Part shown: positions 1 to 64,000 of the stretch, piece by piece
Layout: every line of letters starts with the position of its first letter
Numbering within the stretch: position 1 is the stretch's first letter
Notes under the pieces: model-generated
What the model was told of the DNA's origin: nothing
What the model saw: only the letters and a program-made list of their open reading frames with translations
The model's database searches: none
Assembly (NCBI GenBank): GCA_030748575.1
Contig: JASMLR010000011.1
Location: 1 to 64,000, forward strand
Direction: 5' to 3'
DNA from: Phycisphaerales bacterium
GTDB lineage: Bacteria; Planctomycetota; Phycisphaerae; Phycisphaerales; SM1A02
Length of the DNA: 64,000 bases
Made by a program: the position numbers and the translations under genes

Positions 1-246
1 TCCATCGAGAATCGTAACCTCGGGTCCAAGTGAACTCCTGATCGCAATAGACTTTCCGAGGGGATCGATGATTGCGATGTCGCCGCTGGAATATGTTCCT
101 GGTTCGACCAGAATCTCGTCGAAGTCACCCGCAGCGTTGATCGCAGCTTGAATGGTGGCGTAGTCATCTGGAACAGTGATCGTCGCAGCCCAAGATGCTT
201 CTGCAAATGCGATTACATACAAGATCGATGTGCATGCATGTCTCAT
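1..246 (-). CDS. Secreted beta-helix protein, N-terminal fragment
   Basis: Only the first 82 codons are present; the frame runs off the left edge of the window. The ATG at 246 is preceded by a strong ribosome site (AGAAGGAGA) six bases away. Residues 1-20 read as a signal peptide ending ASWA. They are followed by VPDDYATIQAAIN (about 25-37), EPGTY (about 48-52) and VTILDG at the end of the visible part. This order is typical of the first coils of secreted right-handed parallel beta-helix (Pbh1/pectate-lyase-like) proteins. The protein at 38543-39616 opens with the same pattern. The substrate cannot be told. Codon use is less GC-rich than in most of the window. Confidence 0.75.
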   Translation of the reverse strand, partial: MRHACTSILYVIAFAEASWAATITVPDDYATIQAAINAAGDFDEILVEPGTYSSGDIAIIDPLGKSIAIRSSLGPEVTILDG

Positions 247-432
247 TGCATTCTCCTTCTCATCGGAGGTTTGACAATGCGTGCAGGCTATTAGAGGGTA
301 ACTGTTCTAGAGGCCGCACGCTTCTCATTAGAGATGATCCCATTGGGGAGGTCAAGCGGTGTTTTTGTAGGCGGTTCCCGGCCGCTTCTGGGCCCCGGAA
401 GGGCCGCACTTCACCGACGTCTTCCCTCAAGT

Positions 433-461
433 ACAACACCCCCGCACGGCGGGGGTGTTGT
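433..461. terminator. Hairpin downstream of the esterase gene
   Basis: Perfect 13-bp inverted repeat, ACAACACCCCCGC pairing with GCGGGGGTGTTGT around a 3-base loop. It lies 38 bases past the stop codon of the minus-strand gene 499-1605 and upstream of the next minus-strand gene (1-246). There is no T tract on either side, so it is either a rho-independent-like terminator without the usual tail or an mRNA 3'-end stabiliser. The rest of 247-498 shows no credible gene. Confidence 0.5.
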
Positions 462-498
462 GGGGGCCCGGGGATATAGAGGTTGTGGTGGGGGTGAA

Positions 499-1605
499 CT
501 AAGGGCAGGGGCCCCAGGCGGAGAGGAGGGTGGTCAGATCTGTAGTGCCGACAATGCCATCTTGGTCGACATCAGCGCTATCGTCCTGGCTCCCCCATGC
601 TTGCAGAACGGCAAGCAGATCTTCGATCGACACATGCCCATTTGAGTCAATATCACTCCGGCACGTACTGGTGCCCTGCTTGCGATGGGACAACAGCCAT
701 TCGATGGCCAGATTGCCAAACAGATTCTCTGCAGGAGGATCACTGTTTCTTTTGAAGCGGGGGACATGCGCCGATCCCTCCATTTTCCAAAGTTCGACAG
801 TGACACCCTCATCACAATTCTGTCGGTACACGGTTCGGGTGGTTTCAGCCCCCGGAACGTCCCAATCAAGATTGAATGCTGGTTCATCTGGTTCTGGAAC
901 CGCATCGCACATGTTGTACTCGAGCCACCTGTTCACAGTCTCCTCGGCTCCGGGATAGCAGCTGAAAGCAATGCACCCTCCGTCGTAGCGAATACTTGAG
1001 TCATCCGTTCCGTGTATATGCAGCATATGTACGGGGCTCGATGGACTGCAGTCCAGAGCATCCTCATGTGTTGTGCCAGCAAGTGCGGCGACAGACGCAA
1101 CGAGGTCAGCGTGATCACACGCCATCCGATGCGTCATGAAACCGCCATTGGATATTCCAGTGAAATGTATGCTCATGTCGTCTACGGCATAGGCGGCCTG
1201 AATGCTCTCTACGAGTTCTCGGAGGTACTGCGAGTCATCTACATTGCTATTGAAGAAGTCGCAGCAGGCATCGGTAGCATTCCAGAAGTGCGCTTCTGCA
1301 AGGTTCTGAGTGCCAAGTGGTACGCAATACAGAAAGCCCTTGGAATCTACCTGCGCACGGAGATCAAAGTACGCATCAACATTCGGGTCGCTGTATCCAT
1401 GCAAAGCGATCACCAAAGGAATGTCGATGGACTCGTCATAGTCGGCGGGTATGTGCAGTGGTACCGGACCTCGGCCATTGTCGATGTATTCGATGTGTGC
1501 CCCTGTTGCGGATGAGCAAACGAGGGTCGTGGCCAATCTCCAGCAGTGAATGGACGGCAGCATCCCCGAGCCTACGATCGAGCGTGAGTGCCCGCTGCGT
1601 GACAT
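499..1605 (-). CDS. Secreted PHB-depolymerase/LpqC-like esterase with dockerin tail
   Basis: Predicted alpha/beta-hydrolase esterase of the polyhydroxybutyrate depolymerase / LpqC / feruloyl-esterase group, exported. The oxyanion strand ends in ALHGY (about 67-71). The nucleophile is Ser152 in GISNGG, with the likely acid at Asp201 (HGTDD) and His280 (GSAHVPRF), so the triad looks intact. Residues 318-365 form two dockerin-type EF-hand repeats (DIDSNGHVSIEDLLAV and DVDQDGIVGTTDLTTL), ending AWGPCP. The ATG at 1605 has only an A-rich stretch upstream; a second in-frame ATG at 1563 would start directly at a signal-peptide-like stretch, and either is possible. The substrate could be a polyester or an acylated polysaccharide. 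Confidence 0.8.
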   Translation of the reverse strand: MSRSGHSRSIVGSGMLPSIHCWRLATTLVCSSATGAHIEYIDNGRGPVPLHIPADYDESIDIPLVIALHGYSDPNVDAYFDLRAQVDSKGFLYCVPLGTQNLAEAHFWNATDACCDFFNSNVDDSQYLRELVESIQAAYAVDDMSIHFTGISNGGFMTHRMACDHADLVASVAALAGTTHEDALDCSPSSPVHMLHIHGTDDSSIRYDGGCIAFSCYPGAEETVNRWLEYNMCDAVPEPDEPAFNLDWDVPGAETTRTVYRQNCDEGVTVELWKMEGSAHVPRFKRNSDPPAENLFGNLAIEWLLSHRKQGTSTCRSDIDSNGHVSIEDLLAVLQAWGSQDDSADVDQDGIVGTTDLTTLLSAWGPCP

Positions 1606-1828
1606 TCGTCTTTTTGATGGCCCATACTGATCTCGAAACCGAATGTGCAGAGGATATCGGCCTCAGGTTATCTGGTGAGCGTCCGAGGCAAACCGCGTCG
1701 CTGTGAAGACGAGCCATGCTCGACGGTGCTCCGAGGTCCTCGTTCGTTGAGGCCAGGAGCCAGCAGAGGGTGTCTGGTTCCGGGGTTCGCAGGTCTTGCT
1801 TTGTTTGTGAAGTACGTACAGTGACCAT

Positions 1829-2221
1829 ATGCACATGGATAAGACATCGAGTAGATCAGTGGGCGTTGCCAAGTGGAGCTTCTTCGCATGGCTGTTCTTG
1901 CTGGCTCTTGGCATCATTCTGATTGTTGTCGGATTCGAAGACCCCGGGCCTGTGGATGATGGAGCATCGGGTGGGGTGCTTGGGCTCGTGACCGGCGACA
2001 TCCAGCTCAACTTTGGTGAGGATTTCATGGCGCTCGAAATGCTCGGCCTACTCTGCCTGAATCTTGCTTGGGTTGGCTCAATCGTCGCGGCCATCGTGTC
2101 GTTTAGGGGATTGCGGTCATCGTCTCCTCGCAAGCTTCTGGTCACCGTCTTCGTGGTTTCGTTGATCTATGTGGTCCTTGGTGCGGTGTTTAATGCCTGG
2201 TTCTGGGGGATGCCAAACTAG
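1829..2221 (+). CDS. Small three-helix membrane protein, unknown
   Basis: 130 residues with three hydrophobic segments: about 18-37 (WLFLLALGIILIVVGF), about 70-93 and about 107-125. Short polar loops separate them, and the protein ends WFWGMPN. I do not recognise a family. A second in-frame ATG lies two codons downstream (MDKTSS) and no strong ribosome site distinguishes them. It is divergent from the esterase gene, with about 220 non-coding bases between them. GC content is lower than in genes beyond about 2.5 kb. It is probably expressed, given the coherent membrane topology, but nothing in the context suggests a role. Confidence 0.55.
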   Translation: MHMDKTSSRSVGVAKWSFFAWLFLLALGIILIVVGFEDPGPVDDGASGGVLGLVTGDIQLNFGEDFMALEMLGLLCLNLAWVGSIVAAIVSFRGLRSSSPRKLLVTVFVVSLIYVVLGAVFNAWFWGMPN

Positions 2222-2517
2222 AACAACACGCCCGCGATTGCGGAAGTGCTGCGGTATGGCATGAAGGCGAACAGTCTCCTCTATGGATGGCTCTACGCAC
2301 CAATTCGGATGACTTCGCCGGCGTTTCTCAACAACACTACCCATGGGAGTGCCCGATGATGGCCGGTGGGTTTCCTGTGCTGCCTTCCCAGAGGCAGGTT
2401 GATGGGTGTGCACTGCTGGTCAGTTGGTGGGTGCCCGGTGCTGGCCCGGTGTTGGTGACGCCAGCCGCGGCGGCCATCGGATAGGCTCACGGAAGGGGAT
2501 GGGCAGGCAGGCACACC

Positions 2518-2961
2518 ATGATTCCATATCGGCATGTTCAACCCGGCTGGCTGATCCGTGTGGCGCTCGGCATACCGCTTGTGGCGGCTGCCCTGACGGG
2601 CTTTGCCACGCAGCCGGAGGTGCTGCTGGCGGCGGTCGCCCTCGTTGTCGCTCTGCTGCTGTTTCACTCACTCTCGGTTGAAGTGAGCCACGATGACATC
2701 ACGGTGGCCTTCGGCATTGGAGTCATCCGGCGGACGATCCCACTTGCGCGTGTGGCTTCATGCGCGGTCGTTCAAACGCCCTGGTACTACGGATGGGGCA
2801 TCCGATACGTCTTCAAGGGTTGGATGTGGAATGTGTCTGGCTTCCATTCGGTGGAACTGACATACACCGACGGGGGGCACTTCCGAATCGGAACCGATCA
2901 GCCCGAAGCCCTCGCGGCCGCCATCGAGGCGGCGCGAGCGAGCTGCGCAGCGGCAGCATGA
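2518..2961 (+). CDS. Membrane-anchored PH-like domain protein, unknown
   Basis: 147 residues. Two adjacent hydrophobic stretches (about 12-28 and 33-48) form a membrane hairpin. A soluble domain of about 95 residues follows, with alternating strand-like segments: VEVSHDDITVAFGIGVIRRTIPLARV, then GIRYVFKGW and VELTYTDGGHFRIGT. This order of strands plus a final amphipathic helix resembles the bacterial PH-like (bPH/DUF304-type) membrane proteins, but the match is by pattern only. The start lies shortly after a G-rich stretch (GGAAGGGGATGGGCAGG). The preceding 296 bases (2222-2517) hold no convincing gene. It is convergent with the PEP-CTERM pair downstream. Confidence 0.6.
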   Translation: MIPYRHVQPGWLIRVALGIPLVAAALTGFATQPEVLLAAVALVVALLLFHSLSVEVSHDDITVAFGIGVIRRTIPLARVASCAVVQTPWYYGWGIRYVFKGWMWNVSGFHSVELTYTDGGHFRIGTDQPEALAAAIEAARASCAAAA

Positions 2962-3015
2962 CCATGCCGCGTCCGGGCGTGGCGTGTTTGCGTCAAGCGG
3001 GGGCCGCTTAGCTGA

Positions 3016-3690
3016 TCAGTCGCGACGTCTTCGGTGGCCGAAGGCCAGGCACAGCACCGCCAGGGTCGAGGGCGCCGGAATGAAACCGACGCCGCCATTG
3101 AAGACGGCTGACGCGCCAGCGTCGATGCTGAACAAGTAGTGCACCGAGAGCGTGTCGGCGCCGACAAGACTCAGGGTTCCGGATGCCGAGTCCGAAGCGG
3201 CGTTGCTCCCTGAACCGTCAACCGACAGTTCAAACGGCGCTTCGAGGAGCGTGAGAAACGTCTCTCCCCCGAGGTCGGCCGACCAGACGGCGTTATCCAG
3301 AATGCTCGAGAGCGACACGTCCGTGCCGTTGAGCGTCACGGCTTGTGAACCCGACCATTCGACCAGCCCGCCAAGCAACTCAATGGGCATGGTGAAGTCG
3401 ATCGACATCTCGATCGCTTCGTTGCTGCCGTTGACGATCTGCGCCGACGTTCCAAGGCTCGGCGCGGCAGGCTCACCCATCATCGTGATCGCTGCGGAGA
3501 AGCCGGGTTCCGCCACCTGATGCGACCAGTACCAGGCGTCGCCGGGGAGTGAAGTTCCATCGATTTCCCATGAACCGGAGTACCCGGTATCCGTGGCGAT
3601 GTCCAGCGTGCCGATCAGCCCGGCGGCTGCGTAGGGCGTGAACGCCGCGAGGCAGAGCATGGCAGCTACGGATCGTTGTGTCGTGTTCAT
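3016..3690 (-). CDS. PEP-CTERM-type secreted protein
   Basis: 224 residues: a signal peptide (about 1-23, ending AAAG), a beta-rich body with many Gly/Ser/Thr, and a C-terminal IPAPS-TLAVLCLAFG-HRRRRD. That tail is the short motif, hydrophobic helix and basic end expected of exosortase (PEP-CTERM) substrates. Such proteins are exported and cleaved or anchored by an exosortase; no exosortase gene is in the window. I chose the ATG at 3690 because a GAGGAG ribosome site sits nine bases upstream and because this ATG overlaps the stop codon of the upstream gene (ATGA), implying translational coupling. The molecular function of the body is unknown. Confidence 0.8.
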   Translation of the reverse strand: MNTTQRSVAAMLCLAAFTPYAAAGLIGTLDIATDTGYSGSWEIDGTSLPGDAWYWSHQVAEPGFSAAITMMGEPAAPSLGTSAQIVNGSNEAIEMSIDFTMPIELLGGLVEWSGSQAVTLNGTDVSLSSILDNAVWSADLGGETFLTLLEAPFELSVDGSGSNAASDSASGTLSLVGADTLSVHYLFSIDAGASAVFNGGVGFIPAPSTLAVLCLAFGHRRRRD

Positions 3691-4451
3691 GACAAGCATC
3701 TCCTCGTGCCGCGTCGTCGCCCGCGACCCCGCGCCGCCGCAATGAGCAGGAGGCCCAACGCGCCGGGGGCGGGGATCGCTGCAGCGGACATCGTCGTACT
3801 GAATGTGACGGTGTCTCCACCGCTCAGCAGAAAGCCGGACCAGTACCCCATGGAGCCGCCCGGTTCCATGGAGCCACTCGCAGATGAAGAGGCGGTGTCG
3901 ATGGCCACGGCAAAGGGGCCCGTCGCATGAAGCGTGTATATCGGTGCGAAGATCGACGCGATCTGCTGATCGCTCAGGTAGCCGCCGATCAGCGCCTCGT
4001 CGGGGGCTGACTGCAGTGTGGCATCACCTGCAAAGTCGAGATTCATGAGGGTCACGCTGGACGCCAGATCGACCATGCGCTGGCCCACTTCACTCTGAGG
4101 CGACTCCCACGTCGTGCCGGTTGTGAACCATCGGTCGTCATCGGAATGGTTGGTGACTGTCAGCAGGGATTCGAGGGACGGGGCCGGTCCGTCGTGCACC
4201 GTCGTTGTCCACGAGAGTTGCCAGGTGTCGGAGAAGAGCGCGCCCGTGTAGACCACGCCGCCATCGTCCATTTCAGCCCAGTCGCCGACGTCCGCGAGAT
4301 TGACATTGATAGGCCCTGCGGGATCTCCGGCGGCGTGCCACCGCATGGTCACCGTCTCCGGAACGTCGGCTGCGGCGGCGGAACACACCAGGATCGCAGC
4401 GAGGCGACCGAGCAGGGCGGGGGGGCGGATTTGGAGAGATGGGGTGGTCAT
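3687..4451 (-). CDS. PEP-CTERM-type secreted protein
   Basis: 254 residues from the ATG at 4451: a signal peptide (about 1-27, ending SAAAADV), a beta-rich body of about 190 residues, then IPAPGALGLLLIAAARGRGRRRGTRR, an exosortase-sorting type C-terminus. Its last four bases overlap the start of the next PEP-CTERM gene (ATGA at 3687-3690), so the two are made together. They are not obviously close paralogs in their bodies. No catalytic motif is visible. A much longer frame reads upstream but is Pro/Arg-rich and lacks a signal peptide at its start, so it was not used. Likely a surface or extracellular-matrix protein (inference from the sorting signal). Confidence 0.78.
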   Translation of the reverse strand: MTTPSLQIRPPALLGRLAAILVCSAAAADVPETVTMRWHAAGDPAGPINVNLADVGDWAEMDDGGVVYTGALFSDTWQLSWTTTVHDGPAPSLESLLTVTNHSDDDRWFTTGTTWESPQSEVGQRMVDLASSVTLMNLDFAGDATLQSAPDEALIGGYLSDQQIASIFAPIYTLHATGPFAVAIDTASSSASGSMEPGGSMGYWSGFLLSGGDTVTFSTTMSAAAIPAPGALGLLLIAAARGRGRRRGTRRCLS

Positions 4452-4852
4452 TCCGAGCCAACTGGGGCAGGCGGATCGCTGGTGCGTCCGCCGGCTGATC
4501 GACCCAACCCTACGATGCGAATCCATCGGCTCCGAGCGATCGTCAGGGGCTGCCGCTTTGATGGCTTCAGCCCCGGTCGGACCATCGTCACGACCCGCAC
4601 AGGTACACGGTCCTGCCGCAGCATCCACGGGTCGCCGCGAGGGCGATGTGGTGGGTCCGGGAATCCGGGGCCCGAGGGGGCATTGGGCGGGTGGTCGCTG
4701 CATGGTGGGCTCACAAGCGGGGATAGGGCCCCCCTGCATCGACCGAATCGGCCCTCAACTTGACTGCCTCAAGGCAACGCCCGGGCGGGCGTCGGATCCC
4801 CCCGAGAGATACGTACCATGCTCATTCCGCAACGGATGGACCCACACTCCCC
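4452..4852. other. 401-bp divergent intergenic region
   Basis: Lies between the minus-strand PEP-CTERM operon and the plus-strand sulfotransferase gene, so it should hold promoters for both. I see no credible gene. Near the right end are a TTGACT (4760-4765), a small stem TGCC-TCAA-GGCA (4765-4776) and a perfect stem ACGCCC-GGGC-GGGCGT (4777-4792). These are about 60-90 bases before the sulfotransferase start, but no convincing -10 element accompanies them. Confidence 0.4.
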
Positions 4853-5587
4853 ATGCTCATCAGCCATCGCAAGCAGTTCATCGTCACCAAGGGCAAGAAG
4901 ACCGCCGGCACCTCCGTCGAGTCCTTCTTTGAGCGGTTCTGCATGCCTGAAGGGGCCTGGGAACGTCTGCACGACCGACCGGAGCATGTCTCAGAGGCCG
5001 GCATCATCGGTCACCGAGGTCGCCACGTGAGGCGTTCGACGTGGCGAAACCACATGACCGCGGCGGAAATCCGAGACCTCATCGGGCAGGACGTGTGGGA
5101 CCGCTACTTCAAGTTCACGGTCATACGAAACCCGTTCGACAAACTCATATCGCTCTTCTACTGGCTTGAGAACCGCAAGGATTCCTACACGCTCAAGCGG
5201 AAGGGCAAGGCTCTTCTGGCCAGGCTCACGCCGCTGGGCAATCCCATCGATCGCATCAAGGGCGATACGGACATCGAGCGGTTCAGGGCATGGATAGCTC
5301 AGGGCGGGACCGTGGAGGATCGTGAGACGTACCTGATTGACGGCGAGCCCTGCCTGGACGACTACATCCGGTTCGAGTGCCTGCACGAAGACATCAAACG
5401 CATCTGCGACCAACTTGACCTGCCCTACGATGCCGACGCGCTTCCGAGGTTCAAGGCTGGCATTCGCCCCGACCGCGCGCCGATCGCTGACTTCTACGAC
5501 GCGGAGACCGAAGCCCTGGTGCGGGCCCGGTTCGCCTGGGAGTTCGAGGCGATGAACTACGACATGCCCGTCCCTGGATCGGCCTGA
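4853..5587 (+). CDS. Sulfotransferase-family protein
   Basis: 244 residues. Predicted PAPS-dependent sulfotransferase acting on a carbohydrate or other surface acceptor. The 5'-phosphosulfate loop is TKGKKTAGTSVE (about 12-23), and the 3'-phosphate-binding segment is FTVIRNPFDKLISLFYW (about 88-104, Arg92). Length and motif order fit the Sulfotransfer_2-type (carbohydrate) group. The start at 4853 (MLISHRKQF) places the phosphosulfate loop at the usual distance from the N-terminus; upstream codons in the same frame look non-coding. There is no signal peptide or membrane segment, so it is probably cytoplasmic. It heads a plus-strand group with a GT4 glycosyltransferase and a second sulfotransferase-like gene, which suggests it decorates the same glycan. 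Confidence 0.82.
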   Translation: MLISHRKQFIVTKGKKTAGTSVESFFERFCMPEGAWERLHDRPEHVSEAGIIGHRGRHVRRSTWRNHMTAAEIRDLIGQDVWDRYFKFTVIRNPFDKLISLFYWLENRKDSYTLKRKGKALLARLTPLGNPIDRIKGDTDIERFRAWIAQGGTVEDRETYLIDGEPCLDDYIRFECLHEDIKRICDQLDLPYDADALPRFKAGIRPDRAPIADFYDAETEALVRARFAWEFEAMNYDMPVPGSA

Positions 5588-5818
5588 GGCCATCTGTTTC
5601 AAGAGAGGGCCCATGGCCAGCCGAACACCCAACCAGATCCGCTGCTTCTACCACACGTGCCTGACCAAATGCGACTCGAAGGTCATGCTGGCCGTGTTTC
5701 CGCGGTGGATGAACGTTGTCGGCGGGGGGGACAGCCACCTCAATCGTCGCATCGACTCCGATTCATGGGGTGGTATCGGAGGTTGCACGCCGCGAGTGGG
5801 ATACGCCTGAACACACCC

Positions 5819-6928
5819 ATGGGCCATCGTCGCATCCTGTTCCTGCTTCCGGATCTTCGCAATCCCGCCTACAAGGGTGGGATTCAGATGTTCAACAACT
5901 ACGTGCATCGGGCGATCACTGAACTCGGACACGATGTGAGCGTGATCGGCGTGAATGATCGGCCGGAAGACGCCGAACCAGGTCTCATTCCATGCAACAG
6001 GTGGCGGCGGACCCGAAAGGTCGTCGCTGCACTTCAGTTGATCTGGCAGATTGCGTTTCACCACCCAGATGTCGTGCTCTGCGGGCACTTGAACTTCGCC
6101 GCACTCTGTCGCCGGGTCTGCGGGTGGTTCGGGGTTCGGTACATCACCATCACCCATGGCATCGAGTTGTGGGATGCCCCGGCAAGCAAGGTTCGGGGCG
6201 CTGCGGGAAGCCACCGCATTCTCGCTGTGAGCCGATACACCAAATCGCTCAACCTCGATCTGCTTGACGGGTATGACCCTGATCATGTCGTGGTGTTCCC
6301 CAATACGTTTGATGAGGAACGGTTCAAACCGTCGCCGGTGCCAACCGATCTTCGAAGTCGCCTTGGACTCAACGCGTCCGACCGAATTGTGCTGTCGGTC
6401 GGGCGGCTGGCGTCGACAGAGCGGCTGAAGGGATACGACGAGGCCATTCTCGCCGTGGCCGAGGTGCGAAAGGTGATGCCGGAGGTGCGACTGGTCCTGG
6501 GCGGACGCGGTGACGATATGGACCGCCTTCGGCAGGTGGCGGATGGGTGCGGCCTCGGTGACGGCCTGGTCATGCCGGGGTTCATTGCGGAAGAGGACAT
6601 CGTGTCGCTTTTCAATCTGTGCGATCTGTTTGTGCTGCCGAGTCGGAAGGAAGGGTTCGGGATCGTCTTTCTGGAGGCGATGGGATGCGGCAAGCCGGTC
6701 ATCGGGGGCAATCGCGATGGTTCGATGGACCCGTTGTGTGACGGGACGCTTGGAGCGGCGGTCGATCCGGAGAATGTCGATGCGATCGCCGCGGCCATGA
6801 CTGAACTCCTGCGTGGAACGGCTCCGGCAACCCGATCGGACCCCGCCCATCTCAGGCGGGAGGTCGTGGACAAGTTCGGGTTTGCGAGGTTTCGAGACCG
6901 CCTCGCTGCCGTGCTCGACATGGTCTGA
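5819..6928 (+). CDS. GT4-family glycosyltransferase
   Basis: 369 residues, GT-B fold. The N-terminal acceptor domain begins RRILFLLPDL and has the early Gly-rich turn KGGIQMF typical of GT4. The C-terminal donor domain begins at SVGRL (about 200) and contains the E-x7-E motif KEGFGIVFLE (Glu278 and Glu286), which binds the nucleotide-sugar. It would transfer a sugar from a nucleotide donor to a growing surface glycan at the cytoplasmic face. The start at 5819 gives the normal GT4 N-terminus; 5588-5818 upstream has only a doubtful short frame. It is flanked by sulfotransferase-like genes, so the glycan is probably sulfated. Donor and acceptor specificity are not readable. Confidence 0.88.
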   Translation: MGHRRILFLLPDLRNPAYKGGIQMFNNYVHRAITELGHDVSVIGVNDRPEDAEPGLIPCNRWRRTRKVVAALQLIWQIAFHHPDVVLCGHLNFAALCRRVCGWFGVRYITITHGIELWDAPASKVRGAAGSHRILAVSRYTKSLNLDLLDGYDPDHVVVFPNTFDEERFKPSPVPTDLRSRLGLNASDRIVLSVGRLASTERLKGYDEAILAVAEVRKVMPEVRLVLGGRGDDMDRLRQVADGCGLGDGLVMPGFIAEEDIVSLFNLCDLFVLPSRKEGFGIVFLEAMGCGKPVIGGNRDGSMDPLCDGTLGAAVDPENVDAIAAAMTELLRGTAPATRSDPAHLRREVVDKFGFARFRDRLAAVLDMV

Positions 6929-6988
6929 TCCGGCATGACGTCTATGATGCGTGCCGATCTCAACTGCTCCGCCCTCCAAGGAACCCAC

Positions 6989-7624
6989 ATGTTGCCCAAG
7001 GCCATCTTCATCATCGGCGCCGAGAGCACTGGAAGTACGCTCGTTTCCCGCATCTGTGGCCACGTGTTGTGTGGCGCACCCATGGCGAAGGGGGAGAAGG
7101 CGTTGTGGGCCGATGAGCAGGGGAACGAAGTCTGGCACGTATCGCTTCCTTCGGGCGCCGCTGCCAGCTTTCCCGACATCGATCTTTGGATCGAGAAGTA
7201 CAAGGACACGCACGACATCCGGTTCATCCTGACTACCCGTGACATCACACTGTCCGAATACTCGAGGCGTGGCCGGTTCATGCGTCGGGGCGAAGCGGAA
7301 GTCAAGGACCAGTCTGCGAAGGCACGGGACATCATGTGCCACGCCATGACGCTCGGCTACCCGTGGCACATCGTTTCGTATGAGACGCTGATGTTCCTCG
7401 GCCAGCCGTACGTTGAGTTGATCTATGACTTCATCGGTGTCGAAAGCGACTTCGCGCCCTCGCTCCGCGATGGAAACCTCAAACGTCTTCAGGCCATGGG
7501 CCCCTGGGACTCGTTCACGCGGTGGCTGCGGCGCGCCTGGTTCACGGTCCGCGGTGGGCCCAACAAGCCACTGCCGGACGACACCCGGTTCCCTGCCGAC
7601 GAGCAACCGCCCGCCGCGACCTGA
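6989..7624 (+). CDS. Small sulfotransferase-like P-loop protein
   Basis: 211 residues, starting at an ATG six bases after AAGGA. A P-loop FIIGAESTGSTLVSRI lies at about 7-22 and a second conserved-looking segment FILTTRDITLSEYSRRGR at about 88-105. This is the spacing of the PAPS 5'- and 3'-phosphate sites of sulfotransferases. The second site lacks the usual R-N/D-P of the family (TTRD-ITL instead), so acceptor or even donor use may differ. The C-terminus has an Arg-rich amphipathic stretch (WLRRAWFTVR). It lies 60 bases after the GT4 gene in the same direction. Alternative: a sulfotransferase-fold protein without sulfotransferase activity. Confidence 0.65.
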   Translation: MLPKAIFIIGAESTGSTLVSRICGHVLCGAPMAKGEKALWADEQGNEVWHVSLPSGAAASFPDIDLWIEKYKDTHDIRFILTTRDITLSEYSRRGRFMRRGEAEVKDQSAKARDIMCHAMTLGYPWHIVSYETLMFLGQPYVELIYDFIGVESDFAPSLRDGNLKRLQAMGPWDSFTRWLRRAWFTVRGGPNKPLPDDTRFPADEQPPAAT

Positions 7625-7798
7625 CGCCCGGCCGACTCCGACTTTCGGGTCGCGTCAAGCGGTCTCTCAAAAATACTGCCCTGATTTCTCGCGGTCCGCA
7701 GAAACGCTGAATGGCCCGGAGCCGCAGAGGATTGACATCTGCGGACCCCGACCGCCGGGGATCTTCGCCCACCGGAACTTGATTCCAAGGAGATGGCC

Positions 7799-8041
7799 AT
7801 GACTGCCACCTGCGCGATCGTTGTACTTGCACTTGCCGGAACATTCGGCACCCATCACTCCAATGTTGTTCGGCCTGCCAACCCGGTGAGCCTCGCCGCC
7901 GGTGACACGCTCGGGATGGCACTGATGGAAGCGGCGGCACTGCCCACTCATGTGGTGCAGCCGACGCAGACTGCGCAGAGCGAGGGCTGGTGGCACATGC
8001 CTGCTACTGCGACTGTTGTGGCTCGATCAATCGAACGATGA
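7799..8041 (+). CDS. Small exported protein, unknown
   Basis: 80 residues from an ATG placed six bases after a clear ribosome site (CAAGGAG). Residues 1-19 are a plausible signal peptide (CAIVVLALAGTFGTHH). The rest has no family I know and no cysteines apart from one in the signal. The stop overlaps an ATG in another frame (ATGA at 8038) that begins a 16-codon frame, MNQVPGGTMFRPGAAK. That frame, extended upstream without a start codon, contains a Cys cluster (CYCDCC), which raises the possibility of a frameshift between a signal-peptide part and a Cys-rich tail. It could be a small secreted factor or a remnant. Confidence 0.45.
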   Translation: MTATCAIVVLALAGTFGTHHSNVVRPANPVSLAAGDTLGMALMEAAALPTHVVQPTQTAQSEGWWHMPATATVVARSIER

Positions 8042-8145
8042 ACCAGGTGCCGGGAGGAACGATGTTCCGCCCCGGCGCCGCCAAGTAAAGACAGGAGCCC
8101 GCTTGTCGGCGCTTCCCGTCTTTCCGGCAGGAACTCACCAACCAC

Positions 8146-9360
8146 ATGACCAGCAATCTTCCAAGGGCCGCGGCAGCGGCCGGTGCGATCTCTGCAGCTT
8201 CGCTGCTCTCCACCCCTGCGGGGGCGGACGTCCTGACCAGCTTTCACATGGTCGGACGCGCGGCCATCGCCGTTCAGGACCCCTCTGCCGCCATGGCGGA
8301 TGTTGACGTCAATGGCCTCGTTGGCGTGGACGACCTTCTGTACGTGATTGAGCAGTTTGGGAACGACTGCGCGGTGTCCAGTTGCCAGGCCGATGCTGAT
8401 GGTGACGGATCGGTAGGCATTTGGGACATCCTGCAGGTCATTGCACACTTTGGTGAAGTCATCCCGGAACATCTCGACGGCGAAGCCGATACACCGCTCA
8501 CCGGGACGCACCTGTGCGAGCAGAGTCGATACGCCGACGATCCCGTTTCCCTGGGTGAGGCAGGTGTTGTCAACGACGCATGGATGGTCAATGGGTATGC
8601 CGTCTATGCCAGCAAGAACATGAATGAGGATGAGTTTCTTGGCGCCACCGAGGCAGATGTGCGCGATGCGCTGGAGTCTTATCTCGAAGCGCGGCATGAT
8701 CTTGACCCGGCGACAAGCAACTACGTCATTCTTGACATCGAGCATCCGTACCACCCCAAGGACTTCGGGCGGTTTCTTGACCCATCGAACGCGTGGTACG
8801 ACCTGATGAAGTTCCATGAGGTCATCGACGCCTACAAGTTGCGGATCAGCGTTGCGCGTGATCTGCTGCCGAATGCGAGGTTGGGCCTGTTCGGCGTGAC
8901 GACCCCGCATCCATTTGGCAATCCCCTTCTGGAGGCGCAGATTGTCAGGCAGGATGGCTTCGAGGCGGCAGGGGCAGCCGGGCTATATGACGAGCTCGAT
9001 GTGGTCTGCCCGGTCATCTATCAACGATACGGGCCCAGCGACAGCCGGCATCACTTGCTGGAGCAGTACACCAGAATGGGTGCCGAGTCTGCCTTGGCAC
9101 TCCAGCGGACCGACGGAACGTCACTTGAAGTGATGCCCCTCATGTCGCTGGCCGTATTCAATGGTGGCTCGGCCGATCACAAGCTGCCGATCACCGTGGA
9201 GGATCTTGCAACGCAGATTGCCGTGCTGGAAGACCTCGGCTTTCAGGACTGGATGATCTGGGCTGGCAACGACACCATTGCGGATACCGACGTGCTCGTG
9301 ACGGACCACCTCCATGCACTGCTTGCCTACATGGAGGATCTGGCGTCCGGGGACATGTAG
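8146..9360 (+). CDS. Secreted dockerin + GH56-like hydrolase domain protein
   Basis: 404 residues. A signal peptide (about 1-28) is followed by two dockerin-type EF-hand repeats at the N-terminal side (DVNGLVGVDDLLYVI and DADGDGSVGIWDILQVI, about 52-102). A domain of about 270 residues follows. It carries LDIEHP (Asp197, Glu199), DVVCPVIYQRY and PLMSLAVFNG, and ends in strand/helix alternation. The D-x-E followed by a Pro resembles the catalytic D-x-E of GH56 hyaluronidases in a TIM-barrel context. That is a motif-level resemblance and not a family assignment. It is a clear paralog of the oppositely oriented gene 9361-10260, whose stop codon abuts this one. The ribosome site is weak. Confidence 0.65.
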   Translation: MTSNLPRAAAAAGAISAASLLSTPAGADVLTSFHMVGRAAIAVQDPSAAMADVDVNGLVGVDDLLYVIEQFGNDCAVSSCQADADGDGSVGIWDILQVIAHFGEVIPEHLDGEADTPLTGTHLCEQSRYADDPVSLGEAGVVNDAWMVNGYAVYASKNMNEDEFLGATEADVRDALESYLEARHDLDPATSNYVILDIEHPYHPKDFGRFLDPSNAWYDLMKFHEVIDAYKLRISVARDLLPNARLGLFGVTTPHPFGNPLLEAQIVRQDGFEAAGAAGLYDELDVVCPVIYQRYGPSDSRHHLLEQYTRMGAESALALQRTDGTSLEVMPLMSLAVFNGGSADHKLPITVEDLATQIAVLEDLGFQDWMIWAGNDTIADTDVLVTDHLHALLAYMEDLASGDM

Positions 9361-10260
9361 TCAGGGATTGGGTCGCAATGCGGCGAGTTCCGCATACCAA
9401 CTGCTGATCTGGGTGGAGGAGCCCGAGATGGTCGAGTCTCCGCTCCACAGAATGGCGGTGCGAATGCCCAATCGGTCAAGGAGTTCCAGCCGCTGGGCTG
9501 TCCCGCCAACATCCGCCGGCGTGCCATGGTCCACCGAGTTGCCATTGAAGATGGCAAAGCTCAGCAACGGAATGATCCGAGGCTGTGGCGTGACACCGGT
9601 GAGCAGCGAGCGGCAAGCTTCGATCGACTGCTCGGTCGCCCGGGCGATCGAGGCATACCCACGTTCGCCTGCGCCGAAACGCATGTACAGGACGGGGCAC
9701 ACTGCGTCAACGCCCGCAAGCAGCCCTTGACTCACGGCTGCCCGCTGCGCGCCGACCTGGTTGCGGAAGGATTCGCTGTCTTTGCCCTTCGGCGCGGGGC
9801 TTCCAAAGTCGTACAGGCAGATGACGGCGTTGGGGAGTGCCGCTCGGACAACGGCGACCCGCCGCTTGAAGCCCTCCACGACTGCTCGAAAGCGCCGCTT
9901 ACTCTCCTCAGGGCGTTCCTGATCGAGCAGGTGGGCGAGCCTGCTCAGCCGCTCCGGCCGCTCAATGTCGAGCACGACGACCGCTGTGGTGTCTGGGGTG
10001 AGTGCCGGGTGCCGCAGAAGGTACTTGGCAAGCAGCTCGGCCAGCTGCTCGTCGGTTTTCGCAATGAAAGCGTCGACGGTCGTCTGCTTGGGTGCCCCAA
10101 GTGCCCAGCCGGATATGAACCAGGCCCGGCCGGGTACCCAATCGCCTTCTGCGAAGGAGTTCTGCAAGCCGACAAGCAGCGATGGCCATGCGGCTGGCGG
10201 CTCCACCGGTGGCGCCATCCACATCGTCAATGCAAGCACGAGCAGTTTTGTTACACCCAT
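9361..10260 (-). CDS. Secreted GH56-like hydrolase domain protein, paralog
   Basis: 299 residues: a signal peptide-like start (GVTKLLVLALTMW) followed directly by the same domain as in 8146-9360 but with no dockerin repeats. Shared landmarks are VVLDIERP (Asp98, Glu100), DAVCPVLYMRF, IPLLSFAIFNGNSVDH and ILWSGDSTI. Conservation of the Asp-x-Glu pair in both copies suggests it is functional, perhaps as a glycoside hydrolase (inference). The start ATG overlaps the stop of the upstream sulfotransferase gene by one base (TGATG), so the two are coupled. A glycan-degrading or glycan-editing role beside sulfation genes would be consistent. No substrate can be read. Confidence 0.65.
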   Translation of the reverse strand: MGVTKLLVLALTMWMAPPVEPPAAWPSLLVGLQNSFAEGDWVPGRAWFISGWALGAPKQTTVDAFIAKTDEQLAELLAKYLLRHPALTPDTTAVVVLDIERPERLSRLAHLLDQERPEESKRRFRAVVEGFKRRVAVVRAALPNAVICLYDFGSPAPKGKDSESFRNQVGAQRAAVSQGLLAGVDAVCPVLYMRFGAGERGYASIARATEQSIEACRSLLTGVTPQPRIIPLLSFAIFNGNSVDHGTPADVGGTAQRLELLDRLGIRTAILWSGDSTISGSSTQISSWYAELAALRPNP

Positions 10261-11153
10261 CAGGTCGTTTCCGGGTCCCGGGCGAGTGACATTGCATCCG
10301 CCTTAGACCAGGGCCGGCCGCCCGGTGGCTCCGCCGGGTGGAGCAGCGGTGCAATGCGTTGCACATCATCCTCAGTAGCGTCAAGAATGGCCTGCACGGT
10401 CGACACGCTCGGCTTGATAACATCGGTCGCGGCCGTCCGCATCAGGCCGCGTTTGGCCGCACGTTTGAGCCATCGCGGTGTGAGCGGGCGGACGATCTTC
10501 CGATACAGCGGCGCATGGGCAACCCGGCGGCTGCCCTCCGTGTGAATCATCTTGCCCTTACTGGCATTGGCAATGGTGCCAGTTGCCACGAGATCAGGCA
10601 TTGGCTCGAGCCCGAGAAACGCCTGGATGTCCGCTGCGGTCGTGGCCCGATCGGTGATGTAGGACTCAAACTTGATAACCCGGATCTGATCGGTCCCGAA
10701 CGTCGCGATCCATGGTTCAAGTTGCGTGGCGTACCGGCTGTACTCGATCAGCAGGGGGTTGATCCGCACCGCCTCGTCCATGTCCGGAGTCTCAAGACCA
10801 GCCGCCACCAGGTGTCGATGGTGCGAACAGGCCCGCGAGACGGGCTCGCGGACAATGTACAGCACACGCACGTCGCTTCCGAGCAGCGACCGTGCCCGCT
10901 CCGCGGCGCCGGTCCACTGCGGCATCTGTGTGTAGTGCGTGGATGCTTCGAACGCGAGCTGGCCCGGCCGGCAATTCTGAAAGTGTCGCTCGTAAGCGGC
11001 CCGGCCTTCCGGTGTCAGGACATCGTCGCTTTTGAGATCCCCCGGCTCCTTGTCAAGGGGCTCGAAGATGTCCGGGTGCGTGGCGAGATCTTCGAACAGC
11101 GTCGTCGTTCCCGACTTCATGGCACCGATGATCAGAAACGATGGGAGTGTCAT
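10260..11153 (-). CDS. Sulfotransferase (NDST/Sulfotransfer_1-like)
   Basis: 297 residues. FLIIGAMKSGTTTLFEDLATHPDI near the N-terminus (about 6-29) is the classic PAPS 5'-phosphosulfate loop with its Lys-Ser-Gly-Thr-Thr. VLYIVREPVSRACSHHRHL (about 103-121) is the 3'-phosphate site with Arg and Ser. Length and motifs match the heparan-sulfate/NDST-like group found in bacterial sulfated-glycan loci. The start at 11153 puts the loop at residue 6-18 as in family members; upstream codons in frame are low-complexity. It is coupled to the hydrolase-like gene downstream (1-base overlap) and divergent from the flippase gene. It probably sulfates a surface polysaccharide unit in the cytoplasm. Confidence 0.9.
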   Translation of the reverse strand: MTLPSFLIIGAMKSGTTTLFEDLATHPDIFEPLDKEPGDLKSDDVLTPEGRAAYERHFQNCRPGQLAFEASTHYTQMPQWTGAAERARSLLGSDVRVLYIVREPVSRACSHHRHLVAAGLETPDMDEAVRINPLLIEYSRYATQLEPWIATFGTDQIRVIKFESYITDRATTAADIQAFLGLEPMPDLVATGTIANASKGKMIHTEGSRRVAHAPLYRKIVRPLTPRWLKRAAKRGLMRTAATDVIKPSVSTVQAILDATEDDVQRIAPLLHPAEPPGGRPWSKADAMSLARDPETT

Positions 11154-11310
11154 ATGGGGGCAGCGCCGTGTCGTTGACAGGGGGAGGTGGCGAACACCAA
11201 GTATAGCCCCCGCGGCGGCTGCTCCAGTTGGCGCGGCTGCTAGGATGCCGCCACATGAGCCGTCTGTGCCGAAGTCCGCATATCGCCCACGCCAGGCGCG
11301 GGGCCGCCGC

Positions 11311-12930
11311 ATGACGGAGTCACCCCGGCCGAACGTGTCGCGGAATCTGATTCTCTTCTTCGGATCCAACACGACTCGAACTGCGTTGCTGATGGTTGTG
11401 GGGTTCATCCTCACACCGCTCCAGATCGCCGCTTTCGGCCTGGTGCTCTTCGGGCTCTTTCAACTCATCAATCAGTTGTCCATGGCGGTGACCTCGCCGA
11501 TTCGCTCGGCGGTGATCAGGACGCTGGTCAAGGCGATCTTTGAGTCGAAGGCGAGCGAGGGCCAGCGGGGTGTCGAGCGTCAGTTCACCTGCTGCGTGGC
11601 CATCGTGTGGTCGGTGGCGGGGTTGATGGTGGCGACTGCCGCAATCTGCCTGATATTCCTTCCAAACCTCATGAACTTCCCCGACTGGGCGACCAACGCC
11701 GTTCGGCTCGCATTTGGAAGTCAGGCCATTGTCTTTGCCGCGATCATGTGCACGTCTCCCTGGCTCGCGCTCTATCTGGTTCGACACAGGCCGCTGGCGT
11801 TCAATGCCGACCTGACCGTCATGCGGACCATCGATCTGATCGCCTTTCTCATTGCGATCGGCTCTTCAGAAGGTGCCAGCCAGGTGTTCGGCGTGTTCGT
11901 TGTCTCAAGAATGGGTCTCGTTGTGCTTCACTGCCTGACTCGGCTCGTCTTGACGTGGCGGCAGGTGCCCGGGGCGAGATTCAGGTTCCGTTCTCTGGAC
12001 CGGGCAACCATCAAGCGGCTCGCGCACGTTGGATCACTGACGATGGGCCAGCCGGTTGGCAACATCAGCTTCTTCTTTCTCGACAACTACCTGCTCAACA
12101 TCATCTTCGGCCCCATTTACAACGCCATTTACGGCATCGTCACTCAGTTGCGTGGATACGCTCGGCGGGTCGGCGCTCAGGGGTTCGCGGGCATGGAGGC
12201 CACCGTCGCCGACATGCATGAGCAGGGTGGGCACGAAACAAACATTCGAGCCATGTTGGCCGTCAGCCGTATCACCTCCGGCGTGATGATGTTGTCGACC
12301 GGCATCGTCGCCGTGTTCTTTGGTCCCCTGGTCGACCTGTGGCTCGGGGGAAGACTGCGCAAGGATGAGGCGTTGCTTGCCGTGATGCCCTATCAGGAGG
12401 CAATCGACCTTGCATGGGGCATGCTGGCGTTGCTGCTCGGTGGTGGCATTCTTCTGGAAGTGGCGGGGGCCGGGTCCAGGTTTCTGTTTGGCATGGGACA
12501 CATCAAGCGGTACGCCGGCATCATGTACGCCGCGGGGCTGACCAAGTTTCTCTTGTCGATGTCCATTCTCGTCGGCATCTTCGCCTGGCTTGGTGATGCG
12601 GAGCCGGATCCCCATGTGGTCCTGCTGTTCCCCGCGGCGACGCTGCTGGTGCAACTGATCTACTTCGGGCTCGTCTTCCCCAAACGTCTGATTCATCTGA
12701 CCGGTGTCCCTGGCCGCACCTACCTGTGGCAGTCTTTCGGTCGTCCGGCTGCCGCGGCTGTGCTGCCGCTGGCCATTGGCGGCGCCATGGTGCTGCTCAT
12801 CGACGCCTGGACTTGGCCGCTGCTTGTCGTCATGCTCGGGGTTGTCGGATCCGTCTCCGCGGCCTGCTTCCTTGGTATTCTCATGCAACCGGATGAGCGA
12901 CGGCGGATTCTGAGCTTGATTCGCCGATGA
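11311..12930 (+). CDS. Wzx/MATE-like polysaccharide flippase
   Basis: 539 residues with about 12-14 hydrophobic segments along the whole length and an N-terminal segment (NLILFFGSNTTRTALLMVVGFILTPL) typical of the polysaccharide-export branch of the MOP/MATE exporters. It would flip lipid-linked oligosaccharides across the inner membrane. A further hint is the polar residues in the early helices near ITSPIR-like loops (VTSPIRSAVIRT). The start at 11311 is the first in-frame ATG giving a normal N-terminus, and the ribosome site is poor. It is followed 80 bases later by an O-antigen ligase/polymerase-like gene, which supports a Wzx/Wzy-type assembly line for the sulfated glycan suggested by the flanking genes. 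Confidence 0.82.
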   Translation: MTESPRPNVSRNLILFFGSNTTRTALLMVVGFILTPLQIAAFGLVLFGLFQLINQLSMAVTSPIRSAVIRTLVKAIFESKASEGQRGVERQFTCCVAIVWSVAGLMVATAAICLIFLPNLMNFPDWATNAVRLAFGSQAIVFAAIMCTSPWLALYLVRHRPLAFNADLTVMRTIDLIAFLIAIGSSEGASQVFGVFVVSRMGLVVLHCLTRLVLTWRQVPGARFRFRSLDRATIKRLAHVGSLTMGQPVGNISFFFLDNYLLNIIFGPIYNAIYGIVTQLRGYARRVGAQGFAGMEATVADMHEQGGHETNIRAMLAVSRITSGVMMLSTGIVAVFFGPLVDLWLGGRLRKDEALLAVMPYQEAIDLAWGMLALLLGGGILLEVAGAGSRFLFGMGHIKRYAGIMYAAGLTKFLLSMSILVGIFAWLGDAEPDPHVVLLFPAATLLVQLIYFGLVFPKRLIHLTGVPGRTYLWQSFGRPAAAAVLPLAIGGAMVLLIDAWTWPLLVVMLGVVGSVSAACFLGILMQPDERRRILSLIRR

Positions 12931-13010
12931 AGCCGTGATGGAGCCGCGCATGGATGCCGGTCGCCGCAAGAGGAGAGCACGAGGCGTGCGTAGGGCGAGA
13001 CGCTCCTGAC

Positions 13011-14363
13011 ATGGACAAACTGGACCTATATCTCGAGATCGTGCCGCTGCCGGTTCTGGCACTCGTCGCTGTCATTGCATGCATCGTCTTTGCGATGATG
13101 CCTGCCAATCATCGGCCGTTTATCCTGATCTGGTTTCTTCCCTCATGGCTGTTCCTCTCGAAGTGTCTCGATCTCGGCGTGGTGCAGGCGGCAACCAAAC
13201 TTTCCTCGGGGCTGCTTCTGCTCATGATCGCGGTGGCGGGCTTTCTGCGGCCGGGCGAGCGGCGGCACATGCCGGGAGTGGTGTGGTTGTACGTCATTGC
13301 CGGCGTCTGGATGATGGCCTGCGTGATGGGGACCTCCAATCAGATGGACATGCTCCTGCTCCGTGGCCAGGGGATCATGATGGCACTTGCGGCCATTTCT
13401 ATCGTCGCGTGCCTGAGAGACCTTGAGGATCTCGCACGTTTCATGCGAGCGATGGCCGTCGGGACGACGGTGGCCCTGATCATTCCCGCGTCGTCCATCG
13501 TGTTTCAAGGATCGGGCGCCTTCCTGGCGGGCATGCACCGGCTCGAACCCTGGGGCGCCGCCTCGAATCTGATCGGTATTACATTCGCCATTTCGGGGGC
13601 GATGCTGCTGTATCTGACACTCACCTCGAAGAGCAGCTTCTGGCGAGCCTTCTGCATGGCCGGCTTCGCCGCGAGCATTGGGTTTGCTTACCTGACTGGA
13701 TCTCGCATGAGCTTCATGTCGCTCGGCGTCATCAGTCTGCTCATGCTCATTCCGATGGTCAAGCGGCCGGGTATGTTGCTCGGCGGCGCCTTGATAGCGG
13801 CCATCCTGGTGCCGATCATCACGGGCGTTGAAGAGGGGGCGGGCGGTCGCCTGACAGAGCTGCACACCAGTGGACGATTCGGGATTTGGGCCGACTATCT
13901 ACGTTTGTTCATCCAGCGTCCACTCGGCCTGTTTGGGACGAGTGGCAACAACGGTCTCATGGACAACATCATTGGCAATCATGCGCACAACGCATGGGTG
14001 GACATGCTGTTTGTGGGCGGATTCCCCTTGTTCTTGATGCTGGCGATTCCCGCATACATGGCCGGCAAGACCATCTGGCGGACGTGGCGGCTCCGCAAAC
14101 TCTGGCAGAGGCCAGAAGATCAGATGACGATTCACACGTCCGCCTCAATCATGGCCGCCATGTTCCTGCAGAGCATGACGAATCAGGCGCTCTACTACCC
14201 GACGTTTACGTGGGCCTTTCTGGGCATGGTCTTCTTCATGTTCTTCATCTCGTTCCGGGAGGACGTGGACTACATGGAGGCGGACGCCTGGGCGCAGGCG
14301 GAGGCATGGGACGCGTACGAAGAAGCGGTCGCCGCCGAGAACTGGGAACCTGAGAAGTCCTGA
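13011..14363 (+). CDS. O-antigen ligase / Wzy polymerase-like membrane protein
   Basis: 450 residues with about 10-12 transmembrane helices. A periplasmic-loop segment at about 288-330 has the Wzy_C/WaaL signature layout: SGRFGIWADYLRLF, then RPLGLFGTSGNN, then NHAHNAWVDML (His-Ala-His-Asn). In this family the conserved Arg and the His of the H-N motif serve in glycan transfer from undecaprenyl-diphosphate. The C-terminus is acidic and soluble (EADAWAQAEAWDAYEEAV). The start at 13011 precedes the first helix directly. Polymerase and ligase members cannot be told apart by sequence alone. It lies in the same direction as the flippase, and its stop is two bases from the stop of the convergent signalling operon. 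Confidence 0.82.
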   Translation: MDKLDLYLEIVPLPVLALVAVIACIVFAMMPANHRPFILIWFLPSWLFLSKCLDLGVVQAATKLSSGLLLLMIAVAGFLRPGERRHMPGVVWLYVIAGVWMMACVMGTSNQMDMLLLRGQGIMMALAAISIVACLRDLEDLARFMRAMAVGTTVALIIPASSIVFQGSGAFLAGMHRLEPWGAASNLIGITFAISGAMLLYLTLTSKSSFWRAFCMAGFAASIGFAYLTGSRMSFMSLGVISLLMLIPMVKRPGMLLGGALIAAILVPIITGVEEGAGGRLTELHTSGRFGIWADYLRLFIQRPLGLFGTSGNNGLMDNIIGNHAHNAWVDMLFVGGFPLFLMLAIPAYMAGKTIWRTWRLRKLWQRPEDQMTIHTSASIMAAMFLQSMTNQALYYPTFTWAFLGMVFFMFFISFREDVDYMEADAWAQAEAWDAYEEAVAAENWEPEKS

Positions 14364-14365
14364 AC

Positions 14366-15634
14366 TCAGCCGGTGCGTCGAATGGCGAGGATGGACCGAT
14401 CGTCCTGCGGTGGTTGGTCGTCACGGAACCGCTCGATGTCCGATCGGAGATGCTCCAGCGTTGCCTCAAGCGAACCGACAGGATCGGCGCGAAGCATGTC
14501 GATGAGGCGATCTGTTCCGTACATCTGGCCATGTTCGTCCATGGCTTCGAAGATGCCGTCCGTTGGAATCGCCAGTAGGTCGCCGGGATTCAATGAGACT
14601 TCACGCACGCCCTCAAGCGGAAGATGGTCCAGCACTCCCAAGGGTGGGACGTCTGCGTCGAGTTCTTCGACCGATCCGTCGGCCCGAAGCAGCAGATTCG
14701 GACCGTGCCCTGCGGTAATGGTGTCGATGACTCCTCTCTGCGTATCGAGTCGACCGAACCACGCTGTCACAAACTGCATGGACGACGTGTCCTGCCAGAG
14801 CTGCTGGTTGAGTTGTTGCACGAGGTCAACTATGGCAGCGTCGAGCCGTACAGCCATGCGAAGCATGGACCGGACCTGCGTGACCGAAATGGCAGGCCCG
14901 ATGCCGTGGCCGGTCGCGTCTCCAACCATCAGCATGGCGCCGCCCTCGACCGCTACGGCGTCGAAGGCGTCGCCCCCGGTTGCGTCCGCTGGCATGCTCC
15001 AACCGTGGATCTCCCAATTGCCCAGGTCCGGAAACGTATCCGGGAAGGTCGCGGCCTGGATCTTCCTGGCGATATCGAGATCGTGTTGGAGCTTGACGAG
15101 TTCGAGCCGGTCAGCGAGCAGTCTCGACCGCCGCATGGCGACGGCGGATTGTGCCGCCAGTGCGGTGGCGATGCGTTCACAGTCTTCCCCGAACGGTCCT
15201 TCCCGCCGGTTGAGAACCTGCGCGACGCCGACCAATTCGTCGACATCGGCCGCGACCAGCGGAATGGTCAGGATGCTGCGGGTGCGGTAGCCGGTCTTCT
15301 CGTCGACCCCGCGGTAGAAACGATCGTCTTCGTAGGCGTCGGGAATGTTGATGATCTGCCGCGTCTGCCCGGCCGCGCCGGCGATGCCGGTTCCGAGCGG
15401 GACGCGTATGTCCCCGAGCGCGTCCATCAGGACGCCATCGGGGCCATGTCCCGCCACGGCGACAAGTTCGTCGTCCTTGGCGTTGTACTGGAACACCGTG
15501 GCTCGCTCGGCGTCCAGAATGTCTCGAAGGCAGTCAGCGACGCGATGTATGACGGCTTGCGGGTCATCGGTGGCGCCAAGGATGCGGCTCACTTCCAGAA
15601 TGCAGTCGACCTGCTTCGGAGAGATATCGGGCAT
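14366..15634 (-). CDS. GAF-domain PP2C (SpoIIE/RsbU-type) phosphatase
   Basis: 422 residues. A GAF sensor domain (about 20-165; DILDAERATVFQY, then GTGIAGAAGQTRQIINIPDAY) is followed by a short coiled linker and a SpoIIE-type PP2C phosphatase domain (about 200-420). Metal-site segments are GGDAFDAV, MVGDATGHGIGPA, PTDGIFEAMD and DDRSILAIR, all Asp-containing as in active enzymes. Such proteins dephosphorylate anti-sigma antagonists or similar regulators. The ATG at 15634 is preferred to an upstream TTG at 15670 that would overlap the cyclase gene. It lies 25 bases downstream of the CHASE2 cyclase and is the last gene of the operon. The GAF ligand is unknown. Confidence 0.88.
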   Translation of the reverse strand: MPDISPKQVDCILEVSRILGATDDPQAVIHRVADCLRDILDAERATVFQYNAKDDELVAVAGHGPDGVLMDALGDIRVPLGTGIAGAAGQTRQIINIPDAYEDDRFYRGVDEKTGYRTRSILTIPLVAADVDELVGVAQVLNRREGPFGEDCERIATALAAQSAVAMRRSRLLADRLELVKLQHDLDIARKIQAATFPDTFPDLGNWEIHGWSMPADATGGDAFDAVAVEGGAMLMVGDATGHGIGPAISVTQVRSMLRMAVRLDAAIVDLVQQLNQQLWQDTSSMQFVTAWFGRLDTQRGVIDTITAGHGPNLLLRADGSVEELDADVPPLGVLDHLPLEGVREVSLNPGDLLAIPTDGIFEAMDEHGQMYGTDRLIDMLRADPVGSLEATLEHLRSDIERFRDDQPPQDDRSILAIRRTG

Positions 15635-15659
15635 CGGGCCATGGTACTGGCCGGCTCGG

Positions 15660-18296
15660 CTACTTCTCAATCAGCCGGATGGCGGTGGGGAAGGGGTCCG
15701 CCGCGCCCCGGACCAACGTTGCGAGTCGCTGGGTCAAAGCGGTTGGCCCTGGCGGGGCTTCCAGGGTGGCGAGCGCCAACTCGGCAGCGGCTCTGTCTCC
15801 GGCTCGAATGGCGGCGGCCAGTGCCGAGGCACCCTCGGCGGACGACCCCTCGTCCGGTGTCGTCCAGACATTCACGACGCCGTCCCTGCCCACGACCTGC
15901 AGCGGTCCGACTTCAATCAGCGGCACGGTTTCGCCGGCTGCGCGGCACGTCCGGTTGTCGACGAGAATGGACGTGCCGAGCTGCTTGTTGGCCGACTCCA
16001 GCCTCGCCGCGAGATTGGCGACGTCTCCGATCACCGTGTAGTCGTTGAGGTTCGGCGGGGCGCCGCAATCGCCAACGAGTGCCTCGCCAGTCGCAATCCC
16101 GATGCGAAGGCCCACCCTGGGCAGATGGTCTTCCAATCGCGTGTTGATCCGGCTCATGAACGCCTGACAGTCCAGGGCGGCGCGAATCGCCAGCGTGCCC
16201 TGATCGGGCTGCTCGCCAAAGGCCGACCAGAACGCCAGAAACCCGTCGCCGAGAAACTTGTTGAGGTAGGCCTTCTGGTCGGTCACGCATTCGGTCAGAC
16301 CGACCATGCATCGGTTGAGCAGTCCGACCGTCTCTTCGGGCCCGAGTCGCTCGCTGATGCCTGTAAACCCGGCGAGGTCACCGAACATCACGCACACTTC
16401 TCGCCGGACGCCACGCATGCTCAGGGCATCCGGGTCGCGGGCCAACTCGTCCACAAGCGCCGCCGGAACGCGGGCCCGAAACTGCCTGGTGACGCGGTGT
16501 TTCTCACGCTGGACGAGCACGGCGCGAACGCTCGTGCCGCTCGCCCAGGACAGCGTGATGGCGACCAGCGGGGAGGCCGCGGGCAGCACCAGGCCGAAGC
16601 GGCCGAACAGCAGCACCAACAGGCCCGTCCACGCCCCGAGAACGATGATGGCGGCCGCCGTGCCCGGCCACGGTCCGAGCGCCGCGACGAGCAGCGCAAC
16701 GATCAGACCGAGTATGGCTGCAGAGGCGGGTGACCACCATCGAGGGCCTTCGCGCAGCACGCGGTTCTGCAGAATCATGTCCGCAACGGCCGCGTGCACC
16801 ATGACTCCGGGTGTTCGCGGGCCGGCTGCCGTTGGAACGAAGTCCGCGATGGTGCCGGTGGCGGTCCAGCCTATGAAGACGAGCCGCCCTTCGACGGCCG
16901 CGGTGAGTGTTGCTTCGGACGCTTCAATGCCTGTGGCAATCGCGGCAATGTCCTCGTCCAGAAGTCGCCAGTTGAACATCTGGGTGTAGGCGGCGATCGT
17001 CGCGTCATCCAGGCCGTCGGTGGCGGCGTCGAGTGACGCCCGGTCGGTGATGCCATCGAGCGAGAACTCGAGTTCGCCTCGCACTTCATCCAGCAGGCCT
17101 GGGTCGCTCCAGTCGGTGACCTCCGGCACATCGCCGCCTCGAACAACCTGCAATACCGAGCGGGTGATTTCCGCTCGAGCGGCTTGCTGCGATTCAAGTT
17201 CCCGGCGTGCCCGAGCCAGTTCGACGATTTCGCCGATGGAGAGATGCCCGGCAAACCGCGGGTCGTCGGCATGGCGACGATGGAGGTCGGGCCACTCCAT
17301 GCCCATGTCGCCACGCGGCCAGCACACGGTCATGGCGCCATCACTGAGCGGAACCTCCACGTCGCCAATCACGACCATGTCCGGCGAGACGTCCAACTGG
17401 CCCGCTGTGCCGAGGTGGTGCATGGCTGCCGCCACGCCGAGCGAGGGCACGATGCGTCCGTCGCCCACGGGTTGCGTGGGGACCATGTGGCGAATGCCAC
17501 CGTCCCGGCTCCGCCTCACGATGTGTACGTAGCCCGAGCCGCCTGCTGCTTCCCCCAGCGTGGCAAGCGGGAAGCGATCACCGGCTGATCCCGGGTGCTG
17601 CGAGTCGCCGGGCAAGGTTCCCGGAAGCGCGCGTCTGCCGTGCTGCTGGCGGTGCGCCGCTGTAATGAGGGGCTCCAGTTGGCCCTGAAGCGGCCCGGCG
17701 GCGGCTCGAAGTTCTTCGGGCGTTGCGTGCGCGGCTGAGGTAAAGACGGCCTGCCGCCGGAGCAGGAGCAGGGTGTCGGCAATGGCGTCAGCCGCCTGCG
17801 GCATCGTGTCGGCGGGGTTGGCTGACAGGTCCCCCCGCAGCACCGCAAGGGCGGCCTCAAGTTGCTCCGGTGTTCCGCCCGCCGAGGCCCAGCGGTGCGC
17901 AAGTTCGTCGGGCATCAGCAGGACGCCCAGAATGTCGCTCGGCCTCAGGGCCGCAGCGAGCGCTTCGTCTTCGTGTGGGTCGCGGACCCGCGGGTCGGCA
18001 AAGTCCAGATCGATGGCCACGGTTCTGGCGCCAGCCCGGTGCAACTCGTCAAGGGCATCCGCGACAGCCGTACGTGGCCACGGCCAGCCGCCGAGCCGCT
18101 CAAGTGCCCAGTCGTCGATGTCCACCATCACGATGTCGCTGGACATTGGCTCGGCGTTCCGAGGCAGCCACGCCTGCTCAAGGTCGAGCATGCGTTGATT
18201 CCACCCGACAAACCCGCCCGCGCCGTCGATGAGAACGACGAGCAGGGTTGCGAGTAGGGCCCAGATCAGGATTTGGGGGTCGGCTTTACGAATCAC
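15660..18296 (-). CDS. CHASE2-domain class III adenylate/guanylate cyclase
   Basis: 878 residues. An N-terminal membrane anchor (about 9-28) is followed by a large extracytoplasmic CHASE2 sensor (about 50-510; begins IVMVDIDDWALERLGGWPWPR). Three transmembrane helices (about 515-590) and a class III cyclase domain (about 630-810) complete it. Metal-binding Asp640 (MFGDLAGFT) and Asp684 (FLGDGFLAFW) are present. So are the Lys before FLGDG, the Asp of NDYTVIGD and the Asn/Arg of ANLAARLE, so it should be active, probably as an adenylate cyclase. It follows the FecR-domain gene by 16 bases. CHASE2 cyclases next to FecR proteins are a known pairing. Likely role: sensing an envelope signal and making cAMP. 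Confidence 0.92.
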   Translation of the reverse strand: MIRKADPQILIWALLATLLVVLIDGAGGFVGWNQRMLDLEQAWLPRNAEPMSSDIVMVDIDDWALERLGGWPWPRTAVADALDELHRAGARTVAIDLDFADPRVRDPHEDEALAAALRPSDILGVLLMPDELAHRWASAGGTPEQLEAALAVLRGDLSANPADTMPQAADAIADTLLLLRRQAVFTSAAHATPEELRAAAGPLQGQLEPLITAAHRQQHGRRALPGTLPGDSQHPGSAGDRFPLATLGEAAGGSGYVHIVRRSRDGGIRHMVPTQPVGDGRIVPSLGVAAAMHHLGTAGQLDVSPDMVVIGDVEVPLSDGAMTVCWPRGDMGMEWPDLHRRHADDPRFAGHLSIGEIVELARARRELESQQAARAEITRSVLQVVRGGDVPEVTDWSDPGLLDEVRGELEFSLDGITDRASLDAATDGLDDATIAAYTQMFNWRLLDEDIAAIATGIEASEATLTAAVEGRLVFIGWTATGTIADFVPTAAGPRTPGVMVHAAVADMILQNRVLREGPRWWSPASAAILGLIVALLVAALGPWPGTAAAIIVLGAWTGLLVLLFGRFGLVLPAASPLVAITLSWASGTSVRAVLVQREKHRVTRQFRARVPAALVDELARDPDALSMRGVRREVCVMFGDLAGFTGISERLGPEETVGLLNRCMVGLTECVTDQKAYLNKFLGDGFLAFWSAFGEQPDQGTLAIRAALDCQAFMSRINTRLEDHLPRVGLRIGIATGEALVGDCGAPPNLNDYTVIGDVANLAARLESANKQLGTSILVDNRTCRAAGETVPLIEVGPLQVVGRDGVVNVWTTPDEGSSAEGASALAAAIRAGDRAAAELALATLEAPPGPTALTQRLATLVRGAADPFPTAIRLIEK

Positions 18297-18312
18297 GCTG
18301 CGGGGCAGCGTA

Positions 18313-19863
18313 TCACGGACACCATGGACAATCGTCGGGCGGCAGCGCGAGATTGCCCTGTGCGTTCTGCGGGTGCTGAAGCCCCTGCCCGTACGCCGTG
18401 AGGCCGGGTTGCCCGTAGTAGTCGTTGTAGATCACGTAGTTCATGGCGTTTGCAAACGCCTCGCGGCACACTTCGATCTTCTCACCGTTCTCGTTGAACG
18501 TCGTGACACAGAACTCGTTGACGATCGAGAGCATGGCGCGGAGATCCTCCGATCCAGTGAACGGCTGTCCGCTCCACTGTTCGTCGCCATAGTTGAGAAT
18601 GGCGCCGTACATCTCAGGAAGAACCGAATCGCCGTTGGCCAGTTCGGTTCCGAACGGGATGACCAGAAACGGCCCGGCGTTCTCGCCCTCGCCGAGGTCT
18701 TCGATGTACTGGGCCCGAGACGAGTCGAACCACCCGTTATGCCAGAGACCTTCGGCGTCCTGATGCCGCGTGTCGTGAAAGAGCGCCCCTTCAAAGACTG
18801 ACGCAATGCGGTGCCCGCCCGAATCGTACGGGTCGACGCTTGAAGGCACGTACTGGAGTTTCATGTCCCAGTACAAACCCGTCGCGACGGCGCCGCGGTC
18901 CTCGGGAAGCACAACGCCATTCGGGCCGAAGTACCACGAGAACCCGTCCTGAAGGAACGGGTCACCGAACTCCTCCTCCAGGATCTCGTCGTTGATCGCC
19001 TGCTGCTGGTCGGCAAGGAGTACGCGAACGGATTGGTTGATCGGGTCTCCGCTGGAAACGGCTTGTGTTGTCTGGTCCGGAGCGTCCTCGCGATCCTGAG
19101 ATTCAGTGGCCTGAAGCGGAGCTGGCCCAGCGCTTTCGAACGCCTGCGCTGCGGCTGGATCCGGCGAGCGTTCTGTTGACATCGCCTCGCCCGACATCAT
19201 GTGGGCGATCTTGCTTCCGTAGTACCGCATGGCGATGGCGTTCATGGCATTGGACCGCGAGCCAAAGATCTGCGTTCCCTGCAGGGCGTTGTGTGACACT
19301 GCCATGCCCGTGCCGCGGACGGCCAGAGCGCCGGCGGGAGTGAGGACGGAAAAGTCGTTCGTCAAGCCCACCTTGCCGACCTGAACATCGGTTCTGCCTC
19401 GCTGCACCTGGACCGTGGTCCGGAGCGTGTCGCCAGCATGCACCATCTGGGGAAGTGTGACGCGGCTTCCGCTGTCAACCAGAATGGTCGCGTTGATGCC
19501 CACGCGAAGCATCATGAATGATCGAAGTCCCGTGCGGATCATGGCGCCGGGTTGAAGGACGTGGTCCTTTGCGGCAGCAGTCCAGTCGGCCTCTGCGTTC
19601 GGGCGCCACTGCACCTTGCCCTCCACCTCCATGACGACGGCGCGAAGGACGCGTGTTTCGCCCTCGGGCAGTTCCTTTGCTGCTTCGAGCGCGATGGCTT
19701 TGAGCGCGGCAAGGCGTTGCTGGATGGACTGCCTTGCTGAGGGGGCGTCCGGCTGCAGCGTCGCCTGCGGCGTGGCTGTTTCGATGGGGGCATTGTCCTG
19801 GGCGGCGGCGGTCGCGGCGAGGGCAAGTATGCAGAGCGGGGTCACGAGGGGTCGATGGGTCAT
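18313..19863 (-). CDS. Secreted FecR-domain protein
   Basis: 516 residues. A signal peptide (about 1-21, ending AAAQ) is followed by a FecR-type domain at about 70-200: VEGKVQWRPN, then LQPGAMIRTGLRSFMMLRV, then VQRGRTDVQVG and VLTPAGALAVRGTGMAV. The C-terminal half (about 280-510) is Asp/Tyr/Trp-rich with no family I know and ends in a Cys pair (DDCPWCP). The ATG overlaps the stop of the upstream lipoprotein gene (ATGA). FecR-like proteins relay signals from outer-membrane partners; here the partners encoded in the same operon are an outer-membrane barrel, a lipoprotein and the CHASE2 cyclase. The idea that it is the periplasmic input to the cyclase is inference from this order. Confidence 0.85.
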   Translation of the reverse strand: MTHRPLVTPLCILALAATAAAQDNAPIETATPQATLQPDAPSARQSIQQRLAALKAIALEAAKELPEGETRVLRAVVMEVEGKVQWRPNAEADWTAAAKDHVLQPGAMIRTGLRSFMMLRVGINATILVDSGSRVTLPQMVHAGDTLRTTVQVQRGRTDVQVGKVGLTNDFSVLTPAGALAVRGTGMAVSHNALQGTQIFGSRSNAMNAIAMRYYGSKIAHMMSGEAMSTERSPDPAAAQAFESAGPAPLQATESQDREDAPDQTTQAVSSGDPINQSVRVLLADQQQAINDEILEEEFGDPFLQDGFSWYFGPNGVVLPEDRGAVATGLYWDMKLQYVPSSVDPYDSGGHRIASVFEGALFHDTRHQDAEGLWHNGWFDSSRAQYIEDLGEGENAGPFLVIPFGTELANGDSVLPEMYGAILNYGDEQWSGQPFTGSEDLRAMLSIVNEFCVTTFNENGEKIEVCREAFANAMNYVIYNDYYGQPGLTAYGQGLQHPQNAQGNLALPPDDCPWCP

Positions 19864-20516
19864 TCGTTGTTCTCACCTTCCCCGGCACGCTCGTCCTGGT
19901 CCGAGTCTGGCTCGGAAGGGGGAGCGGCCGGTGTGCCGGGCGACGCGTCCGTAGGCGGCGCTGGCGGCACCGCCGCCTGGGCCGCGCGAGCAGCCCAGGC
20001 GTGATCGATGGCCTGCCGTTGCTCGACGGCGCCGAGCAACGCAATGAATTCGGCCCCACTCAGGGCCTCGTGCTCAGTTATGCCGGGAATCAGTCCCATG
20101 TGAACCAGTTCTCTGGTTGCGTAGCGAGAATTCAGCCCGAAAATCCGCATGGACAGGCCACCCTGCACATCCAGAATGTGGCAGACACAGACCGCAATGA
20201 AGCCCATCTGGGCCGATTCCGTGGCTGGAGGCGGGGTTTCGGTGAGCCAGCCGGCTTCCCGCGCGGCCTGAATCCGGGCGTCCCACCCGTCTGCGTGTGG
20301 CTCGCGGCCTGCGAGCAGAAGGAGTCCGTGCAGGGCGTCGTCATTGGTTGTGACGGGCTGCGTCTCCAATGCGTCCCAGAAGTCCAGCGAGTCGTCGGCC
20401 TCTGGAAATGCCGCCGCGGCCGGGGTGTCGAGCGTCGTGCGAGTCGACAGGCCGCATCCCGCCGAAAGTGCGGCTGCGCACAGGACGGAGGTGAGCAGGG
20501 CGCACTCAGAACGCAT
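19860..20516 (-). CDS. Lipoprotein, unknown
   Basis: 218 residues. The lipobox is LSAGC at about 15-19, so it is a predicted lipoprotein. The mature part is Ala/Glu-rich with a compact middle section (IAVCVCHILDVQGGLSMRIFGLN) and a Pro/Asp/Glu-rich tail (about 175-215). I recognise no family. The ATG at 20516 has a GGAGG site eight bases upstream that lies inside the 3' end of the preceding barrel gene, and the start overlaps that gene by 11 bases. Its stop overlaps the FecR gene start by four. Such linkage argues that it works with the barrel and the FecR protein in one envelope assembly. Confidence 0.75.
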   Translation of the reverse strand: MRSECALLTSVLCAAALSAGCGLSTRTTLDTPAAAAFPEADDSLDFWDALETQPVTTNDDALHGLLLLAGREPHADGWDARIQAAREAGWLTETPPPATESAQMGFIAVCVCHILDVQGGLSMRIFGLNSRYATRELVHMGLIPGITEHEALSGAEFIALLGAVEQRQAIDHAWAARAAQAAVPPAPPTDASPGTPAAPPSEPDSDQDERAGEGENNE

Positions 20517-21966
20517 AGCTGATGCCTCCGTACATGAACTGCCGGACGTTGTCGCTCGGTGCCGGGTTGCCGAGATTGGGCACAAAGAGTCCGTATCGGA
20601 AGTTGAAACTGACATCGCTGGTGATGCGCCAGTCGAGTCGAAGGTCGCATTCCCAGCCGACGAATCTGCTGGACGTGGACGGCGCCGAGATGGGCGCGTT
20701 GGTCGACGTCTTGCCCAGCAGGAAGAAATCTGCGCCGATTCGGAAGTCGTCCGGCCGTCGCGGATTGATGGGAATCCCCGTGCTGGCGCCGACGCGGGCC
20801 ATGAGCAGATTGGTCATGCTCGGTGCCAGGGCAAGTCCCGTATTGATGTACCCGAGGCTGTTGAATGCGTTGTCCGGCGATCCCGGCCAGTTGCCGCCGA
20901 TGGTGCCGCTGCTTGAGAGTCGATCGCCGTCTCCGGTACCGAAGCCGAGCGTGGCTTCGAACCTGGTCATCTGCGGGTCTCGCAGCAGGTAGACGAGGTT
21001 GAGTACTCCGGCCCAGGCATCGATGGTCTCTTGTGTCTGGGTCGGGCCAGCCGGCGTGACGATGGGCGTTGACGTGCCGGTGCCCGACTCGTGGCACACT
21101 TCAAGCGTGTACAGAAACTGGTTGCCAATCGAGCCGTCTGTGCCGAAGGAGAGGTACTGCGAGTCGTAGGCAAATTGTGTGGGACCGAAGAAGGGCAGTA
21201 CGACATTGTCGTCGTTGTGATCGGTCTGTACGAAGTAGGACACAAACGGCGAGAGTTCCGGGGCGATCTCGTACTGCCCGCGAATCGCCCAGATGTGCCT
21301 GTTGGTATCTGTGTCGTAGTTGGGGCGGCTGACATCGAAGTCATACAGCCCACTCCGTGCCGATACGCCCACGATGCTCTCGAATGACAGAGCCTCCCAC
21401 TCGGCTCGCATCTTCGCCCCGTAGATGTCGTTGCTCCAGACCAACCCAGAGTTCCAGGTGACGAACTGCCGGCCGGCGCGGATGTTGAAGTCGAACGGGC
21501 CCGCCGATCCCTCGTTGGAACGCTGCCAGTCGCCGAGATCAAACTGGTACCAGTACCGGTTGCCGATTGGGTCAAGCCAGCCGTTGTTGCTGTTGTCGCT
21601 GTTGTAGTACTGGTTGTAGAGGAACCGCAGGTTGCCGAACACGCGGTGCCCACCTGCGGCGGTTGCCTGCAGATAGACGTTCGCTTCATAGGTCCGCAGT
21701 CCGTAAGGCTGGTAGTCCGCGCCGTCCAGCTTTGCCCAACCGAAACGAAGTGACGCGCCGTAGTCCAGTGTGAGTTGCTCGCCGAACGTCTGGCCTCGAT
21801 GGTCGGAGAGGCGGCGCTCGATCTCGGCATCGAGCATCTCCTGCTCGATGCGGTTCAGCAACGCTGTTTCGCGGTTCTGAGCGGCGGCCTGTGTGGTCGC
21901 CGCTGCCATGGCCATCAACAGCGTCGTGGCGGCCAGACTCCGGAGGAGCGGTTGAAGTGGTCGCAC
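20506..21966 (-). CDS. Outer-membrane beta-barrel protein (alginate-export/porin-like)
   Basis: 486 residues, starting at a GTG with AGGAGG four bases upstream. A signal peptide (about 1-29, ending AAAQ) and a short helical segment (ETALLNRIEQEMLDAEIERRL) are followed by alternating aromatic-rich strands over about 400 residues. It ends in a terminal Phe (GGISYAF), as in outer-membrane barrels recognised by BamA. Segments such as WAKLDGADYQPYGLRTYEANVYLQA and FNIRAGRQFVTWNSGLVWSNDIYG resemble alginate-export-type barrels. It is the first gene of a five-gene minus-strand operon with a lipoprotein, FecR protein, cyclase and phosphatase. The solute is unknown. Confidence 0.78.
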   Translation of the reverse strand: MRPLQPLLRSLAATTLLMAMAAATTQAAAQNRETALLNRIEQEMLDAEIERRLSDHRGQTFGEQLTLDYGASLRFGWAKLDGADYQPYGLRTYEANVYLQATAAGGHRVFGNLRFLYNQYYNSDNSNNGWLDPIGNRYWYQFDLGDWQRSNEGSAGPFDFNIRAGRQFVTWNSGLVWSNDIYGAKMRAEWEALSFESIVGVSARSGLYDFDVSRPNYDTDTNRHIWAIRGQYEIAPELSPFVSYFVQTDHNDDNVVLPFFGPTQFAYDSQYLSFGTDGSIGNQFLYTLEVCHESGTGTSTPIVTPAGPTQTQETIDAWAGVLNLVYLLRDPQMTRFEATLGFGTGDGDRLSSSGTIGGNWPGSPDNAFNSLGYINTGLALAPSMTNLLMARVGASTGIPINPRRPDDFRIGADFFLLGKTSTNAPISAPSTSSRFVGWECDLRLDWRITSDVSFNFRYGLFVPNLGNPAPSDNVRQFMYGGISYAF

Positions 21967-22114
21967 GAGACCTCCTCTCGTGAAACGCGTGGAAGAGGAC
22001 GCCCAGCCGGACCATCCCTGGCCGCCGGTCGCATCCTGGAATGCGTTCCGCCGAAGTCTACCAATCAGGAGCTTTCGTTGGCACGAATGCGTGGTTCATG
22101 CGAACATGGCGGGC

Positions 22115-22834
22115 ATGAGAATGATCGTCACAGGTGTGGGAGACGCGTTCAGCGTCCAGTCGTTCGGATCCAGCAGCGTGGTGGAGGCTCCGACGGGCCT
22201 GGTGGCCATCGACTGCCCAGGGCATGCTCTGGCCATGTATGACGCGGCATCGCGTGGTAGTGGCGTACCCATCAGGGTCGACCGCATCGACGACATTCTG
22301 CTCACGCACCTGCACGGCGACCACAGCAACGGCCTGGAGGCCATCGGATTCATGCGGCGGTTTCTGGGCGATGCCCCGAGACGTCCCCGGGTTCATGCAC
22401 TTCCGGAGGTCATCGACAGGCTCTGGGAGAAGCTGGCGCCGGGTATGGATGGCAACGGAAACGGGCTTGAAGACTACTTCGACCCGATGCCGTTGGAGCC
22501 CGGGAAGCCGCGTCGCGTCGCGGGGCTGGAAGTGGAGTGTCGGCGAGCGCGGCACTCGATCCCGACCGCCGGGTTCCTCATCGCTGACGACGCGGGCAGC
22601 ATCGGGTGGTCTGGAGACACCGAGTTTGAGCAGGCCCATATCGACTGGCTCTCTCAGGCGTCCATCATCGTGCATGAGTGCGGGGAGCAGTTCAAACATA
22701 CGGCGTGGACCGAGCTGGACGGGCTGCCCGAGGCTGTCAAGGCGAGGGTGCGGCTCATCCATATTCCGGATGGCACGACGACGCCCGAGGGCCCCATGCG
22801 ACCCCTGGCTCAGGGCGAGATCCTCGAGCCCTGA
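22115..22834 (+). CDS. Metallo-beta-lactamase-fold hydrolase (RNase Z-like)
   Basis: 239 residues. The zinc motif THLHGDHSNGLE has His65, His67, Asp69 and His70. A later GWSGDTEFE supplies the bridging Asp, IIVHECGEQ another His and LIHIPDGTT the last, so both metal sites look complete. The early segment VTGVGDAFSVQSFGSSSVVEAP is of the RNase Z/PhnP-like branch. Substrates in this branch range from tRNA 3' ends to cyclic phosphodiesters, and the sequence does not decide. Three nearby ATGs (22106, 22115, 22121) are possible starts; none has a good ribosome site. It is 62 bases upstream of gcvP in the same direction and may share its transcript. Confidence 0.8.
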   Translation: MRMIVTGVGDAFSVQSFGSSSVVEAPTGLVAIDCPGHALAMYDAASRGSGVPIRVDRIDDILLTHLHGDHSNGLEAIGFMRRFLGDAPRRPRVHALPEVIDRLWEKLAPGMDGNGNGLEDYFDPMPLEPGKPRRVAGLEVECRRARHSIPTAGFLIADDAGSIGWSGDTEFEQAHIDWLSQASIIVHECGEQFKHTAWTELDGLPEAVKARVRLIHIPDGTTTPEGPMRPLAQGEILEP

Positions 22835-22896
22835 GCTGCGGCTCGACTACAATGCGTCCTTCCGGTGGCAGGACGTTTGAGAAGGACACACGCCGC

Positions 22897-25782
22897 ATGG
22901 AGCAGTGCATGGTCGATCAGTCCAACCCCGCAGGGACGGATACGCCGAATGGTGGGGGCTTTGAGTGTCGCCACATCGGGCCGGATGCGCGCGAGATCAA
23001 GACGATGCTCGACCAGGTCGGGTGCGCATCACTCGCCGAAGTCATGGAGCGGGCCATGCCCGACGAGATTCGGCAGCCGCAGAAGCACGGCGCTCCAGCG
23101 CTCTCGGAATCCGATGCGCTTGCAGCCCTTTGGACCATCGCTGAACGCAATGTCGTGGTTCGCTCATGCATTGGCATGGGGTACCACGATGTCATACTTC
23201 CTCCCGTGATTCTTCGGTCCATCCTCGAGAATCCGTGCTGGTACACCCAGTACACGCCCTATCAGTCCGAGATTTCACAGGGGCGTCTGGAAGCGCTGCT
23301 CAACTTCCAAACGATGGTCACCGACCTGACGGGCCTGCCCGTCGCCAACGCTTCCTTGCTCGACGAGGGAACCGCCGCCGCCGAGGCCATGCTGATGTGC
23401 CGGCAGATTGCCAGAGGCGACCGGTCCCGGTTCATTGTTTCGGACCAGTGCCATCCACAGACGATCGCTGTCCTTGCGGGGCGAGCCGAGCCGTTGGGGA
23501 TCGTTCTGGACGTATGCGATGAGACTGAACTTGAGAACTTCGATGGCGCCTTCGGCCTGCTTGTGCAGCAGCCGGACACTCGGGGCCGCTTGCAGGATTG
23601 GTCCAGGCTGACCGCCGCGGCCGCCGACGCAGGGCTCGTGTGCGTGGCTGCTGCGGACCCGCTCTCGCTGGCCGTGTCCACGCCGCCGGGCGAGATGGGC
23701 TTTGACATCGCCGTGGGGTCCACACAGCGATTCGGTGTGCCGATGGGATTCGGTGGCCCGCACGCGGCCTACATGGCGACCCGCGCCGAACACGTCAGGA
23801 AGATGCCTGGCCGCATCATCGGTGTCTCCCGTGACGCGACGGGGGCGCCGGCCCTGCGAATGGCGATCCAGACCCGCGAGCAGCACATCAAGCGGGATCG
23901 TGCCACGAGCAACATCTGCACGGCTCAGGTGCTGCTTGCCATCATGGCGTCCATGTACGCCGTGTGGCACGGGCCCTCGGGCCTCCGCCGCATTGCCGAG
24001 CGCGTCCGCCGGCATGCGGAGCGGTTAGCGGCGGCGATCGAAGCGGCGGGGGGTGACGTTCTCGATTGCGCGCGGTTTGACTCGGTCACCATCTCGGCGG
24101 CGACGCCGGAGGATGCAGACGCGATGGTCAGTCGGGCGCTCGAGTCGGGCTACAACCTGCGCCGCTTTCCGAACACATGCGAGGTCGGCGTGTCGCTGGA
24201 CGAAACGACGACGGACGCTGATGTCGAAGCCCTTGCCAGAGCCGTGGCCGGGACTGGTGCAGCCACGGACACCGATACCCCTGCACTGCCGCAGGCACTG
24301 GAGCGGCAAAGCGGATACCTGCTGGATGACGTCTTCAACTCGCATCAGAGCGAGACGAAGATGCTCCGCTACATCACGCAGTTGCAGTCGCGGGACCTGT
24401 CGCTTGCGCACTCGATGATTCCCCTCGGATCCTGCACGATGAAGCTCAACGCGACTTCAGAGATGCTGCCGGTCAGTTGGCGCACCTTTGGCGGCTTGCA
24501 CCCGTTCGCGCCACGATCGCAGTGGGCTGGGTATGCGGAACTCTTCGAGCAACTTCAGGGTCGTCTTGCCGAACTGACCGGCTTTGATGCAGTTTCCCTG
24601 CAACCGAACGCCGGCTCGCAGGGCGAGTACGCCGGCCTGCTGACGATTCGCGCCTGGCATCGATCCCGCGGGGACCTGGACCGCGACATCTGCCTCATTC
24701 CAATGTCCGCACATGGGACGAACCCCGCCAGCGCCGTTGTTGCCGGTTTCAAGGTGGTCCCGGTTGCGTGTGACTCCGGTGACATTTCGCTGGAGGATCT
24801 TGAGGCGAAGATCGAAGCGCATCAGGGCCGAATCGGCGCCATCATGATCACCTATCCATCCACGCACGGGGTGTTCGAGAAGACCATCGGTCGCATCTGC
24901 GAGTTGGTGCACGATGCCGGTGGGCAGGTCTATCTCGATGGTGCCAACCTCAATGCCATGCTCGGCTACGCCAGACCCGGAGACATCGGCGCCGATGTGT
25001 GCCACCTCAATCTTCATAAGACGTTCTGCATTCCCCATGGCGGCGGGGGGCCCGGTATGGGACCCATCGCGACGGCCAGTCACCTGACGCCGTTCCTTCC
25101 GGGGCACCCGGTGTCGGACGGGGACCGCGAGCAAGCCATTGCGCCAGTGTCGGCGGCCGCGTGGGGAAGTGCCAGCATCCTGCCGATCTCGTGGATGTAC
25201 ATCATGATGATGGGCGATGCCGGATTGGCGCGTGCTTCCGCCGTTTCGGTGCTGTCGGCGAACTACATGGCGTCAAGATTGTCTGAACACTATCCCGTGC
25301 TGTTTCTGAATCCGGTCGGCTTCTGCGCTCATGAGTTCATCATCGACCTTCGGTCCTTCGACAAGTCGGCGGGGATCAAGCCGGACGATGTCGCTAAGCG
25401 ACTCATGGACTACGGGTTCCACGCGCCGACCATGTCCTGGCCGGTTCCGGGGACCCTCATGATCGAGCCGACCGAGAGCGAGTCTCTCGCTGAGCTGGAC
25501 CGCTACTGCGAAGCGCTCATCTCCATTCGAGCCGAGATCGCTGCCATCGAGTGCGGCCAGGCCGATCGGGAGGACAACGTGCTCCGAAACGCGCCGCACC
25601 CGCTTGCAGTCATGACCTCGGATACCTGGCCCCATTCCTACGCTCGAAGCGAGGCGGCGTGGCCGCTGCCGTGGCTGCGGACCCGCAAGTTCTGGCCGCC
25701 GGTCGCTCGTGTTGACAACCCTTGGGGCGATCGCAACCTCGCGTGCACGTGTGACGGGATGGGCGCATTCAGCGACGGCTGA
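22897..25782 (+). CDS. gcvP: Glycine dehydrogenase (decarboxylating), P protein
   Basis: 961 residues, full length for a single-chain P protein. It decarboxylates glycine and passes the aminomethyl group to lipoyl-GcvH in the glycine cleavage system. The N-terminal half contains IGMGYHDVILPPVI and DEGTAAAEAM; the C-terminal half carries the PLP lysine Lys708 in LNLHKTFCIPHGGGGPG. The start at 22897 has a GAAGGA site 11 bases upstream; another ATG four codons later is possible. Other cleavage-system genes (gcvT, gcvH) are not in the window. It is convergent with serA, placing two serine/glycine enzymes tail to tail. Confidence 0.97.
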   Translation: MEQCMVDQSNPAGTDTPNGGGFECRHIGPDAREIKTMLDQVGCASLAEVMERAMPDEIRQPQKHGAPALSESDALAALWTIAERNVVVRSCIGMGYHDVILPPVILRSILENPCWYTQYTPYQSEISQGRLEALLNFQTMVTDLTGLPVANASLLDEGTAAAEAMLMCRQIARGDRSRFIVSDQCHPQTIAVLAGRAEPLGIVLDVCDETELENFDGAFGLLVQQPDTRGRLQDWSRLTAAAADAGLVCVAAADPLSLAVSTPPGEMGFDIAVGSTQRFGVPMGFGGPHAAYMATRAEHVRKMPGRIIGVSRDATGAPALRMAIQTREQHIKRDRATSNICTAQVLLAIMASMYAVWHGPSGLRRIAERVRRHAERLAAAIEAAGGDVLDCARFDSVTISAATPEDADAMVSRALESGYNLRRFPNTCEVGVSLDETTTDADVEALARAVAGTGAATDTDTPALPQALERQSGYLLDDVFNSHQSETKMLRYITQLQSRDLSLAHSMIPLGSCTMKLNATSEMLPVSWRTFGGLHPFAPRSQWAGYAELFEQLQGRLAELTGFDAVSLQPNAGSQGEYAGLLTIRAWHRSRGDLDRDICLIPMSAHGTNPASAVVAGFKVVPVACDSGDISLEDLEAKIEAHQGRIGAIMITYPSTHGVFEKTIGRICELVHDAGGQVYLDGANLNAMLGYARPGDIGADVCHLNLHKTFCIPHGGGGPGMGPIATASHLTPFLPGHPVSDGDREQAIAPVSAAAWGSASILPISWMYIMMMGDAGLARASAVSVLSANYMASRLSEHYPVLFLNPVGFCAHEFIIDLRSFDKSAGIKPDDVAKRLMDYGFHAPTMSWPVPGTLMIEPTESESLAELDRYCEALISIRAEIAAIECGQADREDNVLRNAPHPLAVMTSDTWPHSYARSEAAWPLPWLRTRKFWPPVARVDNPWGDRNLACTCDGMGAFSDG

Positions 25783-25798
25783 CACGCCGGTACCGGCG

Positions 25799-27001
25799 TC
25801 ACCCAAGCAGACGGAAGCGAATGGTCTCGTCCATGCCGGCGATGCGATCGCTGAGCGATGCGACATCGACCCGGTCAATGTCGAGTATGACGTAGGACAC
25901 ATCGCCTGCACTCTGAAGGTATTCGGCGTGAATGTTGGCGCCTGCATCGGCAATGATGGCGTGCAGCGCACTGAGGACGCCCGGGACATTGTGGTGAAAG
26001 TGCAGGATGCGAACGTGTTCGGGCCTGTGGCCGGGCAGGTCGACCTCCGGGACGTTGACCGCGGCCGATGTCGTTCCGGTACCGAGGTATCGGATCAACT
26101 TGGTTGCAACATCCGCAGCGATCTGCGCCTGCGCCTCCTCCGTGCTGCCGCCCACATGCGGTGTGAGAATGACGTTGCGGCAACCGGCGAGCGGGCAATC
26201 GAAGGCTTCGTCGTTGGTGCCGGGCTCCTCAGGAAACACGTCAAGCGCGGCGCCCCCGATGTGCCCGGACTCAATCGCAGGGCGTAGAGCGGCCAGATCG
26301 ACCACCGTTCCGCGGGCGTTGTTGATCAGCACGGCGCCCGCCTTCATGGAAGCGATGGCGGCCGCGTCAATCATGTGATGTGTGGCCGGCGTGGCAGGAA
26401 CGTGCAGCGATACGACATCGGCGGATGCAAGGAGGGACTGGAGCGAGTCGCAAGGATGGGCGTTGCCAAGTGCCATTCTGGGAAGAATGTCGTAGTACCG
26501 AACACGCATGCCCAGTGCCTCGGCGAGTACGGAGACCTGCGATCCGATGTGGCCGTAGCCGACGATGCCCAGCACCCTTCCCCGAACCTCATGGGCGCCG
26601 GTGGCGGACTTGCTCCAGTGGCCGGCATGCAGGCCCATCGACCGATCCAGAAGCCTGCGTTGCAGCGCGATGATCTCGGCGATCGTCAACTCGGCAACAC
26701 TTCGCGTGTTTGAGAAAGGCGAGTTGAAGACCACGGTTCCTGCGGCAGCTGCCGCATTGAGATCAACCTGGTTGGTTCCGATGCAAAAACATCCGACAGC
26801 CTCCAGACTCGACGCTGCCTTCAACACGTCCGGGGTCACGGCACTCTTGGATCGGATGCCCAGCACACGCACGCCCGCCAGCGCGTCGGTGAGGTCGGGG
26901 CCGCTCAGGCCGCCGTCGATTCGTCCAACGGTGAGGCCCGCCTCGACGAGTGCGGTTTCAGCATCCTGATGAATCTTCTCAAGCAGCAGTACGTCCGGCA
27001 T
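25799..27001 (-). CDS. serA: D-3-phosphoglycerate dehydrogenase with ACT domain
   Basis: 400 residues, near the length of E. coli SerA. It catalyses the first step of serine synthesis: NAD-dependent oxidation of 3-phosphoglycerate. The NAD-binding GYGHIGSQV is at about 148-156. Catalytic-site segments INNARGTVVD (Arg), FPEEPGTND (Glu) and LTPHVGGSTEEAQ (His) are present. The C-terminal about 75 residues form an ACT domain, the usual site of serine feedback. The ATG at 27001 follows the stop of the upstream peptidase gene after one base, implying coupled translation. Convergent with gcvP 16 bases away. Confidence 0.94.
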   Translation of the reverse strand: MPDVLLLEKIHQDAETALVEAGLTVGRIDGGLSGPDLTDALAGVRVLGIRSKSAVTPDVLKAASSLEAVGCFCIGTNQVDLNAAAAAGTVVFNSPFSNTRSVAELTIAEIIALQRRLLDRSMGLHAGHWSKSATGAHEVRGRVLGIVGYGHIGSQVSVLAEALGMRVRYYDILPRMALGNAHPCDSLQSLLASADVVSLHVPATPATHHMIDAAAIASMKAGAVLINNARGTVVDLAALRPAIESGHIGGAALDVFPEEPGTNDEAFDCPLAGCRNVILTPHVGGSTEEAQAQIAADVATKLIRYLGTGTTSAAVNVPEVDLPGHRPEHVRILHFHHNVPGVLSALHAIIADAGANIHAEYLQSAGDVSYVILDIDRVDVASLSDRIAGMDETIRFRLLG

Positions 27002-27002
27002 A

Positions 27003-28952
27003 TCAGCGACTCTCTCTGAGGCGGGCGCACGCCGCTTCGGCGTCGCGTCCAAGCATGGTGGCGTCAATGCCGCTGCCCACGGCCTGCCGCATCCAGGCGT
27101 CGGGTGTCAAGCGGCCGATCGAGCAGATGCGGTGCGTCTCGGCCGCAAGGTCTCGGGTTCGCACGTGCCGGCGTACCTGATGGCTGATGATGTGTCCCAG
27201 TGCATAGTCGGCCAGATACAGGGGGTAGGCGATCATGTGCTGGTACGCGGCCAGCGTGGCGTACGGGTCCGGGCCGAAGTGTTCTTGGAAGTGAGCGGTC
27301 CACAATTCGTCCGCGATCCGGAGCACACACGCGCGAAGCGACTCGGCGTCCGCGTCCGGGTTGGCGTACAGCCATCGCCAGACTTTGATCTCCAGCAGGG
27401 CCGGTCCTGCAATCTGGCAGGCCGCGAGCATCGTCTCGACGGCGGTGGTGTCTTCCTTCAGAGCCGCGTCCTCATTGATGCCAAGCACGCGGGGGGCGAG
27501 GTCCTGGTAGAGGAAGGCGAACGCTTCGGTACATGCGGTGTTCGGAACACCTCGAAGCGCCGGTCGCGGCACGAAGTGCGTCGAACAGAGCTGCTCAAGG
27601 TTGTGCCCGAGTTCGTGCATGGCCGTATCGAACCCATCCCAACCAAGTTCAAGATCGAGGCTGTTGGTTCGCAGCCACGCGTCGTACTCGGGAAGCAGTG
27701 GTCGCATCGCGTGGCCTGCGCCGCGAGCAATCTCGACCCGGACACGGCTTCCGAGGAAGTCCGCCGCGCCGCCCGGGTAGCCGAGGCTTCGGAGGACGTC
27801 GGGCAGCGCCAGTTGAAGCCCGCGGTGATCTCCGAACCGCTCGCGGACCTTCGCGTCGAGTTCAGCGACCGACTCCTGCTCAGAGATCTGGTCGAAGTAG
27901 ATGTCGTGCGCTTCGAGGGGGCGTTGCAGCCGTTCTTCGATCAGCGTGGACAGTTTGTGTCTTGCGGGCGAGGCGAGAAGATCCACGAGCAGTGACTCGA
28001 CCACATCCTCGGGAATCTCCCGCTGCAGGTCGAACTTCCGCGCGATCGCCGTGGGGTGATCCGGGTAGTGCTCGTCATAGGCCTTCGCCACGGTGAACAT
28101 GTCGAGCCACCGGTCATAGCGGTCGAGGCCGAACACATCGGTGGCGGGCGACCCGCCAATGGTGTTGGCCTGGGGGTCCCAGTCTCCGAGGTCTTCGCCT
28201 GCCATGATCGACGCGGGAATAGTGCCGTCGATGTGTCGCCGCATGACCCACATGACGGCTCGCTGCCGCTCCAGACCGTTCGGGTCCGCGTAGCCACCCC
28301 GGACCTCCTCGCGAATGATCCAGTGCGCGAGGAGTTTGCGGTCGGCGTCGAAGGGACGACTTCCGTCCGGTGTCACCAACGTGCCGACCGGGACATGAAA
28401 GTCGGCCACGAACGTGTCGGCGCGATGGCCGAGTTCACGCGCGAGTTCGGAGACTTCAGTCGGGATCCTCGGGCCAAAGATGCGGCAGATTCGCACCGCT
28501 GCCCAGGTCTCGGCGTCCCAGTCGCCACCGTTTCGAAGCATGTCGTCCAGGTCGGGCCGGTCGAAGTTCAGGAGCGCGACGAATGCCAGTTTCTGTTTGT
28601 AGAACTGATCGCTCAGGTCAGGTGAGGGATCGAACATGGCCAGGATGTCGTCGATTTCCTCCATGCGGTCCCCTCGAAGGTCGGACCAGCGTCTGAGGGT
28701 GCGGCCCATTTCATAGAGGTGTCCATTGATCTGCTCCATGGCGACCTCCAGCCGATCGAGCAGCGCGGGCAGCGCGTCGGCGGGCACAAACCGCTTGAGG
28801 CAGAAGGCGTGGAAGGCGTCGGCGTCACCGTCCTCTTCCGTCCACCGTGCCCGGACCCGGGCGATGCCCGCCTCGGCCCGATCTCGGCACGCGGGGCCGT
28901 GACGGCTGATGAGGGCTTCCAGTGTCTCGGGTCGGGTGGACGTTACGCTCAT
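27003..28952 (-). CDS. M3-like zinc metallopeptidase
   Basis: 649 residues, mostly helical, cytoplasmic (no signal peptide from the chosen start). The zinc site is TAMHELGHNLE with His446, Glu447 and His450; the third ligand is probably Glu476 in ACTEAFAF, 26 residues after the second His. H-E-x-G-H plus this spacing fits M3 (thimet oligopeptidase/PepF)-type enzymes, though the rest is divergent. It probably trims oligopeptides. The ATG at 28952 has a GAGGAGG site nine bases upstream; a longer frame reading through the divergent chagasin gene is not coding. It is coupled to serA downstream. The pairing of a peptidase with serine synthesis has no obvious reason. Confidence 0.75.
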   Translation of the reverse strand: MSVTSTRPETLEALISRHGPACRDRAEAGIARVRARWTEEDGDADAFHAFCLKRFVPADALPALLDRLEVAMEQINGHLYEMGRTLRRWSDLRGDRMEEIDDILAMFDPSPDLSDQFYKQKLAFVALLNFDRPDLDDMLRNGGDWDAETWAAVRICRIFGPRIPTEVSELARELGHRADTFVADFHVPVGTLVTPDGSRPFDADRKLLAHWIIREEVRGGYADPNGLERQRAVMWVMRRHIDGTIPASIMAGEDLGDWDPQANTIGGSPATDVFGLDRYDRWLDMFTVAKAYDEHYPDHPTAIARKFDLQREIPEDVVESLLVDLLASPARHKLSTLIEERLQRPLEAHDIYFDQISEQESVAELDAKVRERFGDHRGLQLALPDVLRSLGYPGGAADFLGSRVRVEIARGAGHAMRPLLPEYDAWLRTNSLDLELGWDGFDTAMHELGHNLEQLCSTHFVPRPALRGVPNTACTEAFAFLYQDLAPRVLGINEDAALKEDTTAVETMLAACQIAGPALLEIKVWRWLYANPDADAESLRACVLRIADELWTAHFQEHFGPDPYATLAAYQHMIAYPLYLADYALGHIISHQVRRHVRTRDLAAETHRICSIGRLTPDAWMRQAVGSGIDATMLGRDAEAACARLRESR

Positions 28953-29019
28953 GAATTCGGGCCTCCTCGTAGTCCGTGGCGGGGATTCTACGCCGGAGGA
29001 GGCTCGGTACACTTGGGCC

Positions 29020-29469
29020 ATGTTGAGACGACGAATCGGGCGGGTCGCCCTGGCGTTGATCGCCGGGTTGGCCGCAGGGTGGACGCTTCCGGGGTGCAGT
29101 GCTGCGCCGTCGAGCGGGCGGGCGAACGCTGGAGCGTCCAACGAGGTGCTGGTGACTGCAGTGGATGCAGGATCGGTCATTGAACTGAAGGTCGGGCAGC
29201 TTCTGCTCGTGGAACTGCCTGAGAGCCCGTCAAGCGGGCGTGTCTGGCAACTCGTTCGAAGGCCCGATCAACTGGTCCTGATGCCAGACGGCAACAAGTT
29301 TGACCAGACGGAAGCTCAGAAGGCCCGCGAGGATCTGGTCGGCACACAGGTGCTCAGGTTCGAGGCCGTCGGTGAGGGTGAGACCATTCTGAGTCTCGCG
29401 CTCGTACGGCCAGGAACCGGACTCTCGACAGCCGACGAGCGATGGATGGGGCAGATTCGCGTGCGCTGA
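29020..29469 (+). CDS. Chagasin-like (I42) protease-inhibitor lipoprotein
   Basis: 149 residues. A signal ends in the lipobox LPGC (about 22-25), so it should be membrane-anchored outside the cytoplasm. The mature part is beta-rich and has the inhibitor-family layout: VELPESPSSGRVWQL matches the N-P-T-T-G-Y-x-W loop in position, and LVRPGTGLS the late R-P-loop. The middle loop is not clear. Chagasins inhibit papain-type cysteine peptidases. Here the first loop reads S-P-S-S-G-R in place of the canonical N-P-T-T-G-Y, so activity is uncertain. It is divergent from the M3-like peptidase. A GGAGGAGG lies 16 bases before the ATG, farther than usual. Confidence 0.68.
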   Translation: MLRRRIGRVALALIAGLAAGWTLPGCSAAPSSGRANAGASNEVLVTAVDAGSVIELKVGQLLLVELPESPSSGRVWQLVRRPDQLVLMPDGNKFDQTEAQKAREDLVGTQVLRFEAVGEGETILSLALVRPGTGLSTADERWMGQIRVR

Positions 29470-29482
29470 GTTCCGCAGGCGA

Positions 29483-31030
29483 TTACGGCGCCGACTCGCG
29501 GTGCACCATTGAGTCGAGCATGGTGCCAATGAGGGCCGTGCTTTCAGCGTCCGATCCGCTGCCGTCGCCTACGACCATCACGCGTGGTGTGATTTCAATC
29601 TCCCTCATCCCGATGATCTCAAGCAGTTCGAGGAGGGCCGCATTCTGCGCGCCGATCTCGGCTGCGAGCTTTCGGAACTGCTCGGCCTGCGCCTCAGCCT
29701 TGATGCGGATGGCTTCCGCTTCCGCTGCGGCCTCGATGAGCCGCTGCGCCTTGGCCTGCTCGGCAATCTTGACGCCGTAGGTTGCCGTCGCGAGGTTGGC
29801 TTCTTCGGAGGCCTCCTGCTGGGTGCGGCTCAGTGCCTTCTGCTCCTGCGCGGCCCGTTCCTGCTCCTGAAAGGTGAGCTGCTCCTGAAGGGCGATCTCG
29901 CGGTCGGTCTGCGTCTTGAGCAGGTTGCCCAGCGAGGCTTCGTCGCCAATCTGGCCGATTCGCACCGCGTTGACGGTGACGCCCACCTCGCCCATTTCCG
30001 ACCGAATCGTCTCGGTGCTGGACGACTCCTGCATCGATCGCTGCTGGACATAGTCCAGAGCCTTCATGTTCTCAGCGTTGTTGCGGAAGATGGCTCGCAC
30101 CACCGATGCCAGGTATCGCTGCAACTTGGCTTCGTCGCCCCCGAACTCGGCCACCACCTGGGGGGCGTCGGTCGCCCGGATCTGATACTCGACCCGGACA
30201 TCCACGGGAAACGTAAAGCCGTCAGAGGTACGAACCTCAATCTCGCGGTCGTCGGCGCCTGGTTGCGGGCTTGAGCTGATGCCGTATCGAATGATCTGCT
30301 GTTCGGTCGAGAGCAAGGTGACTTCGTAGGCCTTGGTGTTGAGGTAAAGCTTGTTCGGGTACAGGGGATCACGCCAGATACCTCGCTCGCCTCGCTCCAC
30401 AATGGTCGCCACGCTTCCGTCGGCAGTGGAGGGCGAATCACCGACGTTGGACTTGATGACACCGACCATGGCCTTGGGAACATTGGTGGCCGAGACAAGT
30501 TCAATGTCGTACAGCCGCGTATTGAGCCGGTAGCTGCCGGGGCTCAGGACCGACGCCTGTGGCCCGCGGTGTCCATGGCCGTCTGTGAGAAAGTGCTCCG
30601 CCCGCAGCATGTCCGCGGGTGCAGTCCATTCAGCGGCGAACGCCTGGCCCGATGGGAGTGGGACGCCGTCAAGTGCGGTGATGAGACCAACCTGGTCGCT
30701 GCCGACGCGGACAACCGGTTCGACTTCCACGTCGTACAGTCCCGGCCACAGCCAGAAGTGCCAGCCTGGGCCCAGAATCCTCGCTTGCGGTCCCTTTTCG
30801 CCGCCTGTTGCAATGATCTGCCCAGATGGCAACTCGGTCCCGAAGTGCTTGACCACGATGCCGACCTCGTCCTCGGCGACGTGTCGAATGGAACTGATGA
30901 GGGCGAAGGCGAAGAGAATCAGCAGGGCGCCAACGGCACCGGCAACCTTGAGGCTCGTGCGTTCGGATGAGAGCGTCCAGGCAAAGAGCGTTATGGCCGC
31001 AACGGCGCCAACGAGAAGCAGCATGGTCAT
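29483..31030 (-). CDS. Band 7/SPFH (flotillin-like) membrane protein
   Basis: 515 residues. Two N-terminal transmembrane segments (about 2-18 and 27-47) are followed by a long SPFH/band 7 region (about 55-370) and a coiled coil rich in Ala, Glu and Gln (about 370-470). SPFH proteins form large rings or cages on the membrane that organise lipids and proteases. The SPFH part contains three related segments: WPGLYDVEVEPV, SPGSYRLNTRLYDIEL and YPNKLYLNTKAYEVTLL. These suggest internal duplication. The ATG at 31030 has GGAGGAG six bases upstream. It appears to be a single-gene unit, convergent with the chagasin gene 13 bases away. Confidence 0.85.
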   Translation of the reverse strand: MTMLLLVGAVAAITLFAWTLSSERTSLKVAGAVGALLILFAFALISSIRHVAEDEVGIVVKHFGTELPSGQIIATGGEKGPQARILGPGWHFWLWPGLYDVEVEPVVRVGSDQVGLITALDGVPLPSGQAFAAEWTAPADMLRAEHFLTDGHGHRGPQASVLSPGSYRLNTRLYDIELVSATNVPKAMVGVIKSNVGDSPSTADGSVATIVERGERGIWRDPLYPNKLYLNTKAYEVTLLSTEQQIIRYGISSSPQPGADDREIEVRTSDGFTFPVDVRVEYQIRATDAPQVVAEFGGDEAKLQRYLASVVRAIFRNNAENMKALDYVQQRSMQESSSTETIRSEMGEVGVTVNAVRIGQIGDEASLGNLLKTQTDREIALQEQLTFQEQERAAQEQKALSRTQQEASEEANLATATYGVKIAEQAKAQRLIEAAAEAEAIRIKAEAQAEQFRKLAAEIGAQNAALLELLEIIGMREIEITPRVMVVGDGSGSDAESTALIGTMLDSMVHRESAP

Positions 31031-31125
31031 GGTGGTCTCCTCCAAAGGTCACGTCGGACCGCCAGCGTGAGGGCGGCGCAGCGGCACAGGGTACTTGGGA
31101 TTCGGGCCGGCCGGCTTTCAGGGGC

Positions 31126-32061
31126 TCAGGGCAGTGAGGGGGCCCACTGTGGCCCGGTTGCGTCGTCCGACCACCGCCGCATCGACCCGAGGGCTTCAAA
31201 GGACTCGACGGCCACATGTCCGTCGGGTGCGGCGACGACCACTTTGCCGTCGGCATGCCGAGGGGAGAGAAAGCCGCCGACGGACTCGGGATCCGCCTGC
31301 TCGTCGGGCATCTGGAATGTGCCGTCGGCCGTCTGCGTCCAACGGGGGGCGGCGCCGTTGGCCGCCGGCTTCCAGGGCGGCGAGAGCCTCCAGAACCCTT
31401 CGATGATGCGATCGGCGCCGGAGTCGTTGTACGGGCCTCGGCTTGAGGCGAACGCGATCAACTCGGCCGGGCGGCGAAGGCGGGCGAGCGAGTCCGAGTA
31501 GAGCGGTTGCGCGCCTTCGTCCTGAGCGCGAATGAACTCACTCAACGCCCATGTATCGCAGGCACTCGACTGGCGTCCGCCGAGAAAGTCCGTGTTGAGA
31601 CCGAGTGATGGGTGCAGCGTTGCGAGATACACGCCGTCGGCGGGGTTGGCCGCGTGGGCGATCGCGTTGTTGTGAAACGCCTCCTGGTCATTGACCCACA
31701 ACATCGACGATGCGTCGTCGAGATAGTCCACCAGTCGCCAGATCCAGCGCCGCCTAGCAATCTCCGGAATCTCGGTTCCGTTCCACACCTGCGGCGCTTC
31801 GTGCGATGGAAGTGGGGTGGCCATGTCGGTCTGGCCGGGCATCAACTGTCCGTTGTGCGCGAGGCTCCACTGCCGCCAGCCAGCCACCACGCCTCGGGCG
31901 GCGGACCGCTCCAGCGTCGTGCGGGCTGCTGCGGAGACGGAAGACGCGGCCGGAATCAGAATGGCAGCGAGCACGCCCACAATCAACACAACGGCCATCA
32001 ACTCGACCAGCGTGAAGCCGGGCCGGCTGCCGGCAGGAGTGGTGGTTTGGGGAATCCGCAT
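31126..32061 (-). CDS. Type II-like prepilin (pseudopilin) with H-X9-DG-like tail
   Basis: 311 residues. The prepilin peptidase site is PGFTLVELMAVVLIVGVLAAILIPAA (about 15-40): a short basic leader, Gly-Phe junction, Glu at +5 and a hydrophobic helix. The C-terminal part ends with RHADGKVVVAAPDGHVAVESF, resembling the H-X9-DG tail of planctomycete prepilin-like proteins (here ten residues between His and Asp-Gly). Large numbers of such proteins in this phylum are surface or secretion pseudopilins of unknown cargo. The ATG at 32061 lies just before the leader; the ribosome site is weak. It is divergent from a secreted dockerin protein with 119 bases between the starts. Confidence 0.85.
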   Translation of the reverse strand: MRIPQTTTPAGSRPGFTLVELMAVVLIVGVLAAILIPAASSVSAAARTTLERSAARGVVAGWRQWSLAHNGQLMPGQTDMATPLPSHEAPQVWNGTEIPEIARRRWIWRLVDYLDDASSMLWVNDQEAFHNNAIAHAANPADGVYLATLHPSLGLNTDFLGGRQSSACDTWALSEFIRAQDEGAQPLYSDSLARLRRPAELIAFASSRGPYNDSGADRIIEGFWRLSPPWKPAANGAAPRWTQTADGTFQMPDEQADPESVGGFLSPRHADGKVVVAAPDGHVAVESFEALGSMRRWSDDATGPQWAPSLP

Positions 32062-32180
32062 GGGGGGCTCCGGCAGGCCTGACTGAGATAAAGCAGGATA
32101 ACAGGATCTTATTTGGTGCCGCTCTTGCGAGGCAATCGCAATTGAGGATATCATCCCACTTTCATCAGGAGGCGCTGCCG

Positions 32181-33182
32181 ATGGTGTTCTTGATCATCTC
32201 GCCCGTGCTGGCCCTCGGGCCTGCCGAGCACGTCTTCGAGCCTCCCACCTTCGACCGCTGGAACTACGGGTTCAACACGGCCCCTGGGACGCGGGGTGTT
32301 GGCTCGACCTTCAGCGCCTTCGGGAGCGGTTACGACTTTGATGACCGGGACGGGCAGGTGCTGCTCGGGTTTGAGACGACCGGCCCGGTGCAGCCGGGCC
32401 TTCCTGCACCTTCGTACGACGTTGCCTCGTGCACCCTCGAAGTCATGATCTCCAGCGACGACATTCCCTACGACCCGACGCCGGACGCGTGGCAGACCCA
32501 CCTGGAGGGCGGCCCAGCCGATGCGGACGTGGGCCGGCCCACGATGATCTTCGGCGCCGGCTTCAGGAACGGATGGACCGCCTGGTCATTTGGTGAGGAT
32601 GGCCCGTTCGGCGACCCCATGAGTTCGGGCGTGCGTACCTGCCATGCGATCGACTTTGACGCAACCGGCGCTGCCCGGGACGTGTCGAACAACCTCACGC
32701 TGGGTTTCGAGCCCTCGTTCTGGGCCACCGGCGTGGTCGATGGCGTGGCGGCTGGGGATCTGATTCCCCCCATGTCGACGGTGACTTTCAGTCTGGACGT
32801 CTCCGACCCAGACGTCCAGTGCTATCTCCGCCGGTCGTTGGCCGACGGGCTCGTGGATCTGGTGATTTCGAGCCTGCATCCGGCCTCCGAACCGGGGACC
32901 GGCGGGCAAGCAAACTACCCCGACTGGGTTCTGAAGGAGAACCCACTCGTGGACCTTGGCGCCGCATCCGCCGCGTCGCTTCGCATCCAGGTAGACGTTG
33001 TGCCGCCCTCGGGCATTGGAGGCGACGTGACCGGAGACGGCATGGTCGACGTCGAGGACCTTCTGGCTGTGCTGGAGGGCTTCGGGCGATGCCCATGTTG
33101 CAGGGCGGATCTGGATGAATCCGGGGTGGTGGATGTGAACGATCTGCTGGCGGTGATCGCCGGCTGGGATGGGAACGGCTGA
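32181..33182 (+). CDS. Secreted protein with C-terminal dockerin pair
   Basis: 333 residues from the ATG at 32181, which follows AGGAGG by eight bases. A short signal peptide (MVFLIISPVLALG) is followed by a beta-rich domain of about 250 residues of unknown family. Two dockerin-type EF-hand repeats end the protein (DVTGDGMVDVEDLLAVL and DLDESGVVDVNDLLAVI, about 282-330), with a CPCC between them. In this phylum dockerin-like repeats usually occur without cohesins; their role is not settled. It is divergent from the prepilin gene and 61 bases upstream of a PEP-CTERM protein gene in the same direction. Confidence 0.75.
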   Translation: MVFLIISPVLALGPAEHVFEPPTFDRWNYGFNTAPGTRGVGSTFSAFGSGYDFDDRDGQVLLGFETTGPVQPGLPAPSYDVASCTLEVMISSDDIPYDPTPDAWQTHLEGGPADADVGRPTMIFGAGFRNGWTAWSFGEDGPFGDPMSSGVRTCHAIDFDATGAARDVSNNLTLGFEPSFWATGVVDGVAAGDLIPPMSTVTFSLDVSDPDVQCYLRRSLADGLVDLVISSLHPASEPGTGGQANYPDWVLKENPLVDLGAASAASLRIQVDVVPPSGIGGDVTGDGMVDVEDLLAVLEGFGRCPCCRADLDESGVVDVNDLLAVIAGWDGNG

Positions 33183-33243
33183 CGCTGGTTTGGCACAGTT
33201 GGTTGACAAAGACGGCCCGACACATGGGTCGAGGAGAGGCGAG

Positions 33244-33915
33244 ATGAAGTTCTACGCAGTGTTTATGAGCATTCTTGTGGCAGGAACCGCATCTGCGGGC
33301 TACATCGTCGAAGACGCGCCCGGCTGGCGAGGCGACGACGGAACGCACTTGTATCAGTGGGAGTCGTTTACATCCGCTTCGGCTGAGGACGGACCGAACT
33401 TTCCCGGGAACGAGCCGTTTCCAAGCGGCAACGCGTTGCTGTTCAACTTCGGAGCGGGCGCCATCGTCAGCGGTGACGGCAACATCTACGGATTTGGTGG
33501 GCCACTGAACATTCACGCCTACGCGTACACCGACGTGGATGTGCAGACCGTGGTTGCCAATGTCTCCATGCACGGCACCGAACTGCTCTATGACCAGGTC
33601 ATGCTCGTCTGGACGGACGGGCTTGAGGGTGGCGAGCAGGGCATGGTGCAGGGGCAGATGTCGATCAACTACTGGGAAGAAGTGGAGTACGGCCCTGGAA
33701 ACATCGGGGCGATTGCCAACGTCAGTTGGGACTTCGATCTTTCCGGTGTGGCCGTTGACATCCGTGAGATCGGACTGTTTCTGGCAACGTCCGGACCGCA
33801 CTCCAGCCTGGATGCCGTCACGCTTGACATTCAACTTGGCGCCATTCCCGGCCCGGCCGCGATCGCAGTCCTGGGAATGGCCGGATTGGCCGGATCCCGT
33901 CGCCGTCGCTCCTGA
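33244..33915 (+). CDS. PEP-CTERM-type secreted protein
   Basis: 223 residues: a signal peptide (about 1-18, ASAG), a beta-rich body with Gly/Asn/Asp, and the tail IPGPAAIAVLGMAGLAGSRRRRS, which has the short motif, hydrophobic helix and basic end of exosortase substrates. The ATG follows GAGAGG closely. It is the third such protein in the window and is not closely similar to the pair at 3.0-4.5 kb outside the tail. The body has no catalytic motif I recognise. Convergent with the pseudokinase gene. Confidence 0.8.
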   Translation: MKFYAVFMSILVAGTASAGYIVEDAPGWRGDDGTHLYQWESFTSASAEDGPNFPGNEPFPSGNALLFNFGAGAIVSGDGNIYGFGGPLNIHAYAYTDVDVQTVVANVSMHGTELLYDQVMLVWTDGLEGGEQGMVQGQMSINYWEEVEYGPGNIGAIANVSWDFDLSGVAVDIREIGLFLATSGPHSSLDAVTLDIQLGAIPGPAAIAVLGMAGLAGSRRRRS

Positions 33916-33921
33916 GCAGGC

Positions 33922-35022
33922 CTAGAACAGCACAACACCGGCAGCGAACGCCGCCGCCGCCGCGAGTGTGATGAGCACCGCTGCGGCGAGCGGTGACACG
34001 CCGGTCGGTCCCGTTGCTGCGGGGCCATCCGCAGCGGACGCAGGCGCCAGTACGGCTCGAAGGTCATCCCCGAAGGCCGCGGCGGACCGATGCCGGTCCT
34101 GCCTGTCGTGGGACATGGCCTTGCCTGCAATCTCATTGAGGCGATCCACGACTGGCCCATCCAGATCGGAGGTCCAGACCCTGAGCATGGTTCCGAGTTC
34201 GTAGACGTCAACGCGTCCATCCAGCGCCTGGGTCGACAGGGCCGGCCGCTCCGGGGCAGTCCCCAATGCCCGAAATGCCTCCTCGGCCGAACTCTCCGGC
34301 GTGGCTCGGGCCAGCATGGCCAACAGGCCGGGGTCAATCAGGCGGGTGCCGCCGTCGTCGGTAACGACGCAGCGGGCGGGCGAGAGTCGGCCGTGTATCA
34401 GGCCATTGAAGTGCAGTTCCTGAACGGCATCGCACATCGCCGCCATGGACTCGACACGCCGGCGTAGGTCTGCCGTGGATGGCGAGGGCCCCTCTGGCAT
34501 CGGGGTACCTTCGACGTGTTCGATCAGGAAGAAGGCCTCCGCCCCGCGGCCAAGATCGACGGTCCCCGCTTCAAGCACGCGGGGGAGTCCCGGGTGGTCG
34601 AGCCGAAGCAACGCCTCTGCGTGCAGTCCGACCCGCCGCGATTCGTCTACAGACAGTCGCTGTCGCGCCAGTGAAAGGACCGCCGGAGGGCCTTCGCCGC
34701 TTCGTCTGGTCGCCCATCGTTCAAAGAGACCATCGTCTGGAAGCCGTCCGTCGAGCCTGCACGTGCCAACCATTCGTCCAGTGTCAGTGCGGAGATCGAC
34801 GTATTCGACGTCGGTTCGGCCTGAGATCCGATGCGTGGTTCGCGCCTGTGTGAGCGCATCCTCGGCCGACGAATAGTGGTCGAGCAGTTCTCGAACCTCA
34901 GCCCTGAGCGTCTCGTCCTCTCCGCACGCTGTCTCAACGTACGCAACGCGCGCGGCCGGCGGCCGGTCCATCGCTTCCGCGAAGATCACGTCTGCACGTT
35001 GTTGGTCGCGGGGAGCACTCAC
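33922..35022 (-). CDS. Membrane-anchored Ser/Thr pseudokinase
   Basis: 366 residues. The N-terminus (RADVIFAEAMDRPPAARVAYVETACGEDETLRAEVRELL) is the module that precedes many planctomycete Ser/Thr kinases. A kinase-like domain (about 80-320) follows and the C-terminus is a single membrane helix. Key residues are lost: the HRDLKP loop reads HGRLSP (no catalytic Asp, no Lys), the VAIK lysine position reads AVLSLA, and DFG reads DPG. The helix-C Glu region (EALLRLDHPGL) and the Gly-rich end are still recognisable. It is therefore probably a binding or scaffold pseudokinase. The GTG at 35022 gives the usual family N-terminus; a GTG at 35058 is an alternative. Divergent from an ABC transporter operon. 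Confidence 0.75.
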   Translation of the reverse strand: MSAPRDQQRADVIFAEAMDRPPAARVAYVETACGEDETLRAEVRELLDHYSSAEDALTQARTTHRISGRTDVEYVDLRTDTGRMVGTCRLDGRLPDDGLFERWATRRSGEGPPAVLSLARQRLSVDESRRVGLHAEALLRLDHPGLPRVLEAGTVDLGRGAEAFFLIEHVEGTPMPEGPSPSTADLRRRVESMAAMCDAVQELHFNGLIHGRLSPARCVVTDDGGTRLIDPGLLAMLARATPESSAEEAFRALGTAPERPALSTQALDGRVDVYELGTMLRVWTSDLDGPVVDRLNEIAGKAMSHDRQDRHRSAAAFGDDLRAVLAPASAADGPAATGPTGVSPLAAAVLITLAAAAAFAAGVVLF

Positions 35023-35139
35023 ACGCAGTCGACTCCGGCAAACACCCTTCGCAGCCACCGAACGCCCGAACTGAGGGTGATCGGCCTTGTGGCGGAGTGG
35101 GTTCGCCTTCTAGGGTACCTGCCGAGGACCCCGTGCGAC

Positions 35140-35165
35140 AGCCCGACCGGTGCTGGTCGGGGGCT
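35140..35165 (+). promoter_or_regulatory. Stem-loop in the leader of the ABC transporter operon
   Basis: GCCCGACC (35141-35148) pairs with GGTCGGG (35155-35161) around GGTGCT, with the stem extended through two unpaired G to the flanking A-G/C-T. It lies 20 bases before the permease start and just before its ribosome site (AGGAGAG), so its folding could affect translation. A TCTAGGGTACC sits 30 bases further upstream, reminiscent of the first segment of the ykkC/guanidine-I motif. The other conserved parts of that motif are missing, so it is not called as a riboswitch. Confidence 0.3.
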
Positions 35166-35184
35166 GCGGCCAGGAGAGCGTTGC

Positions 35185-36960
35185 GTGGCGATTGGTCTTG
35201 TTTCAGGAGGCGTGCTTCGCAACTTGTCCCGTCGCTCGGGCGGCGCTGCCTCGAACGCGCTGGTGCTGGGGCTTCTGCTGGCTGCTGTTGGGCTTCTGAT
35301 TCTCTATGGCCGGCAGGTGAGCGACGGATATGTCCGCGAAGCGCCGGTCGAATTGACGCTGTCGGCCCTTCCAGCGTACGCAGGGCTGAGTCTGGCCCGG
35401 TGCCTGGCTGCCATGGTTCTGTCGCTGGCCTTCACGCTGGTCTATGGGTCCATCGCCGCGCACTCCCGCCGCGGCGAGCGATTCATGATTCCCGCGCTGG
35501 ACGTTCTTCAGACGATTCCGGTGCTGTCGTTTCTGCCCCCGGTGACGTTGGCGTTGATCACGCTGGTGCCGGGGAGTGAATTCGGGCTGGAGGCGGCCTG
35601 CATCATCATGATCTTCACCGGCCAGGCCTGGAATATGGCCTTTGGCTTCTACCAGTCAATCCGAAGTGTGCCGCCCGCGCTCTATGAGGTTGCGGCAGTG
35701 CACCGCCTCGGGCCGCTTCGCACGTTCTTCAAGATTGAGCTCCCCGCTTCGACCATTGGTCTCATCTACAACTCGATGATGTCGTTTGCCGGCGGGTGGT
35801 TCTTCCTCACCACCATCGAGATGTTCACGCTTCAGAACCGCGACTTCCGTCTGCCTGGCATCGGATCGTGGCTGGCGATGGCCCAGCAGCAACACCGGTG
35901 GGATCTGGTGGTGGTCGGAAGTGTGGTGCTGATCGTGTTGATCGTCGGCACAGACCAATTGCTCTTCCGGCCACTTCTCTGTTGGGCACAGCGTTTCAAG
36001 GTCGAGGAGCAGGAGTCACAGACGCCGCCTCGGTCCTGGGTGGTTCGCCTCTGGAAGCGGGCGCCGATCATTGGCGCCCTGCGGCGTCGTCGCGCCCGCC
36101 GTAGAGATCGTGCCCCCGCGACGGTCAACGCGGCCGGCCAGCGACGCAGACGGCTGCCGGTGGCGGTTCCTTCAAGTGGGTGGGGACCCGCAGCTGCGCG
36201 GGTTCTGGTGCGGCTTACGCTGGTGGTCTTTGGCGTGGCGGGCCTGTGGGCGTTGATCCGACTCGTGCAGCCGCTGCCCTGGTCCGGCGATGCCGGAAGC
36301 AGCGGGTGGGCGGATGTCGGTCTTGGCCTCGCGGCTTCGTTCGGGCGTGTCGTCGCCGTGCTGATCATCGGGTCTCTCTGGGCCATCCCCATCGGGCTGG
36401 CCATCGGACGTTCGGCGAGGCTCCGTTCCTGGCTCGGTCCCATCGTGCAGGTCGTCGCGTCGTATCCGTCTCCCGCCTACTTCGTCGTACTTACGGTGGC
36501 GCTGACATCGATTGGCCTGCCGTTCTGGATCACCGCTGCGCTGCTCATGCTCATGGGGAGTCAGTGGTACATCCTGTTCAATGCGATGAGCGGGGCTATG
36601 GCAATTCCCACTGAACTGACGGAACTGTCCAGCGCATATCGTCTGTCGAGGTGGCGGAGGCTCTGGCGCGTGGAACTCCCTGCCATGTTCCCGGCGCTTG
36701 TCACCGGGTGGGTGACCGCCGCAGGTGGTGCATGGAACACGACCATCGTGGCCGAGTACATTCAGACCGGAACGGAAGCGTCGGACGTCCTGACAACTGC
36801 CGGCATCGGTGAACTGATTGCTTCAGCGACGGATCGCGGCGACTTTGCGCTGCTGGCTGCGAGTACGCTGAGCCTGGCCGTGTTCATCGTGGTGTTCAAT
36901 CGGCTCGTGTGGAACAGGCTGTATCGCCTGTGTGCTACGAGGTTCAATCTGCAGACATGA
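35185..36960 (+). CDS. ABC transporter permease, two fused permease domains
   Basis: 591 residues from a GTG placed six bases after AGGAGAG. Two complete BPD_transp_1-type permease units lie in tandem (about 20-270 and 340-590), joined by an Arg-rich cytoplasmic linker (RRRRARRRDRAP, about 305-320). Each has an EAA-type coupling loop: EVAAVHRLGPLRTFFKIELPAS in the first, ELSSAYRLSRWRRLWRVELPAM in the second. This matches the duplicated-permease anion transporters related to the nitrate/sulfonate/bicarbonate class. The ATPase gene follows 10 bases later. No substrate-binding protein gene is adjacent, so the ligand cannot be inferred with confidence. Confidence 0.87.
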   Translation: MAIGLVSGGVLRNLSRRSGGAASNALVLGLLLAAVGLLILYGRQVSDGYVREAPVELTLSALPAYAGLSLARCLAAMVLSLAFTLVYGSIAAHSRRGERFMIPALDVLQTIPVLSFLPPVTLALITLVPGSEFGLEAACIIMIFTGQAWNMAFGFYQSIRSVPPALYEVAAVHRLGPLRTFFKIELPASTIGLIYNSMMSFAGGWFFLTTIEMFTLQNRDFRLPGIGSWLAMAQQQHRWDLVVVGSVVLIVLIVGTDQLLFRPLLCWAQRFKVEEQESQTPPRSWVVRLWKRAPIIGALRRRRARRRDRAPATVNAAGQRRRRLPVAVPSSGWGPAAARVLVRLTLVVFGVAGLWALIRLVQPLPWSGDAGSSGWADVGLGLAASFGRVVAVLIIGSLWAIPIGLAIGRSARLRSWLGPIVQVVASYPSPAYFVVLTVALTSIGLPFWITAALLMLMGSQWYILFNAMSGAMAIPTELTELSSAYRLSRWRRLWRVELPAMFPALVTGWVTAAGGAWNTTIVAEYIQTGTEASDVLTTAGIGELIASATDRGDFALLAASTLSLAVFIVVFNRLVWNRLYRLCATRFNLQT

Positions 36961-36970
36961 AGGCTCACCC

Positions 36971-38278
36971 GTGACGGACCAGCAAGCATCACCCATCTGC
37001 TCAGCCTCAGGTGTGACGGTTCGCTTTGGCGAACCCCCACGTGACGTATTGTCCGGCATCGACCTGGACGTGCGGTCAGGGGAAACGCTGGCCATCCTCG
37101 GACCGAGTGGATGCGGCAAGAGCACGCTTCTCCGGGCGCTGTGTGGACTGATTGTGCCAACGGGGGGCGTGGTGACGGCCAACGGCCAGCCGCTCTCGGG
37201 AGTTCACGAGGGCGTTGCCATTGTCTTTCAGAACTTTGCGCTGCTTCCGTGGTTGACGGTACTCGAGAATGTCGCGCTCGGAGTCAACGGTTTGGATCTG
37301 GAGGAGCGTGCTGCACGCGCCAGGCTGGACGCTTGCATCGAACTCGTCGGGTTGGACGGATTCGAGGGGGCGTATCCGAAGGAACTTTCGGGAGGGATGA
37401 AGCAGCGGGTCGGTATTGCGCGGGCGCTTGCGAGAGGGCCGCAACTCCTCTGCATGGACGAGCCATTCAGCGCGTTGGATGTCTTTACGGCGGAGACGCT
37501 TCGCAGCGAGGTCTACAGACTCTGCCGTCGCGCCGACGAGGTGGACGCGTCGGGTGATGCGGTGACTGGTTTGCACAGCATGCTCATCATCACCCACATC
37601 ATCGAAGAGGCGGTGTTTCTCGCGGACCGCATCATTGTTATGTCGGCGAGGCCGGGTACTGTGCAGTGCGAGATTGAGAACACGGTGCCGCACCCGAGGG
37701 AGTACCACGACCCCGCGTTTGAGGCGATGGTTCGGAGACTCCACGCCGCAATTGTCGCGGGTGAAGACCTCGATGAGACGGATCGCGTCGTCGCGACCCG
37801 CGACCGCTTTGAAGTGCTTCCGGAAGTCACCATGGCCGAAGTGATCGGTGTTGTCGAGGTGTTGCATGATCACGGTGACGCCATGGATCTCTTTGAACTG
37901 GATGAAGAAACCGAGGAAGAACTCGGGCGGCTGCTCGGTCTCGTCAAGGCTGGCGAAATGCTCGATCTGGTCGACAGCCGGGCGGACCACGTCACCGTGA
38001 CGGACATGGGCCGGCAGATGCGCGTTCAAGACGCCGCGGGCCGGAAGCAGGTGCTTGCCCAGCAGTTGCAACGTCTGACCGTGGTCCGGTTCGCCCTCGA
38101 GGTGGTTCGGTCGAGCGGTGACCATGGGATCGGCCGCGACGACCTGTACGCCGCGATGGCCCAGCGGCAGCCCCACGCTGCGGCCAGCCTCGACACTCTG
38201 ATTGGCTGGGCCCGGTACGCGGAATTGCTCACCTTTGATGCCTCTGAAGGGCTCATTTTGGCCGGCGAGGCACTGTAG
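36971..38278 (+). CDS. ABC transporter ATPase with AAA-associated C-terminal domain
   Basis: 435 residues from a GTG seven bases after GAAGG. ATPase domain about 8-260: Walker A GPSGCGKST, Q-loop FQNFALLPW, signature LSGGMKQR, Walker B LLCMDEPFSALD and switch His in IITHIIEEA. It is of the nitrate/sulfonate/taurine class. The C-terminal 150 residues form an extra helical domain (LPEVTMAEVIGVVEVL through the end) of the kind called AAA-associated, found in ATPases that pair with duplicated permeases. It powers the fused permease encoded just upstream. The extra domain may be regulatory (inference). The 264 bases that follow hold no gene I can support. Confidence 0.9.
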   Translation: MTDQQASPICSASGVTVRFGEPPRDVLSGIDLDVRSGETLAILGPSGCGKSTLLRALCGLIVPTGGVVTANGQPLSGVHEGVAIVFQNFALLPWLTVLENVALGVNGLDLEERAARARLDACIELVGLDGFEGAYPKELSGGMKQRVGIARALARGPQLLCMDEPFSALDVFTAETLRSEVYRLCRRADEVDASGDAVTGLHSMLIITHIIEEAVFLADRIIVMSARPGTVQCEIENTVPHPREYHDPAFEAMVRRLHAAIVAGEDLDETDRVVATRDRFEVLPEVTMAEVIGVVEVLHDHGDAMDLFELDEETEEELGRLLGLVKAGEMLDLVDSRADHVTVTDMGRQMRVQDAAGRKQVLAQQLQRLTVVRFALEVVRSSGDHGIGRDDLYAAMAQRQPHAAASLDTLIGWARYAELLTFDASEGLILAGEAL

Positions 38279-38542
38279 GGGCGGCCCAGAGGGCCTCCAT
38301 TGGGAGAGTTTCTGCATGTTTCCGGTTTTTCTCAGCCCCACCCACGCCCTGATTGCGAATATCTCTCACTTCACCTCACAATCGGCTCAGACCGCAGGGT
38401 CTGACGCCGGGACGGGGTGAGGGACTATCCGTTGGGGATGGTGGGTGGTCGCCGCCCGAATGCGGAGCATTCTTGGAGGGTGGAGCCGCGGGTGGTCGAT
38501 CTGCTCGTTTGCTTCTCTGGAGTGGGTTGTGGAGTGCATGGC

Positions 38543-39616
38543 GTGTTGAGGCTGATTCGGCCATATCTCGTTGTGATGCCTTTGTTGATGGCGTCCTTTG
38601 CCGCGGCGGATGTGATTCGCGTGCCAGAGGACGTGCTGTCCGTACAGCACGCCATCGATCTGGCCAAGGCAGGCGACGTGGTGGATATCGGGCCCGGTCG
38701 CTGGCGAGAGTCGATTGATCTCAAGGGCAAATCCATTCTGGTGAAGGGCCGCGATGGGGCCGCGGCGACCATCCTGGACGCGTCCTCAAGGGCGGACAGC
38801 GTGGTGCGGTGCATGACGGCAGAGGGGCCAGGCACCGTGCTGGAAGGCCTGACCTTCACCGGAGGCACGGGGCACCGCGGGCTCCGCGGCACCGATACCG
38901 AGTTAGGGGGCGGGCTCATCGCGATCGCCGCGTCGCCCACCATTCGCGCATGCGTGTTCCGCGACAACACCGTGACGCACAACGGCGGCGGGGCCTATTG
39001 CGGATCCGGCGCCAACGTCCGATTCGAGAAGTGCCACTTCGTGCGCAACTCTGCGGAGAAGGGCGGGGGCGTGCTGAGCGTTGCGAGTCGCCCAGTCATG
39101 GTGCACTGCACCTTTGAATCAAACGCCGCGAGCTACTGCGGCGGCGGCCTGTTTGCCGCGAAGGGAAGTGCGCCGGTGCTGCGAGGATGCACCTTCTTGA
39201 CCAATTCAGCCGCCTATCAGGGCGGCGGCGCGTGTTCGCTGGACTCAAGTGGTGAGATTCTCGCGTCGACGTTTGAGCGAAACCGCGCAGGGTCGCACGG
39301 CGGGGCCGTGTACTTTGGATTCAGGACGTTGATGACGGCCTCGAGTTGCGAGTTCAAGACGGCGACCGACACCGTGGACGGTGTTGATGTCGTCGCCCGC
39401 GCCGATGCGCGGCGCGGGGCCTGCGATCTGGGCGAGGGCATTTGCGTCGTGTCGGAGCAGCAGGACTGCGAAGCCGCTGGCGGCCTGTTCCGTGGCCCAG
39501 GCACGCACTGCGTGCAACGGGGCGCGGTTGAGCAGGCTCGCCGGGGCGGAGATCTGGACAAGGACGGGCGGATTGACCGCCGCGACCTCGCCATTCTCAT
39601 GCTGCTTTGGCGCTGA
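38543..39616 (+). CDS. Secreted right-handed beta-helix protein with single dockerin-type repeat
   Basis: 357 residues from a GTG eight bases after GGAG; an ATG 11 codons later is an alternative. Signal peptide to about residue 23 (ASFAAADV). The body begins VPEDVLSVQHAIDLAKAGDVVDIGPG, then repeats of about 22 residues with the pattern C-x-F-x-x-N-x-A-x-x-x-GGG (for example CHFVRNSAEKGGG, CTFESNAASYCGGG, CTFLTNSAAYQGGG). These stack as a parallel beta-helix, as in polymorphic outer-membrane-type and pectate-lyase-like proteins. A Cys-rich segment and one EF-hand-like repeat (DLDKDGRIDRRDLAILMLLWR) end it. Probably an extracellular carbohydrate- or surface-binding protein; no catalytic residues identified. 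Confidence 0.8.
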   Translation: MLRLIRPYLVVMPLLMASFAAADVIRVPEDVLSVQHAIDLAKAGDVVDIGPGRWRESIDLKGKSILVKGRDGAAATILDASSRADSVVRCMTAEGPGTVLEGLTFTGGTGHRGLRGTDTELGGGLIAIAASPTIRACVFRDNTVTHNGGGAYCGSGANVRFEKCHFVRNSAEKGGGVLSVASRPVMVHCTFESNAASYCGGGLFAAKGSAPVLRGCTFLTNSAAYQGGGACSLDSSGEILASTFERNRAGSHGGAVYFGFRTLMTASSCEFKTATDTVDGVDVVARADARRGACDLGEGICVVSEQQDCEAAGGLFRGPGTHCVQRGAVEQARRGGDLDKDGRIDRRDLAILMLLWR

Positions 39617-39655
39617 GCCTGTTCACGCAGCAATTCACACGGTTCGCACGACCAC

Positions 39656-41011
39656 TCACACAACAAGATCTTCGATCAGCGACGCGACGCCCGTCATCGG
39701 GAGCCGCTCGGGCAGATCGATCGATTCACTGCACCAGATCAGCGGATCGAGTTCCGGGTCCGTGCGTCCGTGGCTTCCGCGAACCAGCGACGCGTCGAGC
39801 GGGATGACGTCCATCAGGGTCCGCAGGCCGATCCGGCGTTTCAGCAGTCTCCAGCCGACGGCGAGCTGCGGGGCTCGCAGGCCGGGGTCGATGAACAGTT
39901 CACGCGGGTCGTACCCGGGCTTTCGGTGGATGTCCACGGTTCGTTGCCAGTCAGGCGCCCGACTCGGATCGTTCCACCAGTCGTGACTGAACCATCTGCC
40001 CTTTGAGGCGACGAGGACGAGGTCACCGCATCGAGTGTGGCAGAGGCCCGCCCGATCAATCGCGTCTCCCCACAGAACCTGATCGACGCCATCGAGCGCA
40101 GCAAACGCTTCGGCCAGCGGCTCCGGATCGTCCTGGGCATACACGTGCGCCACCTGATGGTCGGCGACCGCAAACGCCCGGCTGAATCCGGCATCAAGCA
40201 TCTCGCGGCCCTGTTCGTCGCGAATGGCCAGCAGTCCGAGGTCGCGAAGCAGACGGTTCGGGGCGACGTCGCCCTGTACCTCGCCGATGCCGTACTCGTT
40301 GACAAGCAGGACGCGTCGACCACGGCCGATCAGATCTTCGATGAGGTCGGACGCGACGTCGTCCAGCAGCCTCCGCTGTGCGGCCATGCCCGGGTGCTGT
40401 GGCCCAAGTTTCTGGAGCCCGTAGTCCAGATGGGGGAGGTAGGCCAGCAGCAGCGTCGGGTCGTCGGTGCGATCGACGTGACGTACGGCGTCGGCGATCC
40501 ATCGCGTGGACGTGATATCAGCGGCGGGCCCCCAGAAGCGAAAGAGCGGGAACTGGCCGAGTTCCTTCTGCAGGGCGTGCCGCAACTGTGGCGGCTGCGT
40601 CCAGAGATCGGGGATCTTTCGGCCGTCCGCTGGGTACATGGGCCGCGGCGTCACGGTCACATCGACGTTCGCGTACATCGCGAACCACCAGAAGCAGTTG
40701 GCGACGGAGATGTCCGGGTCGATCCGCCGCAGCCGATCCTGAATCTGCTCCCCCTGAATGAGATGGTTCGACTGCTGCCAGAACTGGATCGCGGCGCGGT
40801 CGCGGTCATACCAACCGTTTCCGACGATGCCGTGGCTGGAGGGCGTCGTGCCGGTCGACATGGTTGCCTGGCTGACACAGGTGACGGCGGGGAACGCAGG
40901 CTGCAGTTTGCCCCGGGTCCCTTGTGTTGTCAGTGCCGAGAGCCGGGGCATGTCGGCGAGTTGGTCGCTGGTCAGCGCGACGAGGTTGATGACGGCGGTG
41001 CGGTGGGGCAT
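39656..41011 (-). CDS. eboF: EboF-like alkaline-phosphatase-superfamily (nucleotide pyrophosphatase/phosphodiesterase) protein
   Basis: 451 residues, last gene of the ebo-type cluster. The N-terminus (INLVALTSDQLADMPRLSAL) and the Thr-containing segment VTCVSQATMSTGTTPSSHGIVGNGWYDR match the type I phosphodiesterase/nucleotide-pyrophosphatase branch of the alkaline phosphatase superfamily. HLDYGLQKLGP and VADHQVAHVY supply later metal-ligand candidates (Asp/His). The first lysine- or aspartate-based metal site looks degenerate (LVALTSDQL). The ATG at 41011 follows GGAGGAA by nine bases and comes four bases after the eboC stop. In ebo clusters this protein is expected to cleave a phospho-ester or pyrophosphate bond of the pathway intermediate, but the substrate is unknown. 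Confidence 0.83.
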   Translation of the reverse strand: MPHRTAVINLVALTSDQLADMPRLSALTTQGTRGKLQPAFPAVTCVSQATMSTGTTPSSHGIVGNGWYDRDRAAIQFWQQSNHLIQGEQIQDRLRRIDPDISVANCFWWFAMYANVDVTVTPRPMYPADGRKIPDLWTQPPQLRHALQKELGQFPLFRFWGPAADITSTRWIADAVRHVDRTDDPTLLLAYLPHLDYGLQKLGPQHPGMAAQRRLLDDVASDLIEDLIGRGRRVLLVNEYGIGEVQGDVAPNRLLRDLGLLAIRDEQGREMLDAGFSRAFAVADHQVAHVYAQDDPEPLAEAFAALDGVDQVLWGDAIDRAGLCHTRCGDLVLVASKGRWFSHDWWNDPSRAPDWQRTVDIHRKPGYDPRELFIDPGLRAPQLAVGWRLLKRRIGLRTLMDVIPLDASLVRGSHGRTDPELDPLIWCSESIDLPERLPMTGVASLIEDLVV

Positions 41012-41015
41012 GCGT

Positions 41016-41891
41016 TCAGGTTCCTCCACCAAGCCGCTGCGCGCCAAGTGCTGCGGCGGCGCAGATCATTCCAATCGCTGACCACGCTGGCAGGCCGGCT
41101 GCCAGGAGGATGCCCGCGTCCAGCACGCCGAATCCGGCAATCGCCCAGCACACCGCCTGGCCACGTGCGCCGGCCCGCATGCGGCGAACCACCGCAGGGA
41201 TCCAGGCGGCGCAGACGATCAGGAGCCCGCCTCCTGCCGCCGCAAGGTCGCCCAGCGGCGCCATGATGGCGGCGGCGGGGACGCCGAGGGCAGCCAGGCC
41301 CAGCCAGACCGGCCCGACCTTCCACCGCGGCTCACCGCCACGCTCGCCTCTGCCCAGAAGCGTCGTACCGATCGTCCATGCTCCGACACATGCCGCGGCG
41401 ATCCACAGGATCGCGGGAAGCGTCGGCACCAGCATGGCAGCCACAATCACCGGCACCAGCGTTCGGCACAGGGCCATCAACACGGCAGCCAGCACCGCTG
41501 ATGCCCTGTGGGTCCACTGGTACATGAGGATGCACACCGCCAGCAGCGTGCTCGCCGGCATCACCATCGAGCTTGCTGCCGACGGCAGCGCCGTCAGGCA
41601 CCATCCGGCCACCAGCAGAACCAGGCCTGCGGTCATGGCGGCTCCGGCCGCGATGCGACCCGCCGCGACGGGACGCTCCGATGCGTTGGCTCGGTCGAAG
41701 CGGACATCGAACGCATCGTTCAGTGCCATGCCGGCCAGATACAGGCAGGTCAGCCCACCGAGGGCCGTTGCCAGCGATGCTGGTGCCGGGGCGGCTGCGC
41801 CCGAGAGGCCGGCTCCGAGGGCGATGTTGGACCACACGGTTGGAAGGTTGCCCGCTCGAAGCGTCGTGTACCAGTCGCGGAAGCGGCTCAT
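41016..41891 (-). CDS. eboC: EboC, UbiA-family prenyltransferase-like protein
   Basis: 291 residues with eight or nine transmembrane segments. The UbiA-type polar motif is intact: NDAFDVRFDRANASERPVAAGRI (about 58-80; N-D-x-x-D-x-x-x-D followed by R-P), which binds the isoprenyl diphosphate through magnesium. The usual second Asp-rich motif is not obvious. The start ATG overlaps the eboE stop (ATGA at 41888-41891). EboC members are thought to attach an isoprenoid to, or otherwise handle, the cluster's metabolite at the inner membrane. Its fixed position with eboB, D, E and F is the basis for the name. Confidence 0.88.
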   Translation of the reverse strand: MSRFRDWYTTLRAGNLPTVWSNIALGAGLSGAAAPAPASLATALGGLTCLYLAGMALNDAFDVRFDRANASERPVAAGRIAAGAAMTAGLVLLVAGWCLTALPSAASSMVMPASTLLAVCILMYQWTHRASAVLAAVLMALCRTLVPVIVAAMLVPTLPAILWIAAACVGAWTIGTTLLGRGERGGEPRWKVGPVWLGLAALGVPAAAIMAPLGDLAAAGGGLLIVCAAWIPAVVRRMRAGARGQAVCWAIAGFGVLDAGILLAAGLPAWSAIGMICAAAALGAQRLGGGT

Positions 41892-42946
41892 GCGTCGAGC
41901 CCCGCATGGCACGCCGAAGCCCACTTCAATTCGGCGGCCATGTCATCGGCCAGCGATGTCCCGCGGCCGCAGGCCGGTAGGACGGACCACGCGTAGGTCT
42001 CGACTTCGATGGCTGGCGGATGGGCGAGTCCGGCGGAGGCCTGCAGCAGCGCCTGGATGTGCGGCTGGGTTGTCCGCGCCGAACCGACGTCTGTGAGGTG
42101 AATCGGTACGTGCACGTGGCATCTCCAGACGCCGGGGCGGTCGTGCGCGTCCGTGATGTCGGTGTACAGGGACAGGTCGCCTTCGGCCATGCAGGACGTC
42201 TGGTGCAGCCATCTCTCCTCGGCAAAGTCGCCCAGGTCCGCGGCCGATGAAGTTTCGGGGCACGAAGACAACTGGATTCTTCCGATGCGAACGCCCGCAT
42301 CCTCCAGCACCCGAACCGCGTCGTGGGGCGCTTCGTGCATGACGGCAAGGTGACACGCGTCCAGGCAGGCGCGGAGCACGCCAGCCTCGGCCCACATTCC
42401 CAGCCCGGCCTCGTGGACAAACGCAGCCAGATCGCGGGCCGTGCCGACGACACACCCGGGCTCGGGCTCCATGGCCAGGTGCAACTCGGATCCGCACGCC
42501 ACACTGAGTTCGGAAATCGCTTCGCACGCACCGGCAAGTTCCCGGGCTGCCACATCGGGGTCGATGGCGTCGCCTGCCCATCCGATGGGCACCGTCGTGA
42601 GTCCGACCTGCGATCCTGTGGGAGCCAGCCTCGCCAGGGCGTGGGCCGCTGCGACCGTGTAGGTGGTCCGCTCGGGCGTGCCCCATGCCGGCCTGTATAC
42701 GTTGGTTTTCACGACAGGCGCGTGAAACGCGTCGAAGGGAAATGCATTCAGGCCGAGGACAGGCGTTCCGCATCGCTCGAGCAGGGATTGCAGGGGCGAG
42801 AGGTCCTCCTCGAGCATCGAAACTGAAAGCCACAGGCCCACCGGCGTGCCAGCAGGCAGGGCGGGAATGATGCCGGCAAGATCGTCGCACAACGCCTTGA
42901 TGGTTGTGGCCGACAGCACATTCGAGCACCAGCCGATGTCTGACAC
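41888..42946 (-). CDS. eboE: EboE, xylose-isomerase-like TIM-barrel protein
   Basis: 352 residues. The start is taken as the GTG at 42946 (VSDIGWCSNVL), one base after the eboB stop; longer in-frame starts would lie inside eboB. The fold is the AP-endonuclease-2/xylose-isomerase TIM barrel. Metal- or substrate-site segments include LHLAMEPEPGCVV (Glu), LRACLDACHLAVMHE (Asp-x-x-His), IGRIQLSSC and WRCHVHVPIHLTDVG (His-x-His). EboE proteins are named as metabolite-traffic or sugar-isomerase-like proteins of ebo clusters; the reaction is not known. The four-base overlap with eboC implies coupled translation. Confidence 0.87.
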   Translation of the reverse strand: MSDIGWCSNVLSATTIKALCDDLAGIIPALPAGTPVGLWLSVSMLEEDLSPLQSLLERCGTPVLGLNAFPFDAFHAPVVKTNVYRPAWGTPERTTYTVAAAHALARLAPTGSQVGLTTVPIGWAGDAIDPDVAARELAGACEAISELSVACGSELHLAMEPEPGCVVGTARDLAAFVHEAGLGMWAEAGVLRACLDACHLAVMHEAPHDAVRVLEDAGVRIGRIQLSSCPETSSAADLGDFAEERWLHQTSCMAEGDLSLYTDITDAHDRPGVWRCHVHVPIHLTDVGSARTTQPHIQALLQASAGLAHPPAIEVETYAWSVLPACGRGTSLADDMAAELKWASACHAGLDA

Positions 42947-42947
42947 G

Positions 42948-43751
42948 TCAGGGGGTGATCCGAAACTTCGGTGAGCGTTCAAGAAAGGCCAGCGGGTTGT
43001 CAAACGTGACTTTTCTGACGGCTTGGGCAGAGTGGTGCCGCCGCAGCATTTCCATCCGAGCTTTCGGGACTGCAAGCGGGTCGGAGTCGCCCCAGTCGCC
43101 GGCGGAGTTCATCCAGATTCGATCGGTTCCCCATCGCTCCAGAATGTCGATGGCCCGCTGTGGCGTGCACTTGGAGTCCGGGTATAGCGTCATCCCCGCC
43201 CAGAATCCGCGGTCCAGCACCGGTCCGACCGTGTGTTCTTCGACGTGATCAATGAGCACCCGATCAGGGTCCAGGCCCGCGTTGTCCACCGCGTCCAGGA
43301 TGAGCATGGTGCCCTTGAACTTGTCCTCCAGGTGCGGCGTGTGCACGAGCACCAGCGTGTCCAGCGCTTTGGCCAGGTTCAAGTGTGCCTCCAGAACCTG
43401 CAGTTCGTTTCGGCTGTTCTTGTTGAGTCCGATCTCGCCGATGCCAAGGACATTGTCACAGTCCAGGAAGTCCGGGATGATGGACATGACTTCTTCTGCA
43501 AACCCGACATCCTCTGCTTCCTTCGGATTGATGCAGAGCCAGCAGTGATGCTGAATGCCGTATCGGGCCGCTCGCTTGGGCTCCGTGTCGGTCAACTGCC
43601 GGTAGTAGTCACGGAATCCATCAACGCTGCATCGGTCGAATCCGGCCCAGAACGCAGGTTCCGTGATGGCGACGCACCCGGCCTGCGCCATGCGGCGATA
43701 GTCGTCGGTGGTTCGGGAAACCATGTGGATGTGAGGATCGATGTAACTCAC
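42948..43751 (-). CDS. eboB: EboB, TatD-family metal-dependent hydrolase
   Basis: 267 residues, TatD-like TIM barrel. Metal ligands are visible in order: His-x-His in IDPHIHM (about 4-10), Glu in GIGEIGLN (about 104-111), His in VLVHTPH, His in VLIDHVEEH and Asp in NSAGDWGDSDP. This full set argues for an active hydrolase. TatD proteins are nucleases or amidohydrolases, but in ebo clusters the substrate is presumed to be a small metabolite. The ATG overlaps the stop of the upstream small gene (ATGA at 43748-43751), and the stop is one base from the eboE start. Confidence 0.9.
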   Translation of the reverse strand: MSYIDPHIHMVSRTTDDYRRMAQAGCVAITEPAFWAGFDRCSVDGFRDYYRQLTDTEPKRAARYGIQHHCWLCINPKEAEDVGFAEEVMSIIPDFLDCDNVLGIGEIGLNKNSRNELQVLEAHLNLAKALDTLVLVHTPHLEDKFKGTMLILDAVDNAGLDPDRVLIDHVEEHTVGPVLDRGFWAGMTLYPDSKCTPQRAIDILERWGTDRIWMNSAGDWGDSDPLAVPKARMEMLRRHHSAQAVRKVTFDNPLAFLERSPKFRITP

Positions 43752-44053
43752 GCTGGCCCCTCCCCACGTGGGGCGCCGAAGGCACCCTGCATGGGCGCCG
43801 CGTCGATGGGGGCCGTCGAGCGGTCACTCAAGCGCATCTGAATTCGACGAACCCGGTCCCCTTCGCCATCGATCAGACACGCAACAGCGTCTCGCAGTGC
43901 GAGCACTCTGAAGTCCTCTTCGCCTGCGTCCTGCGCGGCTCTGTCGAGCCGGTCCAGAAACGCAGCGATATCGAGCACCTTGGCACGATGTTCCAGAAAG
44001 TAGGCGTCGATGATCTCAGCACGCGTCAATGGACAGGAGGGGTCATGTGGCAT
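43748..44053 (-). CDS. Small ebo-cluster protein of unknown function (eboA position)
   Basis: 101 residues, helical and charged (RAEIIDAYFLEHRAKVLDIAAFLDRLDRA, about 11-39; REDA-type helix 49-75), with a disordered Pro/Gly/Ala tail. It sits where eboA is expected, 11 bases after eboD and overlapping eboB by four, so it belongs to the unit. EboA proteins elsewhere are roughly twice this length and I cannot show homology, so no symbol is given. Possibilities: a shortened EboA, a replacement subunit, or a small adaptor between EboD and EboB. No signal peptide or membrane helix. Confidence 0.75.
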   Translation of the reverse strand: MPHDPSCPLTRAEIIDAYFLEHRAKVLDIAAFLDRLDRAAQDAGEEDFRVLALRDAVACLIDGEGDRVRRIQMRLSDRSTAPIDAAPMQGAFGAPRGEGPA

Positions 44054-44064
44054 GCCGCGACATC

Positions 44065-45264
44065 CTATCCGGCCCGCGCGGCCCGCTTCGTCCCCCGTTG
44101 GCGTACCAACCTGATGGCCTGACGCATCGCGGAGGTGTCGATCTCGCCAACCTCATGGCTGTCCCCGGGCTCCATGACCATGGTGATGGCGAGATGTCCT
44201 CCGAGGTGTTCGCGGAACCGCTCGATGCCTTCGAGCAGGCGGTCCTCGTCCCCGAGCGCGTCGCACGTGAGGGGGAAGCCCACCGCTTCCAGGCAATCGG
44301 CCGTCCGGGTCGGAAGGTCGGCCCGTCCACCGAGCACGATGGCTGCGTACTGAAGGTCGATCATCAATCCGATGGCAACGGCATCGCCATGAGAGAGTCG
44401 GAAGCCGGTCATCTGCTCAAGTTGGTGCGCGGACCAATGGCCGAAGTCGAGTGGTCGGGCCCGCTGGGTCTCGAACGGGTCACCACCTTGCACGATGTGC
44501 GCGACGTGAAGTTCCGCGGTTCGCGTCACGATGCGTTCCATGACGTCCAGATCGCGTACCCGCAGGGCAGCGGACGTTCGCTCGACTTCAGAGAGCAGGG
44601 CGGGGTCCTTGAGCAAGGCGACCTTGACTGCTTCACTCAATCCTGCCCGCCAGTGCTCCGGGGCGAGGCTTTGCAGCAAGAGCGTGTCGTTGACGACGGC
44701 GATGGGCGGGGCAAATGTGCCGACGAGGTTCTTGGCGCCAAATGCATTGAGGCCGTTCTTGACGCCGACCCCGGCGTCTGCCTGCGCGAGACTCGTGGAG
44801 GGCAGCCGCAGGAGGCGAACCCCCCGATGGGCCGTTGCTGCGGCAAACCCGACGGCGTCCAGCACGGCGCCGCCGCCGACGACCAGAACCCAGGACTGCC
44901 TGCAGATGTGGCGTTCGTGAATGGCTCGGACAACCTGATCGAAGACCGTCCGATCGTTCTTGGCCTGCTCACCGCCCGGGACAATGAGCGGGGCGCCGGC
45001 GACTTCAAAATCGCTGGCGTGCCGCCTGGACCACGCGATGGCTTGCTCAAAGACGCCGGGATTGGCCTCGGCAAGGCCCTCGTCCAGCACAATCAGGACA
45101 CGTCCCGGGCCGGCTCGATCCGCCATCAGGCCGGCGAGGGCATCACCTTCAGCGGCGAATGCGCCGCGGCATGTCAGGACGCGGTGGTGCCACGAGACGG
45201 TGATGGGTCCATTGGAAGCGAGTTCCTGCACGCCGTGCTCCATTTTCTCCCGACCGGCTCTCAT
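44065..45264 (-). CDS. eboD: EboD, 3-dehydroquinate-synthase-like sugar-phosphate cyclase
   Basis: 399 residues from the ATG at 45264; an ATG at 45351 (longer) and one at 45243 (with GGGAG close by) are also possible. It belongs to the dehydroquinate synthase / sedoheptulose-7-phosphate cyclase superfamily: VPGGEQAKND, VGGGAVLDAVGFAAAT, LPSTSLAQADAGVGVKNGLNAFGAKN, AGLSEAVKVALLKD, LDFGHWSAHQLEQ and LSHGDAVAIGL give the NAD site, the Lys/Asn substrate loop and the zinc Glu/His/His set. The GVGVKNGLNAFG loop is the EboD-type version, unlike AroB. It would cyclise a sugar phosphate to a cyclitol as the committed step. First gene of the minus-strand cluster. Confidence 0.9.
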   Translation of the reverse strand: MRAGREKMEHGVQELASNGPITVSWHHRVLTCRGAFAAEGDALAGLMADRAGPGRVLIVLDEGLAEANPGVFEQAIAWSRRHASDFEVAGAPLIVPGGEQAKNDRTVFDQVVRAIHERHICRQSWVLVVGGGAVLDAVGFAAATAHRGVRLLRLPSTSLAQADAGVGVKNGLNAFGAKNLVGTFAPPIAVVNDTLLLQSLAPEHWRAGLSEAVKVALLKDPALLSEVERTSAALRVRDLDVMERIVTRTAELHVAHIVQGGDPFETQRARPLDFGHWSAHQLEQMTGFRLSHGDAVAIGLMIDLQYAAIVLGGRADLPTRTADCLEAVGFPLTCDALGDEDRLLEGIERFREHLGGHLAITMVMEPGDSHEVGEIDTSAMRQAIRLVRQRGTKRAARAG

Positions 45265-45349
45265 GATACGGCTGGTGGGCCCTGTGGCTTCGACCGATTG
45301 AAGAAACGGTCGAGGATCGCGATAGGCTGCCTGTGAAGGAGATTGACGC

Positions 45350-45808
45350 ATGAACACATTGGAAGCCCGTGTAGCGAGGATCGAGCAAAGGTCGCGGCTT
45401 CGGACCGCGCTCACGATGGCGGGGTGTGTGGCGGTGGGGGCGTGGATGGGCGCAGCTGCCGATCCGACCAGCCGGCAACTCATGGGGTCGGGTCTGGTCA
45501 TTGTCGACCAGACCGGCCGGCCCGTCATTGACCTCGGCGTGGACGACTCGGGGGCCGGGCGAATGCACCTGCGGGGACCGTCGGGTGTCGCCGAGGTGGT
45601 GCTGAGCGGCGGCTCAGCCGGCGGGCGGCTCGACCTTTACGCTGCAGACGGCGGACGGCTCGCCAAGCTCGCCGCGTCGCCTTCCGGTGATGGCATGCTG
45701 CTGCTCTCCGACACGGGCGGGGGCCCGCTCATGCGAATCGGTCGGTGGATTCCCGAGGCATCGCCAAGTGTCTGGACGCCGCCGCTTACCGATCCTTCCA
45801 CGCCTTGA
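45350..45808 (+). CDS. Membrane-anchored or exported Gly/Asp-rich protein, unknown
   Basis: 152 residues; the ATG follows AAGGAG by eight bases. A coiled start (NTLEARVARIEQRSRL) leads into one hydrophobic helix (about 18-37). The outer part is made of short strand pairs with the pattern V-D-Q-T-G-R-P-V-I-D-L-G and similar turns (DDSGAGRMHLRG, DLYAADGGRLAKLA), suggesting a small beta-repeat domain. I recognise no family. It is divergent from eboD, so it may share a regulatory region with the ebo cluster, and its 3' end overlaps the convergent aminotransferase gene by 23 bases. Confidence 0.65.
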   Translation: MNTLEARVARIEQRSRLRTALTMAGCVAVGAWMGAAADPTSRQLMGSGLVIVDQTGRPVIDLGVDDSGAGRMHLRGPSGVAEVVLSGGSAGGRLDLYAADGGRLAKLAASPSGDGMLLLSDTGGGPLMRIGRWIPEASPSVWTPPLTDPSTP

Positions 45809-46997
45809 GCCCGGCGTCCAGAATGGTGACGCATTGGGTGAGCACGTCCTGTTGGACGCAGTAGGCCATGCGGACTTCGTTTGAGCCGAGCCCCGGCGTG
45901 CGATAGAAACCACTGAGCGGCGCCAGGCACACGGTCTCTCCGCCGAGTTCAAATGACCCGACGAGCCAAGAGCAGAATGCATCGGCGTCGTCGATGGGCA
46001 GTGGGATGGCAAGATAGAAGGCTCCGCCGGGCATGGGCACATCCAGTCCGATCCCGCGCAGGCCTTCGACCAGGATGTTGCGTCGGTTCTGGTACTCGGC
46101 GTTCACGTCACGGAACCAGGATTCCGGAACGTCCAACGCGGCCTTGGCAGCGTACTGGTCCACCGTGGCGGGGGAGAGTCTTGCCTGGCCGAATCGGAGT
46201 GCCGCCTCCCGAACTTCCGAGTTTCGAGTGACGAGCCAACCCACTCGTGCGCCGCATGCGCTGTACCGCTTCGATACCGAGTCGATGACGATGGCGTATT
46301 CGTCTGCCACCGGCTGGTCCAGCACGGATGCCGCGCGGGTGCCGGGGGGGACGTCGTACACAAAGTCGCGATAGACCTCGTCGCAGATGAAGAAGATGTC
46401 GCGTTCGGCGCAGATGGAGGCAATCTGAGCCAGTTCCTCGGCAGACAGCACCGTGCCGGTCGGGTTGCCCGGGGTCGGAAGGACGATCGCTCTGGTTCGT
46501 CCCGTGATCGCAGCCTCAATCTTGTCGGGGTGGACGGTAAACCCGTCGGCTGCTGAGAGCGTGACGGGTGACACTTCAACGCCGAGCATGTGGCTGAAGC
46601 CGGCATAGTTGGTGTAGTACGGCTCGCACACGAGAATCTCATCGCCCGGGTCGGCCACACACGCGATGGCGAACAGGAGGGCTTCAGAGCCTCCCGTCGT
46701 TACGACGATGTCGTCGGGATCGAGGCTGCGAGCCACGCCTCCGCCGCGGGGGTACCAGGCTGCCAGCGACGCTCGAAGGTCCTCGAACCCGTCGCTTGGG
46801 GCATACGCGAGCACTTCGTCATGGAAGTCCCGGTAGGCCTGGATCATCTGGGGTGGGGTGGGGATGTCCGGCTGCCCGATGTTGAGGGCGTGCACCGTGG
46901 TGCCCCGTTGAGCGGTGGCCCGCGCGATTCCTGCGAGGGCCCGAATGGGGGAGGCAGGCGCTTCTGAGCCGCGGCGTGAGAGCGTGCACGTTGACAT
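45786..46997 (-). CDS. PLP-dependent class I/II aminotransferase
   Basis: 403 residues, fold type I, AspC/MetC-like subgroup. Landmarks: LNIGQPDIPTPP near the N-terminus, VTTGGSEALLFA (cofactor phosphate side), PGNPTGTVLS (Asn), CDEVYRDFVY (Asp/Tyr) and the Schiff-base lysine in SVSKRYSACGARVGW, followed by its Arg-containing C-terminus (NEVRMAYC). It transfers amino groups between an amino acid and a 2-oxo acid; specificity is open. The ATG has GGAGG five bases upstream. A bulged hairpin lies just upstream in its leader (47015-47041). Neighbours do not tell the pathway. Confidence 0.93.
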   Translation of the reverse strand: MSTCTLSRRGSEAPASPIRALAGIARATAQRGTTVHALNIGQPDIPTPPQMIQAYRDFHDEVLAYAPSDGFEDLRASLAAWYPRGGGVARSLDPDDIVVTTGGSEALLFAIACVADPGDEILVCEPYYTNYAGFSHMLGVEVSPVTLSAADGFTVHPDKIEAAITGRTRAIVLPTPGNPTGTVLSAEELAQIASICAERDIFFICDEVYRDFVYDVPPGTRAASVLDQPVADEYAIVIDSVSKRYSACGARVGWLVTRNSEVREAALRFGQARLSPATVDQYAAKAALDVPESWFRDVNAEYQNRRNILVEGLRGIGLDVPMPGGAFYLAIPLPIDDADAFCSWLVGSFELGGETVCLAPLSGFYRTPGLGSNEVRMAYCVQQDVLTQCVTILDAGLKAWKDR

Positions 46998-47014
46998 ATC
47001 GGCCTCCAGAGACT

Positions 47015-47041
47015 CAGGTCAGGGGGGTGCCCCTGAACCTG
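47015..47041. promoter_or_regulatory. Bulged hairpin in the aminotransferase leader
   Basis: CAGGTCAGGGG (47015-47025) pairs with CCCCTG-A-ACCTG (47030-47041) with one bulged A and a four-base loop. On the minus strand it sits directly before the aminotransferase ribosome site. It has no T tract, so it is more likely an operator or an mRNA structure than a terminator. About 50 bases to the right a TATACT (47092-47097) could be a -10 element for the plus-strand gene at 47169, without a good -35. Confidence 0.35.
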
Positions 47042-47168
47042 ACGGATCGCGATGGTAGCAGGCCATTCAACCTCCCCGCGCGGCACGAACCTATACTCCG
47101 CATTCGGCCACCGGGCCCGTGCATCGGAGCACTCCCGGATCATCATGCCGCATAAGAGAGGTTGACCC

Positions 47169-47954
47169 ATGCTTGCTCGTTCGTTCACCGCCCTGATGTT
47201 GTTCGGTTCTCTGTCACTGGCCTCAGCCGCTTCGGCTCAAGGCACCGCCGACGGAGCCTCCATGGTCGATCCCGCCGTGAAACTGCGGGCACTTGAGACC
47301 ATGAACACCGCGGCGAGCAGCAAGCTGGCTGACGCGCTCAAGCACGAACGTGATCTCCGGGACTATGCCTCGGAGCAGGGCTTGAGCGATTCGTGTGGCG
47401 GGTCACCTGAGACCAGCGGCGGGCACGACATGGCTATGGGCTTCGAGCAGGCCTTGCAGATCGCTATCGACCACGAGCAGTCGGCGCCGTCGGGCCACGA
47501 TACGGCGGCGACGCCTGGTGAGATCAAGGCCTACACGACGCTCGCCCGATCGACGTGGGACAAACTGCAGGCGGCCATGGCCAACGTCGAGCACCTCAGC
47601 GACTGCCTGCACACCTCAGACAAGTTCAACGACTACCTCTCCTGGTCCGGCCAGCAGCAGGCTGCCCATCAGAAGGAGATGGAAGCTCGCAACGCCGAAG
47701 TGTCGAAGCAGCGGGGGGCAGAGCAGGCAGAGGTTGAGGCGAAAGAAAAGGCGCAGTACGAGGCCTTCAAGAAGGCCCAGAAGGCTCAGCACGAGCAGTT
47801 TCTGAAGCAGTCCTGGACGAAGTACAAGTTCGACCAGACCAACCAGCTCAAGGCCTACAAGTACAGGACCGAATACGGCCCGAACTCGTACTACAACACC
47901 TACGCCGGCAGCATGTACGGCGGGGGCGGCGGCTGGGGTGGCTACGGCTACTAG
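47169..47954 (+). CDS. Secreted coiled-coil protein with Gly/Tyr-rich tail, unknown
   Basis: 261 residues: a signal peptide (about 1-24, ASAQ), a helical region with two Cys pairs (about 30-150), then a strongly coiled-coil, charged stretch rich in Ala/Glu/Gln/Lys (about 155-220, for example AEVEAKEKAQYEAFKKAQKA). It ends in a Tyr/Gly-rich low-complexity tail (SYYNTYAG, GGGGGWGGYGY). No family is recognised. The tail resembles those of adhesive or self-associating secreted proteins, so a matrix or surface role is possible (inference). The ATG follows GAGAGG closely. Single-gene unit between the aminotransferase and folE2. Confidence 0.75.
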   Translation: MLARSFTALMLFGSLSLASAASAQGTADGASMVDPAVKLRALETMNTAASSKLADALKHERDLRDYASEQGLSDSCGGSPETSGGHDMAMGFEQALQIAIDHEQSAPSGHDTAATPGEIKAYTTLARSTWDKLQAAMANVEHLSDCLHTSDKFNDYLSWSGQQQAAHQKEMEARNAEVSKQRGAEQAEVEAKEKAQYEAFKKAQKAQHEQFLKQSWTKYKFDQTNQLKAYKYRTEYGPNSYYNTYAGSMYGGGGGWGGYGY

Positions 47955-47981
47955 TGAGTCCGCTCAGGGCCGCTCCGCCCA

Positions 47982-48821
47982 TTACTTCTTCTGGGACGGG
48001 TCCTTGCGACGCTCGATCTCTGCGTACGCATTGTGCGAGTGGATCGACTCGAAGTTCTCGCTGTGAATTCGATACCAGTCGATGCGGTCCTCCGCATCGA
48101 GCGTGTGGGCAAGGTCCCGCACAATGTCTTCGACGAACTTCGGATTCTCAAACGCCCGTTCGGTGACGACCTTCTCGTCGGCTCGCTTCAGCACGCTGTA
48201 GACCGGACAACTCGCAGCTGACTCGATGAACTCAACCAGTTCTTCGATCCAGACCATGGCGTTCATCTGAATGTCGGCGGTGATCAGGCAGCGTTGGTTG
48301 TGTGCGCCATACGCCGAGATTTCCTTGGAACACGGACACAGGCTGGTCGCGGGTGCAGCGACACCCAGAATGAACGTATCGCCGTCGCTTGACGCGTCGC
48401 ACGTCATCCGCACCGAGTAGTCCATGAGTCCCGGCCGGCCCGTCGCAGGCGCTGCTTTCTCGATGAAGTAGGTGAAGGCCATCTCCACATGAGACCGCTC
48501 CGAGTCCAGCGTGGTTCGCAGTTGGTGGCAGAGGTCCACAAGTCGGTTCGGTGTCATACCCGCCCGGTACTCATTCAGCAGTTCCAGGAATCGGCTCATG
48601 TGCGTGCCCTTGCGATCCTCGGGCAACGACACGTACATGTTGAATGTGGCATCGACGGCTTCGCTGCCGCCATCCCGGGTGGCCACCGTGACCGGATAGC
48701 GGATGGCCTTGACGCCGACGCGGTCGATGGCGACCTGACGGCCGTCGGCGCGGCCTTGCACGTCGGGGATGCTCTCGGAGTGAGCGGATGGATGTGAGGG
48801 CGGGTGGGTCATGCGTGTCAT
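47982..48821 (-). CDS. folE2: GTP cyclohydrolase FolE2 (type IB)
   Basis: 279 residues, typical for the COG1469/FolE2 family. It converts GTP to 7,8-dihydroneopterin triphosphate, the first step of folate (and queuosine-type) pathways, using a metal bound partly by a Cys. ATSLCPCSKEISAYGAHNQR (about 153-172) holds the conserved Cys and His; VSLPEDRKGTHMSRFLELL (about 64-82) is another family landmark. Two ATGs three codons apart (48821, 48812) are candidate starts. FolE2 rather than FolE suggests the cell can make folate with other metals under zinc shortage (family knowledge). No neighbouring folate gene. Confidence 0.95.
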   Translation of the reverse strand: MTRMTHPPSHPSAHSESIPDVQGRADGRQVAIDRVGVKAIRYPVTVATRDGGSEAVDATFNMYVSLPEDRKGTHMSRFLELLNEYRAGMTPNRLVDLCHQLRTTLDSERSHVEMAFTYFIEKAAPATGRPGLMDYSVRMTCDASSDGDTFILGVAAPATSLCPCSKEISAYGAHNQRCLITADIQMNAMVWIEELVEFIESAASCPVYSVLKRADEKVVTERAFENPKFVEDIVRDLAHTLDAEDRIDWYRIHSENFESIHSHNAYAEIERRKDPSQKK

Positions 48822-48901
48822 GGGTGGGGGGTCTCGAGAGGCTCAAAGCCCCGAAGACCGCCCATGATATCGGGAAGCATCGCAGCCACCCAGCGATTCA
48901 T

Positions 48902-49336
48902 TCAGCGGCTGGGAGCCGGCGGTGGTTCCCAGGGGGCCGTCTCGGCCTGATTGTGGGTCTGGGACGGCGGTGAAGCGGCCACCACGGCGCCGTCGGCGTT
49001 GAACCAGACGGTCCAGACATTGGGTGGAGGTGGCTGGTCCGGCATGGTGGCCTGGGTTGCCAGCGTGCCGAGCGTGTCGCCCCAATGCCACCGCGTCGCC
49101 CAGCCGGCGGGCGGCCCGGCGTCCGGCGCGTCGATACGTGAGGAGGGCCGTCCGAGCCGGTCTAGCACCTCCCGCTCGGTCATTCCCGGCGTGATGGTGC
49201 CGAAGTGGGTCGGCTCCGGCGTGCGGCACCCAGAGGGGGCCACGGCCAGCGCGATCACCATGAGGGATGTGCGGGTCACGCCGGTCAGGGCGAGCGGAGC
49301 GTTGATCGGGCCTATGTGGTGTGAAGGGCGTGTCAT
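48902..49336 (-). CDS. BamE/SmpA-like lipoprotein, unknown
   Basis: 144 residues from the ATG at 49336. The lipobox-like PSGC at about 32-35 follows a hydrophobic stretch (SLMVIALAVA). The mature part contains ITPGMTEREVLDRLGRPSSRID, the pattern of SmpA/OmlA/BamE-type small lipoproteins (G-M-T-x-x-x-V-x-x-x-L-G-x-P), then a Trp-rich strand region (ATRWHWGDT, NVWTVWFNADG). It may assist outer-membrane assembly or simply carry the same fold. The longer in-frame reading upstream overlaps the divergent gene at 49455 and is not used. Confidence 0.65.
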   Translation of the reverse strand: MTRPSHHIGPINAPLALTGVTRTSLMVIALAVAPSGCRTPEPTHFGTITPGMTEREVLDRLGRPSSRIDAPDAGPPAGWATRWHWGDTLGTLATQATMPDQPPPPNVWTVWFNADGAVVAASPPSQTHNQAETAPWEPPPAPSR

Positions 49337-49454
49337 GGGCGTGCAGTGTCCTCGATTCTGGCCTGGACGCAAGCGGCTCGCAGGGCTGGCCGATTCCTGT
49401 CCTCGGAAGACCCGCCGGAAGGGCCGGCAGGCTCCGGAGTTCGTGGAGGCACCC

Positions 49455-50036
49455 ATGTATCGGATCGACAAGCGACATTTGGTTCTCGGGATTGGCTGCG
49501 TGGCCGCGGCATGTGCGGTCTGGGCGGTCTGGCCGGGCCCGGAGGCGTCCCACGCGGCGACCTCAACGGTCGGGGGTGTGTGCGTGTTGGAGCCCGAGTG
49601 CACCCAGGTGCATCTGGACGAGACCGCGCCCGATCAGTGGAGCCTGATGGTCCGCGTGCGGTGGTCGTGCCCTGACTCCCATCCCGGTGTGGCGTCGGCT
49701 GTGGGCCGGTTGCGGCTCTCATCCAAGTCCGATGCGTCTGTGGCCGTCGAACTCCCTTGCAGGGTGGACGTGCCGGTGTCCTCAGCGGCCCCCTTGCTGG
49801 CGACCGAACGCGCGGCGTGGGACGAGTCCGACCCCGGGCATCGCTGGCTCCGCGGCGCGGACCCGGCGGATATTCAGGTTTCATTTGATGCCGAGTGGTT
49901 TCGCACTGTCCGGGCGGCCGGGTCCATCTCCGGGCCGCCGCAGGATGACGCGAACCAGCGTTCGGGCAGTGGCAACATCCTTCAGGCGGGCACCGGGTTT
50001 CGAAGGGTCGACGTCCGAACGGGGCTCACACGCTGA
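49455..50036 (+). CDS. Exported or membrane-anchored protein, unknown
   Basis: 193 residues; the ATG lies five bases after GGAGG. An N-terminal hydrophobic segment (about 8-26, VLGIGCVAAACAVWAVW) acts as a signal or anchor. The rest is beta-rich with two Cys pairs (CVLEPEC, and WSC...PC) likely to form disulfides, ending in an Arg/Asp-rich tail. No family recognised. Divergent from the BamE-like lipoprotein gene with 118 bases between the starts. Its stop codon directly abuts the stop of the convergent acyltransferase gene (50036/50037). Confidence 0.65.
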   Translation: MYRIDKRHLVLGIGCVAAACAVWAVWPGPEASHAATSTVGGVCVLEPECTQVHLDETAPDQWSLMVRVRWSCPDSHPGVASAVGRLRLSSKSDASVAVELPCRVDVPVSSAAPLLATERAAWDESDPGHRWLRGADPADIQVSFDAEWFRTVRAAGSISGPPQDDANQRSGSGNILQAGTGFRRVDVRTGLTR

Positions 50037-51866
50037 CTAGTTGTCGTCGGATGCCGGCGCGAATGGCTCAAAGCCGTGATACGTGCGGAAGGCTGTCGCG
50101 ATCTCTTCCCCCAGATAGAAGTGAGCGATGCGCCGATCGACCTGCATGAAGTCGACGAGCATCAGCCCGTCAATGCAGTCGGCAAAGGTGCGGTCGACAT
50201 TGAATGGCGCCAGCAGCTTCGCCTGAAGCTTGAGGTACTGCCGGACGAGCACGGGAACCCCAACCTTCGATTGCTCGATGTCGCGTACCAGTTCGTCGAC
50301 GTCCTCGATGCCGTTGCACCCGGCGAGCAGCGCGTCGACATCCGCGCCTGGCTCCAGATTCGGAGCCCACGGCGTGCGTGAAGATACGAGCGAATCGTAT
50401 CCGGGCTGCGTTTCCGTCTGCACCAGAAAGCGGGTTATGAGGGCCTTGGACAGTTCCGAGTAGTCGTTGCTGATGCTGACGACCCCGAAGCAGTGGCGAT
50501 ACCGCCGATGTTGGGCCGCAAAGTTGGAGATGCCTCGCCAGAGCAGCATCAGCGGCTTGAAGCCTCGCTGGTACTCGGGCCGAATGAATGATCGACCGAG
50601 TTCGATGGCATCGCCCAGACCGTCCAGCATCTGTTGGTTGTATTCAAAGAGCGTGCGTGTGTAGAAGCCCTCGATGCCGCGAGCTGCGAGGATTTCGTCC
50701 GTCAGGCCAAGTCGATAGGACCCGATGACCTCACGCGTCTTCGTGTTCCAGATGAACAGGTGCCGGTAGATCTCGTCATAGGAATCCAGGTCGACGGCAT
50801 TCCCGGTTCCCTCGCCAACGGCCCGGAACGTGACCTCGCGCAGCCGTCCAATCTCCCGGAGGGTCGCCGGGATCTCTTCGGCCTTGGCGATGTACAGGTT
50901 GAGGTCGCCGCTGGACCCCAGCAGGCACGCCTCCGGAAGCGCCTCGATCTCGCGCAGCAGGTGGTCGTTGTCGGGCTGGGGTGGTGTGGTGGTGGTCATG
51001 GTCTGGGCGGGCGTCGTCGTCTGCGGTTGGGCTCGGCGGGACTCCAGCATGTAGACCCTGCTGCGAAGGTACTCGATTGCCGCCGCCCGGTCATCGAACT
51101 CACGGAGCTTGCCGGCAGAAATCGGCTCGCCAATCTCGACCCGAATCGTCCGGCCTCGCAGGCCGGCGTAGCACCGTGGAATGAGCATGGTGCGAAGTCG
51201 GCTCCAGATCAGGCCGGCGCACTGGAACAGTCGACCATTGTCACCGTGGAAGAACATGGGGATGACCGTGGCCTTCGACCGCGTCGCCAGCATGATGATG
51301 CTCGGGTTCCAGTCAGGGTCGAGCGGCTTGGACCGCGTCCAGGTCCGGTGCGAGACCACGCCTGCCGGAAAGGTTGCCAGCGCATGGCCATCCTTCAGCC
51401 AGTCCATGGCGTCTCGAAGCGGCGATGCGTTCTGCTGCCTGGCTTGCTGGCTGTCGAACGCGTTGACGCAGATGTACCGCTCGGTCAACTTCGGGAACAC
51501 CATGAGCATCTCGTTGACAAGCTGCTTGTAGTCGGGGCGAACCTGGTTGAGCAGCATGGCCTGAATCAAGCCGTCCGCCATGCCGTAGGCGTGATTGGAG
51601 ATCACGAGGACGGGGCCCTCTGCTGGAATGCGAGCGACCGCGTCTGGGTTCACGTCCCATGCGATTTGAGCCCCTTCGAGGCAACCCTGTTCGATCTTGT
51701 CTTCCGAAGCGCGGGACTCGCCAGTGGCGTAACTGTGATCCACCTGCTTGAGGCACGTGAGCCACCGAATAACCGGCCACACGATCCGAAACATCAGCAT
51801 GCGAACCGGGCCGAGTTGGGGCTCGGGGACGTACATGTGCGGCAGCAGGCTGCGTCGCGTGCTCAC
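50037..51866 (-). CDS. Two-domain acyltransferase (LPLAT + GNAT), OlsF-like
   Basis: 609 residues starting at a GTG. N-terminal half (about 60-290): a lysophospholipid acyltransferase domain with VLVISNHAYGMADG (His-x5-Asp, as in the hemolysin-like subgroup) and a FPAGVV glycerol-binding-type segment. A Thr/Pro/Gln linker (about 285-305) leads to the C-terminal half (about 310-600): a GNAT-type N-acyltransferase like OlsB/hemolysin, with GSYRLGLTDEILAARG, ELGRSFIRPEYQRG and PLMLLWRGI. This order (O-acyl then N-acyl domain) is that of OlsF, which makes ornithine lipids alone. It may thus make an aminolipid; the amino acid is not readable. Confidence 0.8.
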   Translation of the reverse strand: MSTRRSLLPHMYVPEPQLGPVRMLMFRIVWPVIRWLTCLKQVDHSYATGESRASEDKIEQGCLEGAQIAWDVNPDAVARIPAEGPVLVISNHAYGMADGLIQAMLLNQVRPDYKQLVNEMLMVFPKLTERYICVNAFDSQQARQQNASPLRDAMDWLKDGHALATFPAGVVSHRTWTRSKPLDPDWNPSIIMLATRSKATVIPMFFHGDNGRLFQCAGLIWSRLRTMLIPRCYAGLRGRTIRVEIGEPISAGKLREFDDRAAAIEYLRSRVYMLESRRAQPQTTTPAQTMTTTTPPQPDNDHLLREIEALPEACLLGSSGDLNLYIAKAEEIPATLREIGRLREVTFRAVGEGTGNAVDLDSYDEIYRHLFIWNTKTREVIGSYRLGLTDEILAARGIEGFYTRTLFEYNQQMLDGLGDAIELGRSFIRPEYQRGFKPLMLLWRGISNFAAQHRRYRHCFGVVSISNDYSELSKALITRFLVQTETQPGYDSLVSSRTPWAPNLEPGADVDALLAGCNGIEDVDELVRDIEQSKVGVPVLVRQYLKLQAKLLAPFNVDRTFADCIDGLMLVDFMQVDRRIAHFYLGEEIATAFRTYHGFEPFAPASDDN

Positions 51867-51958
51867 GGGGGGGTCTCGCTCCTGAGGAGTTCGTTCGTCA
51901 TGCTGACAGTAGCAGGCCGCTCGACGCCACCGTGCTGCGGCGGTATCCTGCCCCGACT

Positions 51959-52087
51959 ATGTTCATGACCCTGCTCGTCAACATCCTGTGGATGCTCTTC
52001 ATGCTTCTCTTCTGCGTCCTGTGCTTCGCGAGTGCTCGCGGGTACCGGAGCGAACTGGAGGCAGCCTCGGTTCCCGACGCGGAGTGA
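51959..52087 (+). CDS. Small single-pass membrane protein, unknown
   Basis: 42-residue frame: MFMTLLVNILWMLFMLLFCVLC-type hydrophobic start (about 2-23), then a polar tail with Arg/Glu (SARGYRSELEA). Codons are strongly GC-ending like neighbouring genes, and the one-helix topology is coherent. No ribosome site is evident before the ATG and there is no known family, so it could also be a chance frame. It lies between the divergent acyltransferase gene and the convergent DUF669 gene, in a stretch otherwise empty of genes (51867-52175). Confidence 0.42.
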   Translation: MFMTLLVNILWMLFMLLFCVLCFASARGYRSELEAASVPDAE

Positions 52088-52175
52088 TCCGGCGCCGCAG
52101 TGATCTTCGGATCGCTGGTGAGGTGATGTTCCTGGGGGCACCCAAGCCGCCCGTCTGCCAGCAGCGGCGTCAACT

Positions 52176-52646
52176 TCAGAATGGAATGTCCTGATCGCTG
52201 ACCGGCATCGGTTCAGCGGGTGGCTCAGCCGCGGTCTCCCCGGGGTTGGTGGCGATGCCTCTGGGCTCAGCATCGGCCGGCCGATACTCCTGAATGCTGT
52301 TGCGGTCGCTGAAGCCATCCCGCCCCTCTTCGATGATGACGGTGGCCCTGGCACGGCGGCCCACGCACTCCTCGGCGGTCAATCGGCCTCGCTCAAACTG
52401 TTTCTGCAGCCCGGTGGCCTCGCAGAACATCTTGATCTTGAACACGGCGGCCTGCACCGAGACGAGGTAGTCCCACACTCTGGCGTCGTATCCATCCGGG
52501 TGTTTGGCTTGAAGCGTCAGGGCGATCATCTGGTTGCCCTTCTGGCTCGACCGCTCCTCGGCTTCAATGACCTCGATGTCGTACTCGCCCGCCGGGAGCA
52601 GTTCAAGCCCGCTTCGCTGGCTTCCGTCTGATGGGTTGAATTCCAT
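52176..52646 (-). CDS. DUF669-like protein with SSB-like acidic tail
   Basis: 156 residues. The N-terminal about 115 residues match the DUF669 pattern: LLPAGEYDIEVIEAEERSSQKGNQMIALTLQ, VWDYLVSVQAAVFKIKMFCEATGL and VGRRARATVIIEE. DUF669 proteins are mostly phage proteins thought to bind single-stranded DNA. A Pro/Ala/Glu linker follows and the last residues are SDQDIPF, nearly the DDDIPF tip by which SSB proteins dock repair and replication enzymes. It is therefore probably a single-strand DNA-binding protein. No phage genes surround it, so it looks domesticated. Divergent from the GT4 gene; no clear ribosome site. Confidence 0.7.
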   Translation of the reverse strand: MEFNPSDGSQRSGLELLPAGEYDIEVIEAEERSSQKGNQMIALTLQAKHPDGYDARVWDYLVSVQAAVFKIKMFCEATGLQKQFERGRLTAEECVGRRARATVIIEEGRDGFSDRNSIQEYRPADAEPRGIATNPGETAAEPPAEPMPVSDQDIPF

Positions 52647-52723
52647 GTCGTCGATGGTATCACCGGGCCCTCACGCCGGGCCGCCGTGATGCGGTTTCGC
52701 CGGGGGTTGTATCCTCGGGTGGC

Positions 52724-53875
52724 ATGCGGATCGTCGAGTACATCGAGCATGTCGATTTCGCCATCGGCGGGCCGCCCCGCGCGGTGGTCGATCTGGTGGG
52801 CGTGCTGCATCGCCGGGGCCACGAGGTCACGCTCGCGACGACCACCACCAGGGACGTGCCGGCCGCGTGGATGGCCGGCGACGGGCCTGAGGTGCTGGTG
52901 CTCCCCAAGCCGTCCAGACCCGGCGGTTTTTTCGCGCAGCGTCAGTTGGGCGACCTCGCCGAGGCGCTCGAGGCAGCGGACGTTCTTCAACTTCACGGCG
53001 TCTGGGAGCGGACCAATGTCGGCGTCTCCAACCTCGCGAGGCGTCTGGGCGTGCCCTGGGTGGTCACGCTTCGAGGCATGTTGGACGATTGGAACATGAC
53101 CCAGCGGGGGTTCAAGAAGCGGATGTATCTGGCGGCCGGAGGCCGCCGCGTGCTGGAGGACGCGGCGTTCGTGCAGTGCACGGCGGAGGGCGAGCGTGAG
53201 CAGTCACACAAGTGGTTCCCCCGCGGCACGCCACGTGTGATTCCAAACCTGATGGATCTGGACGACTTCACCTCGCTCCGCGGCCCGGCGCTGGCCCACG
53301 CGCGTTGGCCCATGCTGGCCGAGGAGGGGCCGCACCTGCTCTTTCTCAGCCGACTCCACGTCAAGAAGGGCATCGAACATCTGCTGGACGCGATGCCCAG
53401 GCTTGTGGAGGTGTACCCGAATCTCCAGGTCTTCATTGTGGGCCCGGGCGAGCCGGGATACGTCGAGTCGCTCAAGCAGCGATCTCGGGACACCGGCGTC
53501 GAAGCCCGCACCCACTTCACCGGGCAGGTGGGCGGAGAGGAGAAGTGGTCGCTCTTTGAGTCGTGCGACCTCTTTGTGCTGCCCAGTAGCCAGGAGAACT
53601 TCGGGTTTGTGCAGTTCGAGGCGCTGGCCTGCGCGACGCCGGTCATGACAACCGTGCTCGTGGACACCTGGAAGGAAGTGGTTGCCAGCGGCGGGGGGAT
53701 TGCGGTTGAGCAGTCGGCCGATGCAATCGTCGAGGCGTTGACGCCGCTGCTTGCTGATCGTGAGGCGCTTGCTGCCATGGGTGCGGCGGGCCGGGCCTGG
53801 ATGTTTGAGCACATGTCGGTGGACCACATTGCCGGGCAACTGGAGGCGATGTACCACGATGCAGCCGGCACCTAG
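52724..53875 (+). CDS. GT4-family glycosyltransferase
   Basis: 383 residues, GT-B fold. The N-terminus MRIVEYIEHVDFAIGGPPRAVVDL has the GT4 Gly-rich turn (GGPPRAV). The donor domain begins LLFLSRLHVKKGIEHLLDA (about 203) and carries QENFGFVQFE, the E-x7-E motif of nucleotide-sugar binding. FVLPSSQ just before it is also typical. It transfers a sugar to an unknown acceptor, probably lipid-linked or cell-surface. The MFS transporter gene begins inside its last 17 bases, so the two are translated together, which is unusual for GT4 enzymes. It is not close in sequence to the GT4 at 5819. Confidence 0.9.
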   Translation: MRIVEYIEHVDFAIGGPPRAVVDLVGVLHRRGHEVTLATTTTRDVPAAWMAGDGPEVLVLPKPSRPGGFFAQRQLGDLAEALEAADVLQLHGVWERTNVGVSNLARRLGVPWVVTLRGMLDDWNMTQRGFKKRMYLAAGGRRVLEDAAFVQCTAEGEREQSHKWFPRGTPRVIPNLMDLDDFTSLRGPALAHARWPMLAEEGPHLLFLSRLHVKKGIEHLLDAMPRLVEVYPNLQVFIVGPGEPGYVESLKQRSRDTGVEARTHFTGQVGGEEKWSLFESCDLFVLPSSQENFGFVQFEALACATPVMTTVLVDTWKEVVASGGGIAVEQSADAIVEALTPLLADREALAAMGAAGRAWMFEHMSVDHIAGQLEAMYHDAAGT

Positions 53876-55169
53876 GCGTCCCTGGACGCTCACGGATCGG
53901 CCGGGCTGGAGGCTGCTGGCGCTCTGCGGCCTGTACTTTGCGCAGGGACTTCCGTACGGGTTCATGTTCATCACGCTCTCGGCGGTGCTTGCTGATGCCG
54001 AGTGGACGCCTGGTGAGATTGGCTCGCTGCTGGCGATGGCCACGCTTCCGTGGGCTTTCAAGTGGGCAGCCGGGCCGGTCATTGACAGGTTCGGCATGGC
54101 GGCGATGGGTCGGCGGCGACCCTGGATTCTCCTGGCCGAGGCCGGCATGGTGGTGTCATTGATCCTGCTTGCGCTCGGCCCCGATCCCTTGCATCATGAT
54201 CGGTGGCTTGCCTGGGCGCTGCTGGCGATGAGCGCCTGCTCGGCGCTGCAGGATGTCGCCGTCGATGCGCTGGCTGTGGATCTGCTGCGGGAGGATGAAC
54301 GCGGCCGCGTCAACGGGTTCATGTATGGAAGTTCCTACATGGGCAACGCGCTCGGGGGTGCCGGCATGGGCACCGTGGTCGCGATGTTCGATCTGCGTAT
54401 CGGATTCCTCGTTATCGCGGTCGTCGTGTCACTGGTGATGCTTCTCCCGCTGTTTCTGCGAGAGCGGAAGGGCGAGCGTCTGCTGCCCTGGACAGCCGGG
54501 GAAGCCGTGCCGGGCGCGCCCGTCCCTGCGAAGTCGATGCGGATTGTCCTGTGGCGGCTGGGCCGCGCGTTCTCGCTCCGCTCCACGATCGCGCTGGCGG
54601 TGGTTGCGCTGCTTGTCAGCATTCCCGGTGGCTTCCTGACCGGATTCTCGAACGTGCTCATTGTTGAGGAACTTGGGTGGGGCTCAGAGAAACTCGCAAC
54701 CTGGACGGGCATCGCCACGTGGGCAGGTCTCGCCGGGTCGATTCTGGGCGGTCTGCTCGCAGACCAGATCGGGCCGCGCAGGCTGATACTCCTGACGGGG
54801 TGCGGCTTGTCGCTGAGTTATCTCCTGTTCGCTGACGCGCCAGGGCTCTGGTCATCAGACGTGTTCATCGTCGGGCTCATGGTCTTTGACGCGCTGGTCT
54901 CGGGCGCCTTGTTCGTGTCGATCTTCTCGTTGTGTATGAAGGTGTCCTGGCCGCTTGTGGCAGCAACACAGTTCACCGCGTACATGGCCATGCTCAACCT
55001 GTCCCGAACCATGGGGCAGTGGTTGACCGCCCAACTCGAAGGGGCGGTTTCGTATCAGGGTGCCTATGCGCTGGCGGCGGCGATGCAACTGGCACCGCTG
55101 GCCGTTCTGCTCATCATTGACAGTGGTCAGGCCCGCCGCGTGCTGGGCGGAGATGCGCCGTCACGATGA
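53859..55169 (+). CDS. AmpG-like MFS transporter
   Basis: 436 residues with about 12 transmembrane helices. Early FAQGLPYGFMFITLSAVLADAEWTPGEIGSL and later MGRRRPWILLAEAG and ALQDVAVDALAVDLL follow the AmpG/PAT branch of the major facilitator superfamily (acetyl-CoA or muropeptide permeases). AmpG proteins import anhydro-muropeptides for cell-wall recycling. Planctomycetes have unusual walls, so the cargo is not certain. The ATG at 53859 overlaps the GT4 gene by 17 bases; a GGAGG lies 12 bases upstream. Its 3' end overlaps the convergent gene by nine bases. Confidence 0.82.
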   Translation: MQPAPRRPWTLTDRPGWRLLALCGLYFAQGLPYGFMFITLSAVLADAEWTPGEIGSLLAMATLPWAFKWAAGPVIDRFGMAAMGRRRPWILLAEAGMVVSLILLALGPDPLHHDRWLAWALLAMSACSALQDVAVDALAVDLLREDERGRVNGFMYGSSYMGNALGGAGMGTVVAMFDLRIGFLVIAVVVSLVMLLPLFLRERKGERLLPWTAGEAVPGAPVPAKSMRIVLWRLGRAFSLRSTIALAVVALLVSIPGGFLTGFSNVLIVEELGWGSEKLATWTGIATWAGLAGSILGGLLADQIGPRRLILLTGCGLSLSYLLFADAPGLWSSDVFIVGLMVFDALVSGALFVSIFSLCMKVSWPLVAATQFTAYMAMLNLSRTMGQWLTAQLEGAVSYQGAYALAAAMQLAPLAVLLIIDSGQARRVLGGDAPSR

Positions 55170-55883
55170 GCCTTCACGCATCCGGTCGAGGCTCTCGGGG
55201 AATGGGAACGTTGCAAACGCGCCGGTCGGCGCCTTGTGCCACATAGGAAGCGAGGGATAGACATCGCCCCGATAGCCGGCGTTGTACATGCTTCGCAGCA
55301 CCAGCTCAAACGGCGGCTCCTGTCCATCGTCTCCAACGAGCCTGTTGGATGTCGCGCCGAGGAAGGACACGCTCGCGACGGGCTGGCGGTCGTGGCGGCC
55401 CTTGAGCATCTTGGTGACGGTCCGGAAGCCTCGCTCAAAGTCGTCGAGCGTGAAGCAGTCCTTGCCACGCGGTCGGAGAATCGCAAACAGGAGCAGACTG
55501 TCCAGATCGAACTTGAGCACGTAGGGCTCCCGGTCGCCGCGGCCATGAAGCGACGCCGACTCCTGAAACACGCGGGCGTAGGACGTCGCCGACTCCACCG
55601 TCCATTGGCTGGTCGTGACCATTTCCAGGAGCGTTCCGATAATGCCGTGCGAGTTGTCGGTGTCGTTGATGCCGCAGATGACGGTCCGATATCGTCCGGC
55701 CAGAACGTCTCTGAGGAGGCTTTGTCCCCACTGAATGCGAATCTCGCCACCGCCCACCGTCGAATCACGCGGATCGCCCGATGGCAGAATGATGATGCGG
55801 TCGCTCCGGCGGTCTGCTTCCATGAGGCGATCACCATCGCCTGCGTACAGGCGGGGGCGCTGCGTCTGTGTCGATGTGGACAT
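55161..55883 (-). CDS. Conserved-looking cytoplasmic protein, unknown
   Basis: 240 residues, ATG seven bases after GGAG. Mixed alpha/beta composition, no signal peptide or membrane helix. Segments that look structured include IIILPSGDPRDSTVGGGEIRIQWG, TVICGINDTDNSHGIIGTLLEMV and YVLKFDLDSLLLFAILRPRGKDCFTLDDFERGFRTV. I recognise no family. IND-TDN-SHG could be a metal- or phosphate-binding loop, which is a guess. Single-gene unit, convergent with the MFS transporter (nine-base overlap) and divergent from the PqiA-like gene. Confidence 0.65.
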   Translation of the reverse strand: MSTSTQTQRPRLYAGDGDRLMEADRRSDRIIILPSGDPRDSTVGGGEIRIQWGQSLLRDVLAGRYRTVICGINDTDNSHGIIGTLLEMVTTSQWTVESATSYARVFQESASLHGRGDREPYVLKFDLDSLLLFAILRPRGKDCFTLDDFERGFRTVTKMLKGRHDRQPVASVSFLGATSNRLVGDDGQEPPFELVLRSMYNAGYRGDVYPSLPMWHKAPTGAFATFPFPESLDRMREGSS

Positions 55884-56057
55884 GAGCGGTCTCCAAGCGG
55901 GCGGCTGGTGAGGGTGCGACAGCGAACGCCGCGATCCGCTCAGGATACCGCCGGGCCGCTCTCGCGGGGATTCTTACGCGGTGCAGCGAAACCAGTGTGC
56001 CTGAGAGCGAATCGTGGGATACCTTGACCACACAGAGCGGCGGCAGGAGAGGGTGGT

Positions 56058-57212
56058 TTGAGCCGAGCGAGCACAGCAACTGAGGGCAAAGTGGCACTGG
56101 TCGATCCAAGCCAGATGCGATTCTCGTTCATGGCGGCGATCCCGCTGTGGGCGCGAGTGGTTGTGCCGACGTTGATTCTGGTCTCGACCGTCCTCAACGT
56201 CATTGCACTCCTGCCCGGTGTTCCCTTTCTTGAGATCGACTCGGTCATTCTGAGCAGTCTCGCCGGGCCGTACTCAATTCTGCATGTCGTGCAGTTGCTG
56301 TGGGACCACAAGCTGTACCCGCTCGTCGTGCTTGTGGTCGGTTTCTCCATCCTCTTTCCCCCAATCAAACTCATACTCGCATCGGTCAGCCTGGTCGCGC
56401 CGATGACGAGCGTCGGCCGCGAGCGGATGCTCTCGGTTCTGGGCCATCTGGGACGGTGGAGCCTGCTCGACGTCTTTGTGTCACTGCTCATCCTGCTGGT
56501 GCTGAGCGATCAGGGGTTCGTCGGCGTCCAGGTGCATTTCGGGCTGTATTGCTTTCTTGGCGCCATCATTCTGAGCATGACTGCCGGCGTCATCCTTCAC
56601 GAGATGTGTCGCCGATCCGTGCCCGACAAACACCTGCCTCAGGAACATCGACGGCCGCTCATCATGCTGGCCGGATGGCAGGGGGCGGTCGCAACCGTCC
56701 TGGCGATTGGCGCAACTGCGGTGATCGTGTTCGCCTTTACCGAGCCGATGTTCCAGATCAATCAGTTTGGCATGCGGAGCAACACCTGGTCCCTTTGGGA
56801 AGGCATTTCGTTTCTGTTCACGGACGACCTGCAGATCTTCGCGGTCGTCATGCTGCTGTTCCTCGTCGTCTACCCGGTTGCCGTGCTTGCGATCCTGATT
56901 TTCACCCTGTACACACCGCTACCTCGACGCTGGCGGCGCAGGTTCTATCTGCTCATGCGATACACGGCAGAGTGGAGCATGCTGGATGTCTTCTCGCTCG
57001 CCATGGTGCTGTATCTGTCGGAGCAGACCAATTTCGTGCCGCTTGAAATCAAGCACGGGACGTGGTTTCTCTTCGGCGCCGTAGCGATCTACACCGTGGC
57101 CATTCTGTGGGCGGAGATGGTCATGCGACGCGCCATCACTCGCCGCGAGGCGGCGGGCACGCTCGGGTTCCGCATGCCAGCCAGATTCATGCGTCCGGGC
57201 ATTCGGCGGTGA
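56058..57212 (+). CDS. PqiA-like paraquat-inducible membrane protein, two repeats
   Basis: 384 residues, starting at a TTG five bases after AGGAGAGG; a downstream ATG (MRFSFMAA) is an alternative. Two similar halves, each with four transmembrane helices and the family's signature: GRWSLLDVFVSLLIL in the first, AEWSMLDVFSLAMVL in the second (W-S-M/L-L-D-V-F). PqiA proteins work with MCE-type PqiB/LetB lipid tunnels in envelope lipid transport; no MCE gene is adjacent here. The zinc-ribbon Cys of classic PqiA N-termini are absent. Its stop overlaps the start of the uracil-DNA glycosylase gene (GTGA). Confidence 0.83.
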   Translation: MSRASTATEGKVALVDPSQMRFSFMAAIPLWARVVVPTLILVSTVLNVIALLPGVPFLEIDSVILSSLAGPYSILHVVQLLWDHKLYPLVVLVVGFSILFPPIKLILASVSLVAPMTSVGRERMLSVLGHLGRWSLLDVFVSLLILLVLSDQGFVGVQVHFGLYCFLGAIILSMTAGVILHEMCRRSVPDKHLPQEHRRPLIMLAGWQGAVATVLAIGATAVIVFAFTEPMFQINQFGMRSNTWSLWEGISFLFTDDLQIFAVVMLLFLVVYPVAVLAILIFTLYTPLPRRWRRRFYLLMRYTAEWSMLDVFSLAMVLYLSEQTNFVPLEIKHGTWFLFGAVAIYTVAILWAEMVMRRAITRREAAGTLGFRMPARFMRPGIRR

Positions 57213-57967
57213 CGGTTGCTGCCGAACTCGGTCGCGTCTCCCGCTCGCTCTCGGCGGCCTTATCCGGTGTGCAGCCTGCCGCCCCGGTCACGCACGTGCT
57301 GGACCCGACGGTGTATGCGCGGCGGTCCCATGAGGCCTTCCTTCAGGCTGCCGAGCGGCCGATCGAGGCGCTCCTTCTCGGCATGAATCCTGGTCCATGG
57401 GGTATGGCCCAGACGGGCGTGCCCTTCGGTGAAGTTCAACATGTCCGGAGCTTTCTTGGCATTGACGAGCCGGTCGAGCAACCTGAAGGCGCCCATCCCA
57501 AGCGACCGATCAGCGGCTTTGACTGTCCGCGGAGCGAAGTGAGCGGCAGGCGGCTGTGGGGATGGGTGTCCGATCGCTTCGGAACGGCGGGGGCCTTCTT
57601 TGAGCGGTTCTTCGTCTGGAACTGGTGCCCGCTTGTGTTTCTGGAGGCGTCGGGTCGCAACCGGACGCCTGACAAACTCGATGCGGAGGCGCGTGCCGTG
57701 ATTGAGCCGGCATGCGACGAGGCCGTGCGGCGTGTCGTCGCGGCGCTCGAGCCCAGCATGGTGATCGGCGTGGGGGCCTTTGCGCGAGCCCGCGCGTCCA
57801 AGGCGCTCAGCGGTCTGGACCTTCCTGTTCACCAGATTCTGCATCCCAGTCCAGCGAGCCCTGCTGCGAATCGAGGGTGGGCGCCGCAGATCGAGCGGCA
57901 GTTGGACGCCATTGGCGTGGACCTTCCCGCGGATGACCAGGCGGCCATCTCAGCCAGAGAGGATTAG
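57209..57967 (+). CDS. SMUG1-type uracil-DNA glycosylase
   Basis: 252 residues, starting at a GTG whose last three bases overlap the PqiA-like stop. Motif 1 is GMNPGPWGMAQTGVPFGEV, nearly identical to the SMUG1 active-site segment (with the catalytic Asn and the Pro-Phe-Gly turn). Motif 2 is HPSPASPAAN, the DNA-intercalation loop with its catalytic His. Such enzymes remove uracil and oxidised pyrimidines such as hydroxymethyluracil from single- and double-stranded DNA. SMUG1 is best known from animals but occurs in some bacteria. The coupling to a membrane protein gene has no clear functional reason. 3' end overlaps the convergent MFS gene by four bases. Confidence 0.92.
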   Translation: MTVAAELGRVSRSLSAALSGVQPAAPVTHVLDPTVYARRSHEAFLQAAERPIEALLLGMNPGPWGMAQTGVPFGEVQHVRSFLGIDEPVEQPEGAHPKRPISGFDCPRSEVSGRRLWGWVSDRFGTAGAFFERFFVWNWCPLVFLEASGRNRTPDKLDAEARAVIEPACDEAVRRVVAALEPSMVIGVGAFARARASKALSGLDLPVHQILHPSPASPAANRGWAPQIERQLDAIGVDLPADDQAAISARED

Positions 57968-59481
57968 TCCGCAGAGGGCGCCGCCGGCGGCCGCTGAAAG
58001 GGTCTGAGGCACACCTGAGCAACGAAGATGCCCACGACCGCGGCGAGGGCCTGCACGATGAAGGCTGCGGCCATGCCGGAACGCCGCGCATCCTTCAGTC
58101 GGTTGGCAAGGTCGGGATCCTCGGTCCCCAGTGTGGCGATGGCCTCCACGTCGCCTTCCACGGCTCGGGCGGCGACGTCGGCGAGCGGTCCGCGTGGCAT
58201 CGCTTCGGGAAGCGAAGCGGCAACGGTCCAGCCGATCGCAAGAACGCACACGACGATTCCAATCGCGCTCCCAAGTTGCCGGGTGGTTTGGACCAGGCCC
58301 GACACCTCGCCCCGCTGCGCGTCTGGCGCGTGGGACAGGACGTCGGTGTTCGCCGGGGTCGACGCGTACGTGGACCCGGCACCAACGGCCGCCATGCCGA
58401 CGGCAAGGACCGGGTACGACGATTGGATGACGCCGATGACTTCGATGCACAGCCCCGCCAGTGTGACAGCCAGACCGACGAATACCGGTCGAGCTGCGCC
58501 GATACGGTCGTAGAGCTTGCCGGCAGAGTGGATCACCAGAACAACCGGGACCAAGAGGGGCATGCTCCCAAGCCCTGCTTGCAGGGGCGTGAAGCCGAGC
58601 GACTCCTGGAGGAAGATCGCGCCGTACACAGCCTGCGCAGACATGATGAGCGAAACGAGGGCAAGGACAATCGTCTGGCCGAGTGTGGTGCGTGACGCGA
58701 TGAGGCGGACATTGAGCAGCGGGCTTGGCACGCGGCTTGATCGAATGACAAACACGGCGGAAAGCGTGAGCCCGGTCGCTGCCAGAGCGATCGGTATCCA
58801 GGCCGCGTGAGGAGGTGGGTGACCGAGCCACTCCAGACCAAGCACGAGTGAAGGAAGCCCCCCGAGCAGCAGCAGGCAGCCCAGGGGGTCGATGCCCCGG
58901 CTGCCACCAGCACGGGCTGGCAGCCGCAGGTGCATACTGAGACCCAACGCTGCAACTGCGACTGGGAGGTTCAGCAGGAAGATCCAAGGCCAGTTCGCAA
59001 CGGAGAGGACCAGACCTCCGATGACTGGGCCGGCCATCAGAAACAGCAGCGCCACGCCGAAGTACGTCGCCATCGCGCGTCCCCGCTGACCTTCCGGGTA
59101 GGCGCCAATCACGATGGCCGTGGAGGCCGGTTGCATGAGGCCGGCGCCTAGGCCCTGCAGGGCTCGGCTTGCGATGATCTGCGTGGCCGTCCCGGCCAGG
59201 GCGCACGCGAGTGAAGCGGCCGCAAAGAGCACCATGGCGGTGCGAAACACCGTGAGCCGACCGAACCTGTCGGCGAGTCGGCCACCAATGGCGAGGCTGG
59301 ATGCGAACGCGACCAGAAACGCATTGACGATCCAGGCCGCCTCGGGCGTTGTCAGGTCCAGATGAGTCTGGATGGTCGGGAGCGAGACCCCCACGACCGT
59401 CGCGTCGAGAAAGATCATCGACAGCGATCCAGTCATCGCAAGGAGCGTTCTGCGACGGGGTGGAGTCGGGGCGGCGGGCAT
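57964..59481 (-). CDS. DHA2-family (EmrB/QacA) MFS exporter
   Basis: 505 residues with about 14 transmembrane helices. MIFLDATVVGVSLPTIQTHL (motif with the early Asp), GGRLADRFGRLTVFR (motif A) and ASRALQGLGAGLMQP plus LLFLMAGPVIGGLV (motif C-like, Pro-Gly) define the drug:H+ antiporter-2 family. It probably exports toxic or secreted small molecules using the proton gradient. The ATG at 59481 lies just before the first helix. No regulator is adjacent. Convergent with the SMUG1 gene (four-base overlap at the stops). Confidence 0.88.
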   Translation of the reverse strand: MPAAPTPPRRRTLLAMTGSLSMIFLDATVVGVSLPTIQTHLDLTTPEAAWIVNAFLVAFASSLAIGGRLADRFGRLTVFRTAMVLFAAASLACALAGTATQIIASRALQGLGAGLMQPASTAIVIGAYPEGQRGRAMATYFGVALLFLMAGPVIGGLVLSVANWPWIFLLNLPVAVAALGLSMHLRLPARAGGSRGIDPLGCLLLLGGLPSLVLGLEWLGHPPPHAAWIPIALAATGLTLSAVFVIRSSRVPSPLLNVRLIASRTTLGQTIVLALVSLIMSAQAVYGAIFLQESLGFTPLQAGLGSMPLLVPVVLVIHSAGKLYDRIGAARPVFVGLAVTLAGLCIEVIGVIQSSYPVLAVGMAAVGAGSTYASTPANTDVLSHAPDAQRGEVSGLVQTTRQLGSAIGIVVCVLAIGWTVAASLPEAMPRGPLADVAARAVEGDVEAIATLGTEDPDLANRLKDARRSGMAAAFIVQALAAVVGIFVAQVCLRPFQRPPAAPSAD

Positions 59482-59621
59482 GGGGGGGATGCTCTCCGGG
59501 GTGGCAAGCGTGGTCAAGCCGCCGCTAATCGGATGTCTGTGTCTCGCTTGACCAGGTGCCGTCGGGTACAGAACACTGGCTCCTGCCAGGGCGGCACAGT
59601 GGCCGCACAAAGGAGTTGCGT

Positions 59622-60203
59622 ATGTGGACCCAGTTGATCGTTCCCGCGGTGTGCGCCGGCGGCGCCGTGTTCATTGTCTCAGCGCTCATCTGGATGGTGT
59701 TTGGATGGCACAACAAGGACATTCAGCCATTGCCCGATGAGGACGGGTTCGTGCAGTCGCTGGGTGGGCACGAGTTGAGGCCCGGTCTGTACATGTGGCC
59801 CAACTGCGCCGATCGAAGCGAACACGGCGGGGAGGCGTTCAAGGCCAGGTGGAAGGCTGGGCCGTGGGGCACAATCAACATTCTGGGAGGGCAACCAAAC
59901 TTTCTGCGAAACCTGATTGGAACGCTGATTGTGAACTTGCTTGTGGCGTACGCGGTGGCGGTTTCCATCGGCCTCGTGCTCGGAGGCGTCGAACTGACCG
60001 GTGGCGTGCTGCTGACCTGCAGCATGTGCCAGGTGCTTGTCCCAGCCCTCATCCTTGGCGCCGCCATCTATTGCCTCGGTGGACTCGGCAACGACCTGTT
60101 TCTCGGGAAGCAATGCCGTTTCATCGGCACGTCCTTCCTGGACGGGATCATTTTTGCCGGTGTGCAGGCGTGCGTTCTGTGGTGGCTGTGGCCCGTGATC
60201 TGA
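59622..60203 (+). CDS. Membrane protein, unknown
   Basis: 193 residues; the ATG lies six bases after AAAGGAG. An N-terminal hydrophobic helix (about 5-28) is followed by a soluble part of about 60 residues (GHELRPGLYMWPNC, EAFKARWKAGPWGTINILGG). Three more helices (about 98-125, 127-150, 168-190) complete it. Two or three Cys lie in or near helices. I do not recognise a family; the layout resembles small uncharacterised integral membrane proteins. It is 44 bases upstream of the DASS transporter gene in the same direction and may be co-transcribed with it. Confidence 0.7.
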   Translation: MWTQLIVPAVCAGGAVFIVSALIWMVFGWHNKDIQPLPDEDGFVQSLGGHELRPGLYMWPNCADRSEHGGEAFKARWKAGPWGTINILGGQPNFLRNLIGTLIVNLLVAYAVAVSIGLVLGGVELTGGVLLTCSMCQVLVPALILGAAIYCLGGLGNDLFLGKQCRFIGTSFLDGIIFAGVQACVLWWLWPVI

Positions 60204-60247
60204 ACTCCGGTTGCACGGGTGGTGTGAGCGAGTAACCATGCGTACTC

Positions 60248-61708
60248 ATGCTCGACCTGCACACCATGATGGCCACCATCGGACGCGCCGGGATGTGGCT
60301 CGGTCCGGCCGCGGGGGTGTTCTTCTGGTGGCTGGGCCTGGAGTGGGAACTGCCGGTCGCCGGAAGGGTGACGTGGGGCCTGATGGGGTGGATGGCGGTG
60401 TGGTGGCTCACTGAAGCCGTTCCCCTCGCGGTCACGGCGTTGCTGCCCCTGGTCGTTCTTCCCCTCGGCGGGGCGATGACGCTGTCCTCGGCGGCGAGCC
60501 CCTTCGCCAGTTCGATCATCTTCCTGTTCGCCGGCGGATTCGTGTTGGCCCTGGCAATCCAGCACGTCGGGCTCGATACGCGGCTTGCCATGGCCGTGCT
60601 CTCCAAGGCTGGTCGCACCGGGCCCGGCATTGTTGCTGCCTTCATGCTCGCAACAGCCGCCCTCAGCGCGTTCATTTCAAACACGGCAACGGCTGCAATG
60701 ATGCTTCCGCTTGCGTTGAGCGTGCTGGCAGTGACCGACACGCACCAGCCGTGGCCGCAGGCTGCGCGGAAGGCGTTTGGCCGGTGTCTGCTTCTTGGGA
60801 TCGCCTATGGGGCGACGATCGGCGGCGTCGCAACGATCATCGGCTCGCCGCCCAATGCGCTTGCGGCGGAGTTCATGCGGGAAGAGCTTGGCATTGACGT
60901 GTCATTCGTCGGCTGGATGCTGCTCGTTGCGCCCCTCTCCGTGCTGCTGCTGCCGATTGGCTGGTTTCTGCTGACGCGTGTTCTGCAACCCGTCAACGGT
61001 CTGGACCTTCCGGTGGACTTCGCTCGGTCTCTGGCCGCTGGCCGTGATGGGGGCTGGACGAAGGCGCAGCGCCGCGTCGCGGCCATCTTTATCGTGACGG
61101 CAGCCGCATGGCTGTGCAGGCCCTTCATTCAGGATGCGGTGCCTGCTGCGAAGGCGCTGGGCGATTCGGGAATCGCCGTATGCGCTGCGATCGCATGTTT
61201 CATCGTGCCCGGCGGGGACGGCCGCGGGCCGATTCTTGACATCGGTTCGGTCCGCCGCCTTCCGTGGGAGATTCTGATCCTGTTCGGAGGTGGGCTGAGC
61301 CTCGCAGCCGGTGTGGAGCAAACCGGGGTGGCCGATGCCATCGCCGGCACCTTGAGCGGCCTGCCCGCGATGCCCGCCGTTGTGGTGATTGCCATCGTCG
61401 CAGGGGCGATTCTCCTGCTGACGGAATTGACCTCGAACACGGCGACGGCGGCGACCTTCATTCCGGTACTGGCGGCAGGGGCGGCGGTGCTGGGGGTTCA
61501 GCCGACCGATCTGGTGATGGCGGCGGCGGCCGCCGCGAGCTGCGCCTTCATGCTCCCGGTGGCGACCCCGCCCAATGCCATCGCGTTTTCGGCCGGCCGG
61601 CTGGAGGTTGCGGACATGGCCCGGTGCGGAATCTGGCTCAATGTCGTGGCCCTGCTGCTCATCGCGGCCCTGGCGCGGTGGCTCTGGCCCTGGCTGCTGG
61701 CCACCTAG
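60248..61708 (+). CDS. DASS/SLC13-family sodium:dicarboxylate or sulfate symporter
   Basis: 486 residues, about 11 helices plus re-entrant loops. Both Ser-Asn-Thr ion/substrate motifs are present: ISNTATAAMM (about 139-148) and TSNTATAATF (about 397-406). The paired loops GSPPNALAA and ATPPNAIAF are typical of DASS. It imports di- or tricarboxylates, sulfate or phosphate with sodium; specificity is not decided by sequence alone. The start is 60248; ATGs six and seven codons later are possible. It lies between the small membrane-protein gene and the cytochrome gene. Confidence 0.9.
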   Translation: MLDLHTMMATIGRAGMWLGPAAGVFFWWLGLEWELPVAGRVTWGLMGWMAVWWLTEAVPLAVTALLPLVVLPLGGAMTLSSAASPFASSIIFLFAGGFVLALAIQHVGLDTRLAMAVLSKAGRTGPGIVAAFMLATAALSAFISNTATAAMMLPLALSVLAVTDTHQPWPQAARKAFGRCLLLGIAYGATIGGVATIIGSPPNALAAEFMREELGIDVSFVGWMLLVAPLSVLLLPIGWFLLTRVLQPVNGLDLPVDFARSLAAGRDGGWTKAQRRVAAIFIVTAAAWLCRPFIQDAVPAAKALGDSGIAVCAAIACFIVPGGDGRGPILDIGSVRRLPWEILILFGGGLSLAAGVEQTGVADAIAGTLSGLPAMPAVVVIAIVAGAILLLTELTSNTATAATFIPVLAAGAAVLGVQPTDLVMAAAAAASCAFMLPVATPPNAIAFSAGRLEVADMARCGIWLNVVALLLIAALARWLWPWLLAT

Positions 61709-61725
61709 CCGCCGGGGCAGGCGGC

Positions 61726-61744
61726 CCGGGCCACGGTGGCCCGG
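61726..61744. terminator. GC hairpin after the DASS gene
   Basis: CCGGGCCA-CGG-TGGCCCGG, a perfect stem with a three-base loop, starting 17 bases after the DASS stop codon. A weaker stem GCCGCC/GGCGGC overlaps just before it. No T tract follows, so termination there is likely but not certain. Confidence 0.4.
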
Positions 61745-61762
61745 TACTTGGATAAACTCCTC

Positions 61763-61791
61763 TTGATATCCGGCCAGATATGGCCGATTCT
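61763..61791 (+). promoter_or_regulatory. Sigma-70-like promoter of the cytochrome gene
   Basis: TTGATA (61763-61768), a 17-base spacer, then GATTCT (61786-61791). The -35 matches TTGACA in five of six bases, the -10 TATAAT in three of six. The inferred start near 61798 leaves about 42 bases before the ATG at 61840. The spacer holds a small dyad CGGCCA-GATA-TGGCCG, a possible operator. Confidence 0.3.
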
Positions 61792-61839
61792 GTACCCACG
61801 GGTTCGTTCAGACCGCCCGAACCCTTGGAGGCCCACCCC

Positions 61840-64000
61840 ATGACGCAGCATGATCCTGATACGCCTCGCCCTCGGACCAGCGGCATCGATGCGGTGGCCG
61901 AGTGGCGATCGCCACTGACCAAAGTCGCCAGCGGACTCATTCTGTATGAGACCGTCACCGGGCTGGCCATCCTCCTGCTTCCATTCAGCCCGTTCAATCA
62001 GTTCAACGTGCTGCTGCACACCATCCTTGGGCTTGCGATGGTGTTGCCGGTGGCCTGGTACTGCTGGCGGCACTGGGTGGTGCGGCGGAAAGGGAAACTG
62101 AGCCACTACCAGTTCATGGGGTACGTCTCCGTGGCGTTGCTGGCGCTGTGCCTGGCGAGCGGCATCGTGCTGACCTGGCAGGGCGTCTTTGGCACGCGCA
62201 TCAGTTTGGGATGGGACCTTGCCCACTTGATCACCGGCCTGGCGATGGCCATCTTCATCATCGTTCACATCGCGATGGTGGTCATTCGGAAGGTGAACAA
62301 GGAAGCGTCGAAACAGGCGCTCGCCCTGGCCCGCCGCTCGTACTACGGATGGGCAGCGGTCGTTTGTGTGGTCGGCTTTGGAATTGGCGCCGTCTGGCAG
62401 GCCTCGTACCGGCCGCCGGAGTTCCGCACGGCGTTTGACTCGACATACAACTGGCGGTTCGGCGAGGACCGGCCGTTTGCGCCGAGCCTTGCTCGCGTTG
62501 AGAATCAACAGTGGCAGGACCACGTCATCGATCGGGTGGAGGCCACGCTGCTGCCTGACCAGCGGCGTGTGCTTCAAGCTTCCCTGAAGGAGACCGAGCG
62601 TGAGCCCGATGGCTTGTATGCCCGGCTTCGAACCGGTGCCGGCGCGGCCGGCGCCGACGCCGATCAACTGGCCGCCATCGAGCGGCTTCTTGAGGATGAG
62701 TCGAGCCACGTGCGTGAGCACACGGCGATTGATCCGAGGCTCCTGGGTGGGTCGGCGGGGTGTGGCACGAGTGGCTGCCACGAGGAGATCTACCGCGAGT
62801 GGCTTCCCAGCGCACACCGATACTCGTCGCTGGATGACATGTTCCAGAAGGTTCAGGAACTCATGGTGGCGGAAACCAGCGCAGAAACTACGCGATACTG
62901 CGGCGGCTGCCACGATCCGATCTCCCTCTTTGCGGGGGCCAAGAACGCCCACACGGAAGTGGTCGGCGACCCCATCGGCATCGATGAAGGGACGAGTTGC
63001 CTGGTGTGCCACTCGATTGTGCAGACCGACATTCAGGGGAATGGCGATTACACCATCAGGCCGCCCGAGCGGTACATCTATGAGTTACGGGAAGACGATG
63101 CGGTCAGCAAGTTCGTCAGCGACTTCCTGATTCGAACCTACCCGAGCCACCACATTTCCGAATACTCCAGGCCCCTCTATAAGACGGCCGAGTACTGCGC
63201 CGCCTGCCACAAGCAGTATCTCGACGTGGAGGTGAACACCGACATTGGCAAGGTCCAGGGGCAGAACCAATACGACAGTTGGATGAACTCCCGTTGGTAT
63301 CACGAAGGCCAGCCGGAGGCATCGATCTCGTGCCGCGAGTGTCACATGCCGCTTCAGAAGAGCACCGACCCGGCGGCAGGCGACGCGACCGACTACAACC
63401 GATCTCTTGCGGACGGGATGCACCGCGGCCACCGTATGTGCGGCGCCAATCAGTACATTCCGACGCTACAGAATCTGGAGGGCGGCGAAGAGCAGGTTGC
63501 GGCTGTGGAGTCCTGGCTGCGCGGCCATACTGAGATTCCTGAGATCGCTGACAAGTGGACGCAGGGTCCTGTCGTGCGGCTGGCGATTGATGCGCCGGAC
63601 CAGATCGCGCCCGGCGAAGAGGCACGCGTGCGAGTGCTGCTTACGAACAACAAGACCGGCCACGACTTTCCGACCGGTCCGCTTGACATGATCGAGAGTT
63701 GGATCGAACTGACGGTGGTCGATGAAGCCGGCAACCTGGTCTATCACACCGGGGGAGTGGACGAGTCAACCGATCAGGTGATCAACTCGCAGGTTCTCTT
63801 CAAGGCGGACGGATTCGATCGAAAGGGCGAACTCATCGATCGGCACAACCTGTGGGATCTTGTGGGCGCCTCGTACAAGCGTTCGCTGTATCCGGGCGTG
63901 ACCGACACGTTTGAGGCCGAACTCGTATGCCCATCGATGGCGAGAGGACGGTTGGATATGGACTCCCGTGAAGTGCCGGGTGTTCGAGTGGACGAGTTCG
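61840..64000 (+). CDS. Cytochrome b - multiheme cytochrome c fusion, 3'-truncated
   Basis: The first 720 codons are present; the gene continues past the right edge. The ATG is eight bases after GGAGG. Residues 1-190 hold four transmembrane helices with paired His (HTILGLAM, HLITGLAMAIFIIVH), like a di-heme cytochrome b. Then comes a periplasmic part with heme-c motifs CGGCH (about 354), CLVCH (about 387), CAACH (about 453) and CRECH (about 498), and a CGTSGCH (C-x4-C-H, about 308). From about 560 a beta-sandwich-like domain begins, with KTGHDFPTG. It likely passes electrons between the quinone pool and a periplasmic acceptor or donor. The partner is unknown. Confidence 0.88.
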   Translation, partial: MTQHDPDTPRPRTSGIDAVAEWRSPLTKVASGLILYETVTGLAILLLPFSPFNQFNVLLHTILGLAMVLPVAWYCWRHWVVRRKGKLSHYQFMGYVSVALLALCLASGIVLTWQGVFGTRISLGWDLAHLITGLAMAIFIIVHIAMVVIRKVNKEASKQALALARRSYYGWAAVVCVVGFGIGAVWQASYRPPEFRTAFDSTYNWRFGEDRPFAPSLARVENQQWQDHVIDRVEATLLPDQRRVLQASLKETEREPDGLYARLRTGAGAAGADADQLAAIERLLEDESSHVREHTAIDPRLLGGSAGCGTSGCHEEIYREWLPSAHRYSSLDDMFQKVQELMVAETSAETTRYCGGCHDPISLFAGAKNAHTEVVGDPIGIDEGTSCLVCHSIVQTDIQGNGDYTIRPPERYIYELREDDAVSKFVSDFLIRTYPSHHISEYSRPLYKTAEYCAACHKQYLDVEVNTDIGKVQGQNQYDSWMNSRWYHEGQPEASISCRECHMPLQKSTDPAAGDATDYNRSLADGMHRGHRMCGANQYIPTLQNLEGGEEQVAAVESWLRGHTEIPEIADKWTQGPVVRLAIDAPDQIAPGEEARVRVLLTNNKTGHDFPTGPLDMIESWIELTVVDEAGNLVYHTGGVDESTDQVINSQVLFKADGFDRKGELIDRHNLWDLVGASYKRSLYPGVTDTFEAELVCPSMARGRLDMDSREVPGVRVDEF

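What the first reader, a model, noticed from the sequence alone, without database searches (positions are those of the whole stretch)
8146..10260. Tail-to-tail paralogs sharing a hyaluronidase-like D-x-E motif
Two secreted proteins on opposite strands share LDIE-(H/R)-P, D-x-V-C-P-V-(I/L)-Y and S-x-A-(V/I)-F-N-G segments. Their stop codons directly abut (9360/9361). One carries N-terminal dockerin repeats, the other none. GH56 hyaluronidases use a D-x-E followed by W-R-P in a TIM barrel; the local pattern here is similar. They sit among sulfotransferases, so they could be glycan-active enzymes of a new family that edits or degrades a sulfated polysaccharide. The inverted-duplication layout is also unusual.
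Basis: partly seen in the sequence, partly recalled or inferred. Interest (0 to 1): 0.6.

Follow-up and report, generated by a model that had tools for sequence, protein, structure and literature searches.

The report
Hyaluronidase-like enzymes beside polysaccharide polymerase genes
Two neighbouring genes of a planctomycete bacterium make secreted-looking proteins whose predicted shape matches animal and bee-venom hyaluronidases, and their relatives repeatedly sit next to genes for building and sulfating polysaccharide, which points to trimming enzymes for a home-made sulfated glycan.

Summary
In detail: genes A (8146-9360, +) and B (9361-10260, -) are paralogues (30% identity, E 5e-40) with abutting stop codons. 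Neither reaches a Pfam or NCBIfam cut-off. The GH56 guess holds as distant homology and fold: AlphaFold2 models (pLDDT 95, 92) are seven-stranded barrels, and the six best PDB entries on realignment are GH56 hyaluronidases (Z up to 20.0 for A, 18.8 for B; next about 14). The family profile aligns to bacterial PF01630 relatives with score 111 (best of 200 shuffles 23). The GH56 Asp, Glu, Tyr227 and Trp301 positions are kept in 25 of 25 rows; A has Phe at Tyr184. Of 31 genomes with the window's Wzy-type polymerase (244 searched), 27 have a GH56-like gene within 5 kb (0.24 expected) and 26 an ST1-type sulfotransferase nearby. B overlaps ST1 by one base. Best reading: exported GH56-like endo-hexosaminidases that size, trim or release a sulfated polysaccharide made by the same locus. 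Activity, substrate and role are inferred, and 58 of 86 genomes with a GH56-like hit lack this polymerase. The tail-to-tail layout is incidental: the pair is old, and head-to-head in two other genomes.

The parts
8146..9360 (+). Gene A: N-terminal dockerin-like repeats plus GH56-like domain (404 aa); export by eye
8299..8448 (+). Dockerin-like two-loop region of A (residues 52-101), below Pfam cut-off
8497..9357 (+). GH56-like seven-stranded barrel domain of A
8734..8742 (+). D197-I-E199 of A, aligned with GH56 Asp111/Glu113 (bee numbering)
8890..8892 (+). F249 of A at the position of GH56 Tyr184
9019..9021 (+). Y292 of A, aligned with GH56 Tyr227
9259..9261 (+). W372 of A, aligned with GH56 Trp301
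9361..10260 (-). Gene B: GH56-like domain without dockerin (299 aa); export by eye
9961..9969 (-). D98-I-E100 of B, the GH56-like catalytic pair
9811..9813 (-). Y150 of B at the position of GH56 Tyr184
9685..9687 (-). Y192 of B, aligned with GH56 Tyr227
9445..9447 (-). W272 of B, aligned with GH56 Trp301
10260..11414 (-). ST1 sulfotransferase (PF13469/PF00685); its stop overlaps B's listed start codon
4760..5587 (+). ST2 sulfotransferase (PF03567)
5657..6928 (+). Glycosyltransferase, GT4 type
6935..7624 (+). ST3, sulfotransferase-like (PF13469, 24.6 bits, below its cut-off of 27)
11308..12930 (+). Membrane protein, flippase-like by eye and position; no Pfam match; start uncertain
12954..14363 (+). 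Wzy-type polymerase/ligase (PF04932), the gene that GH56-like genes accompany in other genomes
14366..15670 (-). GAF-SpoIIE phosphatase, conserved neighbour
15660..18296 (-). CHASE2-nucleotide cyclase, conserved neighbour
18313..19863 (-). FecR-like protein (23.0 bits, just under its cut-off of 24), conserved neighbour
20506..21966 (-). Alginate-export-type protein (PF13372)

Best explanation
A and B are exported GH56-like glycoside hydrolases that act on the polysaccharide made by their own locus. Shown by computation: a predicted seven-stranded GH56-type barrel, distant homology to GH56, kept catalytic positions, and repeated linkage to a Wzy-type polymerase and a sulfotransferase. Inferred: export; cleavage next to a 2-acetamido sugar with retention through an oxazoline-type intermediate (Glu as acid/base, Asp assisting the N-acetyl group, as in GH56); and a role in setting chain length, freeing or reshaping the sulfated polymer once it reaches the cell surface, as PgaB and PelA do for PNAG and Pel. 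A may be positioned by its dockerin-like end, and B may be co-translated with the sulfotransferase (inferred from the gene overlap).
For: Fold: GH56 entries are ranks 1-6 for both models in VIA (Z 20.0 to 15.7 for A, 18.8 to 15.6 for B; next 4h41 at 14.1 and 14.0). Homology: hhalign score 111 against the bacterial GH56 set A6 (best of 200 column shuffles 23, reversed 12), and A6 against bee hyaluronidase 1fcq E 1.2e-36; A6, which contains no window protein, finds gene A and nothing else in the window's genome at E up to 10 (E 1.7e-10). Site: D, E, Y, W in 25 of 25 rows. Linkage: GH56-like gene within 5 kb of Wzy in 27 of 31 genomes (my count), 0.24 expected; ST1-type sulfotransferase in the fetched stretch in 26 of the 31, and in 0 of 12 other loci examined. 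B-ST1 overlap in the window and in G007. In the 5 same-genus genomes read (G001, G003, G004, G005, G008), SpoIIE and cyclase are kept while this Wzy and A/B are both missing.
Against: No activity or substrate is known. A has Phe where GH56 has a Tyr that PMC13080975 (passage) calls strictly conserved. No direct sequence match to GH56 in Pfam, NCBIfam or PDB. Foldseek TM-scores are modest (0.53-0.64 for GH56 rows, rmsd 4.4-7.6). 4 of 31 Wzy genomes lack a close GH56-like gene (G908, G810, G841, G088). 58 of the 86 genomes with a GH56-like hit have no Wzy hit at 1e-20, so the family is not tied to this polymerase alone. No window gene scanned points to an amino sugar. No cohesin was found in the genome for the dockerin.
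Confidence: 0.6

Rival explanations
1. A and B are scavenging enzymes that digest glycosaminoglycan-like or algal sulfated polysaccharides outside the cell for food.
For: They look secreted, GH56 enzymes degrade hyaluronan and chondroitin, and planctomycetes were enriched on chondroitin sulfate in PMC12555021 (passages). 58 of 86 genomes with a GH56-like hit have no Wzy hit at 1e-20.
Against: In 27 of 31 Wzy genomes the neighbour is a polymerase, and in 26 of 31 an ST1-type sulfotransferase is near; both are for making polymer. No sulfatase, lyase or uptake gene appeared among the 17 window proteins scanned with Pfam, A and B included; the rest of the window was not scanned.
Confidence: 0.2
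2. A and B mainly transfer rather than hydrolyse: they re-link or attach the polymer (transglycosylation), for example to a surface acceptor.
For: PMC11669647 (passage) notes transglycosylation by GH56 enzymes; linkage to the Wzy step fits a late assembly role.
Against: No positive sign of an acceptor came up, though none was searched for; fold and residues do not separate the two.
Confidence: 0.12
3. The proteins, or A at least, are non-catalytic and only bind the polysaccharide.
For: A has Phe at the Tyr184 position; the dockerin-like part suggests a scaffold role.
Against: D, E, Tyr227 and Trp301 positions are kept in 25 of 25 rows and in all 14 rows of A8, where identity to the first row falls to 13%, which pure binding would not need; L027, which passes the PF01630 cut-off, also has Phe there.
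Confidence: 0.08

Closest known systems
GH56 hyaluronidases (bee venom 1fcq, wasp Ves v 2 2atm, human Hyal-1 2pe4, PH-20 9jub)
   Same: Barrel fold (seven strands as in the bee enzyme), best structural matches, D-x-E plus Tyr and Trp of the active site at aligned positions.
   Different: 9-13% identity in the structural alignments, no W-R-P after D-x-E, Phe for Tyr184 in A, extra conserved FN(G/A)xS and Y-x-R motifs, dockerin-like part in A, found in a bacterial polysaccharide locus.
PgaB C-terminal domain (GH153), PelA, PslG, AlgL: hydrolases or lyases inside polysaccharide synthesis systems
   Same: A glycan-cutting enzyme that belongs to the polymer's synthesis system; the PgaB C-terminal domain is also a structural match (Z about 11).
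   Different: Different enzyme families and sites, and no sulfotransferase known to me in those systems (recalled). PslG and AlgL were seen in search listings only.
Bacterial PF01630 proteins of the same order (the 8 rows of A6: L027, L028, L040, L046, L048, L050, L051, L052)
   Same: Same catalytic positions; several have the same Wzy and ST1 neighbours.
   Different: All 8 reach the PF01630 cut-off; A and B do not.
BT_0435 of Bacteroides thetaiotaomicron (4h41)
   Same: Next structural match after GH56 (Z about 14).
   Different: Titled a putative alpha-L-fucosidase; not examined further.

Membership tests
GH56 (PF01630 hyaluronidase) | Match to the curated PF01630 model over its cut-off | tested here: not met
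   No PF01630 row for A or B at E up to 10; 0 matches at E 0.001 in the genome. Relatives: the 8 rows of A6 pass; A/B orthologues, L032, L037 and L042 show none, and L067 has 15.0 bits against 23.2.
GH56 (PF01630 hyaluronidase) | Seven-stranded (beta/alpha) barrel of the bee hyaluronidase type | tested here: met
   Seven strands of 3 or more residues in each model; GH56 chains on top in Foldseek and VIA. Predicted models, not solved structures.
GH56 (PF01630 hyaluronidase) | Catalytic Asp/Glu (111/113, bee numbering) | tested here: met
   Aligned through A6; 25 of 25 rows. Residue roles from PMC13080975, passages.
GH56 (PF01630 hyaluronidase) | Tyr227 and Trp301 | tested here: met
   25 of 25 rows.
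GH56 (PF01630 hyaluronidase) | Tyr184 | tested here: inconclusive
   Tyr in B, Phe in A (not met for A); among 25 rows Tyr, Phe or Trp, Phe also in L027, which passes PF01630.
GH56 (PF01630 hyaluronidase) | Hydrolysis of hyaluronan or chondroitin | not testable with these tools
   Needs purified enzyme.
Dockerin type I (cellulosome-like) | Match to PF00404 over cut-off | tested here: not met
   13.6 bits against 22.9 for A; orthologues 15.0 (L023) and 16.7 (L024) and 14.0 (L055), all below.
Dockerin type I (cellulosome-like) | Cohesin partner in the genome | tested here: inconclusive
   No PF00963 match at E up to 1 in a draft genome of 97% completeness; divergent cohesins would be missed.

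The most novel reading that the evidence does not exclude
Phycisphaerales planctomycetes make a hexosamine-containing, sulfated, glycosaminoglycan-like polymer by a Wzy-type route and carry their own hyaluronidase-superfamily enzymes, swapped together with the polymerase as a cassette, to size and release it. GH56, best known from animals and venoms, would then have a bacterial branch whose work is polymer making rather than breakdown.
Probability: 0.25. Interest if true: 0.82.

Novelty: new variant of a known kind. Interest (0 to 1): 0.62.

Why it matters
It gives a testable function to an unannotated protein family, adds a bacterial branch to a fold known mainly from animal and venom enzymes, and marks loci that may make sulfated glycosaminoglycan-like polymers. 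A GH56-like gene next to wzy and a sulfotransferase is a handle for finding such loci. The review read in passages (PMC11669647) sorts the microbial hyaluronidases of its tree into PL8, PL16, GH16, GH84, PL29, GH88, PL17, PL33 and PL35, not GH56. Paper searches for GH56 with bacteria, planctomycetes, prokaryotes or PF01630 listed no title or opening abstract about a bacterial GH56 enzyme; that covers this open-access library and those words only. CAZy itself could not be consulted.

Tried and rejected
Direct PDB sequence searches with A, B and the 8-row profile A2 gave no GH56 hit; the link needed the bacterial intermediates. Pfam DUF4015 scores for A (12.6 bits against 27) are far below cut-off and were not used. 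First-look hits L005/L029 and L006/L030 (E 6.5e-4 and 8.7e-4), by eye a flagellar-switch-like and a succinyl-CoA-synthetase-like protein, were dropped as chance matches.

The genes that replace A/B in same-genus genomes were tested for kinship: S1 (G001, G003, G008) and S2 (G004, G005) show none to A4 or A6 beyond shuffles. S3 (G004, G005) against A4 gives probability 68%, score 42 (20 shuffles, best 19.5), but nothing against A6, so it is left open.

A mere general barrel likeness was considered and rejected: many unrelated barrels appear, but at Z 14.1 or less against 15.6-20.0 for GH56. Recent inverted duplication was rejected: B-type genes of the four genomes form a clade (99/100) that excludes the A-type genes (77/87, not strong). 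That tree warns of two long branches meeting above this level, so deeper order is not claimed.

Linkage bias: 10 of the 31 Wzy genomes supplied rows to profile A8 or A9. Of the 21 that did not, 17 have the neighbour; leaving out G007 and G061, whose arrangement was already known, 15 of 19 (my count). G843 is taken to be record UBA3158, already used as L055, because contig lengths agree (11893). The ST1 profile has 5 rows from the 31; of the other 26 genomes, 21 have a hit. Fetched stretches differ in length and some end at contig ends, so ST1 absence in G042, G843 and G840 means little; G909 and G810 also lack it. The 12 other loci without ST1 are not a random background. The 0.24 expectation assumes random placement and uses genome sizes and hit counts that I entered by hand.

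Full report
WHAT IS THERE. Genes A (8146-9360, +) and B (9361-10260, -) are ORFs at the stated places and paralogues: 30% identity over 256 residues, E 5e-40. Their stop codons abut. The window lies on a 71.7-kb contig of a 2.38-Mb draft genome; at E 0.001 B finds only B and A there. The four loci with named records are MAGs called Phycisphaerales bacterium. Around the pair lie two sulfotransferase genes over Pfam cut-off (ST2 4760-5587, ST1 10260-11414), a sulfotransferase-like gene (ST3, below cut-off), a GT4 glycosyltransferase, a Wzy_C-type polymerase/ligase, a SpoIIE phosphatase, a CHASE2-cyclase, a FecR-like protein (just below cut-off) and an alginate-export-type protein. The membrane protein 11308-12930 has no Pfam match and is called flippase-like by eye. 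With ORF starts as listed, B overlaps ST1's stop by one base; in G007 the same two genes overlap by four bases (L053 8956-9909 and 9906-10910).

HOMOLOGY TO GH56. Neither A nor B matches a Pfam family over cut-off, and direct PDB searches find nothing convincing. Searching relatives with A gave weak hits (E 7.8e-5 to 7.8e-4) to other proteins. Three of these were scanned: L027 and L028 match PF01630 Glyco_hydro_56 at 4.8e-23 and 4e-28, L032 does not. A profile of eight PF01630 proteins of this order (A6) finds bee hyaluronidase at 1.2e-36, and the wasp enzyme, human Hyal-1 and PH-20. The A/B family profile (A4, nine rows) aligns to A6 over 238 columns with score 111. The A-type rows alone score 106, the B-type rows 77; the best of 200 shuffles is 23 and the reversed control 12. 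In the other direction A6, which holds no window protein, finds in the window's genome gene A only (E 1.7e-10, all matches up to E 10 asked for).

FOLD. AlphaFold2 models built only from window and sequences reach mean pLDDT 95.2 (A) and 92.2 (B); each has seven strands of three or more residues. In Foldseek the best entries are GH56 (A: ranks 1-5, E 3.3e-10 to 5.8e-8; B: ranks 1-6, E 3.4e-9 to 1.5e-6), with modest TM-scores (0.53-0.64 on the query). In VIA-align the six GH56 entries are ranks 1-6 for both: A against 1fcq Z 20.0, rmsd 3.4, 256 aligned; B against 1fcq Z 18.8, rmsd 3.3, 255 aligned. The next entry, 4h41, has Z 14.1 and 14.0; GH164 chains follow near 12 and PgaB chains near 11. 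GH56 enzymes of the bee type have seven strands (PMC13080975 and PMC12254123, passages).

ACTIVE SITE. PMC13080975 (passage) lists Glu113, Asp111, Tyr184, Tyr227 and Trp301 (bee numbering) as key GH56 residues. Through A6 these map to E199, D197, F249, Y292 and W372 of A, and by the A/B alignment to E100, D98, Y150, Y192 and W272 of B. In 25 aligned family members D, E, Tyr227 and Trp301 are the same in 25 of 25; the Tyr184 position is Tyr, Phe or Trp. In the 14-row alignment A8 only six columns are invariant: these four residues and two prolines. By the secondary-structure strings they sit in or just after strands 3, 4, 5 and 7; I could not measure geometry. The A/B group has its own fixed motifs (Y-x-R and FN(G/A)xS, 11 of 11 rows). 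The W-R-P of animal GH56 (recalled, and seen in the 1fcq line) is absent.

THE PAIR. A-type and B-type genes lie side by side in four genomes: tail-to-tail in the window genome and G007 (gap 142 bases in G007), head-to-head in G042 and UBA3158. Wzy, SpoIIE and cyclase genes go with them in all four, and FecR in three; in G007 the fetched stretch ends inside the cyclase. The tree puts the B-type genes, with a gene of G909 that lies beside Wzy, in one clade (99/100) and the A-type genes in another (77/87), so the duplication is older than these genomes. The exact abutting of stops is therefore incidental.

LINKAGE TO POLYMER SYNTHESIS. The window's Wzy protein has a homologue (E 1e-20) in 9 of 61 genomes, own included. 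In 9 of 9 a GH56-like gene lies near it: adjacent in seven, within 3 kb in the window genome and G007. Four of those GH56 genes had been found beforehand with PF01630 alone (G061, G066, G070, G074). In 244 genomes of the order, the GH56-like profile A8 hits 86 at 1e-5 and the Wzy profile A9 hits 31 at 1e-20. From those coordinates I count a GH56-like hit within 5 kb of Wzy in 27 of 31; random placement would give 0.24. The exceptions are G908, G810, G841 and G088 (hit 9 kb away). The other 58 genomes with a GH56-like hit have no Wzy hit at that threshold, so many family members live elsewhere. Reading the 31 loci, an ST1-type sulfotransferase is in the fetched stretch in 26, and in 0 of 12 other loci examined in the same script. 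In five same-genus genomes that lack A/B and this Wzy (G001, G003, G004, G005, G008), SpoIIE and the cyclase are kept and other genes stand beside them, some with dockerin or dockerin-like repeats and, in G004, a different Wzy_C-like gene below cut-off. The polymerase and the GH56-like pair thus look like one exchangeable cassette (inference).

HOW IT PROBABLY WORKS. By GH56 precedent (PMC13080975 and PMC12254123, passages) the Glu would act as acid/base and the Asp would assist the N-acetyl group of the sugar being cut, so a hexosamine in the chain is predicted; this is inference. [quoted passage not shown] The simplest reading is that A and B do such processing on a sulfated polymer. Feeding on outside glycans, transfer activity and pure binding remain possible.

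LIMITS. All structural evidence is predicted. Linkage counts come from draft genomes and from profiles partly built on the same loci (held-out counts in Tried and rejected). Contig ends hide neighbours in several genomes. The broader family is also found away from Wzy, so its members need not share one role. Export was judged by eye.

Noticed in passing
L056 5424-8786 (G007): A 1120-aa protein joins a trypsin-like protease domain (PF13365), a dockerin-like stretch (by eye) and a C-terminal GH56-like domain of the same family as A.
   Followed up: partly
L082 6784-10575 and L083 6534-10252 (G067, G079): Three GH56-like genes in tandem next to a weak Wzy match (2e-17 and 3e-15).
   Followed up: partly
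L077 2889-6216 and L075 8139-11485 (G004, G005): Beside SpoIIE, where the window has its own cassette, another pair lies: one protein with a dockerin-type stretch and one without, each with a D-x-E. The two are alike (94%); the second has a possible remote link to A/B (68%).
   Followed up: partly
L073, L074, L076: In G001, G003 and G008 the place holds a protein with dockerin-like repeats (by eye) and no Pfam match where scanned, beside an unrelated membrane-type protein.
   Followed up: partly
L084 12468-13607, L070 4752-6023, L067 4547-5713, L068 4510-5595: An Mrp/NUBPL-type ParA ATPase gene lies near the GH56-Wzy pair in four genomes.
   Followed up: no
L066 9740-10690 (G012): The GH56-like gene beside Wzy carries an in-frame TAG, so it may be decayed or mis-sequenced.
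   Followed up: no
window 502-1605, 32142-33182: Other proteins with dockerin-like ends (20.0 bits, below cut-off, for the first; second by eye) although no cohesin was found in the genome.
   Followed up: partly
window 14366-19863: A SpoIIE phosphatase, CHASE2-cyclase and FecR-like block beside the polysaccharide genes is kept across genomes and may regulate them.
   Followed up: partly
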